A DNA stretch of 64,000 bases from Psococerastis gibbosa (lineage: Eukaryota > Arthropoda > Insecta > Psocodea > Psocidae): contig OZ020489.1 of the NCBI GenBank assembly GCA_963971405.1, positions 33,761,047 to 33,825,046 of the forward strand, written 5' to 3'. The position numbers and the translations under genes were made by a program. The notes beneath the pieces are model-generated. The model did no database searches, was not told the origin of the DNA, and worked only from the letters and a program-made list of their open reading frames with translations. This document shows positions 1 through 64,000 of this stretch, one piece after another (positions within the stretch are counted from its first letter, which is position 1; every line of letters begins with the position of its first letter).

Positions 1-400
1 TAATTCATAAAACAGGGTACTTAGGCGATTACGAACAGTAATTTATGGAGTATACCATTTCAATGTCAGTAAACACTTTTAAGGCATATCGTAGATAATG
101 AAAAATTGTGTAATGGTTTTTCTTTATAATATAAGTTAAGACACAACTGCAGGCGAAAAACCTAGTAGGTGTAAAAAATCTAATATTACAGGAAATATCA
201 ATAGTAAATTTTCATTGTGAAATAAGTGGAAAAAATTAGGGTTCCTGTGTAATGTGATATACAATACATTATGTAGAAATCACTGATACAGATTGACGAA
301 AGTTATGCAAGTTGATTTGTATTAAAAACCGATAGTGTGGGGTGTCGTTTGAAAGTATTTACATACAACTATGACTAATTTGGTGTTAGGGCCGACTGCG

Positions 401-500
401 TGTTCTATTCCTAAGCCAACCTATTGGAGTTAGGGCTATGAAGCCCTCTCTTACACTCAACTAGAAAGGTCCGGGACCGCCTGCTATACATAGCATGGCA
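401..500 (-). repeat. SINE-A (tRNA-Glu-like) tail fragment
   Basis: The reverse of the SINE-A tail: TAGGGCT...AGCCCTC...ACACTCAACTAG followed by the CCGGGACCGCCTGCT body. The tRNA head is missing. Confidence 0.7.
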
Positions 501-1167
501 TGGGCGTGGCCGGAGAGGTGCAAGGGGAACTCCCCTAAAGATTTGACTAGTTCACAGAATTCCTATAGAATGGTTCTTTTTAATGAATTTACACAATATA
601 AAAAAGTGCGGGGAATTTAAACCATAATGACATGTTAGAATTAATTGTGCCTGAACCTTTCAAGATAGGTACATAACTGTTTATAACATAACATTAAATG
701 AGAGCTCTTCAAAAAGGCTTTCATTTGATGTGCGAGAAGACATACCTTTGCATTAGAAAATTCCGAGTTACCACATATGACCCCCCTGAAACCCCCCTTG
801 TGAACCCCCCGAGAAGACATTTGATTCCACCATAAGGTAGTTCGACCCCTACTTCGTTACCGAGTTTTTTACCGCATTTAAAAATTCCTCATAATAACCG
901 AGATATAGGGGGTGTTCGGGTGGTCTGGAACACTATATAATAAATAAGGTTTTAATGTTCAATTTAAAAAAATGCAAATAAACCCGAAAACTAATCAATT
1001 TAATCGAACATTTGCACCTGCCCCTCCCCCCCCCCCTGGATCCAATCCTAACTACACCCATAGCTGTAAGGCTGGCTATCCTCGCTTGTCGCAACTGCAA
1101 ATTTGTCAGTTAAAACAACAGAGGTAATTGGGCAAATTTACATTACACCGGCCATCTCTACCCAGTC

Positions 1168-1383
1168 AGGATATGTAGAGAAATGGTATAGACTCCAACT
1201 TTCACCCGAAAGGTTGTTGGTTCGAGTCCCACACTTGCTACATTTTCTTGCCATGCTTCGGAGAGCATGTAAAGCAGGTGGTCCCGAGTCTTCCTAGTTG
1301 AGTGTAAGAGAGGGCTTTATAGCCCTAACTCCGCTAGTTTGGCTTAGTAATAGAACGAAAAAAGTTTATTTTATTTATTTATT
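1168..1383 (+). repeat. SINE-A, near full length
   Basis: A tRNA-like head with GACTTTCACCCGAAAGG-type anticodon arm (UUC, Glu) and a perfect B box GGTTCGAGTCC, the CCATGCTTCGGAGAGCATGT body, and a tail CTTAGTAATAGAAC ending in TTTATTTA repeats. Here the arm reads CAACTTTCACCCGAAAGG. Pol III promoter boxes in a dispersed copy indicate a SINE, not a gene. Confidence 0.85.
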
Positions 1384-1783
1384 TTACCCAACTGATCTGC
1401 TTGAATAACGTCAATGAATCAAGGCAACGACTGCTGAGGAAAAACTCAAGTTAATATTAAGAAGCCAATTGACATTGTATTAACAAGTCATTTGACAAGC
1501 AGTGATACACTTCTTTCTCTTCAAATGTCTCTTCTATCGAGGAATGGCGATCCTCATAGCAATTGGCAGTCGTAAACATCGTATCGATACCGTACTCCCC
1601 AAAAGGAAGTCAAGTATGTAGAGTATTGAATGTACTTAGTCATGATAACTGTACTAAGGAATTGTAATGCAGTGGTTTCCCTGTGCCTTCCGCTTCTTTT
1701 TGCCGTTGACACTTCATTGAGTTCCTCCGACACTTCGGGGCCCAACCCCGGGGCAAAAGATTGCCCTAGTAGTGGTTGCTTAT

Positions 1784-2169
1784 GGCGCCCATTCCATTGA
1801 CCGGCTAGGGCTATTTCCAAAAACAGTGACGTGGTAGCAGACATTCAAGACTTAGGTTGCGTTTCCACCGATCTCGCATTGCAGAATGCAAATGACATTG
1901 ACGGAAATTAGAATTTTTCTTTTTATAGAAATCTATTAAAATGTTTGTAATTAACATATCCCATGACGCCATTTTTTTAATTTTAGTTTGTTTGTTTGTG
2001 ATTTTACTGTATGATCATTGATCAATTTTAACTATGGCATAGAGGAAAATAAACATTTCCGTCAATTCTGCAATGCGAGGTCGGTGGAAACGACACCTAA
2101 GTCTTGAATGTCTGCTACCACGTCACTGTTTTTGGAAATAACCCTAGCCGGTCAATGGAATGGGCACCT
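1784..2169. mobile_element. Long-TIR fold-back MITE, family G
   Basis: Ends GGCGCCCATTCCATTGACC and the inverted match run inward for about 115 bases, including GACGTGGTAGCAGACATTC and CTCGCATTGCAGAAT. The core has GATCATTGATCAATTTT. No ORF, so it is a non-autonomous DNA element. Confidence 0.8.
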
Positions 2170-3702
2170 TATTTACTGATTTAAAAATCCTCTACTCCTA
2201 CGACATCTCCATTGAAAATGTTAGTACATTCTCTCGAAGAACTTGTAGTCTTTGAATGTATCTTTACAGTGCAGATAAAAAGTTGGATAATTCTAATATA
2301 TGTCCATAAAGTATAGGAGTTGGGGCATTTGCTTTGGATTTCAAATGATTTACGAAGGAGAGAGAAAAAAAAAAAGAAGAAACCCGTAACATCCCACGAG
2401 ATACTGCTGGATGTGGAAATGGCGGTTGCGAAAATTACAAAACTTGCACAACTTCAACCATTTCTTCGCTCATCGTAAAAAAGAAAAACTAACAATTAAT
2501 TACGAGCTTAAGTTTTTGCTGACTTTTAATTTTACTTTAAAGCTATTGGTTAATTGGAAAGTTTTCAACCTAATTGGTGAAAATGTGGCTTTGCATTTGG
2601 ATGAGAACTGTTGATATTTAATACCTGATTCTATAGCACCTCTCTCTTTGGTATTGGTGAGACAAGTTCTTCTTTCAGATTTCGTAATTTAGCAAATCCA
2701 TGATTACTGCTGGTAAGTCTAGAGTTTATAAGATTTCTACCCAATCAATCATACTGTTTGCAACAATCTGAAAACCGTTTCCAAAACGTTCAGTTACCTA
2801 TTCATATAGGCCTATAGGTATATAGGCATATTGCCCCGGGGAAGGACCTCCGTAGAAAATATGGACGCTGTACTCTGGCTCCAAGAGAAGGAAATCCACT
2901 ACTTGCTAAAACTGGGTCCTCGTGACTATTGTTGCGTTGCTCTCACTTAATAACATTAAAAATAATGACAGCCCCAGGTCTTTACATTAATATAGATGTA
3001 TTTTACGTAACTTAAGGCCTGAGGTGTGAGGGAAATGGGGACACCTACATCTACAACATGAGATAAGACCAGCACCACGCACAGCCAAGCGTGAGCGACT
3101 GGATCATATGCTACAAGAATTCCCGAACGAACTGAGAGTGGTGCGAAATGCTACTAACTTCCCTATATTTCTAAGAGACCATCTCTTAGAGGAAGCTTTC
3201 TACACTGTCACTGAGGCACTTCAATGAAAATGACATAGTACCTGATTTTGACGATATTTCGTCGATTTCAATTTAAACTTTCTTGTTGATTTCCTATATT
3301 TATTATTTATTTATTCATGATGGAAATTTCAAGTCTTCCTGGATTTTGAGGAAACCACAGTGGATTTTCTTAATTACATCATGATTGGTATACATTATGC
3401 TAATAACTGAGAGGTTGCTGGCGTCGATGTCTAGACGATTCCATATAGATCAGTGGGTTTGGGTAAGACTTTGGTGGGGGGAAAGCAACAACCAAGGAAA
3501 TCTTGATTACATGGCAAGTTGGGGGGCGGAAATCCTTGGCTTTAAGCGGTGGCGCCAGAGATGGTGGAATGTAAGGCCATGTGTTATGAGGAAAGGTGGC
3601 AGCTGGCGATTTTTAATTTGAAGAACTAACTCATGTGCTTACTCTTAAAAAGATATGGAACGTAGAATTGTCCCTAAAAATCTGATGCTGTTGACCGGAA
3701 TT
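2170..3702. other. No gene seen
   Basis: AT-rich sequence with short unsupported frames, stop-rich on both strands. No recognised repeat family. Confidence 0.5.
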
Positions 3703-3935
3703 AGAGGATATAGTAAAACTGGGCTTGGCGGGATTCGAACCCACGATCTACGCCTAACCGGAGCGTCATCTTAACCGTTGCACCTTCCAAATGTTAAGAC
3801 GTAGATCGTGGGTTCGAATCCCATCAAGCCCAGTTTTTCTATATCCTCTAATTTTGGTTATTGCGTGGAGGTTACCACTTCAACCAAAGTTAATTTAATA
3901 TCAGTGTTTTACTCTACACCATATAATACTGCAAT
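3703..3935. repeat. SINE-B (tRNA-like), inverted duplication
   Basis: A minus-strand tRNA-like unit with reversed B box GGGATTCGAACCCACGA is followed by its own inverted copy ending GGGTTCGAATCCCATCAAGC, so the two form a long hairpin. The flank CAACCAAAGTTAATTTAAT is the family tail. Confidence 0.7.
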
Positions 3936-3988
3936 CTGACAATCTGATGCTGTTGCTTATTATTTTGATTTATTTTACTAAGTTATTA

Positions 3989-4189
3989 AATAATGAACCA
4001 GTAGAATCCGGGATGAAATACTGCTGAGCCTCAGAATTACAATCTAGAAATCTACGCAGTTCCACTGAAGATGGCGACCGCAGATGTTGATGAAACGTTA
4101 AGAAGTACGCTTTCAGAACGACTACAGACTATCATCCCGGAGTCTACTGCTTTATCACGTAACACCAGTCTTGAAAGCCGTTGAAATTA
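3989..4189 (+). mobile_element. Short hammerhead-bearing element, 10-bp target duplication
   Basis: TAAGTTATTA flanks the insert (3979-3988 and 4190-4199). It starts with an inverted CAGTAGAATCCGGG, then a unit with CTGAAGATGG...GATGAAACGTT and a CCCGGAGTCTACTGC end. Helix I of the ribozyme is decayed in this copy. Confidence 0.75.
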
Positions 4190-4564
4190 TAAGTTATTAC
4201 AGATTTAGAGTATCCAAGTTGTGGAAGACTGTAATATTTTTAGGTATTAAAAAAAAAAAAAGATTTTAAATTGTTGGTGTTCTAACTTTCCATGAATTAT
4301 ACTCTGGGTAAAATTTAAGCCCCTTTAATATTCATTGAAGAACAGTTGTAAAAAATAAATAATATCAAGGGGCACGTCCACCAGGGCAGGCTTTTAGTGC
4401 TGCCATTCTGTGAATCTATGTGTCCCAAAATTTTTGTCAACCATACGACATATTTGACGTTTACGTCTATAAAACTTTTTCCCTGGTCACAATTATTGAA
4501 ATACTTCCTCGGGACTACCACACCATTATTGTGGCCAATTGGTATTGTAGACGGGCATATCTGA

Positions 4565-5065
4565 TATAAATGTATAAAAATGTTCTGTCCGTTTGTGTAC
4601 GCTTCAAAAACTCAAAAAGTTCTGCACCGATCGAGCTGAAATTTTAGAATGATATATAATCCGCATCAAGGATTGTTTTTATCTAATTTTTGCATCAGTC
4701 ACATATCCGCGACCGCGAAAAGAAAACTATCTCTATCTATATAAAAATGCTTTGTTGGTTTGTGTACGCTTCAGAAACTCAAAAAGCTCTGCCCTGATCG
4801 AGCTGAAATTTTAGCATGATATATAATCCGCACCAAGGATTGTTTTTATCTAACTTTTGCACATCAGTCACATATCCGCGACCGCGAAAAAAAGCGAGGA
4901 AAACACTCGCTGACAACCGCAATAGTAATGGTGCAGTCACAAGCGAAGTCCCGAAGGGGCGAGCTGCGTAATGCCCAATGCGAGGCCCCGAAGGGGCGAG
5001 CTACCGCCCGCTGCAGGCGCAAGGGGTGGAGTCGGGGACCGCTTGTTACGTATATATATGTGTGA
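4565..5065. repeat. Tandem pair of about 167-bp units plus GC-rich tail, Helitron-like
   Basis: TATAAAAATGTTCTGTCCGT and ATAAAAATGCTTTGTTGGTT start two units sharing CGATCGAGCTGAAATTTTAG-type sequence and CACATATCCGCGACCGCGAA. CGAAGGGGCGAGCT then occurs twice in the tail. Such TATAAAAATG...TGTACGCTTCAGAAACT repeats resemble non-autonomous Helitrons; no CTRR end was confirmed. Confidence 0.45.
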
Positions 5066-5104
5066 TATTTTTGACAGGCCCTGTTTTGTCCATCTGTACT
5101 AATA

Positions 5105-5512
5105 AGGACTTTTTTGTTCTATTACTAAGCTAAACTAGTGGAGTTAGGGCTATAAAGCCCTATCTTACACTCAACTAGTCGGGACATGTAGATTAGTGGT
5201 AAGGACTCTGACTTTCACCCGCAAGGTTGTTAGTTCGAGTCCCACACATGCTACATTGTCTGGCCATGCTTCGGAGGGCATGTCAAGCAGGCGGTCGCGG
5301 GCCTTCCTAGTTGAGTGTAAGAGAGGGCTTTATTGCCCTGACTCCGCTAGGTTGGCTTGGTAATAAAACAAAAAGTCATTATTTAACTAGGAAGCCCCGG
5401 GACCGCCTGCTTTACATGCACTCTGAAGCATGGCCAGGAAATGTAGCCAGTGTGGGACTCGAACCAACAACCTTCCGGGTAAAAGGCAGAGTCCACTACT
5501 CTACATATCCTG
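5105..5512. repeat. Three SINE-A copies in alternating orientation
   Basis: A minus-strand tail fragment (5105-5179), a nearly complete plus copy (5181-5385, GGGACATGTAGATTAGTGGT head and GTTCGAGTCC B box) and a minus copy lacking its tail (5386-5512) abut directly. The cluster is strongly self-complementary. Confidence 0.8.
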
Positions 5513-6790
5513 ACTGTAATGTTTACCCTTTAATATTACTAATAAATATTATAACGGAATTTGCCTCTTAACCATGGGATACAGTACCCCCTAAAACCTC
5601 TGCTGAAGATGATATAAGAAACTTCTGCTAGGTGTAATTTGCATTTTGCAAGTTATTGGAATGAATATCAAGCCATTGCTGGAAAAATATAAGAGTTGAA
5701 AATTAGATTCTTCTGAACCGGTGACTATCACATTTTGTAATAAACTGGAACTTAATTCACTATGCTGGAGTCAGATTTTGCGCACCGTTTCCCAGTGTTC
5801 CTGAGAACAGCGAGTTTTCCAAGCACACTCCAGTCTCCAGTTGATGACCGTACCTTGCCAAAGACACTTGTGCCCTACCCGGCTGCGGCAGTATAACTTT
5901 CGTAAATATTCAGTACTGGTAAGTGATACTATTATTTTCAATGAAATAATTTAATATATTTTGTATTTGTACCGATTAATTCTAAGGACTGAAATGATAT
6001 TATTAGTATCACATCATGTTCGAAGCGTTTCCAAATAGCTATCGTACTCATTTAGTACCATCTTCGGGTAATTGTCATTATGAACCGTTTGGGAAGGGGA
6101 CTGCAGCAAAGGTGATTTTGCTTCAGCTTGACTTTTGGCTTGTAGAGAACTAGAGTATGAAACAGAAGGTCGAGTTTTGTGACTCAATATAAGAGGAAAA
6201 TTTTCACCGCACCCTAATGGATACCTTACCTTCAATGGTTGGTAAAAACGCGGCTGCCGGGAATGTTGCTGACAACTGCATTCCAAATAGTGGCCAAAAG
6301 AGAGGATTTGGAAACCTTCCTCAGGCCTCGTCTTCGCTCTCATGCAATGACGTTTTCATTAATTAAAATATAATTCTAGTTATGGCATTGAAAGAAGAAT
6401 AACAACAGACTTTGCTGCCGCTAAGATCACTTCCAAGTAAATGGGGTCTTTTCCGAATTTATGGGCATATTGCTACAGTGCAACTAATACATTGAAGATC
6501 AATAAATTCAGAGTAGTATGCTATCATTTGTTTGCTAGTGGTGTGCAGTAAAATAGAAAATAAAAATGACACAGAGACACCCTTTACCATAACAATGCCA
6601 ATTCCCATCAATCTGCCAAAACAAAACAAAATTTAAAGGATGAACTGCCACACAGCCCTGACTTGACACCTAACAACTTCTTTTTGGGTGCAACTGCTAA
6701 ATGAATGCTTATCAGCCATATTCGACCCCTTGAGATGCGGTAGAGCGTAGAGGTGTTCATAAGGCATGTTTTGGAGGTATCTTATATTAA
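5513..6790. other. No gene seen
   Basis: Apparently unique sequence. The 109-codon minus frame at 6014-6343 has no recognisable domain. Confidence 0.45.
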
Positions 6791-7169
6791 GGCGCCCATT
6801 CCATTGACCAGCTAGGGCTATTTCCAAAAATAGTGACGTGGTAGCAGACATTCAAGACTTAGGTGGCGTTTCCACCGATCTCGCATTGCAGAATGCAAAT
6901 GACATTGACGGAAATTAGAATTTTTCCTAGAAATCTATTAAAATGTTTGTACTTAACATATCCCATGACGCCATTTTTTAATTTTAGTTTGTTTCTTTGT
7001 GATTTTACTGTATGATCATTGATCAATTTTAACTATGGCATAGAGGAAAATAAACATTTCCGTCAATTCTGCAATGCGAGGTCGGTGGAAACGCCACCTA
7101 CGTCTTGAATGTCTGCTACCACGTCTCCGTTTTTGGAAATAGCCCTAGCCGGTCAATGGAATGGGCACC
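6791..7169. mobile_element. Fold-back MITE, family G
   Basis: Same termini, TIR and core as 1784-2169, with small indels. Confidence 0.8.
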
Positions 7170-7212
7170 TAAGTGGCAGAAATATTATAAAACCTTGTTT
7201 TAGATTATATAA

Positions 7213-7275
7213 TTGCAAAAGCTTTTACGGCCGGAGTTTCGGGATGATAGGCCGTATTCTACTGATTCGTCACTA
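7213..7275 (+). repeat. Tail fragment of the hammerhead element family
   Basis: AAAAGCTTTTACGGCCGGAG and GGCCGTATTCTACTGATTCG match the conserved tail of the elements at 9.6, 37.6 and 50.7 kb. The ribozyme region is missing. Confidence 0.5.
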
Positions 7276-8139
7276 GTCATGGATGCTTCAAAAGTGCGAT
7301 GATCTTGATGTAGAAATATTCTACATGCAAGAAAGACAAAATTTTTTTTTATTCGACGAGATTCCAGATTCATAGCCTTGTTTTAATATGATTATTTTTT
7401 ATTAAAAAAAATTCCTTTGCATAAAGTTAAATTTGTTAGAAAACATTTCACATTGCTCCTTTTACAAAAATGTTAAATTTTAACGTCGGTTTTATAAATG
7501 GGTACGGTACGTCAACACTTGAAGGATTTAGAAAGGTACAACATAACCCACAACGTTAAATTACCTACGGCAACAATATGCGAACCATCAAATTTTCATT
7601 TCACATCAGCTCTTGAATGTATACTCATCAAAAAATCAAAAGCAGATTTTTGAAAATAAATGTTCATCTTTTTACTGTACATTCAATGGAGCATGTAGGC
7701 TACGTTATCCAACTCGTTAACTGGGAAGTATGTTGTATCCAGCAATGACAAATCCAGCCCATTTCGGGCGGAGGGGTGGGGCAGCAAGCACCCGACCCCC
7801 TGTATCCGTCCTTAGCGTCCAGGGGAGTAAGGTGGGCATCCATAGCTCATGCAATGAAACTGAAAAAAATTGTGTTTGAGATTAAGCTTGAAGGTTCTCG
7901 CCATAAGCTAATTACAGTCATAATTAACTATTAAGTTTGCCAGGTCCAGTGCGCAGAACTTACTGCTCCTTATTCTGAGGGCAAGCCTGCTGGATTGTAC
8001 ATTTGTGCTTCTTTTGCCACAATTTAATTTTTTATTTTGGAACCCTGCAAACTCTTCTCTTTTAGAAAACCTTTCGTTTGACCACCTTTGCCGTTTCCTT
8101 TGACATATCCCCTTACGTTTCAACGCTACCGGTATTACT

Positions 8140-8307
8140 AAGGCGGGGTTTCCATTGCAGAATGCACTTACGTTGACGTGGTAGCAGACATTCAAGACTT
8201 CGGCGGGGTTTCCACCGACCTCTTATTGCAGAATGCAAATGACATTGAATTTTTCTTTTTTTAGAAATCTATTAAAATGTTTGTACTTAACATATCACAT
8301 GACGCAG
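8140..8307. mobile_element. Family G MITE, rearranged fragment
   Basis: GTGGTAGCAGACATTCAAGA and GGCGGGGTTTCCACCGACC are followed by the left half of the core. The outer TIR is missing. Confidence 0.6.
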
Positions 8308-8536
8308 CTCCTTTGGGGGGGGGGGGGGGCTTTCCCCCCAGCCTCGAGCATTGTAAGACGTGGTTCATGGATATATTTTCAATTTTTCCTTATCCTGCCT
8401 GATGACGTCTTAAGGTCTACTTAGTTTTGCCTCCGCCATCATTCTAAAACATTACGCCTCTACCACTCGGTATTCTCGCACGGTACTTGGATATATTGCA
8501 GTAGTTAGCCACATCCGGTGCATGGAAACTCATTTG

Positions 8537-8735
8537 CATCCAGTATACTACGGGTCAGCAAATATCATCCCATAAATTATAGAAAACTGTTAAATTAATA
8601 CAGTAAAAGGTTACAGTAACATCCTGTGTAAAGAAGCAGCTTCCCATCCAGTATACTTTGGGTCAGCATATACTATCAACCCATAAATTAGAGAAAATTA
8701 TTAAATTAATACAGTAAAAGGTGGGAAGCGTTTCC
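8537..8735 (+). repeat. Tandem duplication, period about 108
   Basis: CATCCAGTATACTACGGGTC (8538) and CATCCAGTATACTTTGGGTC (8646) each precede CCCATAAATTA and TTAAATTAATACAGTAAAAG. Confidence 0.7.
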
Positions 8736-9100
8736 GACACAACTGTTACCCAATAATAACCTTTGACCTTTCATCGTATGTCATATAATAAGGTTGACGC
8801 CAAAAAGCAGCAATATCCCCAGTTTTATTGAAAAAGTTACCCAAAGAATATTATAGCCCTTAACTTTTACTGCGAACGCTCAGCAGTTGTTATTGGAAAT
8901 ATTATAGGTCTTGAGTTTTCCGCCTAGCAGAAATGAATAAAAGAAAAGCGTGGTAAATGCTGATTTGTGTGAAGAAGAAGAAGAGTGAAGGCTATTTGAA
9001 CACTCTTACAGTACCTTAAAATACTGGGACCTTTTCACTCCCAGACTGCAATACCCGTATTATGATGAATCATGAAACAGTAGAATCCGGGTTGATATGA

Positions 9101-9155
9101 AAGCAAACGTTTCGTCAACATTGGCGGTCGACATCTTCAGTGGTACTACGTAGCC
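9101..9155 (-). ncRNA. Hammerhead-like motif, degraded copy
   Basis: On the minus strand this copy has CTGAAGA, T, GTCGAC, loop, GTTGAC, GAAACGTT. Helix II is intact. A deletion after GAAACGTTTG removes most of the 3' half of helix I. Confidence 0.45.
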
Positions 9156-9250
9156 TTTGCAACAGGTGCCCAGAGACTTCAACTGAAGACTGAGGTGGAG
9201 GCACAACAGCAAACAGTTGCTGTTGAGCCTGTCAGATACAATCATTGAAG

Positions 9251-9310
9251 TCTACGCTGTTACACTGAAGATGTCGCCCGCATATGTTGATGAAACGTTT
9301 GGACGTACGC
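9251..9310 (+). ncRNA. Hammerhead-like motif, degraded copy
   Basis: It has CTGAAGA followed by TGTCGCC, a loop, GTTGAT and GAAACGTTT. Helix II carries a mismatch and a wobble pair, and only short outer helix I pairing (TACG with CGTA) remains. Confidence 0.4.
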
Positions 9311-9559
9311 TTTCAGATCGACCACGGCCTATCATCCCTGATTCTACTACTTCATCAGTGGCTTCCCGTTGCATTTAGCATCCTTTTGCCGTTGATTCCT
9401 CCGTCTTTCGCAGCCCCAGAAAAAAAAAAAATAGTGCCCTGCTCAGAAAAGGCTGTGTTGTTTGCTTATACTAGGTCCGCTACTGGTCAGTCGCTATTAC
9501 GCGCTTCCATCTTCAACACGATGAGGTACAAATTAGGGATTTTGGCGTCTTCGCCTTTG

Positions 9560-9770
9560 AGACCATAAGGCGTTACTCAGAAGCTCTTTGAAAACGCTGA
9601 GCCTCCGAGTTACAATCTTTGAAGCCTACGTATTGCCACTGATGATGTCGACCGCAGATGTTGACGAAACGTTTGGAAGTACGTACTCAGATCACCCACA
9701 GCCCATCAGCCCGGATTCTACTCTGCTTCAAAATCAGACCCCTTCCGCGAAAGCCTTTGTAATTATACGA
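9560..9770 (+). mobile_element. Short hammerhead-bearing element, best-preserved copy
   Basis: This copy keeps the upstream GCTGAGCCTCCGAGTTACA region, the ribozyme-like core (9627-9685) and the CAGCCCGGATTCTACTCTG tail. No clear target duplication was found. Confidence 0.6.
9627..9685 (+). ncRNA. Hammerhead-ribozyme-like motif with canonical core
   Basis: Helix I outer TACGTA (9627-9632) pairs with TACGTA (9680-9685). Inner CCA (9636-9638) pairs with TGG (9674-9676). Core CTGATGA is at 9639-9645, then one extra T. Helix II is GTCGAC/GTTGAC (9647-9652, 9660-9665), followed by GAA and the minimal helix III ACGT (9669-9672). The cleavage site would follow T9673. Such short, palindromic helix III hammerheads are known from Penelope elements and work best as dimers. 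The extra T before helix II is the main doubt. Confidence 0.6.
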
Positions 9771-9774
9771 TAAA

Positions 9775-11754
9775 TCAAGTTAGATATATTGTACCTCATC
9801 CATTGTTGACTCTACAATGTTCATGAAAATGTTCAGTTTATGGTAAGGCTTAGTATAATATATTACATCGTATATTTTTAATAGGAGTGAACTTGAGCAT
9901 ATAAAATATAGGCTACACGCTGTAAAACAATACGAAAGTAATTCTTTCAAAATTAGAGCACTTTTTATTTATAATTGAATACCGCATTACAAAAGCGAGG
10001 GAGAAGGCAGATAGATGATAGTGCTAATCAGGCTGCCTCCAAGGAAAATTTAATTATTTATTTCAGCATTATAAATCTTTTAAATGAATTCTCTTCTATG
10101 GTTTCACCAGCAAGAGAAACAAAAAACCGGATGCTGCCTATATACGCTGCGATGAGTAACAAAAAATGAGACTTGAAGTTTTTTCTGAATAACTAATTTT
10201 TCAGCATTTTTATGTTATAAAATGTTTTAGATCTAGCACAACTGTACAAAGAACTGTAGTTAAGGCCCATTCGGAGCAGCCCCCCTCACGTATTCGCAGT
10301 AACTATTTATTGTAGGGCTAGAAAAAATATTTTAAACGAGTCGAGAAATGTTTCTTCTAACGCCTAAGATAACTTTTCTATTTCTATAATAAATATTTAC
10401 GTGAAATACGGAACGACTTTGTGCAAAAACGAGTGGCATTGGTGTCCCGCAGGAGGGGGGGGGGGCTCCGATTGTGGCCTGAAGGAAGTTCAACGTATCC
10501 GAGGCGTTCGACTAGAGGGCTTCGGCAAGTAGAAAACTTCTAGCTTGACCCGAGCATTTCTATTATAGCCGCGTTCTACCGTACCATATTAAGACGGTTA
10601 GAGCAATCCGCGGCACTCACGAGAGATTGCATATATACACAATATTTGTATATACATATTGTATACTTTACAATTCTAGCCTAGCTGGCTAACTTAAAAT
10701 TTTCATTGTTTAACTGATGTAGGCCACACTCGGGCGTTTGCCCAGTGGCGTGATCTTTATGTAATAGTTTTACAAAATTTTTATAAACATTGTACTTTGT
10801 GTTTCTCAATATATTCATTCATTCATTCATATACAGCTCAATTACAATAAAAGAATCTTACTTACTAATGGACTTTATTGCGGTAGTAATATTTTAATGC
10901 GGGTTCATAATATAAAGGCTTAAAGCACTGACCGTGGGGCTTGTGTGTATATTGTTTTCTGTGGTGTCCATGTACAGTATGTCTGCAGTCGTGTATATGC
11001 AAGTAGTGTATAACATATATATATATACAGTATATATGCTGCACCAAACGCTGATCTATTTTCTATCTAATCAGTATAACGGTATATCGTAGCTAGCTCA
11101 GTTCCTAAATAAAAACCACTTGACTATCAGTACGTCAAAAAATACAAGTTTTCTTAACTTCAAGTGCGTTTCTCTCAAAATGAGTTTGATACACTATTTC
11201 TTCTATAATCTTTAATTCAATGATAGTTGAAAAAATGAAGGCAAAACTATACATATAAGTACATAATAATAAAAATTCTATATTTAAAAAAAAAATACAA
11301 TTATTCAACAAAATACAATTACGGCTCTCATGCCTTCATAGAGGCGTGTAATAAGTAGGTATCTAATATTCGGTACACCAAGCTCTCCACGCAGGAGCCT
11401 CAAAACAAAATAAATATGTTCTTATCTCTTCCGGAGTCTTCACCCAGCAGTACTTATGGGCCGGAAGCAGTAGATTGGGTGAACAAAACCTTCTATATCT
11501 AGGGTTAGCGGTACGATGTTTCGAGTTTCGGGGGGTTATGCCCAGTGAGCTTTGAAAACAGCACAGTCTTTATTAACATCATTGCACTGAGAATGTGGAG
11601 GATATTTGCAAACTTTCTAAAAAAGACGGCGGGAAAAGATTATTTGTGGGAAATCAGGGCAGCTTTCTCCGGAAGTACGTACATAATTTGAAGAGTGTAA
11701 AATTTTTGAAAAAAATTATTGGATATTTTTGGTTTTTATAAATGATAATGCTTA
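9775..11754. other. No gene seen
   Basis: AT-rich, with ATTC and TA microsatellites (10810-10830, 11010-11040) and a G-run near 10456. No family or domain recognised. Confidence 0.5.
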
Positions 11755-11996
11755 GGCGTGTATTCCACTTGTCATATTTTGTGCACATGTGCATTAAAAA
11801 ATGATGAGATTTTTGTTTTAAGGAGACTATTATGTAGATGCTTAACTTATCAGACATCAATAATAAGTCTCTACCATATTATAACTTAATTTATGATAGA
11901 TAAGTTAAGTATCTACATAATAGTCTCCTTAAAACAAAAATCTCATCATTTTTTAATGCACGTATGAAAAAAATATGACAAGTGGAATGCACGCCT
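11755..11996. mobile_element. Fold-back MITE, family H
   Basis: Arms GTGTATTCCACTTGTCATAT and TTTAAGGAGACTATTATGTA are repeated inverted after a short centre, giving nearly full-length self-complementarity. Confidence 0.75.
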
Positions 11997-12242
11997 TACC
12001 ATTGTAGATCGAAACCCACCGGGTTTCCTAACCCTTGTTGCTGCCTTCATGTTGCTTAGTAGGCCTAAAACATAGAAATGTGAAAAATTAATTCATTGCT
12101 TTTTTATAGACTAACCCGTAAAATTTCGTTCAAATATCTACAATTTGTGATTAATATCTATCATAAGCTTATATTTTAGTACTTTTGAAAATTAACGTAC
12201 AGATTCAATGACGGTGCTCTGCCGTAGATTTCTTTTCTGTTT

Positions 12243-12440
12243 TTTCCAACGCCTACTTTCAGCATTGCTGCTTTATGCAACCTTGTCAGCCTGGCGGGGG
12301 GAGTAAGTCTGTTTATTAACTTGAAGCCTACTAGGGGCAAACTTCTTTACCTGAGGGGGAGTAAGGGAGGGTCCACAGGGTGGACCTCCTGATTATAGTG
12401 AATTATGAACCACTTGGGGAACATAGTAAAGTCACACTAT
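12243..12440 (+). repeat. Dispersed repeat D, partial
   Basis: CCAACGCCTACTTTCAGCAT, TGTCAGCCTGGCGGGGGGAG and GAACCACTTGGGGAACATAG define the family. The 3' part is missing. Confidence 0.65.
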
Positions 12441-12461
12441 GAATTCGGATTTGTCCAGTGG

Positions 12462-12635
12462 GCCTGCAGGCTGATCGAGGCGATTATAATACCGGTATTT
12501 ATTTAATCCCCTGGTATTAAGAATGTAAACAAGATAATTTTATAATGGAAAGTGCTATTCAAAATTTGTTTGTTTACAGTTATAATCCTAGGGTATTTAT
12601 TTAACCCTTATAATCGCCTCGATCAGGCTGCTGCT
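12462..12635. mobile_element. Short fold-back element, family F
   Basis: GCCTGCAGGCTGATCGAGGC with an inverted match CGCCTCGATCAGGCTG, and internal GGTATTTATTTAA arms. About 170 bp with no ORF. Confidence 0.75.
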
Positions 12636-12790
12636 ATGGCGATTATTTTTAATCTTAACCTGGGATTAAGATAATTATTATTTACAAGATAATTTTACAG
12701 TGGAAAGTGCTATTCAAAATAGTTTTGTTTACATTTTTAACCCCAGGAATAAATTAGCCTAATACTAAACTGCATAATTGGCCTGCAGGG
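12636..12790. repeat. Degraded second copy of fold-back family F
   Basis: Repeats GGAAAGTGCTATTCAAAATA and TTTGTTTACATTTTTAACCC after the intact copy, with a residual GGCCTGCAGG. Confidence 0.5.
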
Positions 12791-12841
12791 CTCGACACCC
12801 ACTGTGCAGTAGGTTTTTCTAGTAACTAATTATTTCTATAA

Positions 12842-13226
12842 GGCGCCCATTCCACTGACCAGCTAGAGCTATTTACAAAAACGGTGACGTGGTAGCAGAC
12901 ATTCAAGACTTAGGTGACGTTTCCACCGACCTCGCATTGCAGAGTGCAAATGACATTGACGGAAATTAGAATTTTTCTTTTTATAGAAATCTATTAAAAT
13001 GTTTGTACTTCACATATCCCATGACGCCATTTTTTAATTTTAGTTTGTTTGTTTGTGATTTTACTGTAGGATCATTGATCAATTTTAACTATGGCATAGA
13101 GGAAAATAAACATTTCCGTCAATTCTGCAATGCGAGGTCGGTGGAAACCCCGCCTAAGTCTTGAATGTCTGCTACCACGTCACTGTTTTTGTAAATAGCC
13201 CTAGCCGGTCGGTGGAATGGGCGCCT
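12842..13226. mobile_element. Fold-back MITE, family G
   Basis: Same family; both terminal GGCGCC motifs intact. Confidence 0.8.
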
Positions 13227-13859
13227 AAATAGTACCATATTTCATGTGTTATATACAGTAGCTAATGAGAGCAATATACATATGTTATGACGTAGTCTAT
13301 TCTATTATTCTTCGTGATATAATGGAATAAATACAATACGACATACCATACAGAATGCTCATAAAGAAAATTCATGGCAAATAGGAAGTAATACGTATAT
13401 ATACGTATATGTAAATTAACGTAAGGAATTGCTGTCTGATAATGTGATGTATTCTCAATATTTGTGAAAGCATTCCTCTGTTCCTGAAAATGTATTACTA
13501 TCTGTGACCTTGAAAGTGCTTATGAATGGAAACTTCGGCAAATGCTCCATTTTATAGCCTGTTTGTATTGCAATATACTCAGTGGAAGATTTTAGAATTT
13601 ATTAAGTAACTACGTACACTGAGGCAACAACTTCCTATATACTATCACGCAGGAAATAGGGCGCTGTACTATACGTTAATAAAATTGTTATTCTATTGGC
13701 TGGGTACTTATTTCCCTGGCTTAGTATAAGCCAGTTAAAGAAGTCCCCAGCCAATAGAATTCGTAGAATAGGCTAGTTAAATAAGTCAGGCTTACCTGTA
13801 TTTATGTTTTAATGTGCAAAACGTTTTGTTTGGTTTTAAAATTGTAGATATAGGTTTGC

Positions 13860-14264
13860 TTAAGAGGACATACTATGTAGAAAATTAGCACTCTCTAATT
13901 TTGTTGTTTTTATTGACTTTTTATTTTGTATTTAATTAACAATGCAATATTATTAAAGATTTGGCTGATATAAGTTGTAGAAGACTAGTACATGCACCAT
14001 ATAAATTATAATAAGAAATATTAAATTTTGATACCAGCCTTAGTTCTTTCATAAAACGTAGTGGAGACTAAAATTTCGCGTAAACTATATTTTTTTGAAA
14101 AACTACAAAACCGAAAAGTAAAAATACCCGATTGTATGATGCACGAAGTAGTCTTCTGCAACTTAAATTAGCCAAATGTTTAATAACTTGCTAAGTTAAT
14201 GAAATAAAAAATGAAAAGTATTTAAATTTGGGGTGTTAAGTTTCTTAGTAGCACATCTTCTTAA
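13860..14264. mobile_element. Fold-back MITE, family J, TTAA ends
   Basis: TTAAGAGGACATACTATGTA at the left and an inverted end CATCTTCTTAA. The 0.4 kb unit is an imperfect palindrome with GTTGTAGAAGACTA near each side of the centre. TTAA at both ends could mean piggyBac-type targeting, unproven. Confidence 0.65.
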
Positions 14265-15369
14265 ATCAGGCAAGGGCAAACTTTTTAAAGTGAGGGCCAG
14301 AAGAAAATATAACCAATTATCTTGGTGGGCCGAAAAAAATTGAACACTACGCCTATGATATTGGTGATGTTGCGTGCACACTTAGTGAATACTTTACTGA
14401 ATGTGACAATGTCGTACTTAAAACACAATGAGAATGAACCTTTTTGTACCTATGTTTTAGCTAAAAAAAAAAAATATTTAGCACGTGTAATTAATTTTTA
14501 GGTGGTTTTCAAAACCATATTGCGAGCCGAATCAACTAGCCCAAAGGACCACATGTAAATAAATAAAATTAATATAAAATCATTTATTTGCAAACGAACC
14601 TAAAAGTCCAATAAAATGAAAAAAAAATTGCATTTGGCCAGCGGGCCGTGCCTTGCATTTCACTGGTTTAAATAAAACTCACTCCTCAACGAAGTTACTG
14701 GGATATATATATATGTGAAGACGTCAGGGAAAAAACAGGAAGGGTGCACTTTTGGTCGAAATTGAGATAATGGTGGCATTCTGTTGAGTTTTTAATGTAG
14801 TTTTAGATGACCTAACAAAACCAAAGAAAATCAAGTAAGGTTCTGCACGAATGGCGTGGGGAAAAAACCATATACAGGGGAAGAAACGGCTACTTTCAAC
14901 ATTAAAATTCGATTTCTGAAAAATCAACTTTTGATCACCTTACCGGGTTTTCCCCTGTAGTCTTCATATATAATATATTATTCAAGAGGATGCTGATCGT
15001 AGTGATTGCCATAGCCTGTTTTACTCGGTTCTGACACTATTGCATAGCTAAGTTTTTGAAGATTTTTTTGAATGGATGGAACGAAATATGACACAAAAGC
15101 GGACATAATGGTGTGCCATGTGTCGCAGAAATGTTTTTGTGTTGACACTTGCGACTCATTTGTTGCTTGTCAACTTCGATACACCCCCGCGGTACATACA
15201 ATATTGTATTGTGGACGGGATTTCACAGATTTAATCAGTACACAAACGATGGTTGTGTATTTTGCTATACTTTTGTTATACGCTTTTACATTCTCTAGAA
15301 TTTTTGCATGCTTTAAATAACAATTTAGTACTGTCAGGGTGAAGTCGGGAGCATAAATTCAAAAACAAA
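14265..15369. other. No gene seen
   Basis: AT-rich sequence. The 82-codon + frame at 15072-15320 has no known motif. Confidence 0.45.
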
Positions 15370-15510
15370 CTAAAATTGCAGTAGGTATGCCAAAAAGTCA
15401 TACGGGAACAATATCAGGAATGTCCGAAAATCCATAGAGTCTTTGGTCTTTGGCATTAGTCAGTGAACTAATGGGCCACTTTAAGCAGGTCAAAAGAAGT
15501 CCTTCAGAAC
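15370..15510 (+). repeat. Dispersed repeat L copy
   Basis: GTCCGAAAATCCATAGAGTC, AATGGGCCACTTTAAGCAGG and AAGTCCTTCAGAACATTATT match the 37.9-38.2 kb copies. A TTA microsatellite follows at 15511-15540. Confidence 0.5.
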
Positions 15511-15516
15511 ATTATT

Positions 15517-15547
<31 letters not shown>

Positions 15548-16132
15548 TTTATTATATTAATTACCCGAAGAACTACTCATAATACAAAATATTGGTTCAG
15601 TTAAAAAATTAATAAAAATCTGGTATTTACAAACGTAACTAACGTACAATGTCTTCTTTGCATATCGTACTGAGGTGACATTTTGTAACCAACTCGATCA
15701 GACAAACCCCTAAGGGGGTATTGGTACCCTACCAAAAATTGTATGCCTTTAAGTTATTGTATTGTAATATATGCTCCTTGTCCAGGGAGTACTGAACAAG
15801 GAAAAAAAATATATTTGGCGCCCCTATCTTACCGTAATACCTTAAAATACCTTAATTCCGCTCATTTGGCATCCTGATTACTGTCTTGTTTTTAGTGCCA
15901 ATCAACCAACCGGGCACTTGTTCCTGGTTCCTGTTTAAAGTTTTCCTTTTGCGTGACCAGAATGATTTTCGCGTACCCTTAACTCGGCACCCGGGGAAAT
16001 ACATGTCCCTCCCCTAAATCCAGGACTACATACAACTGGACTACCCTTTAACCGAGTACAACGAAATTCAACTCAATTCCGCTGAATGCCACATACCCCT
16101 CTTGGCTATGATTAGCTAACTTTGTTCGTCCC

Positions 16133-16532
16133 TTAAGAGGACATGCTACGTAGAAAATGTGCACTCCAAAATTTGTTGTTCTTATTGACTTTTTATTTTT
16201 TTTATATTTAATTTACAAATCAAGTCATTAAAGATTTGGCTCATGTAAGTTGTAGAAGATTGCTTCATGCATCATGTAATAGGAAATATTAAATTTGTTG
16301 TACCTTAGTTCTGTCATAAATACCAGAACGGACTAACATTTCGCGTATTCTGAGATTTTTGGAAAAACTACAAAATCGAAAAGTAAAAATACCTAATTAT
16401 ATGATCCACGTAGTAGTCTTCTACAACTTAGATGAGCCAAATTTTTAATAATTTCCTGAGTTAATTAAATAAAAAATGAAAAGTACCTATTTAATTTTGG
16501 GGTCCAACTTTTTTCGTGACATATCCTCTTAA
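16133..16532. mobile_element. Fold-back MITE, family J, TTAA ends
   Basis: TTAAGAGGACATGCTACGTA to ACATATCCTCTTAA; same internal palindrome as 13860-14264. Confidence 0.7.
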
Positions 16533-16554
16533 GTGTTCGTTGCAACAAGTTGTT

Positions 16555-16930
16555 GTTTCCAACGCCTGCTTTCAGTATTTCTGCTTTAAGCAACCCTGTC
16601 AGCCTGGCGGGGGGAGTGAGTCTGTTAACTTGAGGCACCCTAAGGGCAGACTCTTTCACCTCGGGGGAAATGGGAGTTGACTGACAGGGTGGACCTCCTG
16701 ATTATAGTGGGTTCCGAACCACTTGGGGAACATGGTAAAGTCACACGATTAAATCGGAGGGGACCAGGACTCGACACGCACGTAGACTGATAGACTGACT
16801 GTTGTAGTCTCAGCGTTTTATCATGTCCCATCATGTTCCCCTGCCAACGCTGTGCACACTGCCAAGTTAGCCGTAGTTTGAAACATGCTTTGCTTTCATG
16901 GATTCAACATGGTAAGGCCGTTGGCATGGT
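16555..16930 (+). repeat. Dispersed repeat D, long copy
   Basis: CCAACGCCTGCTTTCAGTAT to GATTCAACATGG. Contains the stable hairpin AGTGG-GTTCCGAA-CCACT and GACCAGGACTCGACACGCAC. Confidence 0.7.
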
Positions 16931-17321
16931 TACAACATGGTCATGCTGTAGACTGACAAGCAGTGGCAACAGTTGCAGCCCCGACTTCCCTCAATTGGAA
17001 GTTAATTACTGTTCATCTGACTTAATTCAAACGGACCCTGAAGAGAAAAATCGTGATTTATTTAGCTGAATACTGCAATGCAGGGAACTGGGGAAACTCA
17101 TGATTTTCCACCCGCTTTTCCAGGTTTCTCCTTGAGCCTCTGTCCTCTCGCTTGCCCTTGCCGAATATGTACCAATCAAACTTCCTGTTTTGATTAAATC
17201 AACATCCAGTACAGTAAATATTTTATGACCACTTGAAGGTTTGGGGTCCGTCTGAAAAGCCGATTGATTTTCGATCAACCTTACTATATTAGGTAACTAC
17301 AGAAAAAATGCATAAAATGTA

Positions 17322-17350
17322 CCATTCGAACCCACGATCTACGCATAACT
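17322..17350 (-). repeat. SINE-B B-box fragment
   Basis: TTCGAACCCACGATCTACGC matches the T-arm of SINE-B. It abuts repeat E. Confidence 0.4.
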
Positions 17351-18240
17351 AAAGAACCAGTCCGAGTTTACTCGAACATGCTTTCCAATTTATCAATTAC
17401 TGGATAGAGAACTTTCATAGTAAATAAATTTCCTATGGTTAAATTTCGGATATCTCGGGGGGGGGGGGGGGGCGTCCGGGCCCCTGAACCCCCTATCTCA
17501 AAGCACTGAATTCATCGATGGCATTGCATATTCTAGATCGGACAGACCAATACGTCACCACCCATTAATAATAGCAGGGCACGCAATGCATTTGAGGGTG
17601 AATTTTCTATCATTTTTTCAAGAAATAATTTTTGCACACAACCAAATACATTTTTGGGGAAGCAACCTATCCTGTCTTGTTACTCAATTTAACACCTAAA
17701 ACATATCTGAATGTAGAAATCATCGAAAAGTTCTGCAGAAAAATTATTTTTTAGTTATTTTTATTTTTTTTACCCCCAGAAGCAAACTACTATCAAAGGG
17801 CAAGTGACTCCCCGCATTTCATTAACATTAATAACGACTACAATATATGTGAATTTAAAATAAATCGTTGGAGCCGTTTTTGAGAAATAGTTTTTTTAGA
17901 TTTTTTTTGAGCTTTTTTTAAAGTATAAAACCAAAACTGCTCAAAAAAAAGCTCAAAATAAAAATGTGACTTTGATGAACCTACATGCCAAGTTTCATCA
18001 TAATCGACAACGTAGTTTGCCCGGAAATCGATGAACAGACAGAGCGACTGAGCGACAGAGCGATAGGTAGAGCGACAGAGTGACAGACAGAGCGACAGAC
18101 AGACAGGCAGGCAGACAGACAGTAAAAACCACTTATTTGGGTTCCTGGGACCTCAAAACGTGTAAATCTGTTGAAATCTTGGAATCGAACATTTTGTCTA
18201 TCATAAAGCTTTCCTTATACTACATATAAATTGGAAAGCA
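17351..18240 (-). repeat. Dispersed repeat E copy with TGTC microsatellite
   Basis: Ends are AAAGAACCAGTCCGAGTTTA and ACATATAAATTGGAAAGC. It contains a G-homopolymer after GATATCTCG, a conserved TTGGAGCCGTTTTTGAGAAA and a CAGA/GACA microsatellite. No ORF. Confidence 0.75.
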
Positions 18241-18254
18241 AAAATGTAACATGT

Positions 18255-18312
18255 GGGTGTCTTGAATCAACAGCCTTCCAGGTGAAAGGCAGAGTATATA
18301 CCTCTGCGCTAC
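18255..18312 (-). repeat. SINE-A head fragment
   Basis: Reverse of the tRNA-like head, containing CCAGGTGAAAGGCAGAG and CGCTACATGT. The body and tail are absent. Confidence 0.6.
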
Positions 18313-18674
18313 ATGTAGCAGGCTTACTTACTATGCGTTGGATGTGACAGCACAACGAACCACCACACGTCAGCTACCACATGACAATCCAGCAATCCAA
18401 CTGTCAGAGCCATAGGGGGTTGAATCAGCAGGGTAAATTCGCTATTGATCCACATAAACCAATTTTACTTACCTGGATTTTCCATTTGGAAAGCAGAACG
18501 TGCAAAGCTTCAAATGCATAAAAGCGATTAATTTTAGTGTAAGCGAATTCACCTCTACGAATCATGAATTGAAAAAGTTTCTATTGTACTGTACGTTCCT
18601 GTTACATAATTACGTAAGCAGTAGCGAATTGATGTTGCGTATTTGAAAATATTGATTTTATAGTTTCTGCAGCC

Positions 18675-18800
18675 TTATTATGGCGATTTGGGATTCATAC
18701 CGGGCATATTTTTTAATACCGCATAAGGTGTCACGTGACGGTGTTAAAATATGAGCGGGAAATTCAAATTAATAAATTATTGAAATACAAGAGAATGGTT
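18675..18800. mobile_element. One-sided remnant of the larger family F relative
   Basis: GCAGCCTTATTATGGCGATT and GTGTCACGTGACGGTGTTAA, then GAGCGGGAAATTCAAATTAA. The opposite terminus was not found. Confidence 0.55.
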
Positions 18801-19425
18801 TAGCCCCGAAGGGCTACTCTACCAGCTAACCTATTTACAGTTTACAATTTATTTTATTTTTCTCATTATTATCATACGTAACATATAACATTTTCATTAA
18901 AAAAAGTAGAAACAAAAGGATGAGAAGAAATAATAGTAGTCACAGGTGCTCAGTATTTTAATATACACTGACGGCCGAATTTTGTATCTGTTGGATAACA
19001 ATATGAACATGATCGTTTTCCATTCAAGTTAGGTATTTGAAAATTTCCTAGTGTACGTCGAGTTAACATGGTAAATAAAGTAGGTACTTATCTACAAACT
19101 TCAAAACTCGTTGTAATACTTTACGTGTCGCGAATTTGAAGGCACTTAATAATCCCAATTCCCATTTTCTTATAGCACCTGAGCGTATGGTAAATTTCTA
19201 AGTGTAGGCGCATAAAACACGTAAAGGTTGATAAAAGAATTTAACCCCATGTTACCCCCAGCCATTTCCTGTCCTCTTTACAACCTATCTCACCCCTTTT
19301 GAGAGAGAAAATAATATTTTACAAGGCCTACTGTAGGTAAAGATTTACGATAGGTACATGATTTTTTGATCAGCTTTCCTTGAACGCACTTTCGCAGTGC
19401 CTCAATTTTTTATATAAAAAAAATC

Positions 19426-19775
19426 TTTTTTTCTAACGCCTTCAGCAACCCTGTCAGGCTGGCGTGGGGGGGGGGGGGGAGTGAGTCTGTTTATTAACTT
19501 GAGGCACCCTAAAGGTAGACTCCTTCATCTTGGGGAGAAATGGAGTTGACTGACAGGGTGGACCTCCTGATTATAGTGGATTCCGAACCACTTGGGGAAC
19601 ACGATTCATTCGGAGGTGACCAGGACTCGACACGTAGACTGACTGGTATCATCTCGGCACTTTATCATGTCCTCCCATGTTCCCCTGCCAACGCTGTGCA
19701 CACTACCAAGTTTCTCGCAGTTTGAAACATACTTTGCTCTCGTGGATTCAACTTGGTAAAGCCATTGGCGTTGAA
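19426..19775 (+). repeat. Dispersed repeat D copy
   Basis: Same order as 16555-16930 with a G-run at about 19464-19478. Confidence 0.7.
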
Positions 19776-20007
19776 AAATCTGAGAAAGTTGATTAAGGGC
19801 GTTTCCCACGATCCCTTGAGGAATCTCGATAAATAATACTGGACGTCCGCACTGTATTCATTACGAGAATTTTTAAGCAATCGTGAGACCTACCGTATCA
19901 AAGAAGAAGAAAGCTCTATATTTAGTTGAGAAGTACCTATGGTAACGTAGTAGCCTAATAGGGAAACCTTTGTACAAATATAATAATGTTTAATTCGAAA
20001 TATAATT

Positions 20008-20700
20008 AAAAGAACTTGTCCGAGTTTACTCGAACATGCTTTCCAATTTATCAATAATTAGTAGATAGAGAAAATGAGTAATTTCATGGTAAATAATTTT
20101 CCTATGAATTTTTTGTTGTTGCACTAAACCAAATAGTTTTTTGGGAAAGCAATCTGTCCGGTTTCGTTACTCAGTTTAGCACCTAAAACATGCCTGAAGG
20201 TAGAAATTATCGATAGAAAGGTTTCGCAGAAAAATTATTTTTTAATCATTTTTCATTAAAATTTAGTTATTTTTTTTTTTACCCCCAGAAGCAAACTATC
20301 AAAAGGTAAGCGACCCCCCGCATTTTATCAACATTAATTACGACGAGAATAGGCCTATATGTCAATTTAAAAGAAATCGTTGGAGCCGTTTTTGAGAAAT
20401 AATTTTTTTAGACGTTTTTTTGGAATAAAACCCCCCCAAATTGAGTTAGCCCAAATAAAAAAAATGGTTCCGACGTATGATTTTTGTGAACCTGCATGCC
20501 AAATTTCACACAAATCCACCGTGTAGTTTGCCCGGAAATCGATGAACAAACAGACAGAGCGACAGACAGACATTTCGTAAAAACCACTTTTTTGGGTTCC
20601 TGGGGTCTCAAAACGTGTAATTCCGTTGAAATCTCGGAATCGGAAATTTTGACCATCACAAAGCTTTCCTTATAGGCCTACTACGTTTAAATTGGAAAGC
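20008..20700 (-). repeat. Dispersed repeat E copy flanked by 26-bp direct repeats
   Basis: Same family. Identical 26-base sequences beginning AATAATGTTTAATTCGAAAT lie at 19982-20007 and 20701-20726. This copy lacks the G-run segment. Confidence 0.75.
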
Positions 20701-20726
20701 AATAATGTTTAATTCGAAATATAATT

Positions 20727-21443
20727 TAAATAAATAAAATCAATGTGTTTATTCTTTATATGGCATAGAAGGTTGTTGAGCGTTAGAATCATGACCGTGA
20801 AACCAAACGGGCTAGGCGCCATTAGTTTAAGAGCAAGCTTACAATGTCAGTGGACGGCCTTGTGAACGTAGCACCCCGTCAACAGGTTTAGCCACCCAGC
20901 CATCTTCAAGATGTCAGCGCTGTGACACATCAAGTAATGTGACACTACCCGCAAGAGTCAGGCTTCGAGGTTTCTGAGCTTCCCAGTAAAAAAATGGATC
21001 AGGTAGGGAAGCCATTGAAATAGCTTGTAGAAATACAGTGCCTCTTGTTGAAAAAATTTACTTGCGTTGAGGGGTGGAAATCGTGTGCATCTTTTTCGGC
21101 ATGCGGTCATCTGACATTCTTACTCCACCTTATGCGTTGCGCTTTCCAATGCCTCACCGCCTGTAAACAGCAAACACTTGCTAATCTGATGGATTTTCGG
21201 GACTGTCTAATTTTTTTATAAATCAAAATGAGTACTTACTTTACTTTCCTTTATCCAACGCCCCCTCTTGGTGTTACCGCCATCTGGTGCCGCGCTTGCC
21301 AGTATAGTGATGATATGTCTTTGTTAGGGCTCTGGATTGATTGGCATGCTAGAAGGTGGGCAGCATCCAGATGCGTCCGCTGAAGTAGAATGGGCATTGG
21401 TCTTTTGATCATTGGTCATTTGATGAAATGAGTAGTTTACGAA
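20727..21443. other. No gene seen
   Basis: Moderately GC, apparently single-copy sequence with no long frame or known repeat. Confidence 0.45.
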
Positions 21444-21828
21444 GGCGCCCATTCCACCGACCGGCTAGGGCTATTTACAAAAACGGTGACGTGGTATCAG
21501 ACATTCAAGACTTAGGTGGCGTTTCCACTGACCTCGCATTGCAGAATACAAATGACATTGACAGAAACTAGAATTTTTCTTTTTATAGAAATCTATAAAA
21601 ATGTTTGTACTTAACATATCCCATGACACCATTTTTTAATTTTAGTTTGTTTGTTTGTGATTTTACTGTATGATCATTGATCAGTTTTAATTATGGCATA
21701 GAGGAAAATAAACATTTCCATCAATTCTGCAATGCGAGGTCGGTGGAAACCCCGCCTAAGTCTTGAATGTCTGCTACCACGTCACTGTTTTTGTAAATAG
21801 CCCTAGCCGGTCGGTGGAATGGGCGCCT
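21444..21828. mobile_element. Fold-back MITE, family G
   Basis: Same family; ends GGCGCCCATTCCACCGACCG and inverted match, both intact. Confidence 0.8.
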
Positions 21829-21970
21829 TATACTGTCATAAAAGAATTGAACATCACAACTGGCTAGTTAAGTTGTTTTACTGACTCACCGATTTTCTGT
21901 CAAGTAATGAATCGGATTATCGGTGATTCGGATAATTGCGGTTCAAATAATAAAAGTACGGGTTCTACTG

Positions 21971-22150
21971 CAGCAGCCTGATCGAGGCGATTATAATACC
22001 GGGGTTAAATAAATACCCTAGGATTATAACTGTAAACAAACAAATTTTGAATAGCACTTTCCCTTAGAAAATTATCTTGTTTACATTTTTAATAGCAGGG
22101 AATTAAATAAATACCGGTATTATAATCGCCTCGATCAGGCTGCAGGCTGC
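21971..22150. mobile_element. Short fold-back element, family F
   Basis: CAGCAGCCTGATCGAGGCGA with its inverse, GGGTTAAATAAATACC arms, and a centre matching the 12.5 kb copy. Confidence 0.75.
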
Positions 22151-22299
22151 AGGTACCCAAAACTCCCGATCATCAAATTTTTGTTCATACTGTACTTAAG
22201 AAAAATGAAAATATACGGATAAACGCCCAAGGAACGTGACTCTACTCGGAGTCACTTTGACATGGCACTAAAAATTCCTTCCCGTTAAAAGTTTTCTTT

Positions 22300-22400
22300 T
22301 TATTGCTTTCCTGTTTATAAGGAAAGCTTTGTGATGGTTGAAAATTTCGATTTATTGGCGATTTCAATGGATTTACTCCCTTTGAACCATGGAACCAAGA
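22300..22400 (+). repeat. Repeat E, diverged start fragment
   Basis: GGAAAGCTTTGTGATGGTTG and GATTTCAATGGATTTACTCC match the left end of repeat E. Confidence 0.45.
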
Positions 22401-22944
22401 AAGAGGAGTTTGTTTAAAAAAAGAAATATCTGTTTGTCTCTAGGGTCTGTTGATGAATCATTTCAAGGATTTCCTGTCAAAAAAACATTTCGGATGGGGG
22501 TTTATCCCATAAATAACACAAAAAATGTCAAAACAGCTCCCAAATATATTAAAATTCACGTATTGTATGTTTATTGGAGCCATTATCAATATAAAAAGAA
22601 TTCACTAGATTGCTTTACCCTTGATAGTTTGGTTTGGAAGCAGAAAATACTGACTTACCTACTCAATTTTCATTAAAAATGCCTATTACAATAATTTTGT
22701 CGGAAAACCATTCCATCGTTACGGTACTAGGCCTACTTAACTAACTTCAGGGATGAATTAGGAGTGAAGTAGAGGAATAAACAGAACAAACATAACAATA
22801 AATAAACGTAACAAACCATGGCTTTCTCGTGTAGGTTTTGGTTTTTTGAAGAAAAAATAATTTTTGGAACTAATAACGGAAAATTCAAACCCTTATGAAT
22901 TAGTAGGTTCCATACCATTATTATGAATGCCTATGTAATTATAA

Positions 22945-23110
22945 TAAATTCTTGAAGGACTTCTTATGGACTTACTTATAGTGGCCCGTTGGTCCCTTGT
23001 CCTATGCCAACGACCCCATGGATTTCGAACAAAATTTGTTGTCTTTTCGTATGAATTTTTGGCCATTGGTATACGTCCTCGATGTCAACCTACACCAGCT
23101 ACAAGCGATA
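22945..23110 (-). repeat. Dispersed repeat L copy, reverse
   Basis: GAAGGACTTCTTATGGACTT, GTGGCCCGTTGGTCCCTTG and CCTCGATGTCAACCTACACC. Confidence 0.55.
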
Positions 23111-23183
23111 ATGGACAAGCTTACCATTGACGCAATGGCTAATAAATTCATTTTAATTATTTGGAAGATATTGGTAGTCTTAA

Positions 23184-23325
23184 AGGCGCATATTCCACCG
23201 ACGTCAATAGTCGAAATATTGCTGATATTCACGTGGTAGCAGACATTTTTACACTGTCTATAATGTCTGCTACCACGTCAAACAAAGTCAATAGTGAACT
23301 ATTGACGTCGGTGGAATATGCGCCT
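23184..23325. mobile_element. Short palindromic relative of family G
   Basis: Ends AGGCGCATATTCCACCGACG with an exact inverted match. The centre is ACGTGGTAGCAGACATT and its inverse. It is almost a complete 142-bp palindrome. Confidence 0.75.
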
Positions 23326-24249
23326 AACTTTGGTTTTGTCGCAGATTTTACAAGGTCCACCTTTTTCCTCACAAAATCCTTGGGCTTAACCTTCTCACTT
23401 TTCATGTTTACTTTCTTCCCTGAGGGGAAGTTTTCTGCCCCTTATATTTTGCATCGTCAGCTTTCCTTGTGTTCTTGTCACATTGCTGCCAAGATTAATC
23501 TTCTTATGTTAACAATCCTAAAATGCAAACTGTGCCTCAGTGAACTAGCCTTTTCTGTTGTGACGTATGACCCAGCCCAATGTAGTTTTGTAATTACAGT
23601 GTGTGGCAAAAGGCGTCTTAAAAATGTATTACAAATGGATAGAAAAGATGTTGTGCTATTGTTGTTGTGATAGGAGCATTTAATAAAATCGGATAAATTA
23701 TCGATAAAGAATAGATTTGAACACGAAATCTGATACTTTGTGTGCTTTAGTGCTGGTCACAGGATTGATTGCAAATTCGCGGGAAATTTAAATTCATGAC
23801 AACATTTTCAACAGTGGAAATTGTTTTCGTGCGTTAATTATTATAATTAAGCTAAAGTCTTATAATTTGCAATAGTGCAATATTAAAACAGGTTTATTTA
23901 AATTATTGCTTTCATCACTATTTAGAATTTTAACACTAGGCTACAACAAACAAAATATTGCTCATGGTGCGGATAAGGTTAAGTTAAGATAAAATATTCA
24001 ATTTTAACGCTGGTATTAACATTGTTTAAATATTGCCGGGGTTATTATTTATGCACCATCATGGTAGGCCTGCTGAACAATGCCGGGGGGGGGGGGGGGC
24101 ACAACATATGGGGGGGGGGGCGTGGGTGTAAACCAGAGACGAACGAGGCGGTCCCAGACCTCATAAAAGGGGGAGGCACTTGTCAGTGGCGTAACGATAG
24201 GTTTTCGAAGATGTGGTATAATTTGGTGCCTCAGCACCCATTTTCACAA
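23326..24249. other. No gene seen; long but unrecognised frame
   Basis: A 169-codon + frame (23161-23670) runs across a palindromic MITE into this stretch, so it is not a natural protein. The reverse strand of 23340-23420 is lysine-rich (KVNMKSEKVKPKDFVRKK) and could be a decayed gene fragment. G-runs at 24083-24121. Confidence 0.35.
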
Positions 24250-24560
24250 AAGTTGCTCAGGAGACAGAGGGCTGAAATATTGAGGTTTACCACAATTTGA
24301 GAACAAGAATGCTTACCTACATATTACAAAGAATCAATACAATTATGGACAAGGGAGGCCCGGGGGTCTCCCCCGGGAGAAAAAGTTTGAAAAATAGGGC
24401 TGAAATAGTGAGATTTTGCGCATTTTGAGAGCAATAGGGCTTATATATTAGAATGAATCAATTTAATTGTGGGCAAGGGGGGCCCGGGGGTCACCCCCGG
24501 GAGAAAAGTTTGGAAAAATAGGGCTGAAATAGTGAGGTTTTGCGCATTTGAGTGCTGTAA
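24250..24560 (+). repeat. Tandem duplication, period 124, GC-rich hairpins
   Basis: GGCCCGGGGGTCTCCCCCGG at 24357 and GGCCCGGGGGTCACCCCCGG at 24481, each a perfect short hairpin, followed by AATAGGGCTGAAATAGTGAG. Confidence 0.75.
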
Positions 24561-25359
24561 CACTTAGATTTTAGAGGCAAAGACTATAACTGCCTTCCAA
24601 AGGGGGGAGGGAGGCGATAGCAGGTCGCTTCGTCAGCCTCTGGTGAAAGTTGCAACCTCCTCTAAAATTCATAAATCTACCTACCAGCATTGCAGGAAAA
24701 AAAAAATAACACTATTTCCCGCCAATTTTAAAACTTTTAATTTCTAATTTTTTTTATATTTTAATCTAAAAATATCTCATTTTGGGGGGCCGGAATTTTA
24801 GACATTTCTGGGGGGGGGGGGGCCGGGGGCCTGTGCCCCAAATGCCCAAGGGGTTAATCCGGCACTGCTGCTGAATCTTAAAATCTTTGAATGGATGGAA
24901 ACTCTCTGCCCTCCAGTGCTGAAAGTTCCCCAAAGCTTTTGTTTACCCTGCACTTCTCCCCCATTTCGCGTTGTTCGGGGTACCAGACAGAACTTTGACC
25001 AGTTCAAACTAGGGAATCTGTTCTTTGGTGAACATTTTCCAGTTCCGTCTTTGAAATACTAGTTTGTTTAGCACTGACAAATAGATACTTATTACATTTT
25101 GAACGTAACTATTGGGTAGCAATATCTGAACATACAATACTGAGACCCTTTTTTAATAAAGTCTAATAAGAATGGAACGCAGTGAAAGTTTTCTTCGATT
25201 TTATAAATATTTTTAGCCTATATGCAAGTATGCAGGTATTGTACATTGGAATAAATAAAATATTTCAATGTATTTTAATTATTCATCAACCACTTTTGAA
25301 TGGCAACCTCGGAGGAGCGTATGTCACCGATACCTATTCGTGCCTAAAGTGTATGTGTT

Positions 25360-25710
25360 GCTTCCAACGCCTGCTCTCGACATTTCGGCTTTAAGCAACC
25401 CTGTCAGCCTGGAGGGGGGAGTGAGTCTGATTGTTAACTTGAGGCACACTAAGGGCAGACTCTTTCACCTCGGGGGAAAGGGCAGTTGACTGTCAGGGTG
25501 GACCTCCTGATTATAGTGGATTCCGAAACACTTGGGGAACATGTTAAATAAAGTCAAACGATTAAATCGGAGGTGACCAGGACTCGACACGCACGTAGAC
25601 TGACTGGTATAGTCTCAGCGCGTTATCATGTCCCACCATGTTCTCCTGCACACTACCAAGTTGTCGCAGTTTGAAACATGCTCTGCTCTCATGGATTGAA
25701 CATGGTACAT
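25360..25710 (+). repeat. Dispersed repeat D copy
   Basis: CCAACGCCTGCTCTCGACAT to GATTGAACATGG; hairpin retained. Confidence 0.7.
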
Positions 25711-26354
25711 TGGCGAAACTAGCCTAAACTTCCACCATACTCATTTTCCTCCCCAACCATCCTCCCTAAGTCCCACGAACGTTTTATTTCAGCAGCTAAA
25801 TGACTCAGCCTGCCTCGAGATGGAAGTGGGTTTTCGTTCGGGTAGGCTGAGTGGCCTCGCAACCCACACTACCTGGATGCAGAGACGGATACAAGGAGGA
25901 GGACAAGGGTAGCTGCCCCCCCCCCCCCGAAATTTAGTAAATCTATTTTAAGTTAATTTATTACGCTCTTATTTAATTGATACTAGATATGTTTCTTGTA
26001 TTTTGCCCCCCCCCCCCCCAAGTGGGCTGGATTCATCCCTGACTGGATGCTACCCTGAATCTGAATAACAGCGCATGCATATTGGCCATGGCAGTGATGA
26101 AAGGGGGCAAGTAAAGGAACAGATGCGGCAAATGAAAAAAGAAATTAACAATCCATTAGACAGGGCAGGCAATTGAATTGGTGAAATTAGTTCTGCGGAC
26201 TTGACATGGGAGTCTTTATAGCTTTATTATGACTGTAATTAGCTAATGACGAGAACCTCAAAAATCAACATAAACCTATCTAAGGCAAGAAATGAACTAT
26301 AAGAAGAAGAAGAAGAAGAAGACGGAATAAAGAAAATTGGCTTTATTTTCCACA

Positions 26355-26560
26355 TCTCTTGTAAAGGCCACGCAAAATGAGAAAATTATGGAGATGGAAT
26401 GTTTTGATCCTGTGCAACACTGTAAAAATATTCATTGCCCAATTTTTGTTTTGCCTTGCATCCAATGCAACATGGTAACACAAAATGGTGCAAAACATAT
26501 TTTTATAGTGTTGCACAGGATCAAAGCATTCCATGTCCATACTTTTCTTATTTTGCGTGG
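26355..26560. repeat. Unique-looking 200-bp fold-back
   Basis: CCACGCAAAATGAGAAAATT, GATGGAATGTTTTGATCCTG and TGCAACACT are matched inverted by AGTGTTGCACAGGATCAAAG, CATTCCATGTCCAT and TTATTTTGCGTGG. The arms are about 80 bases with a short loop. Confidence 0.75.
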
Positions 26561-26993
26561 ACTGTACATTCTTACACTCTTACAATGAACCTTACCATGA
26601 ACAAAAAATAATATTTGTGATACGGCAACGCTGGAAATATTTTACAGTAGATAATTAAAAAGAAGGTAGGTACTGTAGGTAGACGAGAAACTGTTGAATT
26701 AGGCTCCCTAAAGTTGCTTTGTACTCTGTACTCTCCATTGTAGTGGGCGTTTTCATTAAGTATTTATGAGGAGTCATTTTCCAGAAAATTATTTTTTTTC
26801 CCCTAAAACTCCCCTACAGAAATAATTTCTTCGCGTATTCGCGAATGTTGCTTACTTGTCAAGGCTAATGTGAAAAAGATCTCCCTAAATTATTTACTTT
26901 TCATCAAAGATGTAATTTAATTTAATAATGTAATTTAATAAATTTAATAATGTAATGTAATTTACTTGTAGCCTCAACCGAAATTACTTAAAT

Positions 26994-27085
26994 TAGAGAA
27001 TATAGAAAAACTGGACTTGGTGGGATTCGAACCCACGATATACGCCTAGCCGTGGCGTCGTCTTAACGGGTGGACCACAAGTCTT
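26994..27085 (-). repeat. SINE-B copy, partial
   Basis: GGGATTCGAACCCACGATAT and TCTTAACGGGTGGACCACAA are visible. It is a diverged tRNA-like head. Confidence 0.65.
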
Positions 27086-27576
27086 GTTGTCCAGCGGTCA
27101 CATTTCCCGACGAAACGGTTTTTGGAGATTGGCGTGTTGTCTGTAGGCTGTTATGAAACTAAAATTAAATTTACCGTATTTAATTATTTTTTTCATGCTA
27201 TTCAAGCTAACTCTACTAAACCTACAAAGGCTCAGCAGTCGGTATTGATTGGGCTAATTAATTTCCTTGATGAGTGACAAACGACAGAATTTCCGGGGCT
27301 CTGATGGAAACCAGTGTATGATTCCTTTTAACGAGGAAGGAGCCTTGTTATTTTCTCTGAACCTTTTCATAGCTCCAGAAAATCTTGATGAAGTTTGTGA
27401 AACGGGTTTTAGTTCCCGATCATGACACTAGTCGCCCATGTAACCTGATTGGGCCAAGGCCTTTGTTGATGGCTGATTTAAATTTTCATAATAATATTCA
27501 TTTTCTATCTTCTGTTTATACGCGTCTTAACGAGAGAATAAAAATTAGATATGAACTCATCGTGTTGACCCACTTA

Positions 27577-28209
27577 AAAAGAACCGGTCCGAGTTTACTC
27601 GAACATGCTTTCCAATTTATCAAAATTATTAGATAGAGAAAATGAGTTAATTTCATGGTAAATAATTTTCCAATGGTTAAATTTCCGATATCTCGGGGGG
27701 GGGGGGGGTTGTCTACCTGACGCCACTGGATGTGAGGTAAATTCTAGATAGGTCAGACCAACACATTACCACACAGCAATACTGGCAGGGCACGCAATGC
27801 ATTTGTCCGGTTTCGTCACTCAATTTAGCACCTAAAACATGCCTGAAGGTAGAAATCATCGATAGAAAGGTTTCGCAGTAAAATTATTTTTTAGTCATTT
27901 TTCATTAAAATTTAGTTATTTTTATTTTTTTACCCCCAGAAGCAACCTATCAAGGGGCAAGCGACCCCACGCATTTCGTTAATATTAATAACGACTACAA
28001 TATATTTTAATTTAAAAGAAATCGTTGGAGCCGTTTTTGAGAAATAATTTTTTTAGACGTTTTTTTGGAGTTTTTTGAGAATAAAACCCCCCCAAATTAA
28101 GTTAGCCCCAAATAAAAAAAAATGGTTCCGAGGTATGATTTTTGTGAACCTAAATGCAAAATTTCATCAAGATCGACCGAGTAGTTTGCCCGGAAATCGT
28201 CGCACAGCC

Positions 28210-28242
<33 letters not shown>

Positions 28243-28364
28243 TTTCGTAAAAACCACTTTTTTGGGTTCCTGGGACCTCGAAACGTGTAAATCCGTTGAA
28301 ATCTCGGAATCGAAAATTTCGACCGTCACAAAGCTTTCCTTATACTACGTATAAATTGGAAAGC
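27577..28364 (-). repeat. Dispersed repeat E copy
   Basis: Same ends, GATATCTCG plus G-run, and an uninterrupted GACA microsatellite at about 28210-28242. Confidence 0.75.
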
Positions 28365-28451
28365 AAAAATCCTTGCAAGATACAGTGTGTACGATATCTT
28401 GCCTTGCTGTAGGTACTGTATGTTGCCATGGTGTTGATGTTCTGAATTTTT

Positions 28452-28616
28452 CAGCAGTCTGATCGAGGCGTTTATAATACCGGGATTAAATAAATACCCC
28501 AGGATTATAGCTGTAAACAAACAAATTTTGAATAGCACTTTCCATTATAAAATTATCTTGTTTACCAGTGGATTAAATAAATACCGGTATTATAAACGCC
28601 CCGATCAGGCTGCTGA
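28452..28616. mobile_element. Short fold-back element, family F
   Basis: CAGCAGTCTGATCGAGGCGT and the inverse ending CCCCGATCAGGCTGCTG. Confidence 0.75.
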
Positions 28617-28889
28617 ACTGGATAGTGTTATAGTTTGTTCGAACTCCGTCCTCGTTAAAGAGCCCATGTGCACAAACGATTTTACGAGCGACGAAAACAA
28701 AAGATAAACTTGCTATTGGTTCATTCTCATAGGGTGAACTGTCTTTTTAAGAGGATTCTGTTGTTAGTATCATTTCTCCAGTCCCGAACACTTTCGGAAT
28801 ATCAGTTGTGGAGACCAAATAGTTGGTTGTATTACACAAGCGAACCTTTTTGAACAAAGCAAACTTTAAATACACATATTATATTTTAT

Positions 28890-28996
28890 CGACTTCGATG
28901 GCCAGGTGGTAACGTGCTTGCACTTGTGCGAGGAGTCTTTACACGCCATGCAATCGGAGACGTGTCATAACTCAACACGGGTATAGCAGTAGTGCT
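28890..28996 (+). repeat. SINE-C copy
   Basis: CGACTTCGATGGCCAGGTGG, CGTGCTTGCACTTGTGCGAG and GCAATCGGAGACGTGTC define this family. TGGCCAGGTGG resembles a pol III A box, but no good B box was found. Confidence 0.6.
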
Positions 28997-29049
28997 ATAG
29001 CCTACCGAGGCAACCCGTGGTAAGGGTGGAGCAAGCGCCGAACACCTCA

Positions 29050-29215
29050 TAAATAATTAGATTACTCGTGACTTCGTGGTATTTCATTTTAATAAACAAA
29101 AAATAACAAGTGGGTTTCTTAGACAAAGTTAATTTCTTAACGATTATTTGGGTTTTACTAAATCGGGTTGTTATAACAAGTTCTTCTAAAACAGTTTTTG
29201 TTATTTTTTGTTTAC
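29050..29215. mobile_element. Mini Penelope insertion with 12-bp target duplication
   Basis: CCGAACACCTCA flanks both sides (29038-29049 and 29216-29227). The insert starts with the inverted 3' terminus of the pLTR, then switches to a sense pLTR fragment from AAGTGGGTTTC to TTTTTTGTTTA. The two parts form a partial fold-back. It is a dead-on-arrival copy of the same family as the 40.6-44.5 kb element. Confidence 0.85.
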
Positions 29216-29316
29216 CCGAACACCTCACCTATTTCCAAAAATCAGTTTAATATTCTGGGCCGGCAATGCCGACCGTATCAGATATTAAGCTAATAAGAAC
29301 AGATACTACACTTTGA

Positions 29317-29400
29317 ACTCAACACGGGTACCAACCTACAGAGGCGACTGAAGAGGTCAATCGGATACATTCATTAAATTGTTTGTTTGCGATTAATCTT
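29317..29400 (+). repeat. SINE-C tail fragment
   Basis: CTCAACACGGGTACCAACC and GGTCAATCGGATACATTCAT match the 3' part of the family. Confidence 0.55.
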
Positions 29401-29842
29401 TATATATATAAACATGGCCACATGCTCTAGCCACACATTCGGCTTCTTTTTTAAAATAATTATACACATTGAAAATTATTTCCCGAGCTTGCCCGTTTTA
29501 TATTTTATTCATCACTAAACACGTGGTTAAGAGGCCACCTCTTAGAGAAAGCTTTCTACACTGAGGTACTAGCACAATGACAATGACAAAACTACCTGAT
29601 TTTGACGACATTTTGACGATTTTATTTTATTCTGTACTTTCTTGTTGATTACCTACTTGATTGTAAAATTTAACAGAATAGTTACTACCTTTATTTATTT
29701 ATTTATTTTTAAGCAATCGATTAATTACGAATGTTGCCGGGATAGGAAAAATTAAACCACATTCTGTACCTACTAGGTATAACAGACTGTTAAAAAGGGA
29801 TACCTGCACCTTATTATAAAATAAAATAAAGAAATAGAGACT

Positions 29843-30015
29843 TTTGTTCTATTACTAAGCCAACCTAGCGGAGTTAGGGCTCTAAGCCCTATCCTACACT
29901 CAACTAGGAAAGCCCGGAACCGCCTGCTTTACATGCTCTCCTAAGCATGGCCTGAACATGTAGGAAGTGTGGGACTCGAACCAACAACCATTCGGGTGAA
30001 AGCCTGAGTCTGTAT
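29843..30015 (-). repeat. SINE-A copy
   Basis: Reverse tail, body and head in order. GGGACTCGAACCAACAACC is the reversed B-box arm. Confidence 0.8.
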
Positions 30016-30201
30016 TATGTAAGCTATAAGCACAGAAAAAGTTTGCATTATGATTTTATCGCTCGAAAAATCGTGTGTAAATCGGTTTTTGGATACGTTA
30101 GGGGTTGAAATTTATTAGTGATGCTCATCTGATACGTCACCATAGCAACGATCACCTGGTCCCATAGTTACACCCATTACCAACAGGAAAAGCGTCACCA
30201 C

Positions 30202-30495
30202 CTAAGAGGACATGCTACGTAGACATTTCATTGTTTTTATCAACTTTTTTTATATAATCAGTTAACCAAGTTATTATGTATTTGGCCCATTTAAGTTGTA
30301 GAAGACTACTTAATGCATCATATAATAGGATACGTTTAATTTTTGGGACCTTAGTTCTATCATTAAAATGATTTGGGACTAAGATTTCACACAAAATATA
30401 ATTTATAGTTGTAATTTAAAATTAAAACTACCCTATTATGCAATATGATGCATGAAGTACGACTTCAATGAATCAAATCTTTGTTCTGAATAATT
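30202..30495. mobile_element. Family J MITE, 3'-decayed copy
   Basis: CTAAGAGGACATGCTACGTA and TTAAGTTGTAGAAGACTACT are present. The right end is lost. Confidence 0.5.
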
Positions 30496-30749
30496 TGAAC
30501 CAGCGTGTACCAAATTAAGGCCACATTCGTTGGTCATATACAGTATATCATAGGTACCATGAAACCCGGATGAGAAAATCGTAGCTAGGAGGAATCCTAA
30601 GAAAGCCTGGCGCATTATTGGAATAGAAAAAAAACATGGTAGCTTCGGAATCCACTTGCCGCAGCTTTACCAAGTACCAACAATTGTGGGAGCCACATAT
30701 ACAAGTAGAAGACAAAGAAACCCCATGGAGACGTATTTTCGAGAAAGAG

Positions 30750-30895
30750 GCCTAATAATCGAAATTAGAGGCTATGAAAACAACTAGACTTGGCGGGATT
30801 CGAATCCACAATCTACGCCTTGTTGGACCATTATAATAAGGAGGTTTCTCTTCAGCCAAAGTTAATTAATTAATGTCAGTGTTATATATACCATA
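30750..30895 (-). repeat. SINE-B copy, internally deleted
   Basis: CGAAATTAGAGGCTATG, then GGGATTCGAATCCACAATCT, with a deletion in the anticodon region, then the CAGCCAAAGTTAATT tail. Confidence 0.6.
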
Positions 30896-31168
30896 TAATT
30901 TGTATTAAATAGGCCTAACTTGAGGTTCAGGTCGTTCACCTCCAGTACCAATGTCAATTACAAACAATAATCTCTGCCTATTGTTTCCAGATAAGTCGGT
31001 ACGACGAAACCCATAACGGCGGCTTTAACTTCTCCCCAATACTCCCTACCCTCCTCGCAGAGTCAGCCTCAACTGATTCCACCCAAAATTCCCTTAATAG
31101 CCCCTCAAACCCTTTTCTCACCCCCTAAATACACCCGCTCGTCTCCCCCACGGTCCTCTTCCGTGCAG

Positions 31169-31427
31169 AGCAGGGGGTTTCTAAGCAGCTTTACAGCCCA
31201 GGGGGGCAAAAAAGGTTTTCCCTTTCCCACGCATCGCTCCTCTAGCGTACCTGCACGAACCGACAACATTACGGACCCCGTCACCAAACCAACGCCCCGA
31301 TCGCTGCCGGAAAATCGAACCTTTAGCCCGATATCTCCAAAGGCAACCGTTTGGAAAATTAGTCTTCAATCACGGCCGAAGTCACTGAAGGTGGCTGTTT
31401 TGGGGCAAAGTGGCGTCGGAAAAACAG
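31169..31427 (+). CDS. Ras-like gene, first recognised coding exon (P-loop)
   Basis: The exon encodes a basic, Ser/Pro-rich stretch followed by [14 protein letters not shown]. The donor is GTTGGT after the first base of the next codon (phase 1). The acceptor is uncertain: a pyrimidine-rich tract ending in CAG at 31168 is preferred, but another CAG at 31060 is also in frame, and the frame stays open back to about 30995. There is no ATG in this frame. Confidence 0.75.
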
Positions 31428-34400
31428 GTTGGTATTAAAAAAAAAATAGATACAGCCTTAGGATTTTCCTGTAGGAATTAGGCAACCCGAAATTTAATGG
31501 GCTACTTCTTATTTTTATTTATTTAACTAAGCAAGTTATTAAAATATTGGTTCATTGAAGTTTTAGAAGACTACTGTATGCACAATATACTAAGGCCATA
31601 CTGTAGTAATAGGGTATTATTAATTTAGTAGTTATTTTATGGCATCTACGGGTATTTTACTTGAAATTTTATTCCTCAATTATTTTTATGAAAAATCTAA
31701 GGTACAAGAAATTGAAAATACCCAAATTAAAGGATGCGTCTTCTACAACTTAAAGCAGCCAAATTATTAATATCTTGCTTTTTTAATTAATAAAAAAATA
31801 AGAAGTTCCGATGTACAAAAGCAATGTATTTTGGGGGACCTATTTCCTACGGGACGTACACTTTTAAACCCTATTTTGCGTGGAAATTTTGGCTATCACT
31901 AACATGTAAAGTCCTGCAAGGAGTTTTAGGTTGTATTTACAGTCTACACCCTTAGAAGGATCAAAATGGTCGAAATCTGTGTTTATCTTACTTTGGCAGA
32001 TCTCAGAACTCTTCAGAACTTGTAGAATTTTCCGGATACAATAAAAATAAACGTATTGTAGTATCGTGCTGGTAAAATCAACCGTTTGGGCTGTCAGCCA
32101 TTCATGAAGAATAATGTGGAAATAAAATTTTCCCACGGACTTGTTACGGTACAATATAATTGTACAATCTGTGATTATTGTTAGGAACACAGCATTCATT
32201 AGGTAAAAAACAATGCATATGCTTTCCAAAGGGAATGAATGCAAATAATAAAGCTCGCATTAAATAAGCTCTGTATATGCTGGTTGCATAAAGTTACATT
32301 TACTCCCTTTTTTACCCGTATTTGCATAAAGATTAAATTTTGCAACCAACTAAGGCCCGGTGACACCACGTTTAGAAACTCAGAAATGTTTTTAATAGAA
32401 ATACTGGAAACACCGCTAAGTATTGGAACATTGGGGTGCCGCCCTCCTCTATAATAATGGCTGGGTAAAGAATTCCGAATTCTTTAATAGATTAGGACGG
32501 CAACCCCATGGCCCATTGCATAGCGGTGCCTCCAGTGTTCATCACAAAAACATTTCTTAGGGTGGTGGGACTGGCATGAAAAGTGGGCGCTAGCCTACAC
32601 GATTTAAAGTGAAATCGCGAGGACATATACATTTATATTTAAGTATAATTTATAATATTATAAATTTTTATGCTGGACTCACTGTCGGTTTTTTGTTGTA
32701 AAAATGTTGTAAAATATTTTACGGGAAAATTTTTATTGGAAATATAGAGTCACCAATGAGTTCGCATCCCATATAGAAGATGTATGTTCCTCTCTCTATT
32801 TGATGAAACAGTATGACCGACACTATGTTACACTAGTCTCTTAAAGCGCGGAAAATTGACGAATTATCGCAAACCAGGGCACTAACCGGGGAGAATGCAG
32901 CCCCTCTTCCTCCCGAAATTTTCTGACGCTACACTATACAGAATGTTTCAGACGAGGGCCATTCCACTACGTATACCCCTTAAAAAAAAACTATGCGTAC
33001 TTCTCACGCCTTCAATCCTGTGGCTAAACGGAGTTAGTGACAGTCACATCATACAAATGAATGTGTAAAGGAGAATATCTTCTACTAAAGGGTTTGATAC
33101 TGATAACAGTGGCGTAACGGTAATTTTATAAGGGGTGTAGTATCCCTTCCTGGCACCCTCCCCCACTTTAATAAAAATCTGAAAAAAAGGGAGAGCGTTC
33201 ACATTACACTATTTATGCTTGTACATTACAAAAAAAGTCGAGAAGGAAAACAATTAAAGTTCAGTCTATTGTATAAGCTTTTGTATTAGGTACGTACTGT
33301 AATTAGAAATTCAACATCAGTTTAAGAAACAAATTTCAATTAATTTTTATGTTGTTATTTTTCGCTATACAATTTGCATCTTGATTATTTTTTTGCCCAA
33401 TTTGGAGCCCCTAGATGATGTGGTGGCCAGGCGGACTGCCCCCTCCTTCCCCACCACCCCAACTCGTTACGCTACTGCTCATTGATGAATCTACAATCAA
33501 CCTTTCTTGTGTAATTCAATTTTCAATTCAACAGAAAGGATAATTGGTCTCTTAAATTGCGAATTTAAAATTAAGTTTACTCCAAAAACCTTATTGTATT
33601 TCCCCGTTGATGGTGCGGAACGTGCAATGGGGTCGTTAATATTCGAACCATGGCCCTGTCGTAGGCAGAACTTCGAAAATTATTGCATTTTCGAAATTAC
33701 ATTTTTAACAGAAGGAAATTTACAACAAAGAGAGACTTATTCCAATTTCGAAAGTCACCACACTTGAAATGCTGCGGGCAAAGATAGGACGCTGCTGGAA
33801 AATTAACGTATTTTATTGGAGAAAAACACTTGAGAATGAGTTGAGATGGTATTTGCGTTGTACGTTTTTTGTTGTAGCCCCGGAGAAATGGTAATTTCTG
33901 TTGATTAAGATTTATACGTCCCTACGTTACAATTTATACGTGCCTTTTTTGTTTTATTCATGCTTTTGTGACGTCACTTGCCGCCATAAACGCCGTATAG
34001 ATATAGTCTTAATTATTTGGAAGGTCTAGATTCAGTTAATTTAAACCACCATTTTTTCGGAAGGGGGGGGGCATCTGACGTCAGGTGAGGTAACCCCAAT
34101 ATATTTAAAACTACATTTTTATTTTTTCTAGTGTACGCTCCAAATATTAGATCGCCTGGACCCCCCTCTGGCTACGGGCTTGGCATTCGCTCCCCACCAA
34201 ATGATCTTATTCCACTTGTCCATTTTTCATCAATTTTGGTAATGTCATTGACGGAAAATCATCAATGTTGCATTATTTATTTTTACACCACATGCCATTT
34301 CTCTTCAAAAATTGACCTTTTTTTCTCAATTTTGTAAGTTTGCCCACCGTCTTCGTTTTAATTTTATGATCTACAAGAAATTTTATAATTTAAATTATAA

Positions 34401-37400
34401 AATAATGCATTCGTTCTCAAGAAATTAATTAAAATTATTTATCATCGCCAGATGACGCCATTGTTTAATTTTAGTTTGTTATTGTTTGTAAAGGCGCGCA
34501 TTTCAATTGTCATATTTTCTTCAATTGTGCATTTAAAAATTATGAGATTTTGGTTTTAAGGAGACTTTTATGTAGATACTTAACTTATCTATTATAAATT
34601 AAGTATCTACATCTCCTTAAAACAAAAATCTCATCATTTTATAATGCACAAATGAAGAAAATATGATAAGTGGAATACTCGCCAAAGCGTTATTTTACTC
34701 CTATGATCATTGATCAATTTTACCATGCGGAAGTTAAAATGGACAATGACATAGAGTAAAGAAAAAATCTCATCAATTATTGAGGGAATATTGACAAGTG
34801 GAATAACCGCCTTAAATGTTCAAGATATTAAATGTACAACATATCGTACAGTATACCTTGTATATTGGGTGTGCCTTATATGAATTCGTTCAAATACCGT
34901 AGAATTTCCATTTGAAGTTTTATTGAATTCCTATGGCGTCCCGAAACTGTCATGGAAAACCATCTTGCTACTTTATCACAACATCGATTTCTTGCTGCGC
35001 AGTTTATCTAAGTTTCAAATTACATTTGAAAATATTTGCAGGCGTTCTTATTAAAGTTTAATTTCAGTTCCGTACTTTTTGTGGAATCCCCTATTGGAAT
35101 TCTTTTTCTAATCAGACTTATGGATTTCAGGTTCATCGAATATGTCATTCTAGTTATTTTCAAGTGGCATTGGTGCACCCATTGCTTTGGCATTGGTGCA
35201 CCCCTTGTATTGGCATTGCCGTAGCATTGGTGCATAGTATCTCTACCAACTTTATCTGAAATAATTATTGCTTTCCAATTTATACGTAGTATAAGCAAAG
35301 CTTTGTGATGGTCGAAATTTTCGATTCCAAGATTTCAACGGATTTACACGTTTTGAGGTCCCAGGAACCCAAAAAAGTGGTTTTTACGAAATGTCTGTCT
35401 GTCTGTCGTTCTGTCTGCTGTCTGTCTGTCTGTCTGTGCGTCGATTTCCAGGCAAACTACTCGGTCGATCTTGATGAAATTCGGCATGTAGGTTCACAAA
35501 AATCATACCTCGGAAAATTTTTTTTTTTGGGGCTAACTTAATTTGGGGGGTTTTATTCTCAAAAAACTCCAAAAAAACGTCTAAAAAAATTATTTCTCAA
35601 AAACGGCTCCAACGATTTCTTTTAAATTCACATATATTGTAGTCGTTATTAATATTAACGAAATGCGTGGGGTCGCTTGCCCCTTGATAGGTTGCTTCTG
35701 GGGGTAAAAAAATAAAAATAACTAAATTTTAATGAAAAATGACTAAAAAAATTTTTTCTGCGAAACCTTTCTATCGATGATTTCTACCTTCAGGCATGTT
35801 TTAGGTGTTAAATTGAGTAACGAAACACAACGAAGACAGGTTGCTTTCCCAGAAAAGTATTTGGTTTTGTAAAAAAAAAATGTTTTTTTTGAAAAAATGA
35901 TAGAAAATTCACGCTCAAATGCATTGCGTGCCCTGCCAGTATTGCTGTGTGGTAATGTGTTGGTCTGACCTATCCAGAATTTACCTCACCTCCAGTGACG
36001 TCAGGTGGATACCCCCCCCCCCCCCCGAGATATCGGAAAGTTAACCATAGGAAAATTATTTACCATGAAATTACTCATTTTCTCTATCTACTAATTTTGA
36101 TACATTGGAAAGCATGTTCGAGTTAACTCGGACCGGTTCTTTTATTGAAAATGCATTGTAGTGAATAATTTGTACAAACAGGAGAGAAGATTCCCGTGAT
36201 GCTCTATCTTAGTCTTATAAATTCAATAGTAGTTTGCGTAAACGGCTGCTTATAAGTCTACTGCATAGTTAATTAAATTACATCCAGGTCATGGTAGGCC
36301 TACATAGTATAGCCGGAACTTTCTTTAATGCTTTCCTATTTATACGTAGAATAAGGAAAGGTTTATGATGGTCGAAATTTTTGGTGGATTTACACGTTAT
36401 GAGGTACGAGAATCCAAAAAAGGGATTTTACGAAATGTCTGTCGGTCTGTTTGTCTGTCGGTCTGTCTATTGGTCTGCCTGTTCGTCGATTTTGTGGAAG
36501 CAGGTTCGGCCCCCTGCGAAAAAAAATAGCTAACCTTGAATGGCTTAAACTTTGCATCTTTGCGGTCTAGAGGTGTTCTGCCACAAGTTCCGATGCATGT
36601 GCATAATGAATTAAATTAAAAAGTTTGTAGCCGCATTACTTCCCTTACTTCAAACATAGTTTGGTGAGTATTGAAAACGTAATACCTAAGCTTAGTAGAG
36701 TATAACCAACTTCCTTTGAATATGGAAAATCTAATCTAAAATCTAATAGACAAGATCCTATGTGAAATTATCAGGCTGTTACGTTCGTGGTTCATTTATC
36801 CCAGTTCAGGGACAGGATACCTAAATCTAATTAATTAGGTACATTTTACACTTCGCATCTTGAAGTTTGAGGTTCATTCAATGCCACAGTAGAAATGCTC
36901 AATATTGGACTTAATAATATTGCACTGGCTACTTTATGTTTGTATATCCCTCCATTATACCAATAATATAAAAGGTATTCAATATCCTTTAGAATTTGAT
37001 ATGCAGAGAATTTAACAGAATCCAAATTTTGAAATTTGAACCGTACACCGTCGTCAATGTTATGCAGTTATATAGGTAAATTAATTTAAATAATATTTTT
37101 CGAACCTCAACAAAACATGCTATCCAGCTGTATCAGTATTATCTTCCTGATTTAACCTGCTAGTATTATAAAGAGCTTAACCATTGCTTTAAAAAAGCTA
37201 GTCAGTTTTTTTAAAGAGTGAGTGCGATTGTCACTATTCGTGAGAATTGCCGATATATTTCAGTTTTTAGTTTCAGCTACTAGCTATTAGCTATAGTAAA
37301 GGGGGCCCGGCACAGGCTCGTCCTAAAGGGTCCCTTCCTACTGATATAACTCTTAAATTATTGTAAAACTGTTTTGTTCTGAAGGAAAATAAATGTATTT

Positions 37401-40400
37401 TTTTAATACATAAAATGTATACCTTGATACTATTTTCATTTTCCATTCATATTTCACAAATGCTAAAATTTTATTTCAAAAATTTCATATGGTTGTCCAG
37501 ATTTATTTACGCACAGACCTTGAATCAATGCCATAATTGATTAAATTAAACTACAAATAAATGAAGAATCAGTAGAATCAGTAGAATCCGGGTCGAAATG
37601 AAAGCGAACTTCATTTCGACCACGGCCCATCAGCCCGGATTCTACTGATTCTTCATTTGACTCCGGGCGTGATAACCTTTGCTGTTACATTACAAATAAA
37701 TGATTCAAACCATATACTGTGTATACAGCTCATAGGCAAATTACAGCATGCAGCATATGTACAACATATGCAGCATATTCTCAGAAATTCCTAGGATTAT
37801 TGGACAATTGCTCATTAGCTTGTTTCAGCTTGTCCATTATTACTTATACTTGGCGTAGGTTGACATCGAGGACGCATACCAGTTTACCATACGGAAACAA
37901 TGCAAATATTTTCAGAAATACATGAGGTCGTTGGCATTGGACAGGGGACCTATGTGCCAATAAAGGTAGGCTAGGGTCCATAAAAAGTCCTTCAGGACAT
38001 TATTACTACTACCTAGGCAACTGATAATTACTGGTACTTAAAACACCCAAATGATCATTTTGTGTCTGGACATCGAGCACGCATACCAGTTTGCCACTAG
38101 CCAAATTTGCATACGGAAACAATAAAAAGAACGTCCGAAATCCATGGGGTCGTTGGAGTTTACAAGGGACATATGGGCCACTATAAGTAGGGCCTACTCC
38201 ATAAAAAGTCTTTCAAGACATTATTACTACTACCTAGGTCACTGATAGATGGTACTTAAAAAATCCAAAAGATCATTTTGTGTCTGGAAATGAATTAGCT
38301 TAAGGCACCAAGTCTATTAAGTTCTAAAGTGGCCATCCCAAAGTTTGTACGTGACTGAAACAAGCAACGTTAATACGCTTCAATCGCTCCGAAAAGGCAA
38401 TTTCAACTTCTATGCTGCAGCCTTTATTGCGTAGCCCACCCAAACAAAGGGCAAGTCAATACTGGGGCATGAAAGGCAAATAATTAACATAGGCTAACGT
38501 TCAAAACAAATTCATTAGTCCGTCCGTTGATTACTTACCAGCAGGTCTAGCAAGGAACGATAAAAATAACTTATCCGGGAATTAGATTAAATTATTCTAA
38601 ACAAACCACAATGAATGTAAATTTACATACGGGAGTTAAAGTGGAAAAATTAGTAGGCCTACTGCAGATTGTTTTGTCAACAGAATTGAAGCATATATGC
38701 CTAGTTTTGCCTGAAATCTAGTGGTACCAACATGACAAAAAATGCAATTTCGTCTACTTTGAAGCGTGTTATTTTTAAAATAGTATTATAACGGTTTAAG
38801 TAATTCCCCGGGTAAGTTATTCTTTCCGTTTGGTGCTAGGTCTGCAGGAGTACATGAGGCTGAACCAAGGATATCAAATTGAATAAATGGCCCCAAGCCG
38901 AAAGTTAAGTATTACCGATAGCGATGAAACGTAGGGAGAAATTTTCTGCGCATTGTATTCGCAATCTAACAGCTTTCTTTTGGCGGCGTTTCCATTGACC
39001 TCGTATTGCAGAATACATATGACGTTGACGTGGTAGCAGGCATTAAAGACTTATTAATGGTGTCTGCTACCACGTCAACGTCAAGTGCATTCTGCAATAC
39101 GAGGTCAATGGAGATGCCGTCTTTCACTGCATTAATTTAATATGATTTTTTTTTCATAAGGGGCGAATTTTGGACCTTCCGGCCCACTCTCATTAGTAAC
39201 CCAAAATAAATAATACTAGGCCTAATTAATTATATATTAAAATTTTAACAAAAAAGTTAATATTAAAATTTATCACTGAATGGCCACGAACACACTTTTA
39301 TAATAAATAGGGGTGACTCTTTTAAATTTATTAAACTTTTTTTTTCATTTCTGATGGTGTCCTGCAGAGGGTCTCATCGCCTGCATGAACTAAATCATTA
39401 TAATATTAACTTATTTATTCATAATTATAATGAATTAAATGTTAAGCAATCTGTAACTTTAAAACATTGACTGCATCGCTCTGCGGGTCTACTATTATGA
39501 CCAGATTACTTTTAGGCTCTTCTGCAGTTCGGGATGAGAACGGGACAGTATTGGAAGGCAAAGTGATAATTTAAGATTTTTCTCTTGCTACAGGTTGGGA
39601 TTGATCGCCATAATATAATAGGTCCATAGAAATATGTATTTAGTCTAAAAGGGACATTTTTGTAATATTTTCCCAAATAAATACAATACATAAATTAAAT
39701 TAAAAAAAATAACAATCGATTCATCTAGGCATAGTCATATACTCATGTATACTCTCGACGGCCCTGTTCTTAATACAAGTAATTGTAACAATATCCCATT
39801 CATTGCACCGAGAAATACAGTGACGGGAAATTGCAGAAAATAATGATTAGAGGAAAACTTGAGAAATTCACCAAGAGATAAAATCATACCCTAGGGATTA
39901 ATAAAAAAAGATGGCAAGGATGCCATGGGAAATCTCTCGCAATCAACAAAATATCAAGATAATATTTTATTATTGAACAAGAAAATAACATTCATCATTT
40001 TTCTCTCTCTTATTAATAACTCAACTTGACATATAAATGTTCAATTTTTCCAATTTTGTCGTATTACATAGGTAATTACAAAGACTTTCACTACCACATT
40101 CTACTGCTTTACTAATGGGTACAAATGGTATCATAGGGGGCGCGGGAAGAGCATCAAAGGGGCGCCACTTTGGTCCTCATTGCTAGTTTTACATTAAATA
40201 ATATGAAATATATATATATAATGAAATATAATGCATTTTAAGTTATTGAACTTAACTTTTATACGGCTCGCTTCCACCAACTTTCAAAAATCTTTCCTTC
40301 GGTGAAAGCTGCTGTCTGCATCTTGATTTTCCCCACTAAATTTTTATTAAAAGATTTTATACTTTACTTCTCGTTATGGGTTAGTTGTAAGAGTGGGCCG

Positions 40401-43400
40401 AGAGACCCAAAATTCGCATGGAAAATAAAGACAATGTTCTTTCTTCCTTTCTCCTATTTTTTTTTCGAAAGCGTCTGACCAATGACATTATGTTTTTTGA
40501 GCAAGGGAGCAGGGAGAAGAGTCCCTTTAGCATTTATGTGTCGTCTTAACCGCTCGACCACAAGCCCGACAAGTACAGTCTGTGCAATCACCTCTAAAAC
40601 CTCTACTTATGCACTTATTGACAAGCTTCGTAGTGCTAGACAGGTTAGGACAAATAAACAAAAAATAACAAAAACTTAGAGTTTTAGAAAAATTTGTTAT
40701 AACAACCCGAATTAGTAAAACCCAAATAATCGTTAAGAAATTAACTTTGTCTAAGAAACCCACTTGTGTTAGTATAAAACCCTGAGCGCTTTCGGCAAGA
40801 ACTGCCATCTATCTATCTATCTATCTGCCTCAAGTATTGCCCCGATATAGGTCTAAACAAAAACACGTTAACCAACTTAATGTCAGACACTGAATTTAGC
40901 CTAAAAAACCACAATAATGAAAAACACATAGCAGCAGACATTCTGAAAAACGTCAAAATTACACACAAAAACGATAACACTAAATCTATAAAAAAGAAAC
41001 TAGCCCAAGATAACCTTACACTCACCAAGGCGGATAAAGGAAATTCTATTGTCATTTTACCTACCCATGATTATGTTTCTAAAGTCTTAGACCTCATTTC
41101 TGATGAATCCACATTCGTAAAACTTAAAGTAGACCCCACAAACAAATTCCAAAAAGCAACCAAAAAAGCCATTAAACAAAGCTCTAATACGATACCCCAA
41201 GATATAGCCTATAAATTTACCAACATGAACCCCGTAGCTCCTTCATTTTTTGGTCTGGTTAAACTTCATAAACCCAATCAACCTATCCGCCCAGTAGTTT
41301 CGTATAACAGTGCCCCAGCCAGCAAAGTAGCTAGTTTTCTCAACAAACACATTCGCGAGCTATCAAACTTCACACCCCGCCACAGCGTCAAAAACTCATT
41401 CGAGTTGGTTTCCCGCCTTAAGCGTCTTTCCTTATCCAGCAATGCCAAACTCGTCTCTTTCGATGTCAAAAATCTGTTTACTAATATTCCCGTACCCGAA
41501 GTACGTAAATTAGTTGCCCAGTCACTCTATCACAATAATACCTCAAACAGCCTTATTTCTGAGACACTCCTTCTGTTAGACACATGCACTCATCAAAACT
41601 ATTTCCGTTTCGAATCCGACTACTACCAACAAAAAATAGGCTTACCTATGGGTTCTTCCCTTTCTCCCCTTCTTGCTGAAATTTTTATGGATAACTTCGA
41701 ACACAAACTTCTACTCAATAAAAATCCCCTAGTTAAATGTATATCTTTCTGGACAAGGTATGTGGATGATATCTTCTGCATTTGGACAGGAAGTAACAGA
41801 CAACTAGACAATTTCTTAAGTTTTATCAACACAATTCACCCAAAAATCCAATTTACCATGGAAGTAGAAGAAAACAACTCCCTGAACTTCTTAGACCTCA
41901 CCATCACCAAAAATAATAGTACCCTAGACTTCAAGATATTTCGTAAAGAAACCCATAGCGATAATATAATCCCTGTTGATTCTTCTCACCCATTCCAGCA
42001 CAAACACGCAGCATTCCATAGTATGATTTTTCGACTCCTTAACATCCCTATAAATAATTAGATTACTCGTGACTTCGTGGTATTTCATTTTAATAAACAA
42101 AAAATAACAAAAACTTAGAGTTTTAGAAAAACTTGTTATAACAACCCGAATTAGTAAAACCCAAATAATTGTTAAGAAATTAACTTTGTCTAAGAAACCC
42201 ACTTGTGTTAGTATAAAACCCTGAGCGCTTTCGGCAAGAACTGCCATCTACAGAGGGAAACCCACTAGCACAGTTACACCTTATCTGCGATTTGAGACTT
42301 GCTCAACTCGAGGAGAAGATGCAAATGTGACTAGGGAGAGGAAACCTTGGTTTATATAGGACTGGGAGCGGGGGGAGGAGTTTAGCCTAAAAAACCACAA
42401 TAATGAAAAACACAAAGCAGCAGATATTCTGAAAAACGTCAAACTTACACACAAAAACGATAACACTAAATCTATAAAAAAGAAACTAGCCCAAGATAAC
42501 CTTACACTCACCAAGGCGGATAAAGGAAATTCTATTGTCATTTTACCTACCCATGATTATATTTCTAAAGTCTTAGACCTCATTTCTGATGAATCCACAT
42601 TCGTAAAACTTAAAGTAGACCCCACAAACAAATTCCAAAAAGCAACCAAAAAAGCCATTAAACAAAGCTCTAACACGATACCCCAAGATATAGCCTATAA
42701 ATTTACCAACATGAACCCCGTAGCTCCTTCATTTTTTGGTCTGGTTAAACTTCATAAACCCAATCAACCTATCCGCCCAGTAGTTTCGTATAACAGTGCC
42801 CCAGCCAGCAAAGTAGCTAGTTTTCTCAACAAATACATTCGCGAGCTATCAAACTTCACACCCCGCCACAGCGTCAAAAACTCATTCGAGTTGGTTTCCC
42901 GCCTTAAGCACCTTTCCTTATCCAGCAATGCCAAACTCGTCTCTTTCGATGTCAAAAATCTGTTTACTAATATTCCCGTACCCGAAGTACGTAAATTAGT
43001 TGCCCAGTCACTCTATCACAATAACACCTCGAACAGCCTTATTTCTGAGACCCTCCTTCTGTTAGACACATGCACCCATCAAAACTATTTCCGCTTCGAA
43101 TCCGACTACTACCAACAAAAAATAGGTCTACCTATGGGTTCTTCCCTTTCTCCCCTTCTTGCTGAAATTTTTATGGATAACTTCGAACACAAACTTCTAC
43201 ACAATAAAAATCCCCTAGTTAAATGTATATCTTTCTGGACAAGGTATGTGGATGATATCTTCTGCATTTGGACAGGAAGTAACAGACAACTAGACAATTT
43301 CTTAAGTTTTATCAACACAATTCACCCAAAAATCCAATTTACCATGGAAGTAGAAGAAAACAACTCCCTGAACTTCTTAGACCTCACCATCACCAAAAAT

Positions 43401-46400
43401 AATAGTACCCTAGACTTCAAGATATTTCGTAAAGAAACCCATAGCGATAATATAATCCCTGTTGATTCTTCTCACCCATTCCAGCACAAACACGCAGCAT
43501 TCCATAGCATGATTTTTCGACTCCTTAACATCCCTATGAATCAAACCAACTATAATAATGAATTAAATACAATAAAACAAATTGCCCAAAATAACAATTT
43601 CAATCTCAACCTAATAGACAGAATCCTACGACATCACAAAATCAAACACAACCTCAAACTAATTTACCCCCCAGGGAGCTTAAACCCGGTAACCAATAAA
43701 TCATATTTCAGGATACAATACATAGAAAAAATCACAGAAAAAATTAGTAACCTCATTTCTTCTACAACAGACAAAACACCAGCCCCGTACAATCGCAACA
43801 ATTTAGCCAATAAACTCATGAACTGCAAAACCAAACCAGAAAAATAAAAAGGCAATGGAGTTTATCGTCTAAATTGTAACGATTGTAACGCAATTTACAT
43901 AGGCCAAACAGGCAGAAGCTTTAAAACTAGGGTCAGAGAACATATAACAGGTATAGGAGACACCAACACCAACAGCACATTCGCGAAACACCTTAACTCG
44001 GAAAACCACACATTCGATCCTCACAATTGGACAGCCCTACACAAAATAAAGAAAAGTTACACTTTAAATTTTTTTGAAAATGTTGAAATCAAAAGAGCTT
44101 TACACAATAGGGAAAAATTAACAAACGACATAACATTCACACAATCATCCCCTCTAATAGATCTAGCTAGTAGGTTAGGAATAGGTAACCAGCCACGCCC
44201 CCTCCCACCCCCTCCTCCCCCCGCTCCCAATCCTATATAAACCAAGGTTTCCTCTCTCTAGTCACATTTGCATCTCCTCCTCGAGTTGAGCAAGTCTCAA
44301 ATCGCAGATAAGGTGTAACTGTGCTAGTGGGTTTCCCTCTGTAGATGGCAGTTCTTGCCGAAAGCGCTCAGGGTTTTATACTAACACAAGTGGGTTTCTT
44401 AGACAAAGTTAATTTCTTAACGATTATTTGGGTTTTACTAATTCGGGTTGTTATAACAAGTTTTTCTAAAACTCTAAGTTTTTGTTATTTTTTGTTTATT
44501 AAAATGAAATACCACGAAGTCCCGAGTAATCTCATTATTTAGGTTAGGACAGCTACACAACTATCTAACCGAACAGGTCTGTGAGCTTACTTGATTTTAT
44601 TTATTTTATTGATTTATTGATTAAAGGCAATGCTTTATTCAATACCTACTACAATGAATTGCTCGCAAGAATTTTCCAACTCGAATGGGGTCCATTAAAT
44701 TGATTTCCCCCCTTCTGCCGCTTCCCTACACAGTGCAACCCCTGCTTGGAAATGACTCCTCGACATTCCGTCCTCAAGTCAACATCTTCCTTCTGAATAC
44801 TCTGAGGAGAGCCTATGGCTTACAACAATAATATAAGCGCGGAAGCCCAAAAGCGCAAAGAGGCTATTCATTAAATATGATTAAATTCTTTTTTATTTCT
44901 TTCCAGCACTGGTCGTTCGATTCATCACTAAACGATACATTGGAGAATATGATCCGAGCCTCGAGAGGGTGTATAATTTTCAAGCTACTATAGACAATGA
45001 AACTGTTAATTTTGAAATTCTGGACACTGCTGGACAGCCTTATGTAAGTAAAAATTGATTTGAAAAGAAAAATTATATATTTGTAATATACTTTATTATT
45101 TTTAAATCGCAATAATTAATGAATGCATCGGATAACCTCTTTAGTCGCCTCTGAATAGTTAATACCTGTGTAGAGTTACAGTTGCGACATGTCTCCGATC
45201 GCATACTATAAACATACTGGGTAGACAGACTTCCATAAGTACGAGAAAGCTACCTACCATGCCAACTTAGGCCGTAAATAAATTATATATAGACCTATTA
45301 AATATTGTATAATGTATAATATAGGTATTCTCTTCTGGGTCTATAATTACACGAAGACAAGGCTGAAAGCGTTAGTTAGGAAGGACCTTTATAGAAAATG
45401 GCAAGATTTACTTAGATGTTATAATGGAACAAATGGTTCAGAAGCTGGAGATTTTGCTTGAAGAAGTAATAGGAGGTTTTATACTTTTTTTTACTCTTGA
45501 AGCAGAAACTTCTTTTTGTGAACCCCACTACTATTATATATACCTCCTTAAAGTTGAGAGCTTACGGTTCTGCCACCAATAAAATTATTTTCGCAGTATG
45601 AAAATACAATGACCACTGCTGTCGCAGAATAGATCAAGTGACGAAATACGTACTGTTATAGAAATTGAGTAAACAAGTTGAGATAATTGCTTCCTAATCC
45701 AAAATTCAATAAAAAGCTCAATTGGAAAGCATTTCCGTCAGTAAATTTATGCATGAGTTCGTATTGCGCAATTTACTATATCGTATTGCTTCGAATCAAA
45801 ATAATTTATTGGATTAGGGAAATAATGGAACAACATTGCTATATACAAGACATGTAGCGTAGTGGTACGGACTCTGACTTCCACCCAAAAGGTGGTTGGT
45901 TCTAGTCCCACACTGGCTACATTTTCGGGCCATGCTTCGGAGGGCATGTAAAGCAGGTGGTCCCGGGCCTTCCTAGTTGAGTGTATTGCCCTAACTCCGC
46001 TAGGTTGGCTTAGTAATAGAAACAATAAAAAGTCCTTATTTATTTATATATAATATATATATATAGAACCGAAATTAGAGGATATGGAAAAAAACTGGGC
46101 TTGGCGGGATTCGAACCCACGATCTGCGCCTAACCGGGGCGTCGTCTTAACCGCTGGACCACAAGCCCTAATTTCGGTTATAACGAGGAGGTTACCTCTT
46201 CAACCAAAGTTAATTTAATGTCAGTGTTATATATACCATATAATACTACAATGTATTAAAAAAAATATATAGAATATATATTTAGAATTAGAGAGAGGAA
46301 AAATGGACGGAAACGAGATTTGACCCAGAGTCTGCAGTATGCCGGGAGGTACAGGTATTATTTCAGAAAAACCCGATAATGAATAACAAACCAATTTCAT

Positions 46401-49400
46401 AGAATGACTTCGATGCCAGAATAGTAGCTTGTTCTTACTTGTGCGTGAGTCTCTACACATCATGTGATCGGTGACCTGTCGTAACTCAACACAGGTATTA
46501 CCTACAGAGGCTACTGAAAAGGTTATTCGGATACATTCATTGAATTGTGTGTATGCAAATAATCTTTTTATAATAAATAAAAAAATAGAGATATATTCGT
46601 ATAGGGGAAGTAGCAAGACAGCTTTTAGAGAAAACTTGCGTTTTTATGAATTTTTCATCTGACCACTTTCATAACACACAGTCAAATCTTGTTAATAAAA
46701 TATTTTCAAATCTCTCTCTTGACTTTTATTTGATACTTTTCCAGGAATACGAGCATCAGTCCTTGGAAACTCATATACGGTGGGCTGAAGCCTACATCCT
46801 TATGTATTCCGTAACGGATAAATGTTCATTTGATGAATGCAGCCGACTAAAATTCCTCATAAACTACAATAGGCGGCGGAGAAAACTTGGATCTAAAGTA
46901 CGTATGTAAAGCAGGGCTTTCTAAAGTTTCTAGAATAATTGTGATGGAAATTTCTAGAACCTTGAATTGAATTAGGAACGATAGAGCTTTAGTTGCAAAT
47001 GTAGTTTAAACTTTCGTAAAGTAAGTATTTAAACTTTTAAGCCGAAACATTAGGTACGGTTCAACAATAGTTATGGTAAGGTACGTTTCTCATTAGTCGA
47101 AAATGAGATAGTCTACCAAGCTTATATCCAACCTCAAAGTGCTTATAAGTAAACTATGACGCAATCAACAGTCATCGTACAAATCGTACTCATTGTTCTA
47201 GGACCATACCTATGCTGATATTCCGGTGTTACTCGTTGGAAACAAAACCGATCAGATGGGGGATCGAATGATTTCTCAGGAAGAGGGAAGGCGACGGAGT
47301 CAGGAAATTGGTTGTGTCTGCTTTTACGAAATATCTGTGCGGGAGAGCGTTGAACAAGTAAGTTGCTATTTGCCGGAGGTAGTAGGTACCATTGGGTGAA
47401 AATGTGTCATATATCGTTCAAGTGCGGGAGAGCGTTGAACAAGTAACTTGCTATTTACCAAAGGTAGTAGGTACCATTGGGTGAAAATGTAAAATAAATC
47501 GTTTGAGTGCGGGAGAGCTTTGAACAAGTAACTTCCTATTTGCCAGAAGTAGTAGGTACCATTGGGTGAAATTATGACATATATTGTTGGAGTGCGGGAG
47601 ATCGTTGAACAAGTAAGTTTCTATTTGCGAGAGGTAGTAGGTGCCATTGGGTGAAAATGTGTCATGTATCGTTCGAGTGTGGGAGAGCGTTGAACAAGTT
47701 TATATGGTAGCGTGTTTGTACTTGTGCGAGTCTCTACACACTTTGCGATCGGAGACGTGTCGTAACTCCATACAAGTACCTATTAGGTTACATAGTGAGG
47801 CGATTGAAGAGGTTAATCGGATACATTCATTAAATTGTTTGTAAGTATGCGATTGACCTTTTTGTAAAAAAAAAAACTAAAAACTAAGTGGCTATTTGAT
47901 GCCAGATATAACATTGGGTGAAAATGTGAAATATTGAAATATATCGTAGGAGAGCGGGAGAGCATCGAACAAGTAAATTGCTATTGACAGAGCTAATTGG
48001 AAAGTCGTAACCAGAGGGACCGAATGTGGGACCTCAGGTTATAAAAAGAAGGCGAACTAGGTTACAATAAGCCGAAAGCGGCAGTAAATGCTACGTAACC
48101 CGGCTGATTTTCACATTGAAAAAAATAAAATAAAAATATGTCTGCTTCCTTAACTCTATAGAAATACAGTATACTAGTAAATTATACGTGATCTCCAACT
48201 TTTCAAGTTGACCTACTTTGGGGATCGAAAACCGTATGAGGGTATTTGTCCCACGCACAACCCAATTTTCAGTTGGTAGCTGATACAACTCCATCACTCA
48301 TCCAAAATTCATTAATCACCCTCAATGTGAAGGGCATGATATCCGCGGAGCAACCACAAAATGACGATACATCGCAATTTATAGACACTTGGGATAATAG
48401 TTCAATATTAATAGTTGCTACTGAATCCTCCTACAGCCCGATCATGGTGATTTGGGATTATTATAATACCGGGGTTTATTTGTTTAATCCCGCAGTAGTA
48501 AGGTATCACGTGACGGTGTTAAAATATGCGCGGGAAATCCAATTAATAAATTATTGGAACACAAGAGAATAGTTGAATTTTTTAATAATTGAAAGAAATA
48601 TTAATAAACATTAAAACGTAAAGGTAGAATTTTGAATTATAAAAAGAATTTTAATTAATGTGCCTATATCTAAGGGAGAAAAAATTTAAAACTCACCAAA
48701 AATATTAATTTATCAATTTGAATTACCCGCGCATTGTGCACCCATTTGTTTAAAACAATTGAATAAACCCCGGTATTATAATAGTCCCAAATGGCCATGA
48801 TCGGGCTGCAGAATAGTTAGATTTGGTACTACAATACTCTAAGCCAGTGGTCGGCAACCCATTCCATTTTAATAATAAAAAGGTACAAAGATTCAGAATG
48901 GTACTAGAAAAAAAGGACTCACAACATCGACGGTATATATACACTTTCATATTCAGTGGCGGAGCTTGGGATTATTGCAGTGGCGGACACAGTTTTTTTA
49001 TTTTGGTGTAAACTGAGAATAAAAACAATACGGTACTTGATTTAAGTAACTGATTTCATTTTTCCGGACATTACCTACTGGTTGGTACATACAAACCCAT
49101 TTAAAGATGTATTGTATTACAATAACACTTTTCATATTCCTTGTTTAAAAAAAATCAAGTTGTCATTTTTTTAATTTTTGTAGGGGGTCATGACCCCCAC
49201 TGTGTCCGCCACTGGATAATTGCGTGTGTAATGCTCGCAAATATTTAATTAAGTTAAAAAAAAACACGCATATTCATCATATTCCTTAATGCATCGTGTT
49301 TGATTATATTTTAGGTGGCTGAGGTATTCAGAGACACTTGCAGATTTTGGCGAGTCCATTGCAAATTTCCAAAATTGAAAAGATCGTCGAGTGACGTGCG

Positions 49401-52400
49401 TAGTAATGTTATAATGAGCCCCGAGAGTTGCTCCTCCAGCCTATCAGCTTGGGCGGATAGTTCTCCTTTAACATCAGGTGGGTAAAATTGTGGGGGCGCT
49501 ATGAAATATTTTATGGGGGTTTTCATGGCGTCTTTAAAATATTATGCGTCTTGACATATTTTTCACGATCCTCGAGTTACCCGAATTATTAAAGTATCCC
49601 ATTCATTGCCCTGTACGCTCCATCTGCTGAAGTCAAGAACCTTATCGAGAAGATGCAAGGAAATAATATGTCGAACAATAACATAAATAATTAGATTACT
49701 CGTGACTTCGTGGTATTTCATTTTAATAAACAAAAAATAACAATTGTTATTTTTTGTTTATCGAACAATAATCCGACCAGTCGTAACCTATGAATGGGTG
49801 TGAGGCATGGGTAAGGTGCCCATTCCACATACGTACAACGTCAATGAAAATTATGAAATTGAAGGGCATTTCAATTTTACTCTATGCCATTGTTAAAATT
49901 GATCAATGATCAATTGATAATAGAGTAAAATCACAAACAATGAAACAAACAATCTAAAATTAAAAATGGCGTCATGTGATATGACAAGTACAACTATTTG
50001 AATTGATTTCTCTAAAAAGAAAGCATTTCTGTATAAAAATTATAATAAGGATTAAATAATAAGGCGACGAAGAAAAGAAATACAATTTCAAGAAACAAAT
50101 TTCAAAAATTTGGCGCATACGCTTCAATTGAAAATTGTCAATTTTTGAAAAACATATGGAAGGCCCCCATCAATGAGAAATTGAAATGTCCTTCAATTTC
50201 ATAATTTTCATTGACGTTGTACGTATGTGGAATGGGCGCCTTATGACTCGGAGGAGCGAGGAGCTGCTTGAAAGGTGTACGGACTGGACCAGAAATCAGA
50301 GAGAGAGTGGCGTATCCGTAGAAATGACGAGCTCTACGTGATATACCGAGTACCTACGAGAGTAGCCGAAATCAAGAGAGCCCGCATCAGGTGGCTGGAG
50401 CAGTGGAACGAATCCCAGAAAATAGGGCTACAAGAGCAGCCTTACCCAAGGTTCCCCTCAAGGGAGAAGACGAGTGGGACGACCACGGATGTGATGGCTG
50501 GACGATGTCGAGGTGGATTTGGTGACCCTTGGCTTCGATGACTGGCGAAAGAGAGTGCAGGCTGACACGATGTGGCAGAGCAGGCAAAGGCCCTTCAGCG
50601 CCAAGGAGTAAGGTATTCATTGCTCCGCATAAAGTCCTAAAAGCAATCCTTCGTCAATATAATAACGAAGGCTTTCACGGCCGGAGTCTAATAAGGGGAC
50701 AGAATAATCCGGGCTAATAGGCCGTGGTCGATTTGAAAGTAGACTTCCAATCGTTCCGTCAACAACTGCGGTCGACATCTTCAGTGGCACTACGTACACT
50801 TCTAAGGCAGTATCGCGGAGGTACAACCTTAGAAATCCTTCGTCAATCAAATACACCGTACTCGTAAAAATAAACCCATTCCTATAGCAATGGTGCTGAG
50901 TATTATGCTGTTGAAGAAATCCTGTATTTAAGGGACTCGGTCCGTGTGATAATAATTAATAATTAATAATTAATTGATACTCGGTGGGCAATTAATTCTG
51001 ACCAATGCTTTGGGATAGGAAAATCGAGCAAGGTGACAAGCTCTCCTGCGAATTTCAATTTCCAAGTAAGTAAGACCGACGGAATAAGGCCCATATTCCA
51101 AACAATTGAAACTCGGATGCTTTGGGAAATGGTAAATCGCTACAGCAGATTATTTGAAAAATAAAATGATTGAAGCAATCCGATACGCGCATACATTGCA
51201 TTGCTGGAAATCGAGGGGACACAGTGTTTCGCGTCTTTTAGCTGCTGGTCAGAGACTATAATATTTTGTTGTCGATTTTTTTTTTTTTTCATTTCAGACA
51301 CAACCAGTAGTTGGTCGGAGAGCTCAGATTATTGCCTATTTAGGGAAGAAGAAGAAGATACTTACAGTGAAGAATTACCACCGTTTAGGGGTCGAGCCCA
51401 GACTGACGGATTACTAGCCAGGTAATAGAATAAATAATGAAATTGTTATTAAGGTGGCCATTCCACCAGCGAATTTACTTGAAAAATTGACTTTGTCATT
51501 GACTTTTGTTTTGTTTTAAGGAGACTATTATGTAGATACTTAACTTATCTATTTTAAATTAAGTTATGTGGTAGCAGGCATCATTAATAAGTCTCTTTAA
51601 AACAAAACAAACGCCAATGACATAGTCAATTTTTCAAGTAAATTCGCCGGTGGAATGGCCACCTAAATACCACTCCGACTGTCCAAGGCAGCTATCTATC
51701 TATCTGATGGTTTAATTAGTTTTCGCGGTCACGCGCATGTACGAGTTATTGTATATAATCGTATCCCAAAGCGTGGGCAGTATACGATTGTCGGATTTAC
51801 TGTATAAATTTTGTATTTAGGTAACGGCAGTTGGTCAGAGTCCCCCTATACAGGCAGGATGTAGGTATGCTAGTCATGTAAATATATTGCCTGTTTGTTA
51901 TAATTATTACTAAGCGTACCTAGCAGAATTAGGGCTATAAAAAAACCCTCTCTTACCCTCAACTAGGAAGACACGGGACCAACTGCTTTACATGCTCTCC
52001 GAAGCATGGACAGAAAATGTAGCAAGTTTAGGACTCGAACCGACAACCTATTGGGTGAAGGCGGAGTCCGTACCACTACTCTATATGTCCTGTCATGTAC
52101 AAATGATGTAGGGTAGGGTACATTTTTTCATACAATTTTTAAAGGAAACTCATCTATTGTATTGTATGACATTTCCAACATTATCGGCGAGCTTATTTTG
52201 GATTTCGGCGTGTATTTGCGCAGAGTAGTGGGTTCCCATCCACGTTAGGTACTACAAAACTTAATAGAAGAAGTAGAAATCAACAAAAAAAAGAGAACCA
52301 AGGATGTGTTACACTGTTGCGTATTCTAATTTTTGCAGAGAAGGTTTATAAAATAATGGTTTTATAACATTCTTCTATAAAAAATTTCATTTTCCAATTA

Positions 52401-52758
52401 AATATCAAATACATCTTTATTCCAATTGTTGCAACAAGACCAGTATACATAAAATGATAAATTGTATAAAATTATAATTAAATTGAAATACGCCAATCCA
52501 ATTAAAACATACACTGGATAGAATGCCTTCTTCCATTCTGTCTCGGTTTGAAGTCTAGAAATATGGTAAGCCTCGAGTCTGGACTACATATCAAGAGGGT
52601 TTCCTGTATTTTCTAATTGTTTCTTTTATTAAAATTGTTTTAGGCCAAGATGGAAACACCCACCTGCCACAGTGGCGTCTAGTATGGGCCAGGGGCGAAC
52701 GGAACGGCGTCCTCGACGCATGAGCATTTCTATGCGCGGAAACAACTCAAGCTGCTAA
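31169..52758 (+). CDS. RERG/RASL-like small GTPase, 7 exons seen, 5' incomplete
   Basis: This is a Ras-superfamily GTPase, expected to bind and hydrolyse GTP as a signalling switch. Coding exons are 31169-31427, 44907-45043, 46745-46897, 47202-47357, 49315-49477, 51298-51421 and 52644-52758. They join in frame to about 368 residues with a stop. Motifs seen are the P-loop GQSGVGKT (residues 79-86 of this partial model), switch [16 protein letters not shown] (about 126-130), NKTD (197-200) and a G5-like EISVRE. The order and the ALVVRF...KRYIGEYDP context resemble RERG/RASL12. Oddities: Ras position 12 is Ser, the switch I Thr is Ser, the N-terminus is a Ser/Pro-rich extension, and the C-terminus ends in a Cys with no CAAX box. 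No ATG precedes the P-loop in the first exon, so initiation must be in an upstream exon not identified. The family is confident; the exact orthologue is not. Confidence 0.85.
31500..31815. mobile_element. Family J-like fold-back
   Basis: TTTTAGAAGACTACTGTATG on one side and CGTCTTCTACAACTTAAAGC on the other, with AACTAAGCAAGTTATTAA arms. Lies right after the P-loop exon. Confidence 0.5.
31816..34440. other. Ras-gene intron 1, no feature seen
   Basis: About 2.6 kb of AT-rich intron without a recognised repeat or RNA. The 126-codon minus frame at 31864-32244 has no known domain. Confidence 0.45.
34441..34830. mobile_element. Family H MITE (34493-34683) nested in a G-like MITE
   Basis: The G-type core is split: GATGACGCCATTGTTTAATT to TTTGTA on the left and TTTTACTCCTATGATCATTG on the right. 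The H element with AAGGAGACTTTTATGTAGAT arms sits between. Confidence 0.65.
35270..36142 (+). repeat. Dispersed repeat E copy, opposite strand
   Basis: Starts GCTTTCCAATTTATACGTAG, ends CTCGGACCGGTTCTTT. TGTC microsatellite at about 35390-35440 and a C-run at 36012-36026. Near full length. Confidence 0.8.
36330..36497 (+). repeat. Repeat E, first part only
   Basis: GCTTTCCTATTTATACGTAG to TACGAAATGTCTGTCGGTC, then homology ends after GTTCGTCGATTTTG. Confidence 0.6.
36498..37552. other. Ras-gene intron 1, no feature seen
   Basis: AT-rich, stop-rich in all frames; no repeat recognised. Confidence 0.45.
37565..37691. mobile_element. Short fold-back element of the hammerhead family, 12-bp target duplication
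   Basis: ACAAATAAATGA flanks the insert (37553-37564 and 37692-37703). It contains AGTAGAATCCGGGTCGAAAT and its inverted match ending CCCGGATTCTACTGATTCTT, then the family tail GGGCGTGATAACCTTTGCTG. The ribozyme core itself is absent from this truncated copy. Confidence 0.75.
37850..38290 (+). repeat. Repeat L, tandem duplication of about 207 bp
   Basis: ACATCGAGGACGCATACCAG (about 37861) and ACATCGAGCACGCATACCAG (about 38068) start two units, each running through CATAAAAAGTC and GATCATTTTGTGTCTGG. Confidence 0.7.
38982..39120. mobile_element. Short palindromic relative of family G
   Basis: GGCGGCGTTTCCATTGACCT, TCGTATTGCAGAATAC and ACGTGGTAGCAGGCATT, then all inverted around a short centre. 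Confidence 0.75.
39150..40430. repeat. Possible inverted-repeat bounded element
   Basis: CGAATTTTGGACCTTCCGG then CCCACTCT (about 39166-39195) is matched inverted by AGAGTGGGCCGAGAGACCCA and AAATTCG (about 40391-40418). No ORF lies between. It may be an old DNA transposon. Confidence 0.3.
40530..40575 (-). repeat. SINE-B fragment
   Basis: CGTCTTAACCGCTCGACCAC followed by AAGCCC is the 5' half of the tRNA-like head. Confidence 0.5.
40880..42061 (+). CDS. Penelope-like reverse transcriptase, copy A
   Basis: A 393-codon frame encodes the PLE-type RT. Motifs seen are [29 protein letters not shown] (motif A Asp), [20 protein letters not shown] (motif B), [10 protein letters not shown] (catalytic motif C) and [10 protein letters not shown]. 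Relatives encode RT plus GIY-YIG in one longer protein. This copy lacks the GIY-YIG end because it is joined at about 42050 to the next copy's pLTR, and it probably lacks part of the N-terminus. It shares most of its sequence with copy B, so the two are recent duplicates. Confidence 0.9.
   Translation: MSDTEFSLKNHNNEKHIAADILKNVKITHKNDNTKSIKKKLAQDNLTLTKADKGNSIVILPTHDYVSKVLDLISDESTFVKLKVDPTNKFQKATKKAIKQSSNTIPQDIAYKFTNMNPVAPSFFGLVKLHKPNQPIRPVVSYNSAPASKVASFLNKHIRELSNFTPRHSVKNSFELVSRLKRLSLSSNAKLVSFDVKNLFTNIPVPEVRKLVAQSLYHNNTSNSLISETLLLLDTCTHQNYFRFESDYYQQKIGLPMGSSLSPLLAEIFMDNFEHKLLLNKNPLVKCISFWTRYVDDIFCIWTGSNRQLDNFLSFINTIHPKIQFTMEVEENNSLNFLDLTITKNNSTLDFKIFRKETHSDNIIPVDSSHPFQHKHAAFHSMIFRLLNIPINN
42051..42379 (-). 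repeat. Penelope pLTR, inverted copy
   Basis: The sequence begins TAAATAATTAGATTACTCG and is matched in reverse complement by 44233-44540. It contains, on the minus strand, the hammerhead-like fold at 42205-42271. Confidence 0.85.
42205..42271 (-). ncRNA. Hammerhead-like fold, second pLTR copy
   Basis: This is the reverse-complement counterpart of 44321-44387. It keeps the same helix I, helix II, GAAA and AGCGCT elements and the same CTGTAGA deviation. The copy A pLTR near 40766-40820 keeps helix II but its helix I is lost into an ATCT microsatellite. Confidence 0.5.
42360..44240 (+). pseudogene. Penelope-like RT and GIY-YIG protein, copy B, in-frame stop
   Basis: The frame is open from 42360, has its first ATG at 42711, carries the same RT motifs as copy A ([16 protein letters not shown]) and reaches a TAA at 43845-43847. 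The same frame then continues for 130 more codons to a second TAA at 44238-44240. This downstream part has a GIY-YIG-type start ([20 protein letters not shown]) with CxxC cysteines and a downstream KTRVREH segment. The internal TAA therefore separates RT from endonuclease and looks like a point nonsense mutation. The N-terminal part is truncated relative to the family. Confidence 0.85.
44233..44540 (+). repeat. Penelope pLTR, sense-orientation right end
   Basis: It begins with a TATATAAACC promoter-like motif that overlaps the end of the GIY-YIG frame. It contains the hammerhead-like fold at 44321-44387 and ends at the 11-bp target duplication. Confidence 0.8.
44321..44387 (+). ncRNA. Hammerhead-ribozyme-like fold (type I) in Penelope pLTR
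   Basis: Helix I outer GTGCTAGTG (44321-44329) pairs with TACTAACAC (44379-44387), one mismatch. Inner CCCT (44335-44338) pairs with AGGG (44370-44373). Core-1 is CTGTAGA (44339-44345), an unpaired T, helix II GGCA/TGCC (44347-44350, 44356-44359), core-2 GAAA, and a minimal palindromic helix III AGCGCT. Predicted cleavage is after C44369. Penelope elements are known to encode minimal hammerheads. The invariant CTGANGA is CTGTAGA here, so activity is doubtful. Confidence 0.6.
44907..45043 (+). CDS. Ras-like gene exon 2 (switch I and DTAGQ)
   Basis: The exon begins after a TTTCCAG acceptor and ends before GTAAGT. It encodes [20 protein letters not shown] through DTAGQPY. The preceding intron is about 13.5 kb and contains the Penelope composite. 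The effector-loop Thr of typical Ras proteins is Ser here. Confidence 0.9.
45119..45225 (-). repeat. SINE-C copy
   Basis: Reverse order: GAATGCATCGGATAACCTCT, TTAGTCGCCTCTGAATAG, GACATGTCTCCGATCGCAT. Confidence 0.55.
45848..46036 (+). repeat. SINE-A copy with internal tail deletion
   Basis: ACATGTAGCGTAGTGGTACG head and TTCTAGTCCCACACTGG. About 17 bases of the GAGAGGGCTTTATAG tail are missing. It lies in an intron of the Ras-like gene. Confidence 0.8.
46065..46255 (-). repeat. SINE-B copy
   Basis: The tRNA-like head is followed by the family tail (TATATATACCATATAATACT on the + strand) and is bracketed by inverted CCGAAATTA / TAATTTCGG ends. Confidence 0.7.
46097..46168 (-). tRNA. tRNA-like sequence (head of SINE-B)
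   Basis: On the minus strand the 72 nt fold as a cloverleaf: acceptor GGGCTTG/CAAGCCC is perfect, A box is TGGTCCAGCGG, B box GGTTCGAATCC, and T stem GTGGG/CCCGC. The anticodon loop is CCGGTTA, so base 33 is C instead of U, and the first anticodon-stem pair is A-C. It is repeated elsewhere with a common 3' tail, so it is a SINE head and not a functional tRNA gene. Confidence 0.5.
46435..46575 (+). repeat. SINE-C copy
   Basis: ACTTGTGCGTGAGTCTCTAC, then CGGTGACCTGTCGTAACTC and TCGGATACATTCATTGAATT. Confidence 0.55.
46745..46897 (+). CDS. Ras-like gene exon 3 (switch II and beta-4)
   Basis: The acceptor is TTTTCCAG and the donor GTACGT; the exon is 51 whole codons. It encodes [20 protein letters not shown] and [11 protein letters not shown]. 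The arrangement matches the HMRWGEGFVLVYDITD region of RERG-type GTPases. Confidence 0.9.
47202..47357 (+). CDS. Ras-like gene exon 4 (NKxD motif)
   Basis: The acceptor is GTTCTAG and the donor GTAAGT; the exon is 52 codons. It carries [10 protein letters not shown] and the G5-like [12 protein letters not shown]. The last 21 bases and the donor are the first unit of an 85-bp tandem array that runs on into the intron. Confidence 0.9.
47337..47700 (+). repeat. 85-bp minisatellite made of exon 4 end and its splice donor
   Basis: Units start at 47337, 47422, 47507, 47592 and (partial) 47677, exactly 85 bases apart. Each begins GTGCGGGAGAGCGTTGAACA, i.e. the last 21 coding bases, then GTAAGT or a variant, then intron sequence. 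A further decayed unit is at about 47950-47990 beyond a SINE-C insertion. Confidence 0.9.
47701..47885 (+). repeat. SINE-C copy inside the exon-derived minisatellite
   Basis: TATGGTAGCGTGTTTGTACT, CGATCGGAGACGTGTCGTAA and TCGGATACATTCATTAAATT, ending in an A-rich stretch. It splits the 85-bp array from a further degraded unit at 47950. Confidence 0.6.
48000..48432. other. Ras-gene intron 4, no feature seen
   Basis: No motif found apart from short unsupported frames. Confidence 0.4.
48433..48810. mobile_element. Larger fold-back relative of family F
   Basis: CAGCCCGATCATGGTGATTT with the inverse ATGGCCATGATCGGGCTG, both followed by TATTATAATACCGGGGTTTA-type arms. The interior includes AAGGTATCACGTGACGGTGT, also found at 18.7 kb. 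Confidence 0.7.
49315..49477 (+). CDS. Ras-like gene exon 5
   Basis: The acceptor is ATTTTAG and the donor GTGGGT. It encodes the last helix of the G domain ([18 protein letters not shown]) and then a Ser-rich tail. It splices in phase 1 to exon 6. Confidence 0.85.
49682..49760. mobile_element. Mini Penelope fold-back insertion with 11-bp target duplication
   Basis: TCGAACAATAA flanks both sides (49671-49681 and 49761-49771). The 79-bp insert is the inverted pLTR 3' terminus followed by a short sense fragment, so its centre is a near-perfect hairpin (TAAACAAAAAATAACAA and its complement). It lies in an intron of the Ras-like gene. Confidence 0.85.
49814..50241. mobile_element. Fold-back MITE sharing the G core
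   Basis: Ends AAGGTGCCCATTCCACATAC and the inverse. The TIR is ACGTACAACGTCAATGAAAA rather than that of family G, while the core TTGATCAATGATCAATTG is like G. Confidence 0.7.
50245..50610 (+). pseudogene. RTE/craniofacial-type LINE C-terminal fragment
   Basis: [20 protein letters not shown] followed by [13 protein letters not shown] matches the conserved end of RTE-like RTs (RNxELYxLY...IKxxRLRWLGH). Downstream residues similar to WLDDVE...WR occur in another frame, so at least one frameshift is present. It lies in a Ras-gene intron, between a MITE and a hammerhead element. Confidence 0.6.
50659..50833 (-). mobile_element. Short hammerhead-bearing element, 14-bp target duplication
   Basis: AATCCTTCGTCAAT flanks the 175-bp insert (50645-50658 and 50834-50847). 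On the minus strand it reads from the ribozyme-like unit to ATTAGCCCGGATTATTCTG and CCGGCCGTGAAAGCCTTCG. The target duplication shows that a unit of this size transposed. Confidence 0.8.
50739..50793 (-). ncRNA. Hammerhead-like motif, core-mutated copy
   Basis: Minus strand: GTAG (50790-50793) pairs with CTAC (50739-50742), and CCA (50785-50787) with TGG (50747-50749). CTGAAGA and helix II GTCGAC/GTTGAC are present. The second core segment is mutated (GGAACGA instead of GAAACGT). Confidence 0.45.
51298..51421 (+). CDS. Ras-like gene exon 6 (acidic and Ser-rich tail)
   Basis: A long T-tract followed by CATTTCAG precedes the exon, and the donor is GTAATA. The encoded tail runs [18 protein letters not shown], acidic and serine-rich. 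A fold-back MITE begins only about 30 bases after the donor. Confidence 0.8.
51452..51665. mobile_element. Mosaic fold-back MITE in Ras-gene intron 6
   Basis: Ends GGTGGCCATTCCACCAGCGA and inverse. It carries both the family H module TTAAGGAGACTATTATGTAG and the family G module GTGGTAGCAGGCATC. It starts about 30 bases after the exon 6 donor. Confidence 0.7.
51890..52093 (-). repeat. SINE-A copy in Ras-gene intron 6
   Basis: Full reverse order: tail, body, head with GGACTCGAACCGACAACC. Confidence 0.8.
52094..52643. other. Ras-gene intron 6, no feature seen
   Basis: AT-rich intron between SINE-A and the last exon; only the T-rich acceptor tract is notable. Confidence 0.45.
52644..52758 (+). 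CDS. Ras-like gene terminal exon
   Basis: The acceptor is TTGTTTTAG. The exon encodes a basic C-terminus, [20 protein letters not shown], then TAA. No CAAX prenylation box is present, although the last residue is Cys. Confidence 0.8.
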
Positions 52759-53066
52759 CAAATTTATTTTGTTTTATTTCAATATCTCAAAATGATACAT
52801 TTTTGTATTGAATTGCCAACAGTGAACAGCCGTCAATTTTATAGATTTAGGCCCTACCAGTTTTATGAACATTTTAATACTTATTATTGTTTGCTTTTGT
52901 CGTAGATAATAATATAACTGGTTGTTGATGTTTTCCGCTACAAAATTATTCTCCTTCTAAATCTAACGAAAGAGAGTATATATATGATAGGCTACATCTC
53001 AACCTATCTGTAAGACTATTATTTTAGGATTTAAACTGAATGCTGATTCGTAACTCCTTAACCCTA

Positions 53067-53072
53067 AATAAA
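53067..53072 (+). terminator. Candidate polyadenylation signal of the Ras-like gene
   Basis: A canonical AATAAA lies about 310 bases after the stop codon. The intervening sequence is AT-rich, unique-looking 3' UTR. Confidence 0.4.
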
Positions 53073-53194
53073 TTATTTTGCTAGCCTACTAGTTCTTCGT
53101 CATTGTTTATATTGTAAACAGTATTGGTTACATACTGTATAGGCGCCTAGGCTATTGTGGCAGCTGCGAATAGGGAACATGGCAGTCTGACTAA

Positions 53195-53298
53195 GGTAGA
53201 TAAATTAAGTATCTACATAATAGTCTCCTTAAAACAAAAATCTCAACTTTTTTTAATCACAAATGATGGAATATTGACCAGTGGAATACACGCCTTAT
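53195..53298. mobile_element. Family H MITE, right half only
   Basis: TAAATTAAGTATCTACATAA, TAGTCTCCTTAAAACAAAAA and TGGAATACACGCCTTAT. The left arm is missing. Confidence 0.55.
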
Positions 53299-53345
53299 GG
53301 AATAATGGACGACCACTTTGAAAGGCAATATACTGTAATTAAAAG

Positions 53346-53597
53346 GTGGCACTGCTGCATTTACTTTTAAGCGGTGTACATGCAAACTATATAGCAACGG
53401 GAAATAGAGTCACAAGACAAACCGACTACTTAGCGTTGCCAAATTACACTAAATCTAGCACCCGCACCACATTCTTGTATAAAGCTATTCAGTTCTACAA
53501 CGAATGTAAAAGTGTCCATGTAGATGCCAAATCTAAAAAATCAATAGCAAATTTTGTCGCTTATTTCATGAAATGCCAGTTGGATTCCCATCACTAG
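53346..53597 (+). pseudogene. LINE RT C-terminal fragment
   Basis: The 83-codon frame (TRQTDYLALPNYTKSSTRTT, then FLYKAIQFYNECK) resembles the C-terminal end of jockey/CR1-type RTs. Nothing upstream continues it, so it is a 5'-truncated relic. Confidence 0.45.
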
Positions 53598-54039
53598 ATT
53601 GTTTGTGCATGTTGTTGTTTTTTGTATACGTAGGATAATTTAGGGCAGGATATCTTTCGTTCATATAATTTGGAGTTATAAATTAAATCAGTTGTATTCA
53701 TGCCATTTTCAAACTAGCTAGGGCTAGCTTCTGGGCGTCGTCATCAATCTCTATCGACTAAAACAAAATAATAATAAATAAATATATAACACAATCACCG
53801 TATTATCGGATTCGTCAAAAATTCCCTAACCGAGTTGGGAACAGGAGCTGACGGACGGCCCCGGAAAAAACCTTTACCTCATCCAGTGTCCTAATCTCCC
53901 GGGGTAGTTTGCCAAACAACCGAATCTCCATCTCCCTAGGAGACCTAGATTAGATTAGATTAGATTAGTAATGGGGCGATGCTGCTACTTGAGCTTGGCT
54001 CACTTTGACCTTAAAGATCTATTGTGAATCCCCGTACTT

Positions 54040-55389
54040 TTAGTCCTGGTCAGTCAGCAGGTCCCGTAAAAACCTGCACAACTGCCCAGGGGCCAACTGG
54101 CAAGCCTCCCTTGGTGATAGAAACCAAGAGGACGTTGCTAGCAGCCGTCTGTTCTTTACTGCCGGACACGAGCAGATGATATGCTCAGCAGTCTCAGCCT
54201 TTTCTTTGCAGAATCGGCAGGTGTCATTCAAGACTTTACCCATGTTCTTTAAATGGTAGTTCACGTGGCAGTGTCCTGTGAGTGCACCTGTAAGTACCTT
54301 AAGTTCAGGCTTGCTGAGGTTCAGTGCTTTGGCGGTATAGCTCTTAGAGTGAGTGAGGAATATTTTGGATTGTCTGTGGCCTGTGACAGACTTCCAGTAT
54401 GCTTCCTTTCTCTTTTCTTCCCATAGGCCAATCTCTAGGGTTTGGCGGTTTCTCGGGAAGGCGCAGAAGGGTTCAGGCCCAATGAAGGGTAGCGCGCTCC
54501 CTTCTCTCGCCAAGGCGTCGGCATTTTCATTGCCTTCGATCCCGGCGTGTCCTGGAACCCACATGAGGGTGACTTTATTCGTCACTCCCAATGCGTTGAG
54601 TGCAAGCATACATTCCCACACCTGCTTGGACTCGTAGCTACTCGAGTCCAGCGCAAGAAGGGAAGCCATGCTGTCGGAGATAATGAATATCTTGCTGTGG
54701 CGGTAAGCACGTTTAATGCAATGCGCCGCACATGCGCGTATGGCATGTATTTCGGCTTGGAAGACTGTGGGTTGGGATCCCATGGGGATGACTAAGTTGA
54801 GTCGTGGCCCATAAACCCCCGCCCCTGTACCTCCGTTTTCTATTTTTGACCCATCAGTATAAAATCTTAATGAGCCGTATGGAAAGACTACCTCTCCGTC
54901 AGTCCATTTTTTCCGGCTTTCCAATATAACCGAGAAATTCTTTGAGAATTGAAAAGTTGTCTCCATGGAGTCTGAGAACATAACCTCCGGAACCTTGCAC
55001 TCATTAAGAATGCGTAAGTGTCCGGTAAGGTCGCCAGGCTTTAGTCCATGGCTTTTCTTAATGCGATAGGCCCACTTAGCTGCCTCACTCTCGATGAAAA
55101 TCGGGAGTGGTGGTAGGTTCAATAGGACCTCCATGGCAGCCGTGGGGCACGAACGGGATGCTCCCGTGATCGCGAGGCAAGCCAGCCTCTGTAGTTTGGT
55201 GAGAGATTTTGCTCCCTTTTTGCTCTTATGCAGTCTAGGCCACCAAATTAGCGCCGCATAGCTAATTATAGGTCGCACAATGGACTTATATAGCCAGTCC
55301 GTTACTTTCGGCTTAAGCCCACCATTCTGCTCGTAAGAAATAAGGCGTTTCGCGCCCTGCTTACAGCCTGGTCCAGATGCAGGCTCCAT
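54040..55389 (-). pseudogene. LINE RT thumb, RNase H and C-terminal zinc-like domain
   Basis: This 449-codon frame starts in the RT thumb (KVTDWLYKSIVRPIISYAAL), followed by RNase H with its four acidic residues visible: YTDGS, FQAEIHAI, ISDSMASLLAL and GNENADALA. WVPGHAGIEG is also present. The end has CRFCKEKAETAEHIICSCP, the Cys/His motif common after RNase H in this LINE group. It is intact after the upstream frameshift, so the insertion is fairly young. Confidence 0.85.
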
Positions 55390-55865
55390 GTGAGCTTCCG
55401 GTCAAGGATAACACCAAGATATTTGGTGCTATCTGTGAGGGCTAAACGCACCCCGCTGAGGGTGGGAGCTTTAATATTAAGCTTCAACTTCCTCGTGAAC
55501 GGGACCAGGGTGGTTTTTTTAGGATTTATATTCAGTCCTTCAGAAAGGCACCAATTATGGGCTATGGTTAAGGCCCTTTGCATTCGCTCAGAGACAAGAG
55601 CGTCATGCTGGCCTCGCACCAAGATCACCAAATCATCCGCATAGCCGCAGACGTCGTACCCATCTTGCCCTAGTGCAGTTAGCAGCCCGTCGACCACCAG
55701 AGACCAGAGGAGGGGGGAGAGGCATCCGCGTTGTGGGCAGCCCTCACCTGGCGTGGCTGTGATCGAGTCTGTGCCGAGTACCATTGAGATAATTCGGCTT
55801 TCTAGCGATGTCATGATCCAGTCTGCTACGACTGGCTCAACGCCTCTCTTTTCTAATGCATTCAT
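55302..55865 (-). pseudogene. LINE reverse transcriptase, central part
   Basis: This 187-codon frame has GCPQRGCLSPLLWSLVVDGL, the catalytic CGYADDLVILV and TKYLGVILDRKLTW, all RT palm and thumb motifs of I/R1-type LINEs. The fingers and motif A are missing (5' truncation). A frameshift in the 55302-55389 overlap separates it from the RNase H-bearing frame. Confidence 0.8.
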
Positions 55866-56103
55866 GATTGATCTGATTAGGTCTCCCTAGGAGACCTAAG
55901 GGTGGCCGTTAGACGACTGCTCTACCGTAGGAAGCAGTCCCTATTTCTGGTTTCATAAGTATGGGTATCACCTGATCTGGGGGTGGGTTTTTCCACAGGT
56001 GTAGTAATATCTTCAATATATATAGAGCGGGTGGATAGACCATACCAAATTCCCTAAATAAGAAACTCTTAGATGAAAAAATGTGAATACTGAAAACAAC
56101 CAC

Positions 56104-56322
56104 AAACTAAAAAGAAGTAATGGCGCGCATTTAGAACGAGCAGGTGCTGCCATCTATCACAGCCGCCATATTGAAAAATAATAAACAACCAAAATAATTG
56201 AAATATTTTAATTTTTATTTTGTCTTTGAACAAAGATTTTATGTGTTATTTAACTACAGAATATTTATATTGCACTTTAAGTAAAACAAAATCCATTGTT
56301 TATCTACGCAGATATTGTAACA
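56104..56322 (+). promoter_or_regulatory. THOC1 5' flank with YY1-like site
   Basis: Only about 220 bases separate the older LINE remnant from the THOC1 ATG. At 56162-56173 the sequence GCCGCCATATTG is the reverse of a YY1-type AAnATGGCGGC box, common at housekeeping-gene starts. No TATA box is obvious. Promoter function is inferred. Confidence 0.35.
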
Positions 56323-56361
56323 ATGGAGCCTAGTTATAATTCAACATATCAATCATTTGCG
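56323..56361 (+). CDS. THOC1: THOC1 exon 1 (start codon)
   Basis: ATG plus 12 codons, MEPSYNSTYQSFA, ends at a consensus GTAAGT donor. It joins in phase 0 to the next exon. Confidence 0.75.
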
Positions 56362-59300
56362 GTAAGTCTTACAAAATTTGTTGTTGTTTTACAAAGCAGC
56401 TGTTAATATAATACTTGATGTAGATTAGACTCTTTGCTGTGTAATAATATTTGCACAGATTGCAATAGATTGCTATTAAATAATAAAATAATAGCCACCT
56501 AAAAGGGGAGGGGGCACTGAAACATTGTTCCTTGGATCGTATCCTAATCAAATCGCGCCATGTAAAAAGGTAGGTGCTACCGGTTATTTTCGTTCAAAAT
56601 AACTACCAGTAAGATGCTAAAATCATCAAGTAGTTTGATAACTAAAACGTTTGAATCAATCAAAGTGTATTTGCCCATCTTTGTTAAATCTTATTACAAA
56701 CTATTCATAGCTTTACTGCACCATTCAACAGCCTATCAAGTTCTTCCTTATAAAATTTCTTAAGCGCAAACATAACTGCAACGCAAGGCTTTCTCCCATC
56801 GACGAAAAATGTGGTTAATTTATGTATTTTTATTTTATATTTTAGACATTGATTGTGGCAGCATTAGAAGAGAACAGCATTGATGAATTGGAGAAGGGGT
56901 GGCTTAAAATTAGTGTGGGGTAAGTCGCCTAAAATGTTATTACAGACTCTACTTGTCTAAAATAAGCATTGCTGAGGTGGTTTTTAATTACACGCGTCTT
57001 AAATCTAGGCTAGTTTAAAAAGTTGCCTAGTTAGTCACCTAGTTGGATTGGACTATTGGCACCGAACATTACTGACTCAATATGCAGTGCATTATGGGTA
57101 TGAATTGTCTTCTAATTATTCAAAAATTATTTACATCTTAAAAAACCAAAACCTGGTCCGTACCTGAATATGAAATGGTGAAAAACGGTGCCTGCTTTTT
57201 TCTCAAAGGCGAAATTTTATGTATTGTTTTTGATTCGAAAATAATTTTTTTACTTTTTGTATTGGTAGGCTACCTGAAATTTTTTTTACTGGTTTGAAGA
57301 GGAAATTAGAAATAGTCTACAGCCTAATTATGTTGAGAAGAAAATTGAAATAACAATTTTGTTTCAGTGAGCAAGATAAGAGGTCTATTTTAGATTCAGT
57401 GCTAAAGGACCATGTACTTGAAATATCTCGATCTATCGACTGTGTGGAGAAACTGGTCACTCTGGCAGTTTCTCTCAGCAAAGCTGATTTGTGCTCGGCA
57501 GCCACCCCAGTTGTTCTTCTCTCCGATGTATTCGACATCTTCACACTCGCCGACTGTGAATCATTATTTTCGTTTGTGGAAAAAAATGTTTCCGTTTGGA
57601 AAGACGATCTCCTCTTTTCGGCATGTAAAAACAATCTTTTACGAATGTGCAATGATCTGCTACGCCGATTATCTCGCTCTCAGAATACGGTATTCAGGGG
57701 ACGAATTTTGTTGTTTTTAGCCAGCTTCTTTCCATTTTCTGAGCGTTCAGGTGAGAACTTTAAATCTGAAATACATTATTTAACCAACCATACTGACAGG
57801 GTAATTGCTGAGACTGGAAAAATACCAACTTAAGCTGCAGTCGACTCCAGCAGCGAATATTGTGAACACTATAGTTAGTTTATGGTAGACGACTGCCGGG
57901 CCTACCACGAAACAGTTGGAAAGACGTATTAGAATTTGAGTTTGTAAAATTGTATATGCGGACATTATATCTTATCATATTATCCAGGTCTAAATCTGGT
58001 GTCGGAGTTTAATCTTGAGTATGCCAACGAATACAAGAAAGAGATGGAAGAGCCCATGGAAGAAGAAGAAACTGCCCCAGACGAGGAAGGAATGCGGGTA
58101 GATTACAATCTCTACCATAGATTCCTCACATTACAAGACTTTTTCCGAAATCCTACGCAGTGTTACAATAAGACACGCTGGTTAAAATTCCAAGTGGTAA
58201 GAATCTGCTCTATTTGTTTGTATTCATTGGAAAAATAATAATACTTGACCATGGAACACCATGAACATGCTGCATTATTATAGGCTAATAACCCTTGTTA
58301 TTTTTTTTTATAGATAGGTCTATATGTCGACTTCGATGGCCTGGTGGTAACGTGCTTGCACTTGTGCGAGTCTTTACACGCCATGCAATCGGAGACGTGT
58401 CGTACTCATCACGGGTAATAACCTATAGAGGCGACTGAAAAGGTCAATCGGATACATAGGGTAACTTATACTTATATACTTATAACTTATACTTATATAA
58501 TCTTACTGCAGAAATGTAAACGTCATTTAATTGTGTAGCATTTAAATACGTATGCATATTTTAGTGCTGGACAGACACGTTTCAAACTTTTCAAAATGTC
58601 AAATTGGATGAGGTGAATGTAAAGAAGAGAACTCCCAGAGAGCATTTAGAAGATAGCAAGAATGACGCTGTGTTTTTTGCAAAATACTTGACGAACCCAA
58701 GATTGCTGCAGTTACAGTTAAGAGATCCCAATTTTCGCCGGTCCCTTCTCATACAGGTAAATATTTTGGCGATTTCTATGTAAAGGTCAAAATCAAAATT
58801 CCTTCTTCGCACACGTGCTGTTTTCCATTCTCTTTTCATGTCCGAGCCATTGCAGTCTCCTTCTGCTATCGCCTCCGCCCATGGATCAGGGACGGATCCA
58901 GCCCATTTTTTTGGGGGGGGGGGGCAGGGTAGTGGTGGGTCAAAATAGGAAAACATATATAGGATCGATCGATTAAATCCGAGCGTAATAAATTAATTTA
59001 TAATAGATTTTCCATATTTCCCCCCCCTCCCCGTATCCCTCCATGGCATGGATCCTAAACCCCTAACTCTCCTCTCATCACTTCATTCCTGATCATATCT
59101 CTTCTCTAAGAAAACGTACTTTTATAGTTATTTAAAAATGATTTTTGAGACTCGGGCAATGAAAAGGAGAAATTTATAAGAAATATAATTTTAGGGATGT
59201 AGAACTTTATCTCAATCGTATCTTGGCAGTATAAAAACACTTTAGCAGCATTGCATTGGGAAACATTGTTTAGTTGTGATTCTAGCCACTTCTTCTTTTT

Positions 59301-61031
59301 CCACCAATCTGACGTTAATAGCATTTCCAATTTTCCACCTTTGCAAAATTGATCCTTTTAATGCATGGAAAGTAAGGAAGCAACTTCTGAATTTTCAGGG
59401 CTTGGTAATTCTGCAGTACCTTAACTCCGCCGTGAAATCCAAGTTGGACTCGTACGAGCTGCGACCTGTTCAGCAAGAATGGGTGAAGGAACAGGAAAAT
59501 GCGTTGTACAACCTGCTGGCAGAGAGTCCGAAGGGTAGCGAGAGGTTCAGAGACATGGTCAAACATATGCTGGCCAGGGAGCAGCTTTGGAATAACTGGA
59601 AAAACGAAAGTAAGTCATTGCAAAGTTGATCTGCAGCCGTAGCGCGAATAGATAAGGGTAACTTACCCAGAAGTAAGGGTCCTTCCTATTGCTTAAAAAG
59701 TCTCAGTAAGAAATAAAAAATGGATGAGGAACGCAATCTATGCTATTCAAAAGTGATTGATCAATAATTACAATGTTTTCCTGCAATAAAAAAGTTTATC
59801 ATGACAGACACCCCATTTTACATTAAATTTTAACATAAGCTAAATTGTGGCAATGTACCGTACCTAACGTATTTATTTTAGGTTGTCCCGAATTTAAAAG
59901 ACCTGGGGCCATTGAAGCCGAAGGTGAACAGACGAAACCTTCATTGAAGAGAAAGCATGCTGGCGATCTTATAAGGAATGCGGCAGCAAATGGAAAATAT
60001 TTCATGGGCACGTAAGTTTAAAGAGCATTTTAATTTTAATTCTGTCACTGGGACTGACGTTTGGCTAAATTGCTCTGAATGTTAATAAATAAATAATTCA
60101 ATCTTGACTTTTTGTTGTTCTATTACTAAACCAACCTAGCGGAGTTAGGGCTATAAAGCCCTCTCTTACACTCAACTAGGATGACCCGGGACCGCCTGCT
60201 TTACATGCCCTCCGAAGCATGGCCAGAAAAAGTAGCCATTGTGGGACTCAAACCAACAACCTTTCGGGTGAAAGTCGGAGTCTGTACCATTACTCTACAG
60301 GTTAATCGCCTGCATAAGACGACACATCTAAGAATAATTTAATAACCTTGCCGCTATTGTCTCCATTCGGGATATTATTTATAGCCAGTTAGAATTGGAA
60401 CTAAACTCTAGGTTCCGAGTCCTGGGTCCAACCAACCTTAACTTCGCCGTTAGGGGAAAAATCGCGAATGCCGGCCATGTGGCTGACCACAATATCCCTA
60501 ATGGATTAATGGTAAAGGGAGAATCCTATACCGGTCCTGGCAGTCCGGGCAGTCGTGCCATAGAGTTTTTTATAAATTCTATCAGGATTCGTTCGATAAA
60601 TGAGCAATTTTCGTAAAAACCTATTTATTGCTCACTAATGAACTATAATACCAAAGCCATGTCCGGTCTGACTCAGTGTAATGTATATATTTTTTTCCAG
60701 AAAGGAACTCAGTCGTCTTTGGAACCTCAATTCAGACAACTTAAACGCTTGCCTTGGTGAAAACCGCGCGTTTGTGCCAAATTTGGAGACTTACTTGGCT
60801 GACGCTGCCGCACAGATGGATCCAGCGGCAGAGATCGAGCAGAGTTTCAAGAAGGTTAATGACCCCAATTTTGGATGGAGGGCTCTGCGGCTGCTGGCCC
60901 AGCGATCGCCATGTTTCTTTTCCTATACCAACAAGCCTATCACGAAACTTCCCGACTACATAGAATTGAGCTTGAAGAGACTGCAACGGGAGCAGCCCTC
61001 AGCTGGTGGCGAGGAGATAGAAATAACGAAG
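56323..61031 (+). CDS. THOC1: THO complex subunit 1, 8 exons seen, 3' incomplete
   Basis: THOC1 (Hpr1) is a core subunit of the nuclear THO/TREX complex, which couples transcription to mRNA export. Exons are 56323-56361, 56846-56919, 57368-57750, 57988-58196, 58565-58756, 59399-59609, 59882-60011 and 60701-61031. They join in frame to 523 residues. Diagnostic stretches are LLRMCNDLLRRLSRSQNTVF, VDYNLYHRFLTLQDFFRNP, FAKYLTNPRLLQLQLRDPNF, ELSRLWNL and NFGWRALRLLAQRSP, all as in animal THOC1. Vertebrate THOC1 is about 650 residues, so the missing part is the C-terminal death-domain region beyond 64000. The start is the only ATG in the short first exon. An acidic segment of about 20 residues lies near residues 180-200. 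Confidence 0.95.
56846..56919 (+). CDS. THOC1: THOC1 exon 2
   Basis: The acceptor is ATTTTAG and the donor GTAAGT. It encodes TLIVAALEENSIDELEKGWL and continues in phase 2. Confidence 0.8.
57368..57750 (+). CDS. THOC1: THOC1 exon 3
   Basis: The acceptor is TTTCAG and the donor GTGAGA. This is the largest exon. It includes TPVVLLSDVFD, FSFVEKNVSVWKDDLLFSA and LLRMCNDLLRRLSRSQNTVF, the most conserved THOC1 block. Confidence 0.95.
57988..58196 (+). CDS. THOC1: THOC1 exon 4
   Basis: The acceptor is TATCCAG and the donor GTAAGA. It encodes LNLVSEFNLEYANEY, an acidic stretch (EEPMEEEETAPDEEG) and DYNLYHRFLTLQDFFRNP. Confidence 0.9.
58325..58465 (+). repeat. SINE-C copy in THOC1 intron 4
   Basis: GTCGACTTCGATGGCCTGGT and CGTGCTTGCACTTGTGCGAG, then GGTCAATCGGATACAT. 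Confidence 0.6.
58565..58756 (+). CDS. THOC1: THOC1 exon 5
   Basis: The acceptor is ATTTTAG and the donor GTAAAT; 64 codons. It encodes FFAKYLTNPRLLQLQLRDPN followed by FRRSLLIQ, as in other THOC1 proteins. Confidence 0.9.
59399..59609 (+). CDS. THOC1: THOC1 exon 6
   Basis: The acceptor is TTTTCAG and the donor GTAAGT. It encodes GLVILQYLNSAVKSKLDSYE and ERFRDMVKHMLAREQLWNNW. Confidence 0.9.
59882..60011 (+). CDS. THOC1: THOC1 exon 7
   Basis: The acceptor is ATTTTAG and the donor GTAAGT. It encodes SCPEFKRPGAIEAEGE and a basic segment LKRKHAGDLIR, likely nuclear-localising in character. Confidence 0.85.
60110..60302 (-). repeat. SINE-A copy in THOC1 intron 7
   Basis: Full reverse order, with GGACTCAAACCAACAACC (B box mutated by one base) and CTTTCGGGTGAAAGTCGGAG. 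Confidence 0.8.
60701..61031 (+). CDS. THOC1: THOC1 exon 8 (last exon in window)
   Basis: The acceptor is TTTTTTCCAG and the donor GTACTA; phase 0 at the end. It encodes ELSRLWNLNSDNLNACL and NFGWRALRLLAQRSPCFF. A SINE begins about 27 bases after the donor. No later THOC1 exon was recognised before 64000. Confidence 0.9.
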
Positions 61032-61057
61032 GTACTACTGTACTAGTATCCATGTCA

Positions 61058-61225
61058 GGACATTTAGAGTGGTGGTACAGACTCCGAACTTCACCCGAAA
61101 GGTTGTTGGTTCGAGTCCCACACTTGCTACATTTTCTAGCCATGCTTCGGAGGGCATGTAAAGCAGGCGGTCCCGGGCCTTCCTAGTTGAGTGAAAGTGT
61201 TGGCTTAGTAATAGAACAAAAAAAG
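61058..61225 (+). repeat. SINE-A copy just after a THOC1 donor
   Basis: The head starts about 27 bases past the exon 8 donor. The B box GGTTCGAGTCC is perfect. The tail is shortened. Confidence 0.8.
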
Positions 61226-61309
61226 GCAATATTTATGTCCTATCAGGTCATAATCAGAATTGTGAGCCTCCTCCAATCGCTCCTGTCCTCCTCTTCCGAT
61301 TATTAAAAA

Positions 61310-61450
61310 AAAAGGTTAATCGCACACAAACATGTATGTACCCGATTGACCTCTTCAGTCGCCTAACTAAGTGTGTTAAATTACGACACGTCTCCGATCG
61401 CAAGGTGTGTCGAGACTCGCACAAGTACAAGCACGCTTCCACCGAAGCCG
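61310..61450 (-). repeat. SINE-C copy in THOC1 intron 8
   Basis: Reverse order: GATTGACCTCTTCAGTCGCC, ACGACACGTCTCCGATCGCA and CTCGCACAAGTACAAGCACG. Confidence 0.6.
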
Positions 61451-61680
61451 ATGGCACTCTACTTCCTTTGGTACCTGTCGCACTCTCCTTAAATCGTCCT
61501 CAATCCGGTTTCTGTGTGTTGTCCTCAACATCTTTTTCCCTCTATTTCTTCCTCCAGCCATTTCCTTGAGCACCTGCTGTTGTACATTCACTTTACGTGT
61601 CCGAACCTTTGTAGTTTCCTTCTTGTTATCTTCTCCACCAATGGTTCTTCCACCCCGAGCTCTTCTCATCACTTCATTTG
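61445..61680 (-). pseudogene. Possible LINE C-terminal relic
   Basis: The minus-strand frame has RTTHRNRIEDDLRRV and basic, glycine/arginine-rich residues that resemble the end of LINE RTs. No catalytic motif is present, so the call is weak. Confidence 0.25.
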
Positions 61681-62444
61681 TAACGGATTTAAATATGTCG
61701 GAAAAAGGCGGGAGGCAGAGTAGTGATGCGCAAGCGCGACACTGAAAAGTAATATACTAACTTCAACTTGTAGAAGAATAAGTTTCTGTAGGGACAGTTT
61801 TGGTCACTAGGATCGCTGACGACAATAAGATATCCATATTATTCATAATGGCCGCCGTTTGTATGGGAAAACTAAGTTCTTAGCATCTAATTAAGTCTTT
61901 TAATATTTTTTATAATATTTTTACTATGCCTGGACCTTATTGCGCTGCATATAATTCAATATATAATATAGCCTATTCTCCATGATTTAAAGAAAAATAT
62001 CATTTTAAAATAATACATAATTAAAATAATTGTAAAATATTGAGGCTTATGGATAAAGCAACGCTTTGATATCTTAGCAACTGGTGCTGCCATCTACAAA
62101 ATGACTACACAAATGAACCTCATAGACTGAGCTGGTTTCTTGAAAAGTAAAGAGAACGTTTTCCTTTTTTCTTTGAAAGATTTCATACGTTTATTAATGA
62201 ACATGCGAAACCATATGTAAGGAATAGAGTAGGGAGTACCCCCTTGGCCCTACGCTGCCTACGGGCCAACTACGGGGGAAACTATTAACGAGATGTGACA
62301 AGTGAGACCATGGATCTCCAGTTCTGGATCCACCTGCCTACCGCCATTTTCTGACATATTTAAATCCGTTACATATTTCTAATCCTTTCCTTTGTCCTCG
62401 AACGGTCTGTTTTGATGAACATAATCTCATCCGCTTGTCTTTTT

Positions 62445-63129
62445 GCTTTCCAATTTATACGTAGTATAAGGAAAACTTTGTGATAGTTCAAATTTTCGAT
62501 TCCGAGATTTCAACGGATTTACACGTTTTGAGGTCCCAGGAACCCAAAAAAGTGGATTTTACGAAATGTCTGTCTGTTCATCGATTTCCGGGGAAACTAC
62601 TCAGTCGATTTTAATGAAATTTGGCATGTACGTTTCAAAAAAAATCATAAATCGAGACAATTTTTTTTTAATTTTGGGGGGGTTTTATTCTCAAAAAACT
62701 CCAAAAAAACGTCTAAAATTTTTTTTCTCAAAAACGACTCCAACGATTTCTCTTAAATTCACATATATTGTAGTCGTTAGTAATGTTAATAAAATGCGGG
62801 GGGTCGCTTGCCCCTTGATATTTTGCTTCTCGGGGTAAAAAAATAAAAATAACTCATTTCTTATGAAAAATAACTAAAAGGTAATTTTTCTGCGAAACCT
62901 TTCTATCGATGATTTCTACTTTCAGCTATGTTTTAGGTGTTAAATTGAGTAACGAAACCGGACAGGTTGCTATCCTAAAAATTACTTGGTTTTGTGATTT
63001 TTTGTGATTTTTTTTAATGACTTACTTAATTACTGTGTTGGTCTGACCTATCTAACTTATTACTCATTTTTTCCATCTACTAATTGATAAATTTGAAAGC
63101 ATGTTGGAGTAAACTCGGACCGGTTCTTT
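62445..63129 (+). repeat. Dispersed repeat E copy in THOC1 intron 8
   Basis: Starts GCTTTCCAATTTATACGTAG, ends AAACTCGGACCGGTTCTTT. Short TGTC tract and internal deletions. Confidence 0.75.
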
Positions 63130-63221
63130 AAAAGAAGTGGTTGTTAACTTTTACTGTAAATTACGAATAGGCAATGTTGAGTTCTTCTAAAAAGGGATAA
63201 ATAAATTAAATAAATAAATAA

Positions 63222-63422
63222 GGACTTTTTATTTTTTCTATTACTAAGCCCACCTAGCGAAGATAGGGCTATAAAGCCCTCTCTTACAAACGACTTGGAA
63301 AGCCCGGGACCGCCTGCTTTACATGCCCTCTGAAGCATGGCCAGAAAATGTAGGATGTGTAGGACTCGAACCAACAACCTTTCAGGTGAAAGTCAGAGTC
63401 CGTACCACTACGCTACATGTCT
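63222..63422 (-). repeat. SINE-A copy
   Basis: Full reverse order, from an AAATAAATAAATAAGGACTT tail to a TACGCTACATGT head. Confidence 0.8.
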
Positions 63423-63732
63423 TGATATTGCGATTTTCGATACATTCATATTTTACATTATATATATATATTTTTAATTTAAGGTAGAAATTTCACCATT
63501 TTTTTTAAACTGAGGATGGCGTAGCCATGGCCGCAGAGATGTGGCAATAGTCGTATGAAAAGTGCATAAAAAATTCTAACTTAATTCATTAATTTCGTCA
63601 GAATGAGTGGGGCATCATTTGTTTACACATTCGTTTGAAATCTCCACCCGATAGATTATCATTCTGAAATGTCATTAATTTGCAGCCATAGCTAAGTAAA
63701 ATTTGGGTTTACTTTAAAGGAAAATCAGGAGA

Positions 63733-63975
63733 ACATGGTGGGACATGATAACGTGCTGAGACTATGCCAGTCAGTCTGAGTGAGTGTCGAGTCCTGGTCA
63801 CCTAATTAATCCTGTGACTTTACTGTGTTCCCCAAGTGGTTCGGAATCCACTATAATCAGGAGGTCTACCCTGTCAGTCAACTCCTCTTCTCCCCGAGGT
63901 GCTCTCCCTTAGGGTGCTAGGCTGACAGGGTTGCTTAAAGCAGAAATGCTGAAAGTAGGCGTTGGAAAACAAACT
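63733..63975 (-). repeat. Dispersed repeat D copy, reverse
   Basis: GAACATGGTGGGACATGATA to GAAAGTAGGCGTTGG on the + strand, the reverse of the family order. Confidence 0.7.
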
Positions 63976-64000
63976 TTAAAGGAAAATAGATCATTCTCAT

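Follow-up and report, generated by a model that had tools for sequence, protein, structure and literature searches.

A short, mostly decayed repeat family with a minimal hammerhead motif in Psococerastis gibbosa, probably a Penelope-type pseudo-LTR unit

A family of short repeats whose hammerhead motif is genuine was identified in a 64,000-nucleotide stretch of the Psococerastis gibbosa contig OZ020489.1, the whole of which is called the window below. The family probably represents a Penelope-type pseudo-LTR unit with a minimal hammerhead, and its copies are best read as decayed, non-autonomous elements that resemble pseudo-LTRs and were moved by enzymes of the Penelope type. The short family is a mostly decayed example of an already described kind of element. 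Its copies, named by their position in kb, are as follows.

3989..4189, plus strand: copy 4.0, hammerhead at 4065-4099
7207..7280, minus strand: core-less copy 7.2 with tail, inverted arm weakly matched (E 0.068)
9062..9157, minus strand: left inverted arm of the 9.1/9.25 pair, hammerhead at 9106-9140
9220..9365, plus strand: copy 9.25, the direct arm, hammerhead at 9265-9299, core intact, helices decayed
9595..9767, plus strand: copy 9.6 with 3' tail
37565..37690, plus strand: core-less copy 37.6, inverted left arm joined to 3' part and tail
50659..50833, minus strand: copy 50.7, hammerhead at 50750-50784, two core changes

The core-less relative that the sequence-only reading had noticed near 37.6 kb is confirmed at about 37.57-37.69 kb, and the copy at 7207-7280 is a further core-less one beyond that reading. 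A regular-expression scan for CTGANGA...GAAAC identified 4065, 9265 and 9639 on the plus strand and 9109-9140 on the minus strand, together with the diverged form at 50750-50784 (minus strand). The longer form CTGANGA...GAAACGTT is present at 4065-4099, 9265-9299 and 9639-9673 on the plus strand and at 9106-9140 on the minus strand. All five copies align in hammerhead order, and the CUGANGA and GAAA core with A15.1-U16.1 (11 bases) is kept in four of them. The core sharing first read in five copies thus holds for four and not for the 50.7 copy, which reads GGAACGAT on the minus strand, with A13 and U16.1 altered. An extra strict core match at 5603 has neither a stem II nor CGTT after it. To gauge chance, a scan required the exact core and, after 0-1 inserted nucleotides, a stem II of 4 bp or more that is paired throughout with no more than one G-U. 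It found two matches in the window, 9.6 and 9.1, whereas 30 first-order Markov sequences averaged 0.07, although one of them likewise yielded two; the two window matches belong to one family and are counted once. The core together with helices I and II is intact only in the 9.6 copy, one of the five, whose motif is laid out below.

9627..9685, plus strand: hammerhead motif of the 9.6 copy, helix I 5' strand 9627-9638 and 3' strand 9674-9685
9639-9645 (CTGATGA), 9646 (extra T) and 9666-9669 (GAAA), plus strand: core
9647-9652/9660-9665, plus strand: helix II
9669-9672, plus strand: helix III, an ACGT palindrome, with the predicted cut after T9673

The helices are preserved to different degrees among the copies. 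Standard pairs fill all six positions of helix II in the 9.1, 9.6 and 50.7 copies and five of six in the 4.0 and 9.25 copies, which restricts to three copies the 6-bp helix that had been assigned to all; the base of helix II changes from G-C to G-U in two copies. For helix I of the 9.6 copy, a two-part pairing around an internal loop had been proposed; the pairing is present and in fact better than claimed, with 11 of 12 positions paired and a single G-A mismatch, and the loop disappears. Pairing of 11/12 at the same spacing was reached at 7 of 20000 random window spots. Helix I is broken several times in the four other copies, among which the 9.1 copy has 8 nt of the 3' strand deleted and the 4.0 copy has lost the first two pairs. 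Across the copies, the majority letters form pairs at nine of the first 10 helix I positions, the exception being a G-G mismatch, and at 6/6 positions of helix II; only the 9.6 copy extends the pairing of helix I to positions 11 and 12.

The pairing was further evaluated by its register and by covariation. In register, 77.8% of the cells are paired, compared with 25-48% after sliding by 1-3 columns, in a test that depends on a structure read from these same five sequences. The compensatory changes anticipated by the sequence-only reading are not seen among the five copies, in which no pair is changed on both sides (0-2 in the slid registers), a comparison of little power with five decayed copies; against shuffled 3' letters, the pairing shows no excess, and the shuffles are as good or better. 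Pairing peaks in register, yet two-sided changes number zero and no excess over shuffles exists; the copies are thus consistent with the decay of a once-paired ancestor and not with covariation. The ribozyme block (core, helix II with its loop, and helix III; gapped columns dropped) has 27 of 35 columns invariant among the four long copies, compared with 48 of 102 elsewhere (Fisher p 0.003), while the columns of helix I by themselves are no better conserved (11/24 against 37/78 elsewhere). The support for a ribozyme comes from the majority-letter pairing, the stronger conservation of the block and the 9.6 copy.

Secondary-structure prediction gave folds of varied resemblance to a hammerhead. 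For the native 64-nt stretch of the 9.6 copy, the minimum-energy fold includes helices I and II, with added pairs within the core and the extra U paired to G12; the strict hammerhead structure lies 2.4 kcal/mol above it, with an estimated ensemble weight of about 0.006. The minimum-energy fold of the 50.7 copy has helix II and part of helix I, and those of the 4.0, 9.25 and 9.1 copies contain no hammerhead. Because these energies omit the tertiary contacts of the hammerhead, they are weak evidence either way. Among the five motif-bearing copies, the 9.6 copy alone looks competent.

The covariance check with Rfam gave no match above threshold on the window sequence. With E values up to 5 allowed, the full window yielded no hammerhead, the 9600-9720 segment reached 13.7 of the required 48.5 bits with the type III model, and the motif of the window's Penelope-like element (see below) had no match whatever. 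In both the short family and this Penelope-like element, one extra U follows A9 and precedes helix II. Insertions elsewhere in the core reduce hammerhead activity according to PMC3088659. The same extra U occurs in an IMG/VR viral contig (L014), where two hammerhead-like stretches, 12920-12954 and 13280-13314 on the minus strand, lie 360 nt apart. The unconstrained fold of both is a complete type I hammerhead with the extra U unpaired, and the pairing of helix III is retained between the two via one-sided changes; Rfam lists neither of them at E up to 1. Because these stretches fold completely with the U, yet are omitted by Rfam, neither the extra U nor the silence of Rfam would argue strongly against a ribozyme, as far as predicted folds can tell. 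In the viral contigs, a generic pattern gave 15 matches in 14 stretches, L014 holding two of the matches, and the other 13 stretches have a helix II of at most five contiguous pairs; a narrower pattern again gave L014 and no other match.

The anatomy of the short element consists of units whose 3' part ends in CCCGGATTCTACTG, a tail and inverted arms. A tail of about 45 nt is located at the outer end in five copies (4.0, 7.2, 9.6, 37.6 and 50.7) whereas a profile search detected none in the arms of 9.1 and 9.25; the profile was built from six of the copies, and its new finds are only the 7.2 copy and the inverted arms. The left arms repeat the 3' part in inverted orientation; they are clear at 9.07-9.36, 37.6 (E 4e-5) and 4.0 (E 1.5e-4), with none above chance at 50.7 kb (E 2.2). 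Together, the 9.1 and 9.25 copies make up a single inverted repeat, one arm each, and the junction of the inverted arm at 37.6 kb is a short palindrome. The complex at 9.06-9.77 kb is composed of an inverted arm, a direct arm, an insert of about 230 nt, and a direct arm with tail, so arranged that the two direct units begin 374 nt apart with other sequence in between. None of the tandem arrays in the window overlaps any copy. Family-specific DNA patterns had 0 matches in the viral contig and genome contig collections, and no description of the short family was found among the listed open-licence papers, which were searched by words.

Other repeats of the window were observed alongside. The tandem arrays lie at 47337-47699, 4573-4890 and 24268-24606, with periods of 85, 167 and 124 nt, respectively. 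The 9357-9395 stretch resembles 1670-1709. Within 1650-1830, the 5' part resembles 9356-9395 and the 3' part recurs at about 2.1, 6.8, 7.1, 12.8, 13.2, 21.4 and 21.8 kb.

Clear direct repeats flank three of the six insertions of the short family. The 4.0 copy lies between 10-bp repeats TAAGTTATTA (3979-3988 and 4190-4199, 201 bp between), the 37.6 copy between 13-bp repeats TACAAATAAATGA (37552-37564 and 37691-37703, 126 bp between), and the 50.7 copy between 14-bp repeats (50645-50658 and 50834-50847, 175 bp between). These 10-, 13- and 14-bp repeats, noticed by eye first and tested afterwards, were matched or beaten by 2, 1 and 0 of 3000 random flank pairs, and with wider flanks they were matched in 2, 1 and 0 of 300 random pairs, respectively. 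The 9-bp repeat flanking the 7.2 copy is unconvincing (67/3000 random pairs). Neither alone nor in combination did 9.07-9.36 and 9.6 show a target duplication; a single joint insertion of 9.06-9.78 kb was rejected, its exact duplication being just 5 bp and its gapped one at chance (150/2000). The short family inserts like a retroelement, as its duplications, shared tail and inverted arms display.

A Penelope-like element resides in the same window, with hammerhead-like motifs in its ends.

42052..44540, plus strand: Penelope-like element with RVT_1 (frame 42360-43844) and GIY-YIG (frame 43848-44237)
40653..42055, plus strand: second, truncated Penelope-like copy, joined to the 42052..44540 element
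44339..44363, plus strand: hammerhead-like motif of the right terminal repeat (CTGTAGA, extra T, helix II of 5 bp, GAAA)
42229..42253, minus strand: same hammerhead-like motif, left (inverted) terminal repeat

The RVT_1 and GIY-YIG frames are separated by a stop, and the ends of the element are inverted repeats (42052-42380 versus 44212-44540) of 98% identity. The whole insert, 40653-44540, is placed between 11-bp direct repeats AGGTTAGGACA. Two Penelope-like end fragments, 29038-29227 and 49671-49771, have direct repeats of 12 and 11 bp, and the former adjoins a U2 snRNA-like stretch (29206-29348, minus strand). The 11-, 12- and 11-bp repeats of the three Penelope-like insertions were matched by 2, 1 and 0 of 300 random pairs. 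Of the 706 relatives of the Penelope-like protein, 120 were listed; in this list the animal names are all those of insects, and one entry carries the label of a bacterial metagenome assembly.

Both ends of the Penelope-like element read CTGTAGA-T-GGCAG/TTGCC-GAAAGCGCT, with A6 changed. Helix I is CCCT/AGGG, and GCGCT follows GAAA, so that the AGCGCT palindrome forms helix III; the minimum-energy fold has helices I and II formed and the extra U paired to G12. The two copies of the motif are near-identical and are counted once. Because 1.9 matches are expected per random window when one core mismatch is allowed, the argument from this motif leans on its helices and on its presence in the terminal repeats at both ends. 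The motif is probably weak or dead since A6 is changed; an A6C variant is of low activity according to PMC3088659. No similarity between the short family and the terminal repeats of the window's Penelope-like element was found by blastn at E up to 1e-3. Likewise, tblastn with the 120 listed of 706 Penelope-like proteins revealed no coding remnant beside any short copy, the lowest E there being 0.076 (9515-9622). A search for Penelope protein loci found none in the viral contigs, and in the genome contigs 33 stretches matched a pattern, none of which was confirmed.

Further features of the window include the remains of a second retroelement at 54043-55886 (minus strand), whose named relatives are from mosquitoes, a psyllid and leafhoppers among others; its segment 54043-55401 matches RNase H and, weakly, zf-RVT. 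A frame at 57354-57830 (plus strand) matches THO complex subunit 1 (Pfam efThoc1, E 2.7e-39) and is part of a host gene. Long imperfect inverted repeats at 38978-39124, 21971-22145 and 51451-51666 match microRNA families with scores short of the gathering cut-off; these are probably transposon hairpins, not microRNAs.

The target duplications, the shared tail, the inverted arms and the ribozyme layout of the window's Penelope-like element fit a non-autonomous retroelement of the Penelope type. On these grounds the earlier proposal of a non-autonomous retroelement that codes for no protein and carries a minimal type I hammerhead of the Penelope type is supported, and its predictions of covariation and an Rfam match fall. 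We infer cleavage, dimer action and mobilisation in trans as the steps by which the short family moved. A multi-unit transcript would be cut by its hammerhead ribozymes, for which two units may pair via the palindromic ACGU helix III; the RNA would then be reverse-transcribed at a cut target by a Penelope-type reverse transcriptase with a GIY-YIG endonuclease, both supplied in trans. Insertion at the target site would leave the 10-14 bp duplications, and self-priming or template switching may produce the inverted left arms. The Penelope-like protein of Anolis inserts in vitro without the need of hammerhead cleavage (PMC11167929), which argues against cleavage as a required step. A narrower form of the proposal, in which the family is a satellite of Penelope-like elements made of the pseudo-LTR only, moved in trans by the Penelope reverse transcriptase and endonuclease, with a minimal dimer-type hammerhead that processes its transposition RNA and has an inserted U after A9 in common with the helper, strikes us as rather doubtful; if true, the family would be the direct Penelope counterpart of the retrozyme. 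The locus by itself is an ordinary decayed repeat. Together, the short element and its Penelope-like neighbour offer a small system for asking whether the ribozyme or just the pseudo-LTR is needed for mobilisation.

The copies could also be decayed solo pseudo-LTRs of an autonomous Penelope-like family, with the body deleted or never copied and with no separate non-autonomous lineage. This account, which overlaps the preferred one and differs only in the origin of the short copies, is a real possibility, to which we give somewhat less than even weight. It predicts the same anatomy, solo pseudo-LTRs are reported in PMC3846280, and the 9.06-9.77 kb complex repeats the order of pseudo-LTRs published there. 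However, no Penelope coding trace is found beside any copy, and clean direct repeats border the three copies that measure 126-201 bp, whereas the several solo pseudo-LTRs in PMC3846280 are said to be without target duplications. Because of these clean flanking repeats, the 126-201 bp copies seem to have been inserted short, not deleted later.

An animal retrozyme, that is, tandem repeats of about 170-400 nt with a circular RNA intermediate moved by Penelope or LINE enzymes, would likewise be short and non-coding with a type I hammerhead, and two direct units begin 374 nt apart. Penelope-like elements are proposed as its mobiliser in PMC7229834. Such an origin is unlikely, as the direct units are separated by other sequence, no copy is overlapped by a tandem array, and the type I hammerheads of PMC7229834 are canonical, in contrast to the ACGU-palindrome helix III observed here.

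Inverted ends related to CAGTAGAATCCGGG at 4.0, 9.07-9.36, 37.6 and, weakly, 7.2 kb would suit a terminal-inverted-repeat DNA transposon (MITE) with an accidental internal resemblance to a hammerhead. We rejected this very improbable origin because the sequence runs beyond the inverted repeat into the shared tail and the flanking repeats (10, 13 and 14 bp) are not of fixed length; the inverted arm at 50.7 kb does not rise above chance, and conservation is stronger inside the ribozyme block than outside it. A chance resemblance in a repeat family without any ribozyme history accords with the missing covariation, the sub-threshold Rfam score and the decay of four of the five copies, but is hardly credible given the exact core, 6-bp stem II and 11/12 helix I in the correct order and the similar layout in the neighbouring Penelope-like element.

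Several described systems can be compared with the short family, which is probably a Penelope-type unit. The rotifer Penelope described in PMC3846280 has two direct and one inverted pseudo-LTR, duplications of 8-10 bp and an optional 31-bp tail; palindromes at its inverted junctions are attributed to self-priming, and unrelated DNA is captured between its pseudo-LTRs in trans. Like these pseudo-LTRs of Adineta vaga, the short family has direct and inverted units, a tail at the outer end, short duplications, a palindromic inverted junction and non-coding sequence between units. Its duplications are longer (10-14 bp versus 8-10 bp), and it carries a hammerhead, whereas the account of the pseudo-LTRs in PMC3846280 makes no mention of hammerheads. 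The resemblance to the animal non-LTR retrozymes of PMC7229834, for which Penelope-like elements are regarded as strong candidates for the mobiliser, lies in a short, non-coding, non-autonomous element with a type I hammerhead; in contrast to them, the short family forms no tandem array and its hammerhead is minimal, not canonical.

Also close are the minimal type I hammerheads that the pseudo-LTRs of Penelope-like elements carry (Cervera and de la Pena 2014; Lunse et al. 2017). Minimal type I hammerheads are scattered by the thousand through many animal genomes; some of them sit in Penelope pseudo-LTRs, and those dispersed elsewhere may cleave as dimers (PMC7761336); their presence in the pseudo-LTRs of Penelope-like elements is also described in PMC6155905. 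Unlike these hammerheads as described, the short family has the extra U between A9 and helix II and no coding body beside its copies. It shares with them the CUGANGA and GAAA core, predicted helices I and II, a helix III made of a short palindrome, a pseudo-LTR-like location and dispersed copies.
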